Of a stretch of 33,623 bases of DNA, positions 1 through 33,623 are shown piece by piece; position 1 is the first letter of the stretch; each line of letters begins with the position of its first letter. A program made the position numbers and the translations under genes. Source of the stretch: an uncultured Armatimonadota bacterium (GTDB lineage: Bacteria; Armatimonadota; Fimbriimonadia; Fimbriimonadales; Fimbriimonadaceae). The stretch is taken from positions 1 to 33,623 of the forward strand of contig CAILEM010000116.1 of NCBI GenBank assembly GCA_903833215.1. Reading direction: 5' to 3'. The notes beneath the pieces were generated by a model. It was not told the DNA's origin, ran no database searches, and worked only from the letters and a program-made list of their open reading frames with translations.

Positions 1-270
1 ATCATCTGCACAGAGCTAGATGGCAAGAAGTTCAATGGCCCCAATGACTTGGTCTTTGGAAAGAACGGATCGCTCTATTTTACCGATCCTGGAACCTATC
101 GGCCTGATAACCCAGAGCCGTCGTACAAGCGAAACGGAACGGTGACTTCCTATCTACCTGCTCGCAAGGTGGCTAAGAAAACACGCTGCTTTTTCCGCAC
201 CCTGCTAGGGCTCCAGTTAGCCACACATAACCCCTTTTGTGTGCGCATACCCATGTGCTACTGCACTTAG
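1..270 (+). pseudogene. SMP-30/gluconolactonase-like protein, 3' end truncated (5' end outside window)
   Basis: Frame 1 is open from the first base and reads ..NGPNDLVFGKNGSLYFTDPG.., the Asn-Asp and Phe-Thr-Asp-Pro core of SMP-30/gluconolactonase/LRE-like beta-propellers, which are Ca/Zn-dependent sugar-lactone hydrolases. Similarity stops abruptly near base 150, just after the strand beginning NGTV. In intact members a long second half with further metal ligands would follow. Here the frame instead runs into about 40 residues of Cys- and Arg-rich sequence with no propeller features, then a stop at 268-270. I looked at the other frames over 150-345 and found no continuation, so this is not a simple frameshift. 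I read it as a gene broken by deletion or recombination. The upstream half lies outside the window, so whether it is expressed cannot be judged. Confidence 0.6.
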
Positions 271-344
271 TTGAGCCAACAATGACCAAATTGATCAATC
301 GACGCCTGAAATGCTGTAAAAGCGAGTAAAAAGCACCCATGCTG

Positions 345-2054
345 TCAGCGAACTACACTAGGAATAGTCCACGTAATCGCGCAGTGTTCCCCAAAGCCTA
401 GCTTGAACAGCGGCTGCGTATTAAGCGGTTGGCGTGTGGCCTTTGGCTTCCCGTAACCTGGGTCTGTTAATTGGAGGAACGCGCCGCCAAAGACGGGCTC
501 GTTGCGAACAAGGTGCCGCAGGATCTCCACGTAGGACTTGGTGTCAGATGGTTGAACATCAAGCATGGCTATGGCTAAAGCTCGGACCTGCTCTGAGTTA
601 ATCGTCGCCAGAACTAGTCGCTCCGAGCGAACGGCCGAACGCTGATCCGACGATAGGAGTGCCCAGAAGAGCAACAATCGTCCACAGCTTCTGAGCGGCG
701 ACGACGAGAACGGGAGGAGGACGTTCTGGCGTGCCCCCGCTAGTTGCCGCCAAGTAAGTTGAGACGCCATCCACGCGTAGTCGTCGATCCCCTTCGTCGG
801 CCGCACCGCCATATGGGCGATCACCTCTTCGGGAATTTCCAGTGCCTGCTTGACCCAGTAGCGGTCATGCCTGAACATGAGCCACCCTTCGGACTCTCTC
901 ATGAAGCCGGGAGTGAAGTCGATGTCATTCTCAATGCGAGGACGATTAAACGCTTCTATCCAATCAGATACAGTCTTGCTCTTGATTGCCGCGCGTCGGT
1001 ATGAAGGACGCCGGAACGCATCGGCAACGACAGGTACCCCACTTCGTTTTGCAAGGTCAACCAATTGATCGGCAGTCGAACTGACGATTGCGTCGTAGCC
1101 ATCGTGGGCATAGTTGGCTGACTCAAACACACCTTCAGGATCTGCTACAGGCTTAGCAAGTACGATTGCGCTTTGTACGGAACTCCACTCGTTGAACCAC
1201 TTTCTCAACTTCGGAGGATTAGGTTGCTCCACCATGGGCAAAGGGGTTCCTAGGCGGGCGTAACCGCCTCCACCTCCGGTAGAGAATAGTTTGCCTTCTA
1301 GGCGTAAGCCATCTGCCGCATGGTCTAGGTAACCAAACATGACACCATCGTTATCGCCACTTAGGAATGGTAGGATTGACTTCGGCAATACCGCGATTCG
1401 GTCCGTTGCGTCCGTCGAAGCGAATGCCGGCTGTCCGCTCGCGAGTGCCTCCAGGGCCTTTGGTTCCTTCCCTGCCACCGCGGCGAGGAACTGAAAGTGA
1501 ACGGGATCGGTTGTCGCGAGACGATAATCGTCTTGTGCTGCTAGTAGCTCTGCATCATCTGGTGCTCGGCGGCTTTGCCGTAACTCCTGAAGGTGTTTAT
1601 ACACCCTTGTGACCTCGGCATGACTCTGCTCCGGCGTCATATCTCCACGATCTATCGCATATTTCAAAGCCTTTTGGAGGCGAGCGAGTCTCGCTGCCTC
1701 TTCATACTGGTCAGCTTCACGTTCCGCGATTCTTACGCTGTCATCCAACTCGGCACGTAGGCTATTGTCCTTCCCCTGCACCCATTTCAGCCCCAGCGCG
1801 ACGGCTACTTCGTGCATCACTTCTGAAGCTGGTCTGCGCTGGCATAGGATGGTGATCTTGCGTTCGGAAAGTGCTCGGGAAACGGTGACGCGCAGCCCAG
1901 TATCCCGAGAGATAGACGCGGCCCAATCCCGAAGTGGCAGGTAACGTGCTTCAAATGTTACGGCTGCTTCGAGTTTAGCGAGCCGAGCCGTCGGTCCTCT
2001 CTCGCAAGTTGGAAAGAGTAAAAGGCCAGCAAGGGAAATACCTACAGTTACCAT
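345..2054 (-). CDS. Secreted protein with STN-like N-terminal domain, function unknown
   Basis: The 569-residue product starts at ATG 2054; an in-frame stop lies immediately upstream, so the ORF cannot extend. Residues 1-16 are hydrophobic and resemble a short signal peptide. Residues about 31-95 match the pattern of an STN (secretin/TonB short N-terminal) domain: extended strands, LRDWAASISRDTGLRVTVS, then a second repeat ending in LGLKW. Residues about 105-165 are charged and probably helical or coiled coil (EREADQYEEAARLARL). The remaining 400 residues match no family I know, and no secretin pore domain or membrane span is visible. It is divergent from the toxin-antitoxin pair and faces the truncated SMP-30 gene. 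Proteins with a lone STN-like domain and an unknown tail are common in Armatimonadota and Planctomycetota, but I cannot assign a role. Confidence 0.7.
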   Translation of the reverse strand: MVTVGISLAGLLLFPTCERGPTARLAKLEAAVTFEARYLPLRDWAASISRDTGLRVTVSRALSERKITILCQRRPASEVMHEVAVALGLKWVQGKDNSLRAELDDSVRIAEREADQYEEAARLARLQKALKYAIDRGDMTPEQSHAEVTRVYKHLQELRQSRRAPDDAELLAAQDDYRLATTDPVHFQFLAAVAGKEPKALEALASGQPAFASTDATDRIAVLPKSILPFLSGDNDGVMFGYLDHAADGLRLEGKLFSTGGGGGYARLGTPLPMVEQPNPPKLRKWFNEWSSVQSAIVLAKPVADPEGVFESANYAHDGYDAIVSSTADQLVDLAKRSGVPVVADAFRRPSYRRAAIKSKTVSDWIEAFNRPRIENDIDFTPGFMRESEGWLMFRHDRYWVKQALEIPEEVIAHMAVRPTKGIDDYAWMASQLTWRQLAGARQNVLLPFSSSPLRSCGRLLLFWALLSSDQRSAVRSERLVLATINSEQVRALAIAMLDVQPSDTKSYVEILRHLVRNEPVFGGAFLQLTDPGYGKPKATRQPLNTQPLFKLGFGEHCAITWTIPSVVR

Positions 2055-2158
2055 TTACTTGCCTACGGGCGTTCTTCTCCTACATTCTATCCATTTACTG
2101 CTGGCGCCAAGAACACGGGAATCCGTATGGATGACGCATTGGTTTCTCATGGTGTCGA

Positions 2159-2221
2159 ATGCTGGTTCTAGCAGGACTATCAAAGGCCATTGAGCAGATC
2201 AACGAATGGTGGGAAAAATGA
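2159..2221 (+). other. Short 20-codon ORF in the vapBC upstream region (doubtful remnant)
   Basis: ATG 2159 opens a 20-codon frame ending in the residues AIEQINEWWEK and a TGA. It resembles the C-terminal tail of the antitoxin downstream (which ends in AIEEMRNEW) in length and acidic/Trp character. It may be the remnant of an earlier antitoxin copy, or chance. The frame upstream is closed within 10 codons. No ribosome-binding site is obvious. Confidence 0.15.
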
Positions 2222-2252
2222 CGAAACCGGTGTTTACGTCTCAACTTACGAC

Positions 2253-2281
2253 CTGACCGCTTCGATCGGAAACGCTACAAT
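2253..2281 (+). promoter_or_regulatory. Putative sigma70-type promoter of the vapBC-like pair
   Basis: A CTGACC -35-like hexamer (2253-2258) and a TACAAT -10-like hexamer (2276-2281) are separated by 17 bases, 33 bases upstream of the antitoxin start. The spacer holds the near-palindrome TTCGATCGGAA, a plausible site for autoregulation by the antitoxin. This was spotted by eye only. Confidence 0.4.
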
Positions 2282-2313
2282 CTGCTAAAGCGTCCAATAC
2301 ATAGAAGAAAATC

Positions 2314-2577
2314 ATGTCATTCGATCTACATATCCCGGAAGACAGTCAACGTGGGCAGGCAATTATGATGCTTGTTGCCGATCAAAAAATGACGCCTGAA
2401 GAAGTACTAGAACGAATCGTTGACGAAGGACTGGTAGCCACATTAAGGAACAAACAACCGGACGCGACGACGCCCACCGAACGCTCTTACTCTTCCTTTT
2501 TTGGTGCGGTCAAAAACGGATATGGATCACCAGAAGCCGTTGATCAGGCCATCGAAGAAATGCGCAACGAATGGTAA
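2314..2577 (+). CDS. VapB-like antitoxin of a type II toxin-antitoxin pair
   Basis: This 87-residue acidic protein immediately precedes a PIN-domain toxin. Its stop codon overlaps the toxin start by 7 bases (ATGGTAA at 2571-2577), the usual translational coupling of such pairs. The N-terminal half (FDLHIPEDSQRGQAIMMLVADQKMTPEEVLERIVDEG) has the beta-strand then helix-helix shape of a ribbon-helix-helix-like DNA-binding fold, and the C-terminal part would bind the toxin. It would neutralise the PIN nuclease and repress its own promoter. A weak purine-rich stretch (GAAGAAAA) precedes the ATG. The antitoxin assignment rests mainly on position, size and overlap, because the sequence itself belongs to no antitoxin family I can name with certainty. 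Confidence 0.7.
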   Translation: MSFDLHIPEDSQRGQAIMMLVADQKMTPEEVLERIVDEGLVATLRNKQPDATTPTERSYSSFFGAVKNGYGSPEAVDQAIEEMRNEW

Positions 2578-2999
2578 GTTTGCATGGCCAACGGGCGTAT
2601 TTGGATGCAAATACCGTCATCTACGCGCTAGAAGGTTTGGCTCAATACTCAAATCTGAAAGTCGGTTTGCTAGATCCACTTGATGATGGCGCATTTACTG
2701 CCGTCACAAGTGAATTGACATTGGTCGAAACGATCATCGGGCCGCGCAAGGCTGGCAAGCCAACTGATGAAGCGGAATTTCGCAGTTTCCTCACTCCCTC
2801 AACGAATATGGTTATCGCACCCATCAGCATGGCGATACTTGAGAAAGTGATTGACATTCGGGCTCAGCACGGCATTAAAATTCCTGATGCTATCCACTTA
2901 GCAACAGGAATATTCGCCAACTGCACCGTGTTCGTCACTAGAGATGCGTCGTGGGCCAAAACCGGCGTGACAGTGGTTGAACCTCAAGACATCGTGTAG
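2571..2999 (+). CDS. VapC-like PIN-domain ribonuclease toxin
   Basis: This 142-residue protein spans one complete PIN domain. The acidic metal-binding residues are all visible: Asp12 in YLDANTVIYALE, Glu53 in SELTLVETI, Asp106 in KIPDAIHLATG and Asp125 in VTRDASW. PIN toxins are Mg/Mn-dependent endoribonucleases that cut tRNA, rRNA or mRNA and arrest growth when the antitoxin is lost. The length is typical for VapC (about 130-145 residues), and the catalytic set is complete, so it is probably active. The target RNA cannot be predicted. The start ATG overlaps the antitoxin stop. Confidence 0.88.
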   Translation: MVSLHGQRAYLDANTVIYALEGLAQYSNLKVGLLDPLDDGAFTAVTSELTLVETIIGPRKAGKPTDEAEFRSFLTPSTNMVIAPISMAILEKVIDIRAQHGIKIPDAIHLATGIFANCTVFVTRDASWAKTGVTVVEPQDIV

Positions 3000-3114
3000 C
3001 AATCTACCGAAGTGATGCGCAACGAGAGACGCAAGAACGGGTAAGCGAGACAGCTCGGTTGCCTCGACCAAGTGCCCAAGCCCCTCAAAAAGCTCCAGGT
3101 AATCTGAATGCCGG

Positions 3115-3693
3115 ATGGATTCCCTCAAGAGCCGTCACGATATCAGCTACTTGCTCGACCGCTGTAGACGCAAGGACTCCAGAGCATGGTCCGAACTGGT
3201 CGACATGTACGAAGCGATGGTGTATTCCGTCGCCCGAAGACATGGGCTGGACCGGGATGACGCCAACGATGTGTTTGTCGTGACCTTCCAAACTCTGCTC
3301 AAGAATCTCGACAAGATCGAATCTCCCGTAGCGTTGCCAAAGTGGATTGGCGTCACAGCAAGCCGAGAGTGCCTACGCGTCCTTCGAATTTCTGGACGCA
3401 GTACAGGATATGAGGTCGCTGGTATCACTTTGGACGAGTTGGTCGCTCACGAGGACGAGTTGGCAGACCAATCTGCCATTAAAGCCGAGCAGGCTCATCA
3501 CCTACGATCTGTACTCCACAAGATCACTGAGAAGTGCCGCAAACTCCTCAAGATGCTGTACTTCGATGAAGAGAGCAGCTACTCGGAGATAAGCGAGAAG
3601 TTAGGAATGCCGATCGGTGCCATCGGGCCAACGCGTGGACGATGCCTGGAATCGCTTCGGACGGCACTTCGATCAGAAGGTTTCTTTGATTGA
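3115..3693 (+). CDS. ECF-subfamily RNA polymerase sigma factor (CHAT cassette)
   Basis: This 192-residue protein has the two-domain ECF sigma layout. Region 2 covers about residues 20-90 (AWSELVDMYEAMVYSVARRHGLDRDDANDVFVVTF), binding core polymerase and the -10 element. Region 4 covers about 125-185 (KCRKLLKMLYFDEESSYSEISEKLGMPIGAIGPTRGRCLESLR), a helix-turn-helix for the -35 element. ATG 3115 is the first possible start after an in-frame stop at 3100. It is the first gene of a four-gene plus-strand cassette with a zinc-finger anti-sigma-like protein 42 bases downstream, then a TPR-CHAT protease and a subtilase. By analogy with other ECF loci it probably transcribes its own operon, but I found no clear autoregulated promoter. 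Confidence 0.88.
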   Translation: MDSLKSRHDISYLLDRCRRKDSRAWSELVDMYEAMVYSVARRHGLDRDDANDVFVVTFQTLLKNLDKIESPVALPKWIGVTASRECLRVLRISGRSTGYEVAGITLDELVAHEDELADQSAIKAEQAHHLRSVLHKITEKCRKLLKMLYFDEESSYSEISEKLGMPIGAIGPTRGRCLESLRTALRSEGFFD

Positions 3694-3735
3694 GATGTAT
3701 CAAGCGGATAGATCACCTGCTCTTAAAAAACGTAC

Positions 3736-4269
3736 ATGAGAGATACTTGCAGTCGATTTCGGTCCCGCCTGGCAGATGCTGCGGAAGGAAACACCAACGT
3801 TGAGCTGGCAGAACACTTAGGTCAGTGCACGGTGTGTTCGCAAATCATCAGCGAGTATAAAACCATTTTCGCCACCGCAAGTGGCCTTTGGGAGTCAGCA
3901 CCACTCGAATCGATTCAACTCGCCAAGGCACTCATGCCAGAGACAAGACGAGTTCTTTTTGCGAAACGGTTGAGCGTTGGGGCGGCAGCCACGGCGAGAG
4001 GTCCTCAAGAGGAATTCCAAGTTTTGGTCGGCGGTGAAGATATTTCCATGCGCCTCATGGCAACACCTACGACCGAAGGTTGGAGCATTCGCGGAAAAGT
4101 GCCCAATGCAGACTGGATTGTGTACGCCGAAAACGCGGTGCAAATGCCAGATGGACGATTTGAATTCACTGTCCCAACTTTGGAGGACTCCTCGTTTGAC
4201 GTTTTGGGCGAGGATACCATCCTTCAAGTTCCTGCCCTGTCTCAGTTAATGACCTATGACAGCGACTGA
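3736..4269 (+). CDS. Soluble zinc-finger anti-sigma-like regulator
   Basis: This 177-residue protein carries the HxxxCxxC zinc-binding signature of ZAS anti-sigma factors in EHLGQCTVCSQII (His27, Cys31, Cys34), preceded by a short helix. Such domains clamp ECF sigma factors. Unlike most members it has no hydrophobic segment long enough to cross a membrane, so it should be cytoplasmic. The rest (about 90-177) looks beta-rich (FQVLVGGEDISMRLMATPTTEGWSIRGKV) and belongs to no family I recognise. It could sense a ligand or be a substrate of the neighbouring protease. Its last 14 bases overlap the start of the CHAT gene, indicating coupled translation. Anti-sigma function is inferred from the motif and position after the sigma gene. 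Confidence 0.75.
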   Translation: MRDTCSRFRSRLADAAEGNTNVELAEHLGQCTVCSQIISEYKTIFATASGLWESAPLESIQLAKALMPETRRVLFAKRLSVGAAATARGPQEEFQVLVGGEDISMRLMATPTTEGWSIRGKVPNADWIVYAENAVQMPDGRFEFTVPTLEDSSFDVLGEDTILQVPALSQLMTYDSD

Positions 4270-6889
4270 ACTCGTTGAGCGAATCATTAGCGATCCCACT
4301 CAAGCCGCGAAGCTCTTGGCGAAATCTGATGCCAGGCCGGGGACCAGCCGAGCATTCTTCGACCACGTCTTTCATTTGTATGGAGAGGATCATGCCAGGT
4401 TGGCGAGTCTTCGTTCAGCGTCAAAGGTCATCGTTCGGTATGGCGACGATCCCGCATTTGGCTACCGCTCCCTCGGGATCGTCGAAAGGACAAACGGTCG
4501 ATGGGCGGCAAGCGCCCAGGCTTTCCTTAAGGCAGGTGAGTTGGCGTCAACTTCACGAGACAGATTGACCTTCCAAATCGGTGCCATTGACGGGCTCGCA
4601 CGAGCAGGTCAGATCGACGAGGCTCTCCTCCTTGGACACAAGCTGTCGACTGAGCTGAATGAGTCTGGTGCCCATGGCATCGCGGCACGAGCTCAATTGA
4701 ATCTAGGCTATGCTCTCATGGAGCAAGATCGCTACGCCGAGGCAATCTCAGAGTTAACTGATCTGCCAGAACAACTCAAGTCAGCGGGATTTGACCTTGA
4801 GGCAACCTCTAGTCGGCTTGCACTCTCCACAAGCCTACTCTTCGGCGGAGAAGCATCTGACGCAAGAAAGGAGGCGGAACTAGCAGTAAAAGAAGCGCAA
4901 GGACAAGGAAACCACCTGCTTGCCCGCATAGCCCGAGGAAACATCGCCTATGCCGATATTCTTTCTGGCGATATTGATAAAGCTGTCACCGCCCTTCTGG
5001 TCCTAAGAAAGGAGCACGAGGATGAACCCGTTGAAATGGCGCGTGTTCTTGAGTACCTCGGGGATGCCTACCTGGCGATGAATATGTTTTCTGAGGCAAC
5101 CGATGCCTTTCACGAAGCTGAAGACCTCAATGTCAACGTATCAGCACTACATAAAGTGCATCTGCGCTATGGGGCGGGACTCGCATTACTCGCCGCAGAT
5201 CGTCTACAGGAAGCCAATTCGCAATTTCGTTTCGCGTTTCAGCAATTCAAGAAACTGGGCAACTCACCTTGGGCAGTTGCTGCTGAAGCTGATCTTGCCT
5301 TTTCAGAAATATGCCTCGGCGCACCATCCGGTAAGCGTCGCTTGCGCAGATCCGTCCAAACCGCAAAACGCTCTACCAACGCCTATCAAAGGTGTCGGAT
5401 ACTTCTCCTATCTGCTGAAAACGGGGGACCGCCAGTAGATTTGGCGGAAGCGGGCAGATTGATCAAACAGCATGGCTTCTTTCGCTGGACATGGCGATTT
5501 CACGCGGAACAAGCTCGGCGGACAACCGGACGGAGTCGGCTATCCCATTTCCGAAAGATGTTTCGCGCAATTCTGGCCGACCAGGCGAGAACTTCATCGG
5601 TAGCGGCCAAGCTCAGGTTCCTATTTGACAAGCATAAAGCACTGCGAGCCTATTTGGATGAATTGCTGCTGACTCCCACTCCAACAAAGCTAAAAGAGGC
5701 AATTGAGGTGATCACTCAGTCTCGTGCAGTGGCGCTATTGGACGAGGTGCTTCTTAGCCGCCGATCCGGTCAATCTGAATCTGTCCTAATGGCCCTCACT
5801 GAACTGCGTGAACAGATCAACACCGGAGAGACACCCACCAACCACGGCAGCAGTCGTCGGGCCGCTCTCGCGAGCATCAATCTGGACCATTTGCAGAGGA
5901 TGTGGATCGAAGAAACCTATCTTGAGACTCCGAGCGGTCTGCAAAGGAAGGTCATGATCAGCGCACCAGATGACTCTCTACTGTATATCTCTGGGCCAGC
6001 TTCCTATCGAGTCTTGAGTAAATCTGGAGTCGTTGACCTTGCTGTCACTGAGGCCGATCTTGAATCGAGGCTTGAATGGCTAAGCTACGAAATCCTGGCT
6101 CCGATGGCTGATCCGAAAGCTGACCCAGCACCTGCTCTTAGTGCGTTGAGAGACATCGCCAAGGATCTCTTGCTTCCAATGGTGACCTCAAATCAGCAAC
6201 TGGGAATATGTCCCGAGGGTGGACTCTGGCGAGTGCCTTGGATTGCTTGCTTGGATACGCTAGGCATTGAAAAGGATTTAGACCTTCGGCTCCATCCCGC
6301 TTTTCAGGGCCGGCACGTGGAGATCGATCCTGCGAGGGCGATGGTGTGGATAGCAGATCACTCGGACCTGCCCCGCGCTAACGATGAGTTGCGAGCGTTC
6401 CAAGACCAATATCCAGATGCAGTTGTTTGCAGGTCTTCCAGCGAAGTTCGAGAAGCACTGACTCTTAGCCACGTCTCCATTCTGCACGTCATTTCACACG
6501 CCCGTTTCCGTGCTGGGCATCCAATGTTCTCCTCGCTTGACTTTACGGATGGCCCCGTCTTGGCGACTGAAATCGCAAGAAGTGGATTCTCCGCTCAAGT
6601 AGTGACGCTTTCCGGCTGTGACACAGCTAGAGTCTCCGACATCCATCGTTTTGAACCAGATGGTCTCGTAAGAGCATTTCTCGCCTGCGGCGCTGGCTAC
6701 GTGGTCGGAAGCGCATGGCCTCTGGATGATGAGGCGGCGATGCGTTTCTACTCAACGTTCTTCAAATCTCTCAGGTCCTCCGCAAATATCCACCAATCAC
6801 TACGCATTGCCCGCACTACTGTGCGACTATGGAAGGGACACCCCTATTTCTGGGCCTTCCCGCTTCTCTACGCAGGATATCGTTCATGA
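4256..6889 (+). CDS. TPR-CHAT caspase-like cysteine protease
   Basis: The 877-residue protein has an N-terminal two-thirds of helical tetratricopeptide-like repeats, for example ARAQLNLGYALMEQDRYAEAISEL and EYLGDAYLAMNMFSEATDAFHEAEDL. The C-terminal CHAT domain covers about residues 590-877. The catalytic pair of this caspase-related family is visible: His748 in LHVISHARF and Cys788 in LSGCDTA. The conserved tail GYVVGSAWPLDDEAAMRFYSTFF..SLRIAR is also present. There is no signal peptide, so it should act in the cytoplasm. TPR-CHAT proteins are proteases whose repeats sense a partner; the best-studied case is the type III-E CRISPR Craspase, which cleaves a sigma-inhibiting protein. Here the gene overlaps the zinc-finger gene by 14 bases and the subtilase by 4, making the anti-sigma-like protein or the subtilase obvious candidate partners. 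Substrate and trigger are unknown. Confidence 0.85.
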   Translation: MTATELVERIISDPTQAAKLLAKSDARPGTSRAFFDHVFHLYGEDHARLASLRSASKVIVRYGDDPAFGYRSLGIVERTNGRWAASAQAFLKAGELASTSRDRLTFQIGAIDGLARAGQIDEALLLGHKLSTELNESGAHGIAARAQLNLGYALMEQDRYAEAISELTDLPEQLKSAGFDLEATSSRLALSTSLLFGGEASDARKEAELAVKEAQGQGNHLLARIARGNIAYADILSGDIDKAVTALLVLRKEHEDEPVEMARVLEYLGDAYLAMNMFSEATDAFHEAEDLNVNVSALHKVHLRYGAGLALLAADRLQEANSQFRFAFQQFKKLGNSPWAVAAEADLAFSEICLGAPSGKRRLRRSVQTAKRSTNAYQRCRILLLSAENGGPPVDLAEAGRLIKQHGFFRWTWRFHAEQARRTTGRSRLSHFRKMFRAILADQARTSSVAAKLRFLFDKHKALRAYLDELLLTPTPTKLKEAIEVITQSRAVALLDEVLLSRRSGQSESVLMALTELREQINTGETPTNHGSSRRAALASINLDHLQRMWIEETYLETPSGLQRKVMISAPDDSLLYISGPASYRVLSKSGVVDLAVTEADLESRLEWLSYEILAPMADPKADPAPALSALRDIAKDLLLPMVTSNQQLGICPEGGLWRVPWIACLDTLGIEKDLDLRLHPAFQGRHVEIDPARAMVWIADHSDLPRANDELRAFQDQYPDAVVCRSSSEVREALTLSHVSILHVISHARFRAGHPMFSSLDFTDGPVLATEIARSGFSAQVVTLSGCDTARVSDIHRFEPDGLVRAFLACGAGYVVGSAWPLDDEAAMRFYSTFFKSLRSSANIHQSLRIARTTVRLWKGHPYFWAFPLLYAGYRS

Positions 6890-8094
6890 AAAAAATCGCC
6901 TCTGGTCTTTCGTTCTTAGTTGCAGCACTGACGGTGAGCGTCGCCGACGCTCAGACGAATATCATTTGCCGCCTGAATCCTGGTGTCTCGCCCACAACGA
7001 TCGCAACGCGCTATTCGCTGACTCTGTTGGACTACACGCCAAACGCGCCCTTCGCTATGTTTAGCGCCACGGACGACCAAACGATCAGCAATATGCAGAA
7101 TGATCCTGCAATCGTATGGCTCGAAGACGACTGCAGTGTAGGAGCGCCAGAAGACGAATCGAAAGGAAAACCAACGAAAGGCGGTGGCCTACCAGCAGTG
7201 GGTGATCGAACCGGGCTACAAAGAATTAATGGTCGTTTGCTTTCTCAAATCGACTGGAATGCGAAAGTCGCAAATTCAGCTGGAAGAGTCGTGCGAGTTG
7301 CGATTTTGGATACAGGATTGGCACCAAAGCAGAAGGCACTGTGGGCCAAGGTCGACCTAAGCATGAATGCAGTCGAACCCAATAGTCCTGCTTACGATAT
7401 TCCCCACAATATGGATTCCAACGGGAACGGCATCAAAGATCAGGCGGTGGGCCACGGGACGATGGTTGCTGGCATCATCGACCAGATATCGCCGAAGTCA
7501 CGGTTTGTGATTGCGCGGGTTGCGGACTCAGACGGTCTTGCTTCAGGTTGGAGCGTGATCAAAGGCTTGGCATTCGCCGTTACCTCAAATGCCGAAGTCG
7601 CCAATGTGTCGCTCGGCACACTACTAGAAGTACCCGCGCTTGGCGACGTCGTCGATTGGTGTCTGGCAAACAACCTTCTCATCGTCGCTCCCATCGGAAA
7701 CAACGGAGCCGAAGCGGCCTGCTACCCCAGCCGGTTTGAAAGTGTTGTCTGTGTTGGAGGCCTGGACGTCCTCAACCACAAGGCCAGTTTCAGCAACTTC
7801 AATCAAGTTTGCACGGTTTCTGCTCCCGCTATTGGCTTTGCGAGCCAATTCTGGGATGGTCACTTGGCCTACTGGTCGGGAACATCATTCGCATCTCCAG
7901 TCGTTGCTGCCGTGGTTGCCGAGTCACTGCGACACACATCGCCGTCCGCTCCCGATACTATTAAGGCGGCTCTCCAGACATCAGGTCCATCGCTTGACCG
8001 ACTCAATCCGAAGTACAAACAGAAGCTCGGAGTCTTGATCGACTTTTCCAGGACAATCAAGAAGGTCGGGAGTCCAGGCAACCCCGGTCCGTAG
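6886..8094 (+). CDS. Secreted S8 subtilisin-like serine protease
   Basis: I place the start at ATG 6886, which overlaps the CHAT stop as ATGA and gives a proper signal peptide (MKKIASGLSFLVAALTVSVADA). The 402-residue product then has an I9-like propeptide (about 23-90), a linker, and an S8 catalytic domain. The triad is Asp142 (ILDTG), His190 (GHGTMVAG) and Ser334 (SGTSFASP), with the oxyanion Asn272 in PIGNNG. All catalytic residues are intact, so it should mature by autoprocessing in the periplasm or outside the cell. It is the last gene of the sigma/anti-sigma/CHAT cassette and is followed by a hairpin at 8127-8154. Its export separates it physically from the CHAT protease, so a direct cascade would need one of them to relocate or cells to lyse. 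The role is otherwise open. Confidence 0.9.
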   Translation: MKKIASGLSFLVAALTVSVADAQTNIICRLNPGVSPTTIATRYSLTLLDYTPNAPFAMFSATDDQTISNMQNDPAIVWLEDDCSVGAPEDESKGKPTKGGGLPAVGDRTGLQRINGRLLSQIDWNAKVANSAGRVVRVAILDTGLAPKQKALWAKVDLSMNAVEPNSPAYDIPHNMDSNGNGIKDQAVGHGTMVAGIIDQISPKSRFVIARVADSDGLASGWSVIKGLAFAVTSNAEVANVSLGTLLEVPALGDVVDWCLANNLLIVAPIGNNGAEAACYPSRFESVVCVGGLDVLNHKASFSNFNQVCTVSAPAIGFASQFWDGHLAYWSGTSFASPVVAAVVAESLRHTSPSAPDTIKAALQTSGPSLDRLNPKYKQKLGVLIDFSRTIKKVGSPGNPGP

Positions 8095-8126
8095 GACTTT
8101 TGAAGTCGATTACACCAAGCTTATGA

Positions 8127-8154
8127 ACCTTCCCTGGAGGAAAATAGGGAAGGT
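8127..8154. terminator. Inverted repeat between convergent genes, likely bidirectional terminator
   Basis: ACCTTCCCT (8127-8135) and AGGGAAGGT (8146-8154) form a perfect 9-bp stem with a 10-base loop. It lies 32 bases after the subtilase stop and 51 bases from the stop of the convergent Ig-cupredoxin gene. There is no long T tract (ATTTG follows), so termination efficiency is uncertain. Confidence 0.5.
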
Positions 8155-8205
8155 ATTTGTGCGAGTCTTTCCATTATCACGCGAATTGGCGGCGAGCTGA
8201 TCGGA

Positions 8206-9750
8206 CTATTTCACGATCACGACTCCGGCCATTCCCTGTCCCATCGTCGTGCCGTCTCCAGCAGCCCCGTGGAATAGGCAGTGGTAAAAGAACTTAGTGC
8301 CAGATTTAGCATTCGCAGGCAACGTCCACACAAACGACTGTCCGGCAACGATTGTTCCCGAAGTCATAGATGGGTTGGAGAGGTCCGGCGTGACCGTGTG
8401 AGGCATGCCGGATACGTTTGTCCAAACAACAGTGGTTCCCGCCGTTACGGTCAGGGTCTGAGGTGAATATTGGAAACCACTGGTCATCTGAATGGAGGCC
8501 AAATTACTTTGTGGGCTCACGGTCAAAGTAGCAGTCGCAGAAATCCCGTTTGGATCCACTCCCTTGATCGTTGCGGTAGTCGTGGCACTTGGGCTCGTTG
8601 TTGCGATGTTGAACGTTGCCGTGGTCGCTCCTGAATTGACTGTGACGACGGTTGGAACGTTGACGAATGTCTGGGCACTCGATAGGGTGATAGCCAAACC
8701 TGCGGCAGGTGCTGGACCGGAGAGTTTGATCGTTCCCGTAGCCGCTGCTGGAGCAGTGACAGAGGTTGGCGCAATCGTGATCGTCGAGATACGCACGGTA
8801 GACACTGTGACCGACAGACTTGCCATCGCCATATAGCCAGCCGCATCCATCGCCATTAAGTTCGCAGTTCCCCCATTTGAAGACGCGTCGGTCGTGATAG
8901 CGAACGTCCCCGTCTTCGCGCCAGCCTTGACGGTGACCTTGGCGGGCACGGTGACAAACTGCTGATCAGAGGACAAATCCACATCAAAACCACCCTTGGG
9001 TGCAGCGGAGGTCAAGGTGACCACCCCCGAAGAGGCAACTCCGGCACCTACTTGTTTTGGGGTCAGGGTCAAGGAGGCCACTCGGACGGCAGGAACTTGA
9101 ACCATTAACTTCGCGGTTGCCGAGTAAGTGTTTGCGTCGATGCCCTTAATAGTGGCTGAAGTGTTCTTCGCAATCGAACTCCCACTTATCGTAAACGTCG
9201 CCGTTTTTGCACCCGCTTTCACGCTCACCGAAGCGGGCAACGAGACGAACTGCTCGTCGGATGACAGGTTGACAACAAAACCATTACCCGTTGCGTCTGC
9301 CGACAGGGTCACCGTACCTTTAGCTGTAGCCGGAAGCTCTATCGCGGCCGGAGTCACTGCCAAATTGATCAATCGAATGGGCGGAGGGTTTACAACAAGG
9401 ACGCTGTGCGCCGACTTTTTCGATGGATCTGTACCCGTAATCGTCGTTCTTGCTGTCAGCGCAACCTTATGAATCGTTACGGTGAATGTGGCATTGGCTG
9501 CTCCCGCCTCTATCGTTAGGGAGGATGGAACAGATGCTGTGGCAGCGACACTGGATCTCAAATTGATCTTCAATCCGCCAGAAGGAGCAACCTTTGAAAG
9601 CGTGACAGTTCCCGTTGCCACCCCACCCACTGCGGCAGGATTCGGTGAGATAGCAAGACTTTTGATGGTCTGTCCCATGCCCACAACGGGCAAGGCCAGT
9701 AGGGCCAGTAGGGCCACGAACATGTTTTTGGAGCGAAAGTCTGTGTTCAT
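8206..9750 (-). CDS. Secreted Ig-like repeat protein with C-terminal plastocyanin-type cupredoxin domain
   Basis: I start at ATG 9750, not the upstream TTG at 9795, because it gives a clean signal peptide (MNTDFRSKNMFVALLALLALP..GMGQ). The 514-residue product has four tandem Ig-like modules of about 90 residues. Each has a strand pattern such as VNLSSDEQFVSLPASVSVKAG followed by TATF. The last 85 residues are a blue-copper fold with type 1 copper ligands His451 (GMPHTVTPD), Cys491 and His494 (YHCLFHG), and Met507 (GQGMAGVVIV). It should be exported and could carry single electrons or bind copper at the cell surface, with the repeats as a stalk. The His-to-Met interval (13 residues) is longer than in plastocyanin or amicyanin, which may change the copper site. 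It lies about 300 bases downstream of the electron-transfer operon on the same strand, but in a separate unit. Confidence 0.82.
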   Translation of the reverse strand: MNTDFRSKNMFVALLALLALPVVGMGQTIKSLAISPNPAAVGGVATGTVTLSKVAPSGGLKINLRSSVAATASVPSSLTIEAGAANATFTVTIHKVALTARTTITGTDPSKKSAHSVLVVNPPPIRLINLAVTPAAIELPATAKGTVTLSADATGNGFVVNLSSDEQFVSLPASVSVKAGAKTATFTISGSSIAKNTSATIKGIDANTYSATAKLMVQVPAVRVASLTLTPKQVGAGVASSGVVTLTSAAPKGGFDVDLSSDQQFVTVPAKVTVKAGAKTGTFAITTDASSNGGTANLMAMDAAGYMAMASLSVTVSTVRISTITIAPTSVTAPAAATGTIKLSGPAPAAGLAITLSSAQTFVNVPTVVTVNSGATTATFNIATTSPSATTTATIKGVDPNGISATATLTVSPQSNLASIQMTSGFQYSPQTLTVTAGTTVVWTNVSGMPHTVTPDLSNPSMTSGTIVAGQSFVWTLPANAKSGTKFFYHCLFHGAAGDGTTMGQGMAGVVIVK

Positions 9751-10050
9751 ATTGATAATTGAGCTGGGAGGAAGACAGCTGAGTAGCAAAGTCAAGCAGA
9801 GCCAATACCAAGACGTAACACAGATAGATTTATTCCGAAATCACGCGACTGGTCATTTGACAAACCATATTACGACAACCGCCAGTAAATTCTGGATAGG
9901 TGCGGCCAACAATGCGGACATTCGGAAGCGGCGTGCCTCCCTCGTATCTCGGACGGCTTCCGCACTGGAGGCTATAAATGTCACGGCCCCAATCGGTGTC
10001 CAAGAGAACACTTCAGGGGCCGCGACACCTACGTTAATCGATGATCTAGC
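9751..10050. other. 300-base intergenic region
   Basis: No coding sequence is supported on either strand; an open plus-strand frame crossing it is a shadow of the two flanking minus-strand genes. The only structure I see is CGGAAGC (9923-9929) and GCTTCCG (9956-9962), a 7-bp inverted repeat with a 26-base loop. It could be a weak terminator for the octahaem gene. The promoter of the Ig-cupredoxin gene should lie here, but I find no convincing hexamers. Confidence 0.4.
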
Positions 10051-13000
10051 TCATTTTTGCTGCTTCATGAGGAAGTCGATGATCGCTGCATACTGCTCGT
10101 CCGGCTTTTGGAAGTTGGGCATCTGGGTACCAGGACTGAATGCTTGCGGATCCCTGAGGAAGCGCAGTAACCAGTCCTTCTTCAGACGCACTGGAACTAA
10201 GCCAAGGTCTGGGCCAAGTTTCTTAGTCGCCGCACCACCAGAAACTCCCTGCTTGCCCGCCAAAGGATGGCAACTTTGACACTTGAGATCTTCAAAGTAC
10301 TTCGCACCCGATTGGGCGAGGGGGAATACCTTTTGATCGGGCGGTGTGTATTCGTAAGGCGCTGGCTGGTTCGCCAGTGCCATCAGATATTCCGTCAACG
10401 TTGTCGCTTCCTTGTCTGACAAGTGGTAGTGAGGCATTCGTGCGTCTTGCCACCACCGGATTCGGGCCGGTTGCTTTAAGAACTCGAACAACCAACCAGG
10501 ACGGACCATTTCGCCTTCCCGTGTCAGTTCAGGACCAACCTTCCCCCCTTGACCGGCGATACGATGGCAGGCGAAGCAGTCGTGCTGCTCAAAGATCTTC
10601 CTTCCCGCTAAGAGTGAGGTTCCTTGTTCACGAAGGTCCTTGGTGTACTCTGGGGCCAATTCCTGCGACGAGAGCGACATCAGATACACCGCGATCGTTT
10701 TAGCATCATCCTTTTCGAGACCAAATTTGGGCATCTTGCCCTTGAATTTCTCTGAATCGAAAGACCGTGGGTCCGTAATCTTTGTGACGATGTAGTCGTA
10801 TAAATCCTTCTTAACCGTCTTCGCATTTCCGAATTCAAGAATATCAGCACTTTTATCTCCGATACTCGTCAACTCCGGCGCTGAGATCTTTTCGAAGCCC
10901 TTGATGTCGTGACACGCTGCACATCCTCGTTCCGCGATTAGCTGTGCCCCTCGATCTCGGGCATCGCGGTCTCGAAGGTTCGGCATGATGTCGATCTTTT
11001 GAGCTTCCTTTTCACCCACCGACATCAAGTAATCCCCGATGAGCATGCATTGATCTTTGCTCAAGTTAAAAACAGGCATCTTACTATTCGGGAAGTAAGC
11101 CTTTGGATTTGCGATCCAACCGTACAGCCAGTCTGAATTAACTTTGGTGCGTATATTTGTCAGTTCGGGCGCAAACGAAGCTCCTTCTCCACGGATGGTG
11201 TGACAACCCAAGCAACCTAAATTAACAGTCAGGCGCTTTCCGAGCGCCAATCGTTGAGCATTTGGTATCGCCGTATTCGGCAGTGCTGCTGAATCAGAAG
11301 CTCCCTTCTGGGTCAGAAGGAACGATGCGATCGACATCGCCTGATCCTTAGCAAGACCAAGATTTGGCATTCGCGCATCAAGCGAGTGGGATTGGGGATT
11401 TCTGAGCCAACCGACTAGCCAAGTCGGTTGAAGCTTTTCGCTGACACGATCAAGATCGGGGCCCGCTTTGGGCATCGCCGACTGAATCTCTTTTACGTTC
11501 TGTCCCAGACTCCCCAGCGACTGAAGGGACTCAACCTTGTGGCAGCCCAGGCAGCCGGAATTCTTGAACAGTTTAGCGCCAGCCAAATAGGTTGCCTCAC
11601 CGGAAAGCTGACGTGTTTCTCCATGACATTTGCCACAGGAACTTTGAACTTGATCGCCAACAAGAAGCGGTTTGCCTTTCCCAATGATTCCGCCATGGGC
11701 TTCATTTTTGGTCAGAGCATTACCCCACCCGCCGTGGCAACTCACGCAGCCAAATCGTTCGGAGGGGTGATACTTTAGAAGTTCTGGCGAGTGAGTTCGG
11801 AATGGCTCTGCCGTCGTTTCAAAACCCGTCTGCTCGACCGCACGGTGGCACGTCGTACAGCGATCAATCGCACCAAGGCGATCGACAAAAGTCTGTTCAA
11901 CCTCAGGAGCTCCATTCAGGTTTCTTGTCAATCGGCCTTCAATCAAGCGGAGATCTCGCTGGAGATCCTCTACGTGCGACTGTAGGCTAGCGCTTGATTG
12001 CCGTAGGCGCTTAAGCTCATCGGCACCGGTCGCATTCACCTGATTCTTTGAAGTCAGTTCAGCGAGAGTTTTGACATCTGCAGCCCATTTGGCAACTTCA
12101 GCAGCCTTCTTCACGTTCGCCTTCGACACCTCCAAATCCACATTCAGCTTTGCTACGTTTTCGGTTTGCTTTGCATCTTTGAGGTGAGCGTCGGATACTT
12201 GGTGCCGGAGTGCTTCGCCTTCAGGAAGCCCAATGACTTCCTTGGTATGAACTCGCTGTGCGATAAGCAGATCTCGATCCGCAGCCTCAAGTCGAGACTT
12301 CGCACCGTCGATGTCTGGCTTGAAGTCGGCTTCCTCGTAGGCGGAGGAAGAGGAGGCACTGACTGCCGTGGTGGCAACTCCCTTGGCCGTGCTTACTGCT
12401 GGCTTGGCGACATCCTTGAACTCCTTATCTAGCTCATCCAATTCTGAATTCGCACCCTTTGCGGAAGTGGGTGTTTTGGAGGGGACGGTGGGCTGAGTCG
12501 CTGAGGTCTTTGCTGGAGTATCTTTGAATTCCTTGTCAAGCTCTGCCAAGTCCGCATCATTCGGCTTGCCCGCAGGCTTTGATGTACTGGGCTTTGTGGT
12601 CTTCGTACCACTGTCGCCAAACTCCTTATCGAGGTCGGCAAGCTCCTTGTCGGATGCTTTAGCTGCTGGCTTTGCCTGTGTGGATTTCGGTTCAGGCACG
12701 GGAGCGGCACCCTTCCCAGCGTTACCTGAGAACTCCTTGTCTAGGTCATCAAGTTCATTCTTGGTTGGCTTGACAGGAGCTGCTCCTGGCTTTGCAGGTG
12801 CAGGTGATGCCGCAGCTTCAGGCGATCCACCCTCTTCGGAGTTACCTGCGTTGAGCCGAACTTCCATCTCCTCCAGATCTGCCTCGGTCGTTTCAAGCTC
12901 TGCTGAAGCGACGTCCACCTTTGCTTTTACATTCAGATACGCCTTCTTGGCCTTATCGTAGTCTTCTTGGTACGTGGGGTGGCTTATCTGTTGCTGAAGT

Positions 13001-13197
13001 TCTGCCTTCTTCTGGATTAAAATCCCACGCTCAATTTGGGAAAATTTTAACTGATAGGCTAACCACTCAGGATGGGTGTCTTTGAACATAGAAATGCCCA
13101 TCACGATGAGCACCACAACGCTCATTAAGAAGAAAAGAAAGTTCATGCGGAGGCCGGTTCGGACCTCCCTCTTATGTCGCCCTACTGCCACGGCCAT
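10051..13197 (-). CDS. Membrane-anchored octahaem c-type cytochrome of a Rieske/cytochrome b complex
   Basis: I chose ATG 13197 because GGAGGT lies 4 bases upstream; a GTG at 13209 is the alternative. The 1048-residue product has one N-terminal membrane span (about 20-45: LRMNFLFFLMSVVVLIVMG), then a charged coiled-coil region. This is followed by four spaced copies of a LxxLDKEF motif (about 150-275) and another coiled coil. Eight CxxCH haem sites start near residue 445: CTTCH, CVSCH, CGKCH, CLGCH, CLGCH, CAACH, CFACH and CQSCH. The first three form a compact trihaem unit. The last five are class I cytochrome c modules about 100 residues apart, each with a downstream Met ligand (ARMPN, SKMPV, GKMPK, ARMPH, TQMPN). 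It overlaps the subunit IV-like gene by 16 bases and takes the place of cytochrome c1 or f, so it should accept electrons from the Rieske protein in the periplasm. Confidence 0.88.
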   Translation of the reverse strand: MAVAVGRHKREVRTGLRMNFLFFLMSVVVLIVMGISMFKDTHPEWLAYQLKFSQIERGILIQKKAELQQQISHPTYQEDYDKAKKAYLNVKAKVDVASAELETTEADLEEMEVRLNAGNSEEGGSPEAAASPAPAKPGAAPVKPTKNELDDLDKEFSGNAGKGAAPVPEPKSTQAKPAAKASDKELADLDKEFGDSGTKTTKPSTSKPAGKPNDADLAELDKEFKDTPAKTSATQPTVPSKTPTSAKGANSELDELDKEFKDVAKPAVSTAKGVATTAVSASSSSAYEEADFKPDIDGAKSRLEAADRDLLIAQRVHTKEVIGLPEGEALRHQVSDAHLKDAKQTENVAKLNVDLEVSKANVKKAAEVAKWAADVKTLAELTSKNQVNATGADELKRLRQSSASLQSHVEDLQRDLRLIEGRLTRNLNGAPEVEQTFVDRLGAIDRCTTCHRAVEQTGFETTAEPFRTHSPELLKYHPSERFGCVSCHGGWGNALTKNEAHGGIIGKGKPLLVGDQVQSSCGKCHGETRQLSGEATYLAGAKLFKNSGCLGCHKVESLQSLGSLGQNVKEIQSAMPKAGPDLDRVSEKLQPTWLVGWLRNPQSHSLDARMPNLGLAKDQAMSIASFLLTQKGASDSAALPNTAIPNAQRLALGKRLTVNLGCLGCHTIRGEGASFAPELTNIRTKVNSDWLYGWIANPKAYFPNSKMPVFNLSKDQCMLIGDYLMSVGEKEAQKIDIMPNLRDRDARDRGAQLIAERGCAACHDIKGFEKISAPELTSIGDKSADILEFGNAKTVKKDLYDYIVTKITDPRSFDSEKFKGKMPKFGLEKDDAKTIAVYLMSLSSQELAPEYTKDLREQGTSLLAGRKIFEQHDCFACHRIAGQGGKVGPELTREGEMVRPGWLFEFLKQPARIRWWQDARMPHYHLSDKEATTLTEYLMALANQPAPYEYTPPDQKVFPLAQSGAKYFEDLKCQSCHPLAGKQGVSGGAATKKLGPDLGLVPVRLKKDWLLRFLRDPQAFSPGTQMPNFQKPDEQYAAIIDFLMKQQK

Positions 13198-13877
13198 ACC
13201 CACCTCCACTCCGGACCTCGGAAGAACTGGCCAATCATAACCAGAACGAAAACGATTCCAACAAACACCAAGAACAGGCGCTTGCGTAGCACCTCGACGC
13301 GTGCTTCATCATCGAAGTAAGGATTCAATAACAGCTTTCCTATCCCGAATGCACTGATGATGAGCATGATGAATGTCGGGAAACCGAGGCTTCGCGTTGC
13401 ATCCGCAAACCCCGGCGCGACGGCGTGGATGCCAGCCCAAACGATTCCATCTAGGAGCGGTAACAGGATCGCCGATAGCAAGAACATAATCGGCATCAGC
13501 GACATACGGCCCCGCCAGTATGGAATGGTACACATCACCATAACGAGTAGCCCGGGAATGAAAACACCCGAAATAAAGGGGGGGGCATAGTGAAGCATTT
13601 CTTGAAGCGATAAGAAATACCAGGGCGCTTTCGCTGGGTTTGGTGTCTTGCTGGCATTCGCGAGCTCTTCAAGAGGGGCATCGAAAAGGAACGAGACCAC
13701 AAGTAGGGTAGCGAGCATCAATCCAAAAGCTAAGAACTCTCGTGCGACGAGATGTGGATAGCTAGATATCCGTTCGACATCTGTGTCCGGGATATTTCCC
13801 GGGTGACCTTCAATGAACCCGAGAAGACCGTATTCTTTGTCTTTTTGGGCGTTGCCTGAGGAACCTGGATTCATCAT
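13182..13877 (-). CDS. Cytochrome b C-terminal subunit (subunit IV/PetD-like)
   Basis: This 231-residue membrane protein has about four hydrophobic helices and the menaquinol-type signature PNPAKAPWYFLSLQEMLHY, which forms part of the quinol-oxidation (Qo) site. The sequence is APWYF where bc1 and b6f complexes have PEWY, so the canonical glutamate is missing and the downstream Glu of QEML may substitute. The C-terminus holds the FFRGPEW motif seen in split cytochrome b subunits. It overlaps the cytochrome b6-like gene through ATGATG/TGA and is preceded by a strong GGAGGT. The second Met (13874) fits the ribosome site slightly better. Together with the upstream gene it makes a b6f-like split cytochrome b. 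Confidence 0.88.
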   Translation of the reverse strand: MMNPGSSGNAQKDKEYGLLGFIEGHPGNIPDTDVERISSYPHLVAREFLAFGLMLATLLVVSFLFDAPLEELANASKTPNPAKAPWYFLSLQEMLHYAPPFISGVFIPGLLVMVMCTIPYWRGRMSLMPIMFLLSAILLPLLDGIVWAGIHAVAPGFADATRSLGFPTFIMLIISAFGIGKLLLNPYFDDEARVEVLRKRLFLVFVGIVFVLVMIGQFFRGPEWRWVWPWQ

Positions 13878-14719
13878 TTACCTCCCGAAAAGCCGTCTTT
13901 TCGAACTCGCCAGAAGTGAAACACCATGAACAACGAGATCACCATCGGCAAGACAACGACGTGAAGGACAAAGAACCGAATGAGGGTTGCCTGATCGACG
14001 TTCGGTCCACCAAGGAGGACGTATCGAACCTTTGGGCCAATCAGTGGAATCGAACCCGCCATGTTTGTGCCAACCGTAATCGCCCAGAAGGCAAGCTGAT
14101 CCCAAGGTAACAAATACCCGGTGAAGCTGAGCATCATGGTCAAACAAAGCAAGATGACTCCGATGACCCAGTTGAGTTGTCGAGGTGCCTTATAGGCCTT
14201 TTGTAGGAACACGCGGAGCATGTGCAAAGCGACGATGATCACCATCGCGTGTGCCGCCCATCGATGCATGTTCCTAAGGATCTTTCCCAACGAAACAACG
14301 TGCTGCAGATCGACCATGTCTTTGTAGGCGTGGTCGGTGGCGGGCACGTAGTAAAACATTTCCATGATGCCAGTGGCAGCGAGAACCATGAACAACCCAC
14401 AGGCGAGACCGCCAAGACCGTAAGTCACGCTGAATTTCAACGTCTCCTTACGAATAGACGCGGGATGCAGGTGAATCCAAAAACTCGTGATTGCGATTTC
14501 AGAGTTGTCCTTGGGAGTCTGCGGATAGGGACGCGCAAAGACGGATCGCCAAGGCAGCGAGGTCACGATGTCCGACTTCAACGCACTTCGAAAGCCTCCC
14601 GAGAAAACGGAGTGCTTCGTGCCGCTATCGGAGGAATGCAGATACTTTGAAGCGGCGGTGGATCGAACCCAGTTCCTGAGTCGCCGAATGAGCCTTCTTT
14701 CTTCAGGCTGTTCACTCAT
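13874..14719 (-). CDS. Cytochrome b6-like subunit of a menaquinol:cytochrome c oxidoreductase
   Basis: This 281-residue protein has about 85 hydrophilic N-terminal residues, then four membrane helices binding two b haems. Helix B shows NMHRWAAHAMVIIVALHML with His pairs 14 apart. Helix D shows LHVVVLPMVISLFMVFHFW with His pairs 15 apart, which is the b6-type spacing. FTGYLLPWDQ and the RKDGFSG end also match b6/QcrB. The position where b6f and Bacillus QcrB carry the Cys that binds haem c_i covalently reads Gly here (VTYGLGGL), so a covalent third haem is unlikely at that site. ATG 14719 overlaps the Rieske stop as ATGA and has AGGAGAGG upstream. It should oxidise menaquinol and move electrons across the membrane with the Rieske and subunit IV-like partners. 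Confidence 0.92.
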   Translation of the reverse strand: MSEQPEERRLIRRLRNWVRSTAASKYLHSSDSGTKHSVFSGGFRSALKSDIVTSLPWRSVFARPYPQTPKDNSEIAITSFWIHLHPASIRKETLKFSVTYGLGGLACGLFMVLAATGIMEMFYYVPATDHAYKDMVDLQHVVSLGKILRNMHRWAAHAMVIIVALHMLRVFLQKAYKAPRQLNWVIGVILLCLTMMLSFTGYLLPWDQLAFWAITVGTNMAGSIPLIGPKVRYVLLGGPNVDQATLIRFFVLHVVVLPMVISLFMVFHFWRVRKDGFSGGK

Positions 14720-15189
14720 ACTCTGTACCTCTCCTTTGGTGAAATGAGAGTGCGTTTGTCTACCACCAATTCACCTAAATTACTGACCGAGATTTCGTAC
14801 GCTTCAAGTGGCTTTGGGGCGGGACCAGCATAGTTCGTGCCATCGGGTTTGAATCGACTTCCGTGGCACGGGCAGAAAAACCCGGGACGGTCGGGATCTG
14901 TTCGAATCGTACAGCCGAGGTGTGTACAGACAGCAGACATCGCCGCATAGCTGTTGCCTTCTCGAACGATAAAGACCTGCTGTTCGGGTAGGTAGGTCGC
15001 TTGCTTATCAGGAAAATCTTTAGGCATCCCAACCTTAAACCGCTGGTTTTTGCCATACAGAACGTTCGGGACGACAAACCTAAATGCCCCAAGAACAATT
15101 AACCCCATCGACGTCAAAAATGCGAAAACACCACCAACAAAAAACCGCCGTGATTGGACTTCATCCGAATTTGGCTCACCGTGCGACAT
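14716..15189 (-). CDS. Rieske [2Fe-2S] iron-sulfur protein
   Basis: I start at ATG 15189 (MSHGEPNSDE), 7 bases after a GGAGGAAGG ribosome site; upstream in-frame codons are coding for the preceding gene. The 157-residue product has one N-terminal membrane anchor (about 15-42: FFVGGVFAFLTSMGLIVLGAF) and a Rieske domain. The cluster ligands are Cys88 and His90 in CTHLGC and Cys106 and His109 in CPCHGS. Cys93 and Cys108 would form the usual disulfide. It takes the first electron from menaquinol at the Qo site and passes it to the c-type haems. The gene overlaps the FAD oxidoreductase upstream by 14 bases and cytochrome b downstream by 4, so the complex is tightly co-translated. Confidence 0.94.
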   Translation of the reverse strand: MSHGEPNSDEVQSRRFFVGGVFAFLTSMGLIVLGAFRFVVPNVLYGKNQRFKVGMPKDFPDKQATYLPEQQVFIVREGNSYAAMSAVCTHLGCTIRTDPDRPGFFCPCHGSRFKPDGTNYAGPAPKPLEAYEISVSNLGELVVDKRTLISPKERYRV

Positions 15190-17032
15190 ACCCTTCCTCC
15201 TCGTACTTCCCCATCCACATCGCCCCAACGGGACACCTCTCGACGCACAAACCGCATCGCGTGCATTTCTCCTCGTCTTTGAGCATTCCAAACCACTTGT
15301 TAGCGAAAGCCCCATCTTGCTCGGACATCACCTCAGGTGACATTCCGTGCCTCACCTGTGCCAATTCGGTGAGCTTCGAGTCGTCTTCGATTCGGGATAC
15401 CGGCACGATCTTGAGGCAACCGAAGGGACAAACATCCACGCAGCCGCCGCAAAGCACGCACTTGTCCCAATCCACCATCGGATTGCGATTACATTTGAGG
15501 CATCGCGATGCCTCAACCATCGCCTGCTCGCGCGTAAAGCCCGATTCAACTTCAGTGACCCCAGAGCGCCGATCAACGGAAATCGTTGGGACTTCCCCAC
15601 GCTCAATACGATCGTATTGAGCAGGCATGTGATGCATCGGTAACGGCGTAAGTCGAGGCTTTTCCTCAACCTCGCCGTCCGCAGCACTACCCATCAGATA
15701 TTCATGAATCGCAATAGCGGCACGCCGAGCATCGGCAATCGCTTCTATCGCAGTTCTTGCTCCAAATGCCACATCTCCGCCGACATAAACGCCGGGAAGG
15801 TTTGTCGCCATCGTCTTGCTTGATGCCTTGACGAACCCAGAAGGTGTTCGATCCAATTGATTTTCATCACCCAAGAAACTCAGGTCGGGTTGCTGTCCGA
15901 TCGCAAGAAGAATGGTGTCGCACTCAAGCACTTCCTCAGATCCCTCTTGGAATTTGGGAGCAAACCGCTTGTTTTCATCGAAAACGGAAAGACATTTGTT
16001 TGTCTCAAGGCCAACACACTTGCCGTCAACTGTAACCACGCGCGTTGGACCTCGGGAGTTATGGATTTCGATGCCTTCTCGAACCGTCTCGTTGATCTCA
16101 TCGTCGTGGGCTGGCATCTCCTCATAAGATTCCAGACAAACGAGGTGCACTTCGCCCGCGCCAAGTCTCATTGCCGAACGCGCGATATCCATCGAAGGCT
16201 CGTATCGCATTTCTTGGTCGGGTACAAGAATTCCAGCTTCGCGAGCTGCCGTCCGTGCGACGTCAACGGCAACGTTGCCGCCGCCAATGACAACGACTCT
16301 CTTGCCCACCGGTACTTTGTAGCCCAGGCTTACGTTAAGAAGGAAGTCGATACCATTGATAACCCCGTCAGCATCGACACCTTTGATCGGAAGCGCCCTG
16401 CCCTTTTGGGCACCTACCGCAAGAAAAATAGCTTTGAAGTCGCGTCGGATATCGCTGAACTTGACGTCCTCGCCGACCCGAGTCTTCATTCGCAACTCAA
16501 CTCCAACGGAGAGCAGGCCATCGATCTCTGCCTTTATCAAGTCTCGAGGCAGTCGATATTCTGGAACGCCATGGTACAACATCCCGCCAAGTTGCTCCGA
16601 ACCTTCGAACAGAGTGACGTCGTATCCGAGCAATGTTAAATCGTGGGCGGCGGTAATTCCGGCGGGTCCTGCGCCTATCACTGCCACCTTCTTGTTGCGC
16701 TTTGCGCGCCTCGGAATTCCTCCACCCCGGCGCATATCGCCACCAGAAAAATCTGCAGCCGATCTTTTAAGCGCCCTGATGGATAGCGGCAAGTCATGGG
16801 CACCGCGACGGCATGCTGTTTCGCAAGGGTGCCCACAGATGCGAGCACAGACATTTACAAAGGGGTTTGGCCTACGAGCAAGTTCGTAGGCCGTGTCAAA
16901 ATCCCCAACTGAGATTGCCTCAATGTATCCTTGAGCGTTGGTGTGGACAGGACAAGCCGCTCGGCAGCTAACGTTACGTCGCAACCAATCGGCATCGACT
17001 ATCTTCGCTTTGAGCTTTGATAAGACTGACAT
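15176..17032 (-). CDS. GltD-like FAD/NAD(P)H oxidoreductase with N- and C-terminal iron-sulfur domains
   Basis: ATG 17032 is preceded by GAGGAG at 6-base spacing; earlier starts overlap the upstream gene. The 618-residue protein begins with a Fer4_20-type domain (Cys23, Cys27, Cys62, Cys66, Cys70, Cys74). A glutamate-synthase-small-subunit fold follows, with FAD motif GAGPAG (120-125) and an NAD(P)H motif VVVIGGGNVAVDVA. The C-terminus has a CLKC pair followed by two [4Fe-4S] ferredoxin motifs, CVLCGGCVDVCP and CTRCGLCVERCP. It has no membrane span and should sit on the cytoplasmic face. Its place inside a Rieske/cytochrome b operon suggests it links NAD(P)H to the quinone pool through the complex. 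Bc-like complexes with a NAD(P) oxidoreductase subunit have been described in anammox planctomycetes (from memory). It could run toward NAD(P)H formation or oxidation. Confidence 0.85.
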   Translation of the reverse strand: MSVLSKLKAKIVDADWLRRNVSCRAACPVHTNAQGYIEAISVGDFDTAYELARRPNPFVNVCARICGHPCETACRRGAHDLPLSIRALKRSAADFSGGDMRRGGGIPRRAKRNKKVAVIGAGPAGITAAHDLTLLGYDVTLFEGSEQLGGMLYHGVPEYRLPRDLIKAEIDGLLSVGVELRMKTRVGEDVKFSDIRRDFKAIFLAVGAQKGRALPIKGVDADGVINGIDFLLNVSLGYKVPVGKRVVVIGGGNVAVDVARTAAREAGILVPDQEMRYEPSMDIARSAMRLGAGEVHLVCLESYEEMPAHDDEINETVREGIEIHNSRGPTRVVTVDGKCVGLETNKCLSVFDENKRFAPKFQEGSEEVLECDTILLAIGQQPDLSFLGDENQLDRTPSGFVKASSKTMATNLPGVYVGGDVAFGARTAIEAIADARRAAIAIHEYLMGSAADGEVEEKPRLTPLPMHHMPAQYDRIERGEVPTISVDRRSGVTEVESGFTREQAMVEASRCLKCNRNPMVDWDKCVLCGGCVDVCPFGCLKIVPVSRIEDDSKLTELAQVRHGMSPEVMSEQDGAFANKWFGMLKDEEKCTRCGLCVERCPVGAMWMGKYEEEGYVAR

Positions 17033-17051
17033 TGAGGCTCCTCGATTCATC

Positions 17052-18419
17052 CTAGAACCCGAAGTTGAACAAGACACCCAGCATGTTCTGCTTTGCGCTT
17101 GTCAGGTCCTGCGTGTACTCCACACCGAGCCAGAAGTTGGTCCGTAAGTAGTAAGTGTAGTTCGCCGTGAGCGCGTCAGTGATCGTTGGCGTCAGCGAAG
17201 TCAAGTTGTCGCCATGGACTTTGTCATAGCGAAGGAAGCACATACTTCGGGCAGTCAGGGCATAGTTGAGTTCGAGGAAGTATCCATTCCAAGAAACCTG
17301 TTTGCCGTCGTCATTGGGATTGTCGGCAACGCCAGTGATGTAGCCACCCAAGAGATTGAACGGCTTGACTTTCATGCCTTTGCTTTTCTCGATCGGCTTG
17401 CCAAAGTAGTAGCTGAAGTCCGGGCCACCCATGCGATATCGATTCGCAACGCCCGTCCCGACATTCATCAAGCCGCTGTATCCAGCGATACCGATGAAGG
17501 AATCACCATTGACGTACATATTGATTCGACCGCTGTAGTCAGAAGGATTGGGTGCCTGAGAAGGGCTAAGGTTCGTACTGTTGTACATCCCAACTTCCCA
17601 AAGGAAACCCTTGAGCTGATCCATCGGATCGGCTTCCTCATGCTCCACCATGTCGTCATCGCCTTTCTTCTGCATCCGAAGAGGCCGAATAGGCTGGTTT
17701 TCAGCCTTCTTGGCCTTACCCTCTTCTCCACCCGTCTGCTTTCCGTGAATGAGGTCTGGAGTAACCGCAGAGCCAATGAGGCCATAAATGCGGGCACCCA
17801 TATGCTGAGCGCTAAGCACATAGCCCTGACCAACGCCTGGTGAGGAAAGTCCGAGATCTTGAATTCCATAGCCGCTGCGTCCATAGAGATCGTGCTCCGA
17901 AACGCCGTGCTCAAGAAGATCGAGATTCCCAACGTTGAAGAAAACATTCTGATTGCCAAGGTGTGCGGCGATCAAAGAGACCTTGCCTATGTCGGTCACG
18001 CCGCCCTGGTTTGACAGTTCGCCGAAGAACCCGAGGTCTGGAGCGATGGTGTCCGAAGCAAAAAGATGAAAAACATTGGAACTGGCTAAGTTGACAGCAG
18101 TCTTATTTGCTGGAGTCTTGTCCGCAGTGAGGTTGTTCTCAACCAAGAAGCCGATGGGTGGCTGTTCTATGACGAGTAAGTTTGGATCTTCGGGATAAAC
18201 GATCTTCCCGACTTCCTTGTCTCCTGGTTGCTGATAACCGTGAAGCTGAAAGTTCTTTCCGAAAGTGTTCAGCTTCGGCACAGCCATGTGGCACCGAGAA
18301 CAGGTCGTTTTATACTTCCTGGCGAAATAAGGAATCGAGTGTGACTTCGTGGGAATACCCGTCACGATGGCGACGAAAAGAACAGGCAGCACCCATGCTG
18401 CCTTTTTGATCATAGACAT
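17052..18419 (-). CDS. Outer-membrane monohaem cytochrome-porin fusion
   Basis: I start at ATG 18419 because GAGGT lies 5 bases upstream; a TTG at 18437 is less likely. The 455-residue product has a signal peptide (about 1-28) and a single haem site Cys40-x2-Cys43-His44 in the conserved context IPYFARKYKTTCSRCH. About 380 residues of alternating-hydrophobicity strands follow, ending in LFNFGF, a C-terminal Phe typical of BamA-assembled beta-barrels. A charged insert near residues 245-285 (GDDDMVEHEEADPMD) is probably a surface loop. The architecture recalls Cyc2, the fused cytochrome-porin of iron oxidisers, although close homology to Cyc2 is not claimed. It may pass electrons through the outer membrane. 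It sits 19 bases before the FAD oxidoreductase and 72 bases after the cupredoxin, within one operon. Confidence 0.75.
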   Translation of the reverse strand: MSMIKKAAWVLPVLFVAIVTGIPTKSHSIPYFARKYKTTCSRCHMAVPKLNTFGKNFQLHGYQQPGDKEVGKIVYPEDPNLLVIEQPPIGFLVENNLTADKTPANKTAVNLASSNVFHLFASDTIAPDLGFFGELSNQGGVTDIGKVSLIAAHLGNQNVFFNVGNLDLLEHGVSEHDLYGRSGYGIQDLGLSSPGVGQGYVLSAQHMGARIYGLIGSAVTPDLIHGKQTGGEEGKAKKAENQPIRPLRMQKKGDDDMVEHEEADPMDQLKGFLWEVGMYNSTNLSPSQAPNPSDYSGRINMYVNGDSFIGIAGYSGLMNVGTGVANRYRMGGPDFSYYFGKPIEKSKGMKVKPFNLLGGYITGVADNPNDDGKQVSWNGYFLELNYALTARSMCFLRYDKVHGDNLTSLTPTITDALTANYTYYLRTNFWLGVEYTQDLTSAKQNMLGVLFNFGF

Positions 18420-18491
18420 GATTGACCTCACAAGCAAAATATTCAGCCCCGTCGCATGCTAATAGTCACGGCGAGGCTGATGAAGTTAAAT

Positions 18492-19109
18492 TTATTGGGA
18501 AACTTTGAAGAGGGCCTTAGCGCGAGCACCGGCAGTCACTGTGACCGACTGTGTCGATGGGCTCGAATCTTCGGACCAAACTTTGAGCGTGTAAGTGCCA
18601 GCCGGTACATTTCCGATTTGGAATTGGCCCTTTTCATTCGTCACCGCAAAATAAGGGTTTGGCAAAACCATAATGTAACCCTTCATGTTGGCGTGAATAT
18701 GGCATTTGATCGGAATTAATCCAACCTTGTCGAAAGTCAGTTCCGAGGTGTCTCCCTTTTTAGACTGGCTAACGTTGAACATCTTCACACGTGAGCTAGA
18801 AAACACGTTGTGCAGGAATGGATCCGAGTTATTGAAGCGAACCTTGCCACCCTTCACAATCGCAATGACGTGCGGAAGAAACTCTTTCTCTTTCTGATCC
18901 ACGACCACCGGTTCTGCAGGAGGGGCAAACGTACCAGTTGCATCCGTAATGCTAACCACTGCACCGTGGACCCGCTTTGAACCCATCTCGACGATTCCGA
19001 TAATCTCGCCGTTGGCCTTTTTGTGACCACCAGTAAAAGCAAAAGCACCACCAACAACGATAAGGGTGGCCATAACACTCAGACTCGAAATCTTCATTGC
19101 AATTTTCAT
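18492..19109 (-). CDS. Periplasmic blue-copper (amicyanin-type) cupredoxin
   Basis: The start ATG 19109 follows GGAGGT at 8 bases. The 205-residue product has a signal peptide (about 1-25) and a cupredoxin domain with type 1 copper ligands His100 (DPFLHNVF), Cys136, His139 and Met142 (PIKCHIHANM). The Cys-x2-His-x2-Met spacing is that of amicyanin. The last 50 residues (GQFQIGNVPAGTYTLKVW) look like a carboxypeptidase-regulatory beta sandwich, also seen in methylamine-utilisation-type proteins. It should be a soluble one-electron carrier. As first gene of the Rieske/cytochrome b operon it could shuttle electrons between the octahaem cytochrome and the outer-membrane cytochrome-porin. Confidence 0.8.
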   Translation of the reverse strand: MKIAMKISSLSVMATLIVVGGAFAFTGGHKKANGEIIGIVEMGSKRVHGAVVSITDATGTFAPPAEPVVVDQKEKEFLPHVIAIVKGGKVRFNNSDPFLHNVFSSSRVKMFNVSQSKKGDTSELTFDKVGLIPIKCHIHANMKGYIMVLPNPYFAVTNEKGQFQIGNVPAGTYTLKVWSEDSSPSTQSVTVTAGARAKALFKVSQ

Positions 19110-19172
19110 TTCACGTAACCTCCAAAAAATCTAAAAAAGTTGCTTGCTAAGTTGTACGCATGCGCAACGAGC

Positions 19173-19178
19173 ATTATA
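19173..19178 (-). promoter_or_regulatory. Possible -10 element of the electron-transfer operon
   Basis: The minus strand reads TATAAT here, 64 bases upstream of the cupredoxin ATG. No good -35 hexamer is present at 16-18 bases, so this is a weak call. Confidence 0.25.
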
Positions 19179-19358
19179 GGGAACATGAAGCCAAGGTATG
19201 CGCGAATGAACAAACAGGATAGTCCGCCATTCATTGTCCTAGAATCTAATGACATGCCCACTTAATGGAGATTGCATGCGGGAATTGAATCCACGAAGCC
19301 AATAGATCAGAGTTAATTCCACTACAATTCAACGTTTAGCCGTCTATGTGTCTGTGAA

Positions 19359-19380
19359 TTCCTGAGACTTTTCTCAGGGA
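19359..19380 (-). terminator. Hairpin downstream of the sugar-transporter operon
   Basis: CCTGAGA (19361-19367) and TCTCAGG (19372-19378) form a perfect 7-bp stem with a 4-base loop, extended to 9 bp by one G-U and one A-T pair. It lies 32 bases after the last permease stop on the minus strand. There is no T tract. Confidence 0.45.
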
Positions 19381-19411
19381 ATGCACTGGTGAATTTACGA
19401 GTGGTTACGAA

Positions 19412-20296
19412 CTAGTTTCGACCACCCGTCGTAGCGACACCTTGAATAAATGTCTTCTGCGCGAAGAAAAATAGGATGATAATGGGGATAGTAAATAGGG
19501 TAGCAGCCGCCATAAGTTGTGCCCACTTTCCGTCATAGCTTGAATAGAATTGCTGCAATCCGTACGCGAGCGTGTACTTCTTAGGGTCGTTGATGTAGAG
19601 CAATGGACCCATGAAGTCATTCCAAGTTCCGAGGAACTGAAAGAGGGCGCACGTAGCAAGGGCTGGCTTCGCAAGCGGCAAAACGATTTTGCAAAGGATC
19701 GTCCACTCCCCCGCTCCATCAAGCCGTGCCGATTCCGCCATTTCAGCAGGTATGGTTCGAAAGAACTGAGTCAGCAGAAAAATAAAGAACGGTGCCCCCG
19801 TAAACGCAGGAATGGTAAGCGGCAAGTAGCCTCCGTACCAGCCTAGCCATCGGAAGACGGCAAACTGCGGGATCATGGTGACTTGTCCCGGCAAAGCCAT
19901 CGTGGAGATCATCACCATGAACCAGAAATCTCGGCCCTTAAACTGGACTCGGGCAAATCCGTAAGCAACCACTGCACTCGACGTGACCGCCCCCAAAATC
20001 GTGGTAGCGCAGAGGCCCAAGGAGTTGAACAGGTAGGTGGCAAAAGGGACTGTCTTAAGGGCCTCCGGGTAATTCTGAGGATGAAACGGGTGTGGAATGA
20101 GGCTTGCCAAAGACACGACAGCCCCACCTGCTTTTGAGGAACCGTAGATGTCGGAGTCGAGTTTGAAAGAAGTCGATAACATCCAAATAAACGGTAAAAG
20201 CGCGGGAATACACAGGCAAAGCAACGCGCCGTGAATTCCAAAGCTCTGAATTGGAGTCAAAGATTGAGCGCCTATTCTGAACCGCCTATTCCTCAT
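19412..20296 (-). CDS. CUT1-family ABC sugar transporter permease (MalG-like)
   Basis: ATG 20296 follows GAGGAG at 8 bases; a GTG at 20311 is the alternative. The 294-residue inner-membrane protein has six predicted helices. It carries the EAA loop of binding-protein-dependent permeases (EMAESARLDGAGEWTILCKIVLPLAKPAL), the contact site for the ATPase. It overlaps the binding-protein gene by 11 bases. It would form the translocation pore with the second permease at 21640-22506. No ATPase gene lies in the window, so a shared MsiK/UgpC-like ATPase encoded elsewhere is expected, as in many CUT1 systems. Confidence 0.9.
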   Translation of the reverse strand: MRNRRFRIGAQSLTPIQSFGIHGALLCLCIPALLPFIWMLSTSFKLDSDIYGSSKAGGAVVSLASLIPHPFHPQNYPEALKTVPFATYLFNSLGLCATTILGAVTSSAVVAYGFARVQFKGRDFWFMVMISTMALPGQVTMIPQFAVFRWLGWYGGYLPLTIPAFTGAPFFIFLLTQFFRTIPAEMAESARLDGAGEWTILCKIVLPLAKPALATCALFQFLGTWNDFMGPLLYINDPKKYTLAYGLQQFYSSYDGKWAQLMAAATLFTIPIIILFFFAQKTFIQGVATTGGRN

Positions 20297-21650
20297 AGCC
20301 AAGCTCCTCACGACGTTTCACTTCGGCATCTAATCGATTAGCGAGATCCTTTAGTGCCTTTCTAGGGGACATCGTGCCTCGCATGACTCCGTCCTCCATC
20401 TTCGTCATCTGATCCGCCAGGAACTGCTGATAGGGCACCGGTGGAAGAACGTTCATGTTGTCGCTGGGCATCAGATCCACAAATGTTTTGAACTGGGGGT
20501 ATTTGCGAATGTAGGCTTGGTAAATCGGAGCCTTTGCGATGGCCGGGGTCAACGGAAGCCAGCCACCCCAAGTGTAGAACTCCGCAGCGGTGTTGGGGTC
20601 ATTCAGGCCGGACCAGAACTTGATGAACTCCCATGCCCCTTTAGGATTTTTAGCCCCTCGAGGCACGATCATAAAATTGCCTCCCGAGTTCCCAGCAAAT
20701 GGCATGCCACCTTTAGGAGCGGGAATCGGAGCCGTCCGATACTCCAGGTTAGGGGCATATTTCCGAACCTGCTCGACACGCCACTGACCATCAACCGTGA
20801 TCGAATAAGCGCCACCAATGAACGGCCACCCACCGGAAAACGAGTTCATATCCAGACCGGCCGTGAATCGAACCATATTGTCGAAGCCCAGGCGTCGACG
20901 AGATTCGGCAAGGTACGAGAGTGCTTCCAGATTCTTGGGAGTATCGATCGTAAGCTTTTTGGCTTTGTAGTCGTAAAGGCCGCCGCCGAAAATCGGCGCA
21001 AACGTCGGAAAACCTTGCGGCCCCCAGCCGAGGCGAATCAGGTTTTTGTTCTTGTCGACTTGATTAAGTTTCTGCCCCCAGGAAGTTAACTCTTCAAGCG
21101 TCTTGGGAAAGTGGTCTGGATCGAGGCCGGCATCCCGAATCTGCTGGGGAAGGTAGTAAAGGGCAAACATGTTGATGCCAATCGACATGCCGTACAGCCT
21201 GCCCTTGTAGCTTCCAAGTTTCTTGACAACCGGATATGCCTCGGCGTTGAATCTTCGCAACTCATCAGCAGTCATCAGCTCATCTAGCGGCCTCAGAAGA
21301 TTATCATTTGCCCACGGTGGAATGATCGGATTCCACTGCGCCATGACATCGGGCGGATCGCCTCCCATGACACCAAGAATGAACTTGGAATCCGCTCCCT
21401 GACTGGGAGCGGAAAGCGCTTCGACCTCGTATTCGGTCTGGCTCTTATTGAATTTATCAACGACTTTGTCGACGACGTCCTTCCACTCCGCCGTCCACAT
21501 GTGCCAGAACCGCACCTTCTTCCGCGCCGTCTGAGCATGGTCAGCCCGAAATTGCGCTACCCAAAAGACCGCAAAGAACACGACAAGGAAAGTGATCAGG
21601 GCTCGGCTCGCCCAAGCCTTGCCACTAGACGGAATTTCGCTATCCGCCAT
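20286..21650 (-). CDS. CUT1 ABC transporter extracellular sugar-binding protein, membrane-anchored
   Basis: This 454-residue protein of the solute-binding family 1 type shows KVRFWHMWTAEWKDVVDKVVDKFNKSQ, GGDPPDVMAQWNP, and late motifs such as GAWEFIKFWSG. An N-terminal hydrophobic segment (about 17-36) follows 16 hydrophilic residues. It looks like an uncleaved anchor or a long signal peptide, and there is no lipobox cysteine. It would capture an oligosaccharide in the periplasm and deliver it to the flanking permeases. The gene overlaps both permease genes by about 11 bases. The substrate cannot be read from sequence, but nearby GH16 and GH2 genes point to beta-glucan or galactan oligomers. 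Confidence 0.88.
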   Translation of the reverse strand: MADSEIPSSGKAWASRALITFLVVFFAVFWVAQFRADHAQTARKKVRFWHMWTAEWKDVVDKVVDKFNKSQTEYEVEALSAPSQGADSKFILGVMGGDPPDVMAQWNPIIPPWANDNLLRPLDELMTADELRRFNAEAYPVVKKLGSYKGRLYGMSIGINMFALYYLPQQIRDAGLDPDHFPKTLEELTSWGQKLNQVDKNKNLIRLGWGPQGFPTFAPIFGGGLYDYKAKKLTIDTPKNLEALSYLAESRRRLGFDNMVRFTAGLDMNSFSGGWPFIGGAYSITVDGQWRVEQVRKYAPNLEYRTAPIPAPKGGMPFAGNSGGNFMIVPRGAKNPKGAWEFIKFWSGLNDPNTAAEFYTWGGWLPLTPAIAKAPIYQAYIRKYPQFKTFVDLMPSDNMNVLPPVPYQQFLADQMTKMEDGVMRGTMSPRKALKDLANRLDAEVKRREELGYEE

Positions 21651-22506
21651 AGTGCACCCACTTCTTTTGGGTTCGGAACAGGAATGCCGTGATCACAACA
21701 ATGATCAGGAAGAGTATCCACGCCATAGCGCAGGCGTAGCCCATATCCATGTACCGCCAGGCCCGATTGAACAAGTAAAGGGCGTAGAACGTCGTGCTCT
21801 CCTCTGGCCCCCCGCTGGTCATGATAAACGCTTGAGTGAAGTACTGAAATGCGCCGATGACACCCATGACAAGGTTGAAGAAAATAACCGGTGTCAGCAT
21901 TGGCAATGTGATCTTGCGCATCCGCGTAAATGGCCCCGCACCGTCCACAATTGCGGCCTCGTACAGGTAAACGGGCACATCTTTCAGCCCGGCTAGGTAG
22001 ATCACCATACTCCCGCCGACACCCCAGAGGGACATAAGCACCAAACTTGGAAAAGCCAATTTCGTGTCGGCAAGCCAAGCTGGCCCTACAACACCCACCC
22101 GCTTGAGCAAACCATTGATGAGCCCGATCTGTGGATTGAGTATCCAAATGAACACGACCGAAGAAGCAACCGCCGGAACAATCGACGGCAGGAACAAAAT
22201 GGTTCGATAAACAGCAATCCCACGCACCTTGCTGTTCAAAAGCAAGGCCAGAAGCACGCCTGCGAGGACTCCGATCGGAACTGCGCAGGCAGCATACTTC
22301 AACGTAATCCAAAGGGATTTCCAAAATAGGGGATCGTTGGTAATCAAGGCTCGGTAGTTGGCTGCCCCTACGAGCTTGGGAGCGGACACGATATCCCAGC
22401 GCGTGAACGACAAGGCAACACTACTAATGAAAGGCCCCAACGTGAACACGAAGAACCCCAAAAGCCATGGGCTGATGAATAGATAGCCTACAAGGTTTTT
22501 TCGCAT
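21640..22506 (-). CDS. CUT1-family ABC sugar transporter permease (MalF/UgpA-like)
   Basis: This 288-residue inner-membrane protein starts with GYLFISPWLLGFFVFTLGPFISSVALSF, typical of MalF/UgpA-type subunits. It contains the EAA loop (YEAAIVDGAGPFTRMRKITLPMLTPVI). It is the first gene of the minus-strand transporter operon and is divergent from the second ECF sigma gene across 235 bases. No strong ribosome site precedes the ATG (only GG at about 10 bases). It pairs with the 19412-20296 permease. Confidence 0.9.
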   Translation of the reverse strand: MRKNLVGYLFISPWLLGFFVFTLGPFISSVALSFTRWDIVSAPKLVGAANYRALITNDPLFWKSLWITLKYAACAVPIGVLAGVLLALLLNSKVRGIAVYRTILFLPSIVPAVASSVVFIWILNPQIGLINGLLKRVGVVGPAWLADTKLAFPSLVLMSLWGVGGSMVIYLAGLKDVPVYLYEAAIVDGAGPFTRMRKITLPMLTPVIFFNLVMGVIGAFQYFTQAFIMTSGGPEESTTFYALYLFNRAWRYMDMGYACAMAWILFLIIVVITAFLFRTQKKWVHYGG

Positions 22507-22741
22507 TTCCGAACCACGCTGTGCGGTAGGAAAAGGTTAACACACCACGAGTACGAATAGGGGCATTGCAGTAGGATTTAGGAAGCGCTCGGCCTACTCG
22601 AACGAAAATCAACCACCGTAGCCGGGGAATAAATGTGACACGTTGTGGGTCTACACCTAAGATGGAGCAACAAACGCCTTAAGCTAGGTCTCGACGAATG
22701 CGTAACATAATCGAGGTGCCCGTAAGTGAGGAGACCGTGAG

Positions 22742-23269
22742 TTGTTCAGGAAGGAGTTAGATGAACGGTTTGAGAGGGAGATCATGCGCCATGTCGACGC
22801 GGCCTACAACCTGTCGCTGTGGCTGCTTCGGGACCCCCATGACGCAGAAGATGCAACCCAGTCGGCTCTCTTTAAAGCATTTCGCGCCTTTGGCAGGATG
22901 CGGAGCACAGATGCAAAGCCTTGGCTCCTCGCAATTGTCAGAAACGAATGTATGGACCTACTCCATTCCAGGTCTGTGCGAACCCGTTCCGAACACCCTA
23001 CAGATGATGTTTTGGACTTTGCAGAGGCGACCGAACTCGATCCCGAGGGGGCTGCCATTCAATCTCTAGATGCTGAAGCCGTTCTCGGTGCCATAAACCA
23101 GCTTCCTCCCGAATTTCGTGAAGTGATCATTCTTCGCGAAATTGAGGAGCTATCCTATCGAGAGATTGCAGGAGTGATCAATAAGCCAGTCGGCACCGTG
23201 ATGTCACGGTTGGCGAGGGCCAGGACACGGCTTCAACTCATGCTAACTTCGACAGGTGAATGCGTATGA
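22742..23269 (+). CDS. ECF-subfamily sigma factor (second pair)
   Basis: This 175-residue RpoE-like sigma has region 2 at about 15-75 (HVDAAYNLSLWLLRDPHDAEDATQSALFKAFRAF) and region 4 at about 115-165 (LPPEFREVIILREIEELSYREIAGVINKPVGTVMSRLARAR). I accept the TTG at 22742, because AGGAG lies 8 bases upstream, an in-frame stop lies just before, and the next Met (22784) would cut into region 2. It overlaps the zinc-finger anti-sigma gene as ATGA, so the two are co-translated. It is divergent from the CUT1 sugar-transporter operon and may regulate it, although this is inferred from position only. Confidence 0.9.
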   Translation: MFRKELDERFEREIMRHVDAAYNLSLWLLRDPHDAEDATQSALFKAFRAFGRMRSTDAKPWLLAIVRNECMDLLHSRSVRTRSEHPTDDVLDFAEATELDPEGAAIQSLDAEAVLGAINQLPPEFREVIILREIEELSYREIAGVINKPVGTVMSRLARARTRLQLMLTSTGECV

Positions 23270-23997
23270 ATTGCGAAACTGCACTTCAGTTGATCGATGC
23301 CTTCATGGATTCCGAATTGGATCCGTCGACCTCGCTGGAAGTGAGCACGCACATATCCGCCTGCCCAGCCTGCAAGCAGGCTTTGGAATCCCGGCAAGCT
23401 CTCAGCAAAGCGATCAAGCTGGCTGCCGCTTTTGCGCCAGCGCCTGCAGCACTGAGGGGTCAGATTCGACACAAGATCCAGCCAAGACCTCACTTCAGGT
23501 ATGGGATTGCTGCCTTCGGAATGGCAGCAGTCGTTGCCGCTTGTTTTGGTTTCGCAACCTGGAAGAAGAATTCGGACCTTAGGCGTGACCAAGATCAAGT
23601 TATTAGCGACGTCATGGCACACTATCAGGCATCTGAGTCCAGTGCGCATATCGTCGATATCCGTAGCAAAGAATGCGGTTCTCTCAAGAATTGGTTTAAT
23701 TCGAAAGTGAATTGGTCACCGAAGGTCTACCGACTCTTCAGCCAACCTTTCACGATGGTTGGGGGGCGGGTCGATTTGGTGGGAAATCAGGCAGCACCAG
23801 TGATTGTCTATCGCAGCGGTAACTCCAATGTCGACGTTTTTGTCACTCCTAGTGTCGATGTCAAACCGCGTAACGTGGATGCGCAAGGACTGCATGTTCG
23901 GTCGTGGTCCGATTCTGGACATGACTACTATGCGGTCTCGAATGGCTCGCCTGCAGAGATTAACGCCGTTCAATCCGCACTCAAGGTTTGTCGATAA
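23266..23997 (+). CDS. Transmembrane zinc-finger anti-sigma factor
   Basis: I start at ATG 23266, which overlaps the sigma stop as ATGA and sits 6 bases after AGGTGA; an ATG two codons earlier leaves no room for the ribosome site. The 243-residue protein has an N-terminal ZAS finger (His29, Cys33, Cys36 in THISACPACKQAL), a single membrane span (about 76-98: YGIAAFGMAAVVAACFGF) and a roughly 140-residue periplasmic domain of unknown family. This layout is the standard one for ECF anti-sigmas that hold the sigma factor at the membrane until an external signal leads to release. A strong hairpin follows directly at its stop codon. Confidence 0.85.
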   Translation: MNCETALQLIDAFMDSELDPSTSLEVSTHISACPACKQALESRQALSKAIKLAAAFAPAPAALRGQIRHKIQPRPHFRYGIAAFGMAAVVAACFGFATWKKNSDLRRDQDQVISDVMAHYQASESSAHIVDIRSKECGSLKNWFNSKVNWSPKVYRLFSQPFTMVGGRVDLVGNQAAPVIVYRSGNSNVDVFVTPSVDVKPRNVDAQGLHVRSWSDSGHDYYAVSNGSPAEINAVQSALKVCR

Positions 23998-24028
23998 CAC
24001 TGGCAAACTGGGGCAGTATGCCAGTGTT
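23996..24028. terminator. Bidirectional terminator hairpin between anti-sigma and GH2 genes
   Basis: AACACTGGCA (23996-24005) and TGCCAGTGTT (24019-24028) form a perfect 10-bp stem with a 13-base loop. It starts inside the anti-sigma stop codon and ends 6 bases before the GH2 stop, in a 37-base convergent gap. Confidence 0.65.
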
Positions 24029-24034
24029 TATCTG

Positions 24035-27000
24035 TTACCTGTGAAGTTTGAGAGTGATATTCGAGTCCAGAACCTCGCCTTTCTTAAGTGCCCTCCCCAC
24101 ACCATAGTTGGTGGTCCACTCCCCCCAGCCAACATTCGTTCCCCCAAACCAATCATCGATGGCAAGGGTTGTTCGATCTGGCTGGACGGTCGCCCGGGCG
24201 GCATGCTTACCGTCGGAAATCACCTTAACGCCCGTTCCATTACTGGCTCTCAAATCAGCGTTTAGGATGTGCCGTTTGGTACTCCTAAAATCATTGGTTC
24301 CCATCGGCGACGAATCTTGCGACCAAGACCCTAGACCAACGCCTTGCTTGAGTTCAACGAGGGCAGTGGCGATACCGTGGGGCCTGCCAATGTGATCTGC
24401 CGGGTACACATTCCACTCTGCGAGCCGATTCCATTCCAAGGTGTCGCACTCTCGAACGAGATCAAGATTCCAACCAATCTCTCTCGCCAGCATGTCATCG
24501 CCGGTGTACTTGAAGGAAAAGTGGCCGTCGATCACGCCAGACGGCTTGATCAGAAAGGAGTAGCCACCCTCGAACTGCGGGTAGTGCCCTTGAAGGTTAA
24601 CTCTGACATTGACCCCCTCTCGTTTGATTTCAAACGATGACGCCGTCCACTGAACACTTAACGGAATGGGCAAAGTTGGCGACGATGTCGGCAACACATG
24701 GATGCCCGGAAACCCAGCAAGAACCGGCTGGTTCCCAACGACACAGCGACGAAGATAGCCCTGATTCCTATCAAAAACAAGCTCAAAACCCGATCCGGTA
24801 ATTCGCGTCGTGTCACCAGCAAGCCAAGATTCTTCTGCAATCTTCAGAGACCCCCCTGAGGCAACCAACGGTTTTGCAGGAGGCATAGCACCAAGGGGAA
24901 TTTTGAATTGGTCAACCAATCGACCGTCGAGTCCCTTGAAAACGAGATTGAGGTCCGTTCCTGGTTTAACTCCTGCTAACCCCCTGACAACGAGTTCGCC
25001 TTTCGAGCGTGGTGAGACGTTTGCGACGACGACTCCCCTTCGAGAATCTGCCGTGTACGAAATATTGATCTGGGATAGGTTAAGGAAGTCGTATTGGTTC
25101 TCAACAGGAATGCGAATCACACCATCTTTGCCGATGCTCATGATTCGAGATTCGCTCAACTTGATGGGAGAGTGAAGCTTTTTGGTAATCCACAACTCTG
25201 GCTTTGGTCTTCGCCAGCCATCGACCACTCCCCATGGGGCATCTCCAACGATTCCACGTCCTGGGATCTTGTATTGACCATCGACGAAATGAGACTGGGT
25301 CGTGCCTCTGCCATATTCGTAGCTTCGCCCCGGCACGCAGAAAAGGTCGTCCGACCAAGCCCAGATCATGGATCCCTGAACGGTCTTGCTTGTCATGAAA
25401 GCCTTGTAGACATCAAGCAGCGGTTCGACATAGTAATCGCGCATCCCTGGGTCTATCCAGAGTTCCGCAACGTCGTTGAAGATCCCTTGGAAGTTCCCAA
25501 AACTCTCGTCCCAAAGGAGCGGTCTGTCGATGCCGGCATTCCGCTGGATTCCACCAAGTGAAATCGGGTTGTGGAGAGTCGCAACCTCCAGCCATTTGCT
25601 GATTGCAGCCGAGGTAGGTCTCGAAGGATCCGCCTTTCGAGCCAACTCGTGGCTTCTTTCAAATCCATAGCCGAATTGGCTCTCATTGCATATCGACCAT
25701 TGAAACACGCTCGGATGGTTTCGGTCGCGGGCGATAAGCTCTGCCGTCAACTGCATGATCCGAGGAGTGTTTCGCAAGTCATCGGAGGCATCGACCCAGC
25801 AGAACGACGCCTCGTCTTCGACGTACAGTCCCATCTCGTCCGCAATATCGAGTAACTCCGGAATCGGCGGATAGTGCGATGTTCGCAAGGAATTTAGGTT
25901 TGCGTCTTTGATCAGCTTCAAATCCAAGCGTGTGATTGCAGGAGTCACGGCGCGACCCATAAGCGGGTGCGAATCGTGGTGGCACGTCCCTCGGAATTTC
26001 ACGGGCGAACCGTTGATCGTAATCGAAGTGCCTTCGACCTTCGTTTCCCTGAGCCCGGTTCGCTCGACAAACTCCGCCTTCTTTCCACCCTTGGGAAGCA
26101 GATTCACCTTGAGTAAATAGAGGTTGGGCGTCTCGGCAGACCACAACTTGGGGTTTGTCAGTTTGATCTCATAGCGGAGAGTGCGATTCTGCCATGAGGT
26201 TACCGACGCCTTGGTCGCCATTCCTGACGCAACCACGACTCCACCAAGATCCGTCAGCGAAACAACCGCAGAGACAACACCCAAGTTGCGATTCGATTCG
26301 TTAGTGACGGCGAAATCACCTCGGAGCATCCCTACACGATGCTGCTTGTCATACTCAAATTGGTGAGTGATCTCCCCCACGTGAACGTCATCAACCCGGA
26401 ACAAGTACGGCATTCGAATGATGCCACCGAGGGGAAAGTCGGCATACAGGCTCATATGGTCGAGTCGATCACTGACCACCGTGTGTTCCTTGGCTCGGAC
26501 GGCGAGTACGTTTGCCCCCGGAACAATCACGTCTGAGATGTCTGCCTCGAACGGTGTAAAGCCCCCTTCGTGATAGGCAACATGCTTGCCGTTCACCCAA
26601 ACATCGGCACCACTATAAACACCGTCAAACCGCAGCTTAAGCCGGCCTCTTCCAGGAGGAGCGGTAAAGACGCGCCGATATCCCGCAACGTCGGTTCGGA
26701 ATCCGTGCATTTCCCAATGCGCCGGAACGGGGATACTCGCCCAACCTCGGTCATCAAATCCGGAGCGCCAAAACCCTTCTGCCGGCGCAGGACTGAACTT
26801 CCATTGGCCCCCTAATTCCGCCCGCGAAGTACCGAGGCTCACAGGTGTCAAACCGCGTTGAAGGTTAGCGGCATCAATCCGCTTGGAGAACCCACCCGGA
26901 CCTACAACAGAAATCACTCCTTTAGCGCCTAAGGGCAGCGGAATGGAAAAGATCCCATGAACATCGGAGGTCGCTTTCTTCAGCCAAGTACCCGATGGGT

Positions 27001-27586
27001 TCGTGCCAGATATCTTGAGTTCAGTGAGTTCCGCCGGGCACGCGCCGAAGGTATCCGTAATAACCCCGATCATGTTTCCGCGAATGTCGGAAGCGACTTC
27101 AACATCCAAGGGATGGCGATATGGGTTCGAATAGACTTCGATCTCATTGAAGCTGGGGCCGTTCTCGATATTCGCAATTCTTAACTTGGAGGTGCGAACC
27201 GGAGCGAGGCGCATCAACACGTCTTTCGTCAAACGGTCACGGGAATTTCCGTGGTGCTTGATCAGCTTCCACGAGCCAACAGCATCATCCCAAACCTGAA
27301 AGTCCCACTGCGTAGAAAACCGATCATATTGGCGGACAAGGACTTCACCGATAAGTTGCGGTGATGGCCAATCCAACTCAAACCAGACGCCAGTGTTGTG
27401 TCCCGGAATCCCTGACCAACGGCTTTCTGGGTTCCCGTCGATCGCCTTTTGAGGAGCGAAATCGTTCAACGACTCTGAGGCAACCACCGTTGCCAATCGA
27501 GCGAGATTGTCCTCTTGCCACCCAAAAACAGTCGATGTGAGTAGACACAGAGCAGTAACGACACTCAGAGTTTTCAACGCAGCCAT
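24035..27586 (-). CDS. Secreted glycoside hydrolase family 2 enzyme with N-terminal discoidin (F5/8C) domain
   Basis: I start at ATG 27586, 9-10 bases after GAGGTGA. The 1183-residue protein has a signal peptide (1-22). An F5/8 type C carbohydrate-binding domain follows (about 27-155: SLNDFAPQKAIDGNPESRWSG). A carboxypeptidase-regulatory-like module (about 160-245) leads into a GH2 sugar-binding, Ig and TIM-barrel core. The acid/base Glu lies in FQWSICNES near residue 632, and the nucleophile is probably the Glu in LLWDESFG near 693. A C-terminal beta-galactosidase-type domain ends the protein. GH2 members are beta-galactosidases, beta-mannosidases or beta-glucuronidases; the long C-terminal domain favours beta-galactosidase, but specificity is not certain. 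It lies 67 bases downstream of a GH16 gene and probably acts on the oligomers that enzyme releases. Confidence 0.88.
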   Translation of the reverse strand: MAALKTLSVVTALCLLTSTVFGWQEDNLARLATVVASESLNDFAPQKAIDGNPESRWSGIPGHNTGVWFELDWPSPQLIGEVLVRQYDRFSTQWDFQVWDDAVGSWKLIKHHGNSRDRLTKDVLMRLAPVRTSKLRIANIENGPSFNEIEVYSNPYRHPLDVEVASDIRGNMIGVITDTFGACPAELTELKISGTNPSGTWLKKATSDVHGIFSIPLPLGAKGVISVVGPGGFSKRIDAANLQRGLTPVSLGTSRAELGGQWKFSPAPAEGFWRSGFDDRGWASIPVPAHWEMHGFRTDVAGYRRVFTAPPGRGRLKLRFDGVYSGADVWVNGKHVAYHEGGFTPFEADISDVIVPGANVLAVRAKEHTVVSDRLDHMSLYADFPLGGIIRMPYLFRVDDVHVGEITHQFEYDKQHRVGMLRGDFAVTNESNRNLGVVSAVVSLTDLGGVVVASGMATKASVTSWQNRTLRYEIKLTNPKLWSAETPNLYLLKVNLLPKGGKKAEFVERTGLRETKVEGTSITINGSPVKFRGTCHHDSHPLMGRAVTPAITRLDLKLIKDANLNSLRTSHYPPIPELLDIADEMGLYVEDEASFCWVDASDDLRNTPRIMQLTAELIARDRNHPSVFQWSICNESQFGYGFERSHELARKADPSRPTSAAISKWLEVATLHNPISLGGIQRNAGIDRPLLWDESFGNFQGIFNDVAELWIDPGMRDYYVEPLLDVYKAFMTSKTVQGSMIWAWSDDLFCVPGRSYEYGRGTTQSHFVDGQYKIPGRGIVGDAPWGVVDGWRRPKPELWITKKLHSPIKLSESRIMSIGKDGVIRIPVENQYDFLNLSQINISYTADSRRGVVVANVSPRSKGELVVRGLAGVKPGTDLNLVFKGLDGRLVDQFKIPLGAMPPAKPLVASGGSLKIAEESWLAGDTTRITGSGFELVFDRNQGYLRRCVVGNQPVLAGFPGIHVLPTSSPTLPIPLSVQWTASSFEIKREGVNVRVNLQGHYPQFEGGYSFLIKPSGVIDGHFSFKYTGDDMLAREIGWNLDLVRECDTLEWNRLAEWNVYPADHIGRPHGIATALVELKQGVGLGSWSQDSSPMGTNDFRSTKRHILNADLRASNGTGVKVISDGKHAARATVQPDRTTLAIDDWFGGTNVGWGEWTTNYGVGRALKKGEVLDSNITLKLHR

Positions 27587-27608
27587 CAAAACGAATCACC
27601 TCAAATAC

Positions 27609-27642
27609 CGGCACCTGTAGGTTAGCAAACCTATAGGTGCCG
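27609..27642 (-). terminator. Long stem-loop between GH16 and GH2 genes (terminator, attenuator or stability element)
   Basis: Bases 27609-27623 pair with 27628-27642 in a 15-bp stem with one G-U pair and a 4-base loop. On the minus strand it lies 11 bases after the GH16 stop and 22 bases before the GH2 start. There is no T tract, so it may lower downstream expression or protect the upstream transcript, not stop all transcription. Confidence 0.55.
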
Positions 27643-27653
27643 TAAGGTCTCGT

Positions 27654-28424
27654 TTACTGATAGACCTTGACGTATTTGACAATGAACTGGCTCGGAAAGA
27701 TCTTCGGATCAATTCCCTTCGAACCGCCCATATTGCCGCCGATCGCCAGATTGAGAATGATATAGAACGGATCACGGAATGGCCAAGAGCCAAATGAATC
27801 ATCTTCTTTCTTGACGCGATAAGTTTCCTTACCATCGAGGTAGAAGGTGATGGAGTCGGCGCGCCAATCGAGGCCAAACTTGTGGAAGGCCAACGGATTA
27901 TCGGAGGCAACCACCTTCGTTCGTTGCTGCTTCTTCATCCAGTTGAAATTATCCGAGTGCAGAGAGTAATGAAAGTTCTTGACATCGGAACCCACGTTCT
28001 CCATGATGTCAATCTCTCCACATCGCGGCCAACCAAGGCTATCTTGCGTTCCCTTGTGTCGCAGGCGATCGTTCAGCATCCAAAAGGCGGGCCAAGTGCC
28101 ATTTCCGTTGGGTACCTTAGCCTCCGCTTCGAAGTAACCATACTTCCACGCTTTTATGCTCTGTAGGCGTGTGGAAGTGATCTTTCCACCTTCTTGGAGA
28201 GCTTGAATGACCAAACCTTGTTTGGTGAGAAATGCATTCTTCCCCGGACCTGATGCATATTTCTCTTTTTCGTCGTTGTAGACGGGGCCGTCATCGAACT
28301 TCCATTCCTTTAGAGAAATCTGCTTCTGCTTCGTAAAGTCGCAGTTATAGACGAGGTGGCGACCCGCCGTTGGGGCCCCCTGACTTAGTAAGCCGGTTGC
28401 AATGAGTGCCTGTAATAAAAACAT
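27654..28424 (-). CDS. Secreted GH16 endo-glucanase (laminarinase-type) or related galactanase
   Basis: The 256-residue protein has a short signal peptide (1-18) and one GH16 jelly-roll domain. The catalytic motif GEIDIMENVG gives Glu137 as nucleophile, Asp139 as assisting residue and Glu142 as acid/base. The ExDxxE spacing is the beta-bulge form found in laminarinases and agarases. Supporting GH16 blocks are YGYFEAEAKVP, NGTWPAFWML and FHKFGLDWRADSITFYLDG. It should cut beta-1,3-glucan, or a galactan backbone, outside the cell. AGGA lies 10 bases before the ATG. It is followed by the GH2 gene on the same strand and is divergent from the third ECF sigma gene across 116 bases. Confidence 0.92.
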   Translation of the reverse strand: MFLLQALIATGLLSQGAPTAGRHLVYNCDFTKQKQISLKEWKFDDGPVYNDEKEKYASGPGKNAFLTKQGLVIQALQEGGKITSTRLQSIKAWKYGYFEAEAKVPNGNGTWPAFWMLNDRLRHKGTQDSLGWPRCGEIDIMENVGSDVKNFHYSLHSDNFNWMKKQQRTKVVASDNPLAFHKFGLDWRADSITFYLDGKETYRVKKEDDSFGSWPFRDPFYIILNLAIGGNMGGSKGIDPKIFPSQFIVKYVKVYQ

Positions 28425-28540
28425 GATATCGTTTCCTAGAAGTGATCCCCCTATCCTTACCAGGATTCGGATTTATTCATTTCATCTTGCGATGGATTCC
28501 ATGTAGGTAATTCGAAGTCTATGTGCTCGACAGGAGATCC

Positions 28541-29038
28541 ATGAGTTTGGCAATAGACTGGTTTGGAGTGAGGAAAGGCGAAGACCCGATGCGATACCTG
28601 GATGACGTATATCGTTATGCAGCCGTGCGCCTCAATCAGCGCGAGGATGCTGAAGACATCGCCATCGAAGTTGTCCAAGCCTTACCAAATCCGTGTTCCA
28701 AGTCCAATCTTAAGGTGTATATGCTGGGGATGGCAAGGCGAAAGATTGCGGACCGACTGAGAAAGGCGCGCCCCGAACAAGTGATTCGGGAATCGGAACT
28801 CAGCCATCGGTTTGATCAGAGCTTTGTCGAATCACAACTCGTAAACCAAACATTTGAACGACTGAGTGCGGAACACCGTGAAGCACTCACGCTGAAGTAC
28901 ATCGTTGGGTTAAGCAGCATTGAGATGGGAAAAGTGCTTAGCAAGCGCCCCGAAGCGGTGGATAGTTTGCTGCAAAGAGCCCGTGAGTCATTTGGAAAGT
29001 CCTGGAACGACCTGTCGAGCGATGAGGTGAAGCAGTGA
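28541..29038 (+). CDS. ECF-like sigma factor (third pair)
   Basis: I start at ATG 28541 because AGGAG sits a few bases upstream (28532-28536); a GTG at 28523 is possible. The 165-residue protein has a region 2-like helix set (YLDDVYRYAAVRLNQREDAEDIAIEVVQAL) and a region 4 HTH (LSAEHREALTLKYIVGLSSIEMGKVLSKRPEAVDSLLQRARESF). It is shorter and more divergent than the other two sigmas in the window. It overlaps the next gene by 4 bases (GTGA). It is divergent from the GH16-GH2 genes, which are candidate targets. Confidence 0.85.
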   Translation: MSLAIDWFGVRKGEDPMRYLDDVYRYAAVRLNQREDAEDIAIEVVQALPNPCSKSNLKVYMLGMARRKIADRLRKARPEQVIRESELSHRFDQSFVESQLVNQTFERLSAEHREALTLKYIVGLSSIEMGKVLSKRPEAVDSLLQRARESFGKSWNDLSSDEVKQ

Positions 29039-30492
29039 ACGAAAAAGAAATCGAACGTCTCATAAAACTACATGCGGATTCGTTAGGCGATAGCACCAAG
29101 CGAGTTCGAATACCGCACCGTGTTCCGTGGCGACGGAACATCGCAGTGGGAATGGCATCAATAGCAGTGGTAACTACTATTACGTTGACGTTATGGCCAC
29201 GCGACGTTGTGGCTGGCACCGTTGCTCGAATCAACAAACAAATCCTCAACGCCAGCACCTTCAAAACGAAGATTTCAATGGAATCAGCAAGCGGCTGGCA
29301 CACCGCCATGGAGATCTACTGCGCGGGAAACATGCGCCGGATCGACAAGAGCAAAGAGAGCCCCTTACTCGCACAAACATACATTGAGAAAGACGGTTTG
29401 CAGTATTCAAGCCTTGACTGCCAGGATTTCACGACCGTCAGCAAAATGGCACACAATGCAGGCGGCATAGGGGCTGCCGACGGCTACAGCGTGCTTGATA
29501 TCGCTAAGCAGGAGCTTGGTGTCGGAATTGGCGATAGATCTGACAACTCAACCCAAATCCAAGATCATGAACCAGTGGATGGTAGGTCAACCTACCTCGT
29601 TGTGATGGAGCAGCCGAGTAACCACACTCACCTTGAAATACTTGTCGAAAAAGAAACCGACCGACCGATTCGCGCTGAGATGCAGTCGCCAAACCCTCGA
29701 ACGAACAAAATGCAGCGGTACAAGGCGGAATACGAAGTCAACAAGCCGATCGCTGCATCCATGTTTGAAGCCGCTCCAAATCGAGAGCTCGTTCAACTTC
29801 CCGAAGACTCAAAACTTCTTGAAAACAACTGGAGTAAGCCTGTCGCAGCTATCGAAGGTACAGAGATTAGGAGTGCGACGAGGCTGGGAGACGGGACAAT
29901 TTGGCTAGCAGTGACAGTTAAGCTAAATAGCGAGTTGGCAAACCTTCCGTCGGCGGTATTTGACGATTCGGGTGTTGAATATGCCCGTACGATAGATCTC
30001 ACTCCAACCCAAGGCATGGGGGCTGATGTTCATTTATTCAATGAAGACATTGTCCTGTGTGGCTTTGTCCCTCTCAAGAATGTTCCGGGAGGCGCTTCTA
30101 GCATCACTGTGAACTTTTCAAAAAGGGATGTCGGATTTGTCGAGCCTCGAAAAAAAGAAATTCCCCTGGCCGAAGCAGTACTGGTTGATCCTGAATTAAT
30201 AGGCGGAGAGAGTCCGGCTTACTTCAAGTACCTAGGACTGAGCCACGTGATGAACACGTTATCACAAGTAGTGTGGAGTACCCGAGCCAAGGCCCTCGAA
30301 CAACATGAGAAGTATCTCGAAGCAGCGTTGGCGTACGACAAGCTCGCTGAGGCTCGCTATCGGTGGGTCAAGTATTCGGCATTCGAACCGATGCTAAGCG
30401 AAGCTCGGACGTACAGAAAACTGGGACAAATCCAGCGGGCGGACGAGCTTGAACTCAAAGCGGAAGCTCTCAAACAGTCGCAAGAGCGGTAG
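29035..30492 (+). CDS. Probable membrane anti-sigma factor with LolA/RseB-like sensor region
   Basis: The GTG start at 29035 overlaps the sigma stop as GTGA. The 485-residue protein has a short cytoplasmic N-terminus (1-34) without a zinc finger, a membrane span (about 35-54: NIAVGMASIAVVTTITLTLW) and a large periplasmic part. Residues about 60-255 resemble a LolA/RseB-type lipoprotein-binding half-barrel: DRPIRAEMQSP is followed by KMQRYKAEYEVNKPIAASMFEAAP, as in outer-membrane lipoprotein sorting-like sensors. The C-terminal 150 residues end in two TPR-like helices (YDKLAEARYRWVKYSAF, EARTYRKLGQIQRADELELK). Position after the sigma gene suggests anti-sigma function, possibly sensing envelope lipoproteins. 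This is inference from fold-like patterns, not a firm family match. Confidence 0.6.
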   Translation: MNEKEIERLIKLHADSLGDSTKRVRIPHRVPWRRNIAVGMASIAVVTTITLTLWPRDVVAGTVARINKQILNASTFKTKISMESASGWHTAMEIYCAGNMRRIDKSKESPLLAQTYIEKDGLQYSSLDCQDFTTVSKMAHNAGGIGAADGYSVLDIAKQELGVGIGDRSDNSTQIQDHEPVDGRSTYLVVMEQPSNHTHLEILVEKETDRPIRAEMQSPNPRTNKMQRYKAEYEVNKPIAASMFEAAPNRELVQLPEDSKLLENNWSKPVAAIEGTEIRSATRLGDGTIWLAVTVKLNSELANLPSAVFDDSGVEYARTIDLTPTQGMGADVHLFNEDIVLCGFVPLKNVPGGASSITVNFSKRDVGFVEPRKKEIPLAEAVLVDPELIGGESPAYFKYLGLSHVMNTLSQVVWSTRAKALEQHEKYLEAALAYDKLAEARYRWVKYSAFEPMLSEARTYRKLGQIQRADELELKAEALKQSQER

Positions 30493-30511
30493 TCCGTTGT
30501 AAACTGCACGA

Positions 30512-31489
30512 ATGGCCCAAACCCCTTTGTGCGAGATACCGATCCTTCAGGCGCCCGTCGCTTCTGCCGCGGGCGCTCATTTGTGCGCAGCGGTAAGCAA
30601 CGCAGGCGGTTTGGGATCGGTGTCATTGACTTGGCGGGACGAAGAGGACACACGGCAGATCTTGTCAAATGTCAGGGCCCTCACCGATAAGCCGTTCTAT
30701 GCAAACTTCGTCTTGCACTTTAACCCAACGCATTTCGGCGTTGCGCTTGACGCAGGAGTTCCAATTGTCACTTTTTCCTGGGGCAATCCGGCTGGCCTGG
30801 TGAAGGATGCCAGGAGTGCAGGAACAAAGGTTGGGGTTCAAGTTACGAGTGCCGAATCCGCCAAACGGATGCTGGAACTAGAGCCAGACTTTCTTATCGC
30901 TCAGGGCGTCGAAGCAGGTGGACATGTGCAATCGGTCAACCCGCTGACCCAAGTGCTTACGGACGTCGTATCGGTCGCTGGCGACGTGCCTGTGTTTGCA
31001 GCCGGCGGTCTCGCCACTGGGGCAGACCTTGCCCGAATGATGCACATCGGCGCCGCTGGCGGCGTCTTCGGGACACGTTTTGTCGCGAGCACAGAAAGTG
31101 ATGCCCACCCGTGGTACCGATCTGCCCTCGTCGAAGCGAGTCCACTTGATACAGTGCTTACGACCTGCTTCAACGGAGAATGGCCAAATGCCGCTCATCG
31201 CGTATTGCAGAACTCAACCTACTTGGCATGGGAAGCAGCGGGATGTCCGTCACCAGGAAACCGCCCAGGCGAGGACGAGCCTACGGGTTTCACCGCCGAG
31301 GGTATTCCAGTTCCGCGATATGACAACGCCATGCCCAGGTTCGACATGACCGGCAATCACGAAGCCATGGCGCTTTATGCGGGGACAAGTATCGGAAAGC
31401 TTGGTTCCGTGATTCCTGCCGCGAACATTGTGCAACTCATCTGGAACCAAGCCTGCGCAATTCTCCCTGAGATCGCTGTAACTGAGTAG
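30512..31489 (+). CDS. Nitronate monooxygenase-like FMN-dependent flavoprotein
   Basis: This 325-residue TIM-barrel protein of the 2-nitropropane dioxygenase/nitronate monooxygenase family is close to full length. It shows the N-terminal block IPILQAPVASAAGAHLCAAVSNAGGLGSVS, the catalytic-His motif AQGVEAGGHVQ, and the FMN-phosphate-binding pattern VFAAGGLATGADLARMMHIGAAGGVFGTRF. These enzymes oxidise propionate 3-nitronate or alkyl nitronates to aldehydes; others in the family are enoyl-ACP reductases or of unknown substrate. It starts 19 bases after the anti-sigma stop and may share its transcript, but a functional link is not evident. Confidence 0.88.
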   Translation: MAQTPLCEIPILQAPVASAAGAHLCAAVSNAGGLGSVSLTWRDEEDTRQILSNVRALTDKPFYANFVLHFNPTHFGVALDAGVPIVTFSWGNPAGLVKDARSAGTKVGVQVTSAESAKRMLELEPDFLIAQGVEAGGHVQSVNPLTQVLTDVVSVAGDVPVFAAGGLATGADLARMMHIGAAGGVFGTRFVASTESDAHPWYRSALVEASPLDTVLTTCFNGEWPNAAHRVLQNSTYLAWEAAGCPSPGNRPGEDEPTGFTAEGIPVPRYDNAMPRFDMTGNHEAMALYAGTSIGKLGSVIPAANIVQLIWNQACAILPEIAVTE

Positions 31490-31510
31490 TGGGAACTACT
31501 CGATAACAGC
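31475..31510. terminator. Bidirectional terminator-like hairpin spanning two convergent stop codons
   Basis: GAGTAGT (31484-31490) and ACTACTC (31495-31501) form a perfect 7-bp stem with a GGGA loop. GCTGT (31475-31479) and ACAGC (31506-31510) extend it past a small internal loop. The nitronate monooxygenase and DUF3472 stop codons both lie inside it. Confidence 0.55.
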
Positions 31511-32371
31511 GCGCGACTTAGGAAGTTTCTGGAGGGCACGAAGGATGCTTGCGGGCACTTTTCTCGGCTTCACCGAGAGAACGGCTCCTCGCTTGCCACC
31601 CCGAACCACCTGACTGTCTTCGCGCTTCGACTTCTCAAAGATCGGCGCAAGGGCAGAGTCATCGCCTTCGGCAAGATAGAACGTGTCGTTCAACACGCCC
31701 CAATTCCCGTCCCCAGTTCCGTCGGTAACATTTTCCAACTCTTTGGGAGAATTCCCCATCCAAAGTCGATATAAGGCGAGCTTCGGAAGCTCCTTATCTT
31801 TGCCCATCCAATTCTCTAGAAAAGCATTGAGGCCACCGCCGAAAGTGGTGACGGAAATGTTTCCATCGTTCGGGTTTGAAATGGTCGCTTCATGAATCCA
31901 CTTGTGGCTGTGATCATCATAGAAGTAGAGCTTGGTGAGCGTATTTGCCTGGGTGGAGTCTTGCTCCTTCGTGGCGTAGTAGCGATACGTTTTTCCAAGG
32001 TCCCAATGATAATCAAGGTGGGTGTGAGCACCGGTGCCTTCGCCACCAAAGCGGCTAAAGACCGTCTTTGCATCGGCTTCGGTCACTCTTGGATGAAGCG
32101 TAGGCGACGTGTCCCAGATCGAGAAGATCATGTTGTGCCGACCTTCCCCCGGATCCTGGATACCTGTGTATCCGCCCGCTGGTTTGCCCGGCCACCAATT
32201 GCAGCCGCAATAATAAATGAACTGACTTGTCGCGAGAACTTCAACCTCGCCGTAGATGCAAGTCGCCGTCTTGCCCGTCGGCTTGGGCTTCCACCAAAGG
32301 TGCTGGGCATTTGCGGCGGTAGCCGTTACACAAACAACGAGGCACGACAAAACAGACCTTAATGTGCTCAT
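31496..32371 (-). CDS. Secreted DUF3472-like protein
   Basis: The 291-residue product has a signal peptide (1-22: VLSCLVVCVTATAANA). The body resembles DUF3472: WWPGKPAGGYTGIQDPGEGRHNMIFSIWDT, then GGEGTGAHTHLDYHWDLGKTYRYYA. This is a beta-rich extracellular domain found mostly in polysaccharide-degrading bacteria and of unknown function. The C-terminal 50 residues are Lys/Arg-rich. It may bind carbohydrate or surface material. It is the last of four minus-strand genes and converges on the nitronate monooxygenase gene with only 6 bases between stops. Confidence 0.75.
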   Translation of the reverse strand: MSTLRSVLSCLVVCVTATAANAQHLWWKPKPTGKTATCIYGEVEVLATSQFIYYCGCNWWPGKPAGGYTGIQDPGEGRHNMIFSIWDTSPTLHPRVTEADAKTVFSRFGGEGTGAHTHLDYHWDLGKTYRYYATKEQDSTQANTLTKLYFYDDHSHKWIHEATISNPNDGNISVTTFGGGLNAFLENWMGKDKELPKLALYRLWMGNSPKELENVTDGTGDGNWGVLNDTFYLAEGDDSALAPIFEKSKREDSQVVRGGKRGAVLSVKPRKVPASILRALQKLPKSRAVIE

Positions 32372-32383
32372 GAAACCGAAACC

Positions 32384-32530
32384 CTAGACCCCTTGCTTCC
32401 GAATGCGATTCTTGTTAAGTTTCTTCGCTTCAAGCGGCTTCTCAACGTAATTCCCGCCCGAATCGCCTGGCTTCGAGTTCTTCATCTTGTCCAAGGCAGC
32501 TTTAATTTCTTTTTTCGATGGACGTTCCAT
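32384..32530 (-). CDS. Small lysine-rich protein of 48 residues, unknown function
   Basis: The minus strand opens with ATG at 32530 and runs 48 codons to TAG (32384-32386), starting MERPSKKEIKAALDKMKNSK. It fills the gap between the DUF1801 and DUF3472 genes, 41 and 12 bases from them on the same strand. Roughly a quarter of the residues are Lys, and the N-terminal part is predicted helix. A GAGGT lies directly against the ATG, closer than ideal. I recognise no family; a basic nucleic-acid or ribosome-associated peptide is possible. Placement in an otherwise tightly packed strand supports it being real. Confidence 0.5.
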   Translation of the reverse strand: MERPSKKEIKAALDKMKNSKPGDSGGNYVEKPLEAKKLNKNRIRKQGV

Positions 32531-32571
32531 ACCTCAGCGTACTTGGTTCGAGGCTGGGATTGCACGAACAC

Positions 32572-33006
32572 CTACTTGCCTGTCTTCTTCATCCGACCTG
32601 AAGCAAACATCGCCTTGACCATTTCGGGCATGCATCCCACGATGTCTCGAAGGGCCTCCTTGGGGATTTGATCGGGTGTTTTGAGCTTGATGCAGCTCTT
32701 TCCACTCAGCAATTTCTTAAGGGCGACTCCATGCCGTTCCTGAAGTACCTTCGATCCGTAGTAAGGCATCATGTGGAATGTCGTGAATCCATTGCTTAGA
32801 GGGCCCAAAGCGAATCCAAATAGCTTATCCTCCGTGTGATACGTCAATAGGCCGCCGAACCACTTGCCAGTATCTACCTCTTCAACGAGGTCCGGAGAAA
32901 TCTCGACGATGATCCCCCGAATGGCACGGATGCACTCCACCTGGTTCGTGTCGAGTGGTTGTAAGTAGGCTTCGAATTCTACGTCTGTAAGCATTTGGAT
33001 CCCCAT
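32572..33006 (-). CDS. DUF1801 (YdhG/YjhX-like) domain protein
   Basis: This 144-residue cytoplasmic protein matches the DUF1801 pattern: VECIRAIRGIIVEISPDLVEEVDTGKW, then LFGFALGPLSNGFTTFHMM, and a C-terminal SGKSCIKLKTPDQIPKEALRDIV. The family has a compact alpha-beta fold related to frataxin-like or YdhG proteins, and its function is unsettled. ATG 33006 is used; ATG 32994 with GGGGAT upstream is nearly as good. It starts 3 bases after the upstream lipoprotein gene, so they are probably co-transcribed. Confidence 0.8.
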   Translation of the reverse strand: MGIQMLTDVEFEAYLQPLDTNQVECIRAIRGIIVEISPDLVEEVDTGKWFGGLLTYHTEDKLFGFALGPLSNGFTTFHMMPYYGSKVLQERHGVALKKLLSGKSCIKLKTPDQIPKEALRDIVGCMPEMVKAMFASGRMKKTGK

Positions 33007-33009
33007 TCG

Positions 33010-33303
33010 CTACCGTTTCACGCCATTCACATCAATCGAACCATCGGGGTGCACCACGACATCGTCACCACTCCGAGCCGTCCCACGTGGTTTGCTGTCG
33101 AGAATCATGAGGCCAGCCTTAAACTCAAATTGATAGGCATTCGTCTTGATCGTAAAGTTGTCGTTGTCGATCGCCTCTTGCTCTAGGTTGGCGTTGGGAA
33201 AGCTAAACTTGGCACCTCCTGCCTTGATATCCTGCGCCGCCGTAATGGGGCGGCACCCGAATGCGATAAGGGCGATGGCAGGCAGTAGGATGGTTAATTT
33301 CAT
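33010..33303 (-). CDS. Small putative lipoprotein, unknown function
   Basis: I start at ATG 33303; the longer frame to 33357 adds hydrophilic residues before the signal sequence. The 97-residue product has a lipoprotein-like signal (MKLTILLPAIALIAFGC, Cys17), though the lipobox AFGC is imperfect. A hydrophilic beta-rich domain follows, ending in VVVHPDGSIDVNGVKR, which resembles the end of repeat-like beta proteins. No family is recognised. No clear ribosome site is visible. Confidence 0.6.
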   Translation of the reverse strand: MKLTILLPAIALIAFGCRPITAAQDIKAGGAKFSFPNANLEQEAIDNDNFTIKTNAYQFEFKAGLMILDSKPRGTARSGDDVVVHPDGSIDVNGVKR

Positions 33304-33375
33304 GCTTGTGGTCCACAGCCTAGCAAGATCGCCAGCATCTTGCAAGGCAACACTCACCCATTTCGCAGAAGCTCT

Positions 33376-33413
33376 GCCCCAAACGCCGAAGGTATTTTGT
33401 CCCCAAAGCCTAG
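33376..33413 (+). repeat. 38-base direct repeat, copy 1
   Basis: The 38-base unit begins GCCCCAAACGCCGAAGGT and ends CAAAGCCTAG. It matches copy 2 (33459-33496) at 35 of 38 positions and runs into the palindrome at 33408-33443. Confidence 0.8.
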
Positions 33414-33443
33414 GGTTGTGCCCGCGAGGGCGCTACCCTGGGT
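33408..33443. repeat. Long palindrome with GCGA tetraloop between the direct repeats
   Basis: Bases 33409-33423 pair with 33428-33442 in a stem of about 15 bp (one T-T mismatch, two G-T pairs) closed by GCGA, a GNRA-type loop. It could fold as RNA or cruciform DNA, and resembles dispersed intergenic palindromes of large environmental genomes. Confidence 0.65.
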
Positions 33444-33458
33444 CGGCGAGATGTACCC

Positions 33459-33496
33459 GCCCCAAACGCCGAAGGTGTTTTGTCCTCAAAGCCCAG
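33459..33496 (+). repeat. 38-base direct repeat, copy 2
   Basis: The second copy differs from copy 1 at three positions, spaced 83 bases start to start. The palindrome that follows copy 1 is absent after copy 2; the sequence diverges just past CCCAG, suggesting a truncated repeat unit. Confidence 0.8.
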
Positions 33497-33623
33497 ATAG
33501 TATTTGACTTTGTCAAGGCTCCCGACATCTTCGGCTTGAATTTCGCGGAATATGTTGGGCTAGGCGGCGTGAGAATTGGACGTGGCGTCGAATTGAGATC
33601 GGGTCGGTGAAGGGCTTGCTGCC

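Follow-up and report, generated by a model that had tools for sequence, protein, structure and literature searches.

A cassette of four genes, encoding an ECF sigma factor, an RsiW-like anti-sigma protein, a TPR-CHAT protease and an S8 subtilase, was found at positions 3115-8094 of a stretch of Armatimonadota DNA, with all four genes on the plus strand. The window, meaning the whole 33,623-nt stretch analysed, is contig C116 of a genome of 6.2 Mb; those of its close relatives that bear a name are Armatimonadetes/Fimbriimonadaceae metagenome-assembled genomes. The cassette is real and widespread, and seemingly undescribed, and the principle of a protease cutting an anti-sigma factor is already known from type III CRISPR systems. 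The conservation of the genes, their domain assignments, the intact active sites, and the invariance and location of one inhibitor residue, Arg88, were established directly. The probable explanation, held with some reserve, is that the TPR-CHAT protein, on sensing a cue, cleaves the soluble inhibitor after Arg88 and thereby frees the sigma factor, which would make the cassette a CRISPR-independent, protease-gated transcription switch.

Organization of the Cassette

The sigma factor gene (3115..3693, plus strand, 192 aa) is followed by the genes for the anti-sigma protein (3736..4269, plus strand, 177 aa; hereafter the inhibitor, the middle protein of the cassette), the TPR-CHAT protease (4256..6889, plus strand, 877 aa) and the subtilase (6886..8094, plus strand, with its ATG at 6886, 402 aa). 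The inhibitor and CHAT genes overlap by 14 bases, and the CHAT and S8 genes by 4 bases. The preliminary description had reported four plus-strand genes with these overlaps and with intact catalytic residues in both proteases, and the coordinates, Pfam matches and alignments all agree with it.

Several other features of the window were noted. Just upstream of the cassette (2314-2999), a gene for a small protein precedes one for a PIN-domain protein (Pfam PIN, 2e-14), a pair which looks like a toxin-antitoxin system of the VapBC type; at other loci the neighbours of the cassette are different. Two more ECF sigma-like genes (22742-23997 and 28523-30492) each stand directly before a candidate anti-sigma gene, the product of the first of these bearing an H-x3-C-x2-C motif. 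A protein of 1052 aa (10051-13209), rich in CxxCH haem motifs, adjoins cytochrome b and Rieske-like genes, and a similar block also flanks the cassette at locus L035. A shared promoter upstream of the cassette was sought: some 6- and 7-mers recur there, and a few gapped pairs were commoner than in shuffles (7 vs at most 4), but nothing convincing as an ECF promoter came out. Among the recurrent words, TGATACA-like sequences stand ahead of the sigma start codon at about 9 of 50 Armatimonadota loci, and may represent a promoter -10 element.

Conservation in Armatimonadota and Actinomycetota

A scan of genome contigs with single sequences gave no matches, while an alignment scan gave 11 loci. Full-length CHAT relatives were sought in 61 and then in 291 genomes of Armatimonadota, and their surroundings were scanned with four family profiles. 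Roughly 50 of the 291 genomes carried a CHAT of this family. The preliminary description had staked its proposal on the four genes occurring together in other genomes, and this was widely the case: all four were recognized by profile at 41 of the 54 Armatimonadota family CHAT loci (a count that is too low for the inhibitor, as several loci scored as lacking it do carry one beside the sigma gene, missed by the profile), and at 14 of the 20 loci fetched from Actinomycetota. Sigma, CHAT and S8 genes occurred together at 47/54 Armatimonadota loci, and S8 adjoined the CHAT gene at 50/54. The four loci without S8 were L106, which ends at a contig edge, and L120, L126 and L130, which belong to a single genus and keep sigma, inhibitor and CHAT. 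Some 20 unrelated CHAT genes that came up in the same searches showed no S8 neighbour within a stretch that was short (1.5-kb flanks) for many of them.

Two gene orders were found in Armatimonadota, sigma-inhibitor-CHAT-S8 and sigma-CHAT-inhibitor-S8 (L048, L050, L107-L111). The inhibitor and CHAT genes overlapped at 24 of 25 loci, and the CHAT/S8 overlap was exactly 4 bases at 19 of 25. Variants were also seen: L041 (4599-7214) has two tandem subtilase genes after CHAT, a duplication of the last cassette member. In the CHAT operons of L049 (4186-9198) and L051 (4273-9040), CHAT is accompanied by an ECF sigma or sigma-like gene and a long middle protein of another kind, and an exported protein of the PEP-CTERM type takes the place of the subtilase; these operons resemble a sister kind of cassette.

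In Actinomycetota, the alignment scan revealed a CHAT gene followed by an exported-type S8 on the Acidimicrobiales contig L064, and loci from Acidimicrobiia and the wider phylum were collected using this genome as a centre. A family CHAT was present in 48 of 396 sampled Actinomycetota genomes (~12%). Of the 20 fetched loci, 18 had CHAT together with S8, and those with all four genes had them in shuffled orders; CHAT and S8 were often divergent, with sigma next to the inhibitor. That this gene set stays together although its order is reshuffled speaks for a common function and against mere passive linkage. Distance-matrix correlations also carry species history. Plasmid matches were to generic CHAT proteins, except for a Nonomuraea replicon with a possible S8 near CHAT. 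With an overlap architecture that recurs, and a gene set kept across two phyla, the recurrence of the cassette is beyond chance.

The Sigma Factor and Its Inhibitor

The sigma factor has regions 2 and 4 only (Pfam Sigma70_r2, 5.6e-7, and Sigma70_r4; TIGR02937, 1.6e-18, 66.9 bits vs a cut-off of 42.9) and shows similarity to group 4. It is of the SigW type, as SigW was the best solved match of the family profile (5wuq_A, 1.2e-15). No Pfam family matched the 177-aa inhibitor. A profile built from 47 inhibitor sequences had as its best solved match RsiW, the anti-sigma factor of SigW (5wuq_C, E 2.9e-4, RsiW residues 3-75), and the structure model (mean pLDDT 89) placed four helices in residues 2-66, followed by a linker and a C-terminal beta domain. 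Judged by profile and model, the N-terminal helical anti-sigma domain is related to RsiW, as expected of class I (ZAS) anti-sigma factors. Comparison of the whole inhibitor fold gave no clear match, only weak ones to beta-sandwiches (Z about 5). No clear membrane span was seen in 60 homologs, none of which had a hydrophobic 19-mer above 1.52, and by hydropathy the inhibitor is soluble.

The inhibitor is hypervariable, with a mean column identity of 25%, and Arg88 (codon 3997..3999, plus strand) is its sole invariant residue; every other column is conserved in at most 88% of sequences. Arg88 was present in 60/60 sequences at first, in 47/47 when a subset was aligned separately, and in 76/76 once 16 new actinomycetal sequences were added. 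It is preceded by Ala or Val (P2) in 63/76 and followed by Gly, Ser or Ala (P1') in 66/76, giving the motif [AV]-R-[GSA], and the proposed CHAT cleavage site of the window copy is A-R|G. In the model, Arg88 lies in a loop between strands 77-83 and 94-99, within the block of lowest confidence (pLDDT 62), and this loop separates the sigma-binding domain from the beta domain. A strictly kept residue in a predicted flexible interdomain loop is what a protease site looks like, the main alternative being a binding site. The preliminary description had suggested that CHAT may cut the soluble anti-sigma-like protein, forming a switch independent of CRISPR, and at the level of sequence this is strongly suggested by the invariant linker arginine (76/76) together with the RsiW and SigW matches.

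The TPR-CHAT Protease

Pfam recognized only TPR and CHAT (3.2e-26) in this protein, plus a weak match to C50 separase. The catalytic His748 (codon 6497..6499) and Cys788 (codon 6617..6619) are intact in 88/88 aligned homologs. Structural comparison of the model (pLDDT 91, pTM 0.90) ranked Csx29 best (Z 30.7), with separase at Z 26.9 and DdvA (8rot) at Z 21.5.

Two acidic residues, Glu711 (codon 6386..6388) and Asp825 (codon 6728..6730), are kept in 86/88 CHAT proteins, and are candidates for a P1-Arg contact and an S1-pocket acid, respectively. In the model Glu711 lies in helix 708-718 (alpha-1), after the CHAT strand 695-699, and Asp825 begins helix 825-840. An acid at the Glu711 position is common in CHAT domains generally. 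Asp825 occupies the same helix as the separase P1 acid, about one helical turn earlier by our count, and on this ground the two were not equated. In the alignment, Csx29 has Ser in the Asp825 column. In gingipain-R and MALT1, two related proteases, the P1-Arg is held by an acid of helix alpha-1; separase, a protease that cuts after Arg, has been modelled with two acids, one of them in the N-terminal portion of helix alpha-4 (PMC4626109). The cut sites of Craspase/Csx29, in contrast, are not Arg (A|S, L|D, M|K) and are nonconserved (PMC11106740). The conserved acids near the P1-Arg-holding sites of related proteases, taken with the contrast to Csx29, fit a predicted Arg specificity of the CHAT protein.

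Proposed Mechanism and Alternatives

In the proposed switch, the N-terminal helical domain of the RsiW-like inhibitor would keep the ECF sigma factor inactive, as the RsiW and SigW matches suggest. The TPR domain would sense an intracellular cue and render the CHAT protease active, which would then cut the inhibitor after Arg88, at [AV]-R|[GSA], within the exposed loop that links the sigma-binding domain to the C-terminal beta domain. Cleavage would destabilize or remove the inhibitor and thereby free the sigma factor. The subtilase, presumably co-expressed and translationally coupled to CHAT, would serve as a second proteolytic output.

The subtilase carries an N-terminal pro-domain and an Asp/His/Ser triad in a subtilisin fold (Peptidase_S8, 7.8e-25; solved-subtilisin profile, 2.5e-41), and Asp142, His190, Asn272 and Ser334 are kept in 84/84 aligned homologs. 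Its first ~26 residues (6886..6963, plus strand) are hydrophobic and resemble a signal peptide. By hydropathy, 48 of 50 Armatimonadota S8 proteins have an export-type N-terminus, and a signal peptide is absent from 13 of 14 in Acidimicrobiia, so that the subtilase is predicted to be exported in Armatimonadota and apparently is cytoplasmic in many Actinomycetota. Short tandem repeats (YLGNPA, PYPGGT) lie between the pro-domain and catalytic domain of the S8 proteins of four Acidimicrobiia loci (L168, L169, L171, L172), and may vary in length between strains.

The position of the subtilase invites a different explanation, in which the main axis runs from CHAT to the subtilase, CHAT processing or activating the zymogen of S8 (or the reverse) in a relay of two proteases, and the sigma/anti-sigma pair only sets the expression of both. 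Close pairing of the two genes in most loci of both phyla keeps such a relay alive, as do the recurrent 4-base overlap (19/25) and the Acidimicrobiia S8 proteins without a signal peptide (13/14), which could share a compartment with CHAT. The persistent adjacency suggests, at least from gene order, a closer link between CHAT and S8 than if the subtilase were a mere output. Against it, S8 is of the export type in Armatimonadota (48/50) and no sign of export was seen in CHAT, no Arg is invariant across the aligned Armatimonadota S8 proteins, and the genus of L120, L126 and L130 has lost S8 and kept the rest. The last of these suggests that S8 is not part of the core, and counts for the switch of CHAT, inhibitor and sigma factor. 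Predicted export also rules out direct action of S8 on a cytoplasmic inhibitor in Armatimonadota. We regard the relay as rather unlikely. On the same export and alignment evidence, the earlier suggestion that CHAT activates the subtilase finds no support in Armatimonadota, and it stays possible in Acidimicrobiia.

The invariant Arg88 could serve sigma or CHAT binding instead of cleavage. In the form considered, it would be an anchor by which the inhibitor plugs the CHAT active site, so that sigma and CHAT are held in a single off-state complex, which a ligand releases without any cut. A pseudosubstrate of this kind would likewise fit a flexible loop with a lone invariant residue, but the small P1' residue (Gly, Ser or Ala in 66/76) and the catalytic residues kept in 88/88 CHAT proteins fit real substrates better, and an anchor role seems unlikely.

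A third explanation is that the sigma and inhibitor genes form a cytoplasmic ECF/zinc anti-sigma operon of the ordinary kind, which senses redox state or zinc in the manner of RsrA or ChrR, with the proteases as members of the regulon and no proteolytic control. The preliminary description called the inhibitor a zinc-finger anti-sigma, and the window copy does bear C5 and the zinc-type motif H27-x3-C31-x2-C34 (3814..3837, plus strand), as do most close relatives, but the zinc ligands have been lost in several Armatimonadota homologs (L041, L044, L046) and are absent in Actinomycetota. The label needs qualifying accordingly. As Arg88, by contrast, is never lost, this explanation appears distinctly improbable. 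Least probable is that the exported subtilase makes extracellular peptides which re-enter and bind the CHAT TPR domain as Phr peptides bind Rap proteins, the cassette then reading extracellular protein or neighbouring cells; Rap proteins, which bind peptides, do align with the TPR part (Z up to 21.7) and S8 is of the export type in Armatimonadota, but helical-repeat matches are generic, most sampled Acidimicrobiia S8 proteins are not exported and no peptide gene was seen.

Relationship to CRISPR-Associated and Other Sigma Factor Systems

No cas-like gene that would indicate a Cas7-11/gRAMP effector was recognized among the open reading frames of the window, and no CRISPR array was found near the cassette; the only repeats that a crude scan of the fetched loci detected were coding ones, within a single S8 gene (L116). 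A Cas1 gene is present on another contig of the same genome (G000:C146:1154-1828), so the genome may hold a CRISPR system, positionally unrelated to the cassette. The preliminary description had also hinted at a role in conflict or defence, for which gene context gives no support: a defence-island reading was rejected since neighbours in the viewed loci were mainly housekeeping genes (transketolase, CTP synthase, cytochrome bc; named by sequence). A search of PADLOC-DB returned only weak or generic matches (BovA, 0.0013; subtilase, 4.4e-12) and no specific system.

The closest parallel is Craspase of type III-E systems (Cas7-11, Csx29, Csx30 and CASP-sigma), in which Csx29 cuts the sigma inhibitor Csx30 (PMC10028731). 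Both have a TPR-CHAT protein with a His/Cys dyad, and Csx29 is the top structural match of the CHAT model (Z 30.7). Unlike Craspase, the cassette has no nearby CRISPR array or Cas7-11, pairs a subtilase gene with CHAT, and has a 177-aa RsiW-like inhibitor whose profile matched no solved Csx30 chain up to E 5, and which carries one invariant Arg where the Craspase cut sites are nonconserved (PMC11106740). In the CalpL-CalpT-CalpS system of type III CRISPR, protease cleavage of an anti-sigma frees the sigma factor (PMC11229360), as is proposed here, but CalpL is a SAVED-Lon protease activated by cyclic oligoadenylate, whereas the cassette has a TPR-CHAT protein, no SAVED domain and no CRISPR.

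DdvA/DdvS of Myxococcus xanthus (8rot) likewise places a TPR/CHAT-type fold in an ECF sigma/anti-sigma system (Z 21.5 to the CHAT model), but DdvA is a single transmembrane protein that is itself the anti-sigma, while in the cassette a soluble inhibitor and CHAT are separate proteins, accompanied by a subtilase. SigW-RsiW, the source of the top solved matches, and other anti-sigma factors controlled by regulated proteolysis share with the proposed switch proteolysis as the release step; RsiW, however, is membrane-bound and cut by membrane proteases, and the cassette inhibitor is predicted to be soluble, with a cytoplasmic CHAT as candidate protease. Caspase-ECF neighbourhoods of another kind are the EACC2-caspase systems with an ECF sigma; in the excerpted account of Kaur et al. 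2021 (PMC8195603), they have other domains (EACC2, DUF1822 TPR), with no RsiW-like inhibitor bearing an invariant Arg and no paired S8.

No prior account of the four-gene cassette was found in the open-access papers searched; subscription papers, including the main ECF classification, lay mostly outside the search, so an earlier description is possible. A wider evolutionary scenario, which we offer as speculative and do not expect to hold in full, is that a caspase-like sigma switch standing alone in Actinomycetota and Armatimonadota is older and broader than the CRISPR versions, that type III-E Craspase later borrowed its protease-inhibitor-sigma arm from this switch, and that the cassette is a relay of two proteases, with an Arg-specific CHAT freeing sigma and also controlling the subtilase.

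Biological Significance

Control of sigma factors by CHAT proteases has so far come from rare CRISPR loci. A CRISPR-free version, if true, would be a common regulatory pathway, given a family CHAT in 48/396 Actinomycetota and roughly 50/291 Armatimonadota genomes, and one in which a single arginine of the inhibitor and a single cysteine of the protease are predicted to control the switch. Few targets of CHAT proteases are known, and such a version would add natural substrates to them, as well as a possible source of the sigma arm of Craspase.

Follow-up and report, generated by a model that had tools for sequence, protein, structure and literature searches.

The protein encoded at positions 17052–18419 on the minus strand of a 33,623-nucleotide stretch of DNA from an uncultured Armatimonadota bacterium (hereafter the window, meaning the whole stretch analysed) is a real Cyc2-family cytochrome-porin, ordinary in its architecture and notable for its operon. 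Seven genes of one strand, closely spaced and in places overlapping, encode a cupredoxin, the Cyc2-type protein, an NAD(P) flavoprotein, a Rieske protein, a b6-type cytochrome, a subunit IV and an octahaem cytochrome c. The chief finding is this Cyc2-cupredoxin-Rieske/b-NAD(P) operon, no report of such a combination having been found in the open-access literature covered, including the available text of PMC7029218, PMC5566968, PMC10732223, PMC12016527, PMC9040806, PMC5877670, PMC8302410, PMC10654088 and PMC12442345. Cyc2 homologues serve as markers of iron oxidation, yet only in a few lineages is it certain what they do, and few of their periplasmic partners have been identified.

Architecture of the Cyc2-type protein

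The open reading frame runs on the minus strand from an ATG at 18419 to a stop at 17052 (455 codons) and, together with the structural model, indicates a 455-aa monohaem cytochrome fused to a 16-strand porin. A first-pass annotation made from the letters alone had described a signal peptide, a single N-terminal CSRCH, a terminal Phe and a Cyc2 architecture, and all of these were borne out. Residues 4–22 form the sole hydrophobic N-terminal segment and are followed by SIPYFARKYKTTCSRCHMAVPKLNTFG; the signal peptide probably spans residues 1–28 (18336–18419, minus strand), with cleavage predicted before IPYFARKY. The stretch SIPYFARKY (18312–18338, minus strand), upstream of the haem site, corresponds to the Cyc2 signature AXPXFAR[Q/K][T/Y] (PMC8406198) with its first A replaced by S, this residue being A in all four close relatives. 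CSRCH (residues 40–44; 18288–18302, minus strand) is the only CXXCH in the protein, the motif being present in 55/55 homologues, and is followed by PKL, which places a PXL element four residues past CXXCH (CSRCHMAVPKL), while the C-terminus reads NFGF. Cyc2 proteins are described as having at least 365 residues and a haem-binding site (PMC8406198, available text), and the window protein has 455 aa and one CXXCH. Similarity to a Cyc2 by blastp, at a threshold of 1e-5 or better, was found with a Chlorobium protein (L145) counted as Cyc2 on taxon and motif (pairwise comparison of the two: 27% over 175 columns, E 1e-16), chiefly in the haem domain; cyc2 has been named in Chlorobium of ferruginous lakes, with reference to genes other than L145's own (PMC8302410, available text).

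No Pfam or NCBIfam family matched the window protein, phmmer gave no match to it in the PDB, a scan of genome contigs with this protein alone gave no match, and a search of plasmids for Cyc2 references returned a weak Methylocystis match only. Homologues were collected by a pattern scan of named genomes, which matched at least 593 stretches, of which 570 were confirmed and the best 80 kept. The best four among the matches listed are full-length Armatimonadota proteins of 45–64% identity, one of them titled Fimbriimonas sp. These four, together with 12 positions (CXXCH among them) that are invariant across 55 homologues, place the reading frame beyond chance. The stretch [ASG][IV]P[AVY]FARKY is invariant because the homologues were selected by that pattern, which retrieved 50 of the 54 others, the close four included. 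A chance CXXCH inside a porin was ruled out, since the motif and plug are conserved and the gene is linked to electron carriers.

The long beta-rich body seen at first pass resolves into 16 strands in an AlphaFold2 model (mean pLDDT 81.2, pTM 0.80) built from 55 sequences, namely the window protein and 54 of the 82 ORFs from the best 80 loci; a non-barrel fold, the outcome named at first pass as counting against a cytochrome-porin, was not found. The modelled strands lie at residues 89–102, 116–126, 129–138, 141–151, 159–167, 205–215, 271–279, 294–303, 307–320, 324–339, 354–365, 375–389, 392–404, 415–426, 429–438 and 445–454, the short bridges 44–46 and 343–351 being left out of the count, and the haem domain is modelled as helices at 31–59, ahead of strand 1. 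Structural re-alignment of 998 Foldseek chains ranked OprP first (2o4v; Z 25.1, rmsd 2.9, 294 aligned) and OprO second (4rjw; Z 24.8, rmsd 3.0, 301 aligned), the remaining 16-strand porins following at Z 22–23, whereas by Foldseek E-value general porins such as OmpU lead and both OprP and OprO fall outside the first 50. OprP and OprO are the templates published for Cyc2 (PMC8406198, available text). A control model of the Chlorobium Cyc2-like protein gave 16 strands and the same helix order at a weaker pLDDT of 68.8, with OprO first (Z 22.4) and OprP sixth (Z 22.1), tied within 1 Z with other porins. As modelled, the window protein is thus a 16-strand outer-membrane-type barrel like OprP and OprO.

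In these respects it resembles Cyc2-PV1 of Mariprofundus, Cyc2 of Acidithiobacillus and Cyt572 of Leptospirillum, with which it has in common a signal peptide, a single CXXCH preceded by XPXFAR[Q/K][T/Y], PXL, 16 strands, an OprP/OprO-like fold and a length above 365 aa. It differs from known Cyc2 proteins in the A-to-S change of the motif, a periplasmic insert of about 55 residues, a clade-specific H60, and His and acidic residues in loop 3, and its clade is separate from the Chlorobium proteins in the Cyc2 tree. The insert (about residues 216–271; 17610–17774, minus strand) lies by strand order between strands 6 and 7, where the confidence of the barrel model is at its lowest; the Chlorobium control has about 4 residues at this turn. 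It had been described at first pass as acidic and His-rich, a description that did not hold, as the composition of residues 220–271 (12 D/E, 9 K/R and only 2 His of 52) makes it mixed-charge. Since both barrel ends are predicted to be periplasmic, strand alternation in the model puts this turn on the periplasmic side and not at the cell surface. By modelled strand order, residues 168–204 (17808–17918, minus strand), which connect strands 5 and 6, occupy the constriction-loop position of classical porins, where the corresponding loop folds into the pore. Among them, E170, H171 and H176 are invariant across the five-member clade and form a candidate path for iron (or another metal).

Within residues 26–90, no invariant Met or His beyond the CXXCH His was found among the 55 homologues, so that a sixth haem ligand is not readable from conservation; position 60 is His in 6/55 homologues, including all five of the clade, and Asn in 44/55. 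The missing invariant distal ligand would suit a redox-decorated porin in which the haem serves as a sensor or gate without a role in transport and membership of the operon is unrelated. Such a protein is considered very improbable, given the repeated same-strand linkage to genes for electron carriers and the biochemistry of Cyc2 in other lineages.

The operon and its Rieske/b complex

The first gene of the operon (18492–19109, minus strand) encodes a cupredoxin with a C-terminal carboxypeptidase-regulatory-like domain (Pfam), in which H100 and C-H-I-H-A-N-M form a type-1 copper arrangement. Downstream of Cyc2 lies a GltD/NfnA-like NAD(P) flavoprotein with FeS clusters (15176–17077, minus strand; Pyr_redox_2, Fer4_20 and Fer4), which likely starts at the ATG at 17032, as judged from the translation, and whose best solved relatives are NfnABC (9bov/9bp5), then 9n5u. 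It is followed by a Rieske [2Fe-2S] protein with one predicted TM helix (14716–15315, minus strand; Pfam), whose start is likely the ATG at 15189 and whose best solved relatives are 9rk4 (E 2e-27, 99 bits) and 9rk3 (E 4e-21, 79 bits), the next reaching 66 bits. Cytochrome b profiles and four hydrophobic peaks identify a b6-type four-helix, ExtP-like cytochrome b (13874–14719, minus strand), and an NCBIfam match below cut-off and five hydrophobic peaks identify a subunit-IV-like, ExtQ-like membrane protein with five predicted TM helices (13182–13877, minus strand). The last gene (10051–13209, minus strand) encodes an octahaem cytochrome c of 1052 aa, with profile matches, eight CXXCH, an N-terminal TM segment and a long region ahead of the haems. 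No oxidase genes and no HAO-like octahaem protein were recognised in the cluster.

Counterparts are found in Acidithiobacillus, where Cyc2, a cupredoxin, the putatively NADH-related subunit SdrA and a bc complex, products of the rus and pet operons, serve iron oxidation and its uphill branch; there, two operons carry bc1 and rusticyanin, whereas in the window the genes form a single cluster, the complex is b6-type, the flavoprotein is NfnA-like and oxidase genes are missing. In the published description of the Acidithiobacillus uphill branch, electrons go by way of rusticyanin, bc1 and a c4 cytochrome, and SdrA is encoded in the pet operon (PMC10654088, available text).

A closer relative of the complex itself is found in Kuenenia, where the two complexes Kustd1480–1485 and Kuste4569–4574 comprise a b6-like b subunit of four helices, a subunit IV of five, an NAD(P) oxidoreductase with FeS clusters and a hexa- or octahaem c. 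According to the available text of PMC12954380, these Rieske/b complexes are proposed to make NAD(P)H, that of Kustd1480–1485 having no proposed partner reaction; 9rk4 and 9rk3 are Kuste4569 and Kustd1480, and 9bp5 is the named match for Kuste4570. The corresponding features were all found in the window: subunits of four and five predicted helices, a Rieske protein, an FAD/FeS NAD(P) oxidoreductase and an octahaem c. Judged by sequence, the adjacent complex is predicted to be of the Kuenenia type, joining Rieske/b subunits to an NAD(P) oxidoreductase and having an octahaem c in the place of cytochrome f, a more specific assignment than the respiratory chain named at first pass. The likeness extends over b, subunit IV, Rieske, oxidoreductase and a large multihaem c, the Rieske protein being nearest by sequence, whereas the window cluster differs in being preceded by a cupredoxin and Cyc2, and no HAO-like octahaem protein was recognised in it.

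Another comparison is with the extHIJKLMNOPQS cluster of Geobacter, which has a Rieske protein, a b-type cytochrome, a small membrane protein, a multihaem c and a porin in common with the window, while its porin and multihaem proteins are separate and Cyc2 does not figure in it (PMC5877670, available text). The window proteins fall below the NCBIfam cut-offs for ExtP (275.3 against 290 bits), ExtQ (54.8 against 150) and ExtS (88.2 against 100), and the operon is therefore not filed under the Ext selenite/tellurite family.

Beside the operon, directly after the octahaem c gene, lies a gene (8206–9795, minus strand) for a 529-aa exported protein of repeat segments with a C-terminal plastocyanin-like domain; near this position, a long membrane protein resembling CcmF by eye is encoded in three relatives. 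Further on, a sigma-70 region 2 protein, an 877-aa TPR-CHAT protein and a subtilase are encoded near one another (3115–8094, plus strand), and the relative L094 also has a subtilase match beyond its cluster.

Host, distribution and genetic linkage

In the GTDB-type taxonomy used, the host is a member of Fimbriimonas, because three of the four close relatives, all with the same cluster, belong to the genus of the window genome (6.2 Mb), whose 16S is 93% identical to that of a congener (G123). Misbinning of the contig was ruled out by base composition, by this 16S match and by the presence of the cluster in relatives of the genus. In the composition test, which sampled 20 contigs, the three shorter pieces of the window gave mean correlations of 0.885–0.914 and 20-kb stretches gave 0.92–0.94 among themselves, so that the window resembles the large contigs; three short contigs, which read N, gave no value. 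One 3.4-kb contig of the bin (C37, L032) carries a second 16S, 72–75% identical to those of the host and its relatives, and is a foreign contig.

The Cyc2 gene is patchy, occurring in 5/85 Fimbriimonadaceae genomes and in 4/20 of the genus (own genome counted), and all five Fimbriimonadaceae genomes that have it carry the gene cluster. Gene order is the same in the four close relatives, the available stretch of one (L096) starting at Cyc2 with its cupredoxin beyond view. Among 201 genomes of the phylum, matches at 1e-5 were obtained in 25 (own included), mostly to the haem domain only. Elsewhere in Armatimonadota, two more distant genomes (loci L053 and L055) encode a divergent Cyc2-like protein whose gene shares a run with those for the b cytochrome and the same flavoprotein; in a third (L065), Cyc2 is accompanied by the cupredoxin and the flavoprotein, with no b cytochrome nearby. 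The run at L053 (G033:C128, 5314–17948), read by eye, goes from the Cyc2-like gene through a molybdopterin/FeS/NrfD-like set to the Rieske/b-NAD(P) module and thus holds two quinone complexes. Cyc2 of cluster 3 has been described in the hot-spring Armatimonadota class HRBIN16 (PMC9671151, available text), and the present data widen its range in the phylum from there to Fimbriimonadaceae.

The proximity of Cyc2 to respiratory genes, pointed out at first pass, proved to be a real physical link that recurs in the relatives and in other phyla. Profiles seeded with the window and as many as ten loci were run over the best 80 loci of at least 570; they located 57 cupredoxin ORFs in the 405 kb lying no more than 3 kb from Cyc2 and 0 in the 614 kb farther out, and 57/57 lay on the Cyc2 strand. 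In this same set of the best 80 of at least 570, cupredoxins occur near Cyc2 in 55/80 loci (46/71 non-seed loci) and, among the 41 with 3 kb on both flanks, in 29 and not in 12. The full copper pattern is present in 53/57 cupredoxins; three of the other four have C-x2-H-x2-M and one neither. A b cytochrome (>250 bits) follows Cyc2 on the same strand within 3.5 kb in 14 of these best 80 loci of at least 570, four of the 14 lying outside the profile seeds, and a flavoprotein is near Cyc2 in 10 of the 80; Rieske/b genes are absent from most loci, in some for want of flanking sequence. Going by record titles and labels in the tree, the 14 Rieske/b loci are assigned to Armatimonadota, Bacteroidota, Ignavibacteriota, Acidobacteriota, Eiseniibacteriota, Myxococcota/other Deltaproteobacteria and Chloroflexota, and since the loci are mostly metagenome bins, single phylum labels may err.

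Two other arrangements were seen in this survey. A record titled Patescibacteria (L163, 10001–11287) holds Cyc2 and a cupredoxin, an unexpected finding that may reflect a binning error. Nitrospira loci, for example L120 of the nitrite oxidiser Ca. Nitrospira defluvii (9908–12869), have a Cyc2-like gene, a dihaem c and a cupredoxin in a row, a partner set unlike that of the window.

A quick Cyc2 tree of 92 rows was built from the window protein, 11 Armatimonadota proteins and 80 of the 82 ORFs, the remaining two being truncated. The Fimbriimonadaceae clade is distant in it from the Chlorobium proteins, which are the sole members from a known iron-oxidiser lineage in a set that lacks references for clusters 2 and 3. 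On this tree, 12 changes of the Rieske/b label are required, at least 9 of them forced by starred branches, and on a b-cytochrome tree of 38 rows 7, at least 4 of them forced. These counts are to be read with the caution that several unlabelled loci end at contig edges, that L140 is unlabelled because its contig ends past the Rieske gene, and that branches are long. Single inheritance of the whole unit was rejected on the label changes in both trees, which do not support one origin of the Cyc2–Rieske/b association.

Proposed electron route

From the computed architecture, Cyc2 features, gene linkage and kind of complex, we infer the redox partners, the substrate and the direction of a route in which electrons from extracellular Fe(II) would pass via Cyc2 and the cupredoxin into the Rieske/b complex and on to an oxidase or an NAD(P)H branch, a reading given somewhat better than an even chance. 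The N-terminal monohaem c domain of the outer-membrane 16-strand porin would plug its periplasmic mouth, and a donor that is small and soluble, Fe(II) being the likeliest, would enter the barrel and reduce the haem. From the haem, the electron would move on to the periplasmic type-1 copper protein of the same operon and from this to the octahaem c of the inner-membrane Rieske/cytochrome b complex. One branch would then run downhill to the haem-copper oxidase of the genome, in which one COX1 was found. In the other, the complex would work in reverse, electrons passing through the quinone site and the b haems to the cytoplasmic FeS flavoprotein to form NAD(P)H.

Donors other than iron, whether another soluble reductant (for example Mn(II), nitrite or a small organic redox carrier) or a partner cell, have to be weighed here, since Cyc2 homologues are candidates for Mn(II) oxidation in Ca. 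Manganitrophaceae and are present in nitrifying Nitrospira, and the authors of the Cyc2 study call function outside cluster 1 uncertain (PMC8406198, available text). A non-iron donor is nevertheless thought unlikely, the literature covered having yielded no homologue with a demonstrated non-iron substrate. For the genus itself, no report of iron oxidation in Fimbriimonas was found in the available text of the literature covered.

The anatomy of the system allows outward flow equally. Electrons from menaquinol would then be bifurcated, one reducing NAD(P)+ through the flavoprotein and the other leaving through the octahaem c, the cupredoxin and Cyc2 to an extracellular acceptor, for instance Mn oxides or chelated Fe(III). 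For the Kuenenia complexes, bifurcation in the forward sense, coupled to the reduction of NAD(P)+, has been proposed, the acceptor driving Kustd1480–1485 not being named in the available text (PMC12954380), and the b-type subunits resemble ExtP and ExtQ of the Geobacter ext cluster, which is expressed on Fe(III) and tied to selenite and tellurite reduction (PMC5877670, available text). The resemblance nonetheless stays below the Ext family cut-offs given above, the Cyc2 proteins that have been tested oxidise iron (PMC8406198, available text), and a Rieske potential above +300 mV would demand strong extracellular oxidants; outward flow is considered rather improbable. Cyc2 of M. ferrooxydans has a potential of +208 mV (PMC8406198, available text) and the Kuenenia Rieske protein one above +300 mV (PMC12954380, available text), and by analogy with these relatives inward flow would be slightly favoured.

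If electrons do flow inward from Fe(II), the use of the NAD(P)H calls for comment. A search of the genome found no RuBisCO large chain, so any NAD(P)H made would go into mixotrophy or some other pathway. Genes for sugar uptake and glycoside hydrolases abound in the window; together with the lack of RuBisCO this gives the organism a heterotrophic look, and it is not evident why it should need NAD(P)H derived from iron.

A bolder extension is that the operon encodes an entire uphill pathway, from Cyc2 through the cupredoxin and the octahaem c to a reversed Kuenenia-type complex and NAD(P)H without complex I, which some seven phyla would repeatedly have assembled or inherited, among them Armatimonadota that are heterotrophic in other respects. 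This is put forward tentatively, as a possibility that is more doubtful than not. If true, reducing power would be gained from dissolved iron, and a partner reaction would be named for the orphan Kustd1480–1485 type of complex. Because the recurring cluster names both the partners and the route, how Cyc2 bacteria make NAD(P)H would become testable with few purified proteins.
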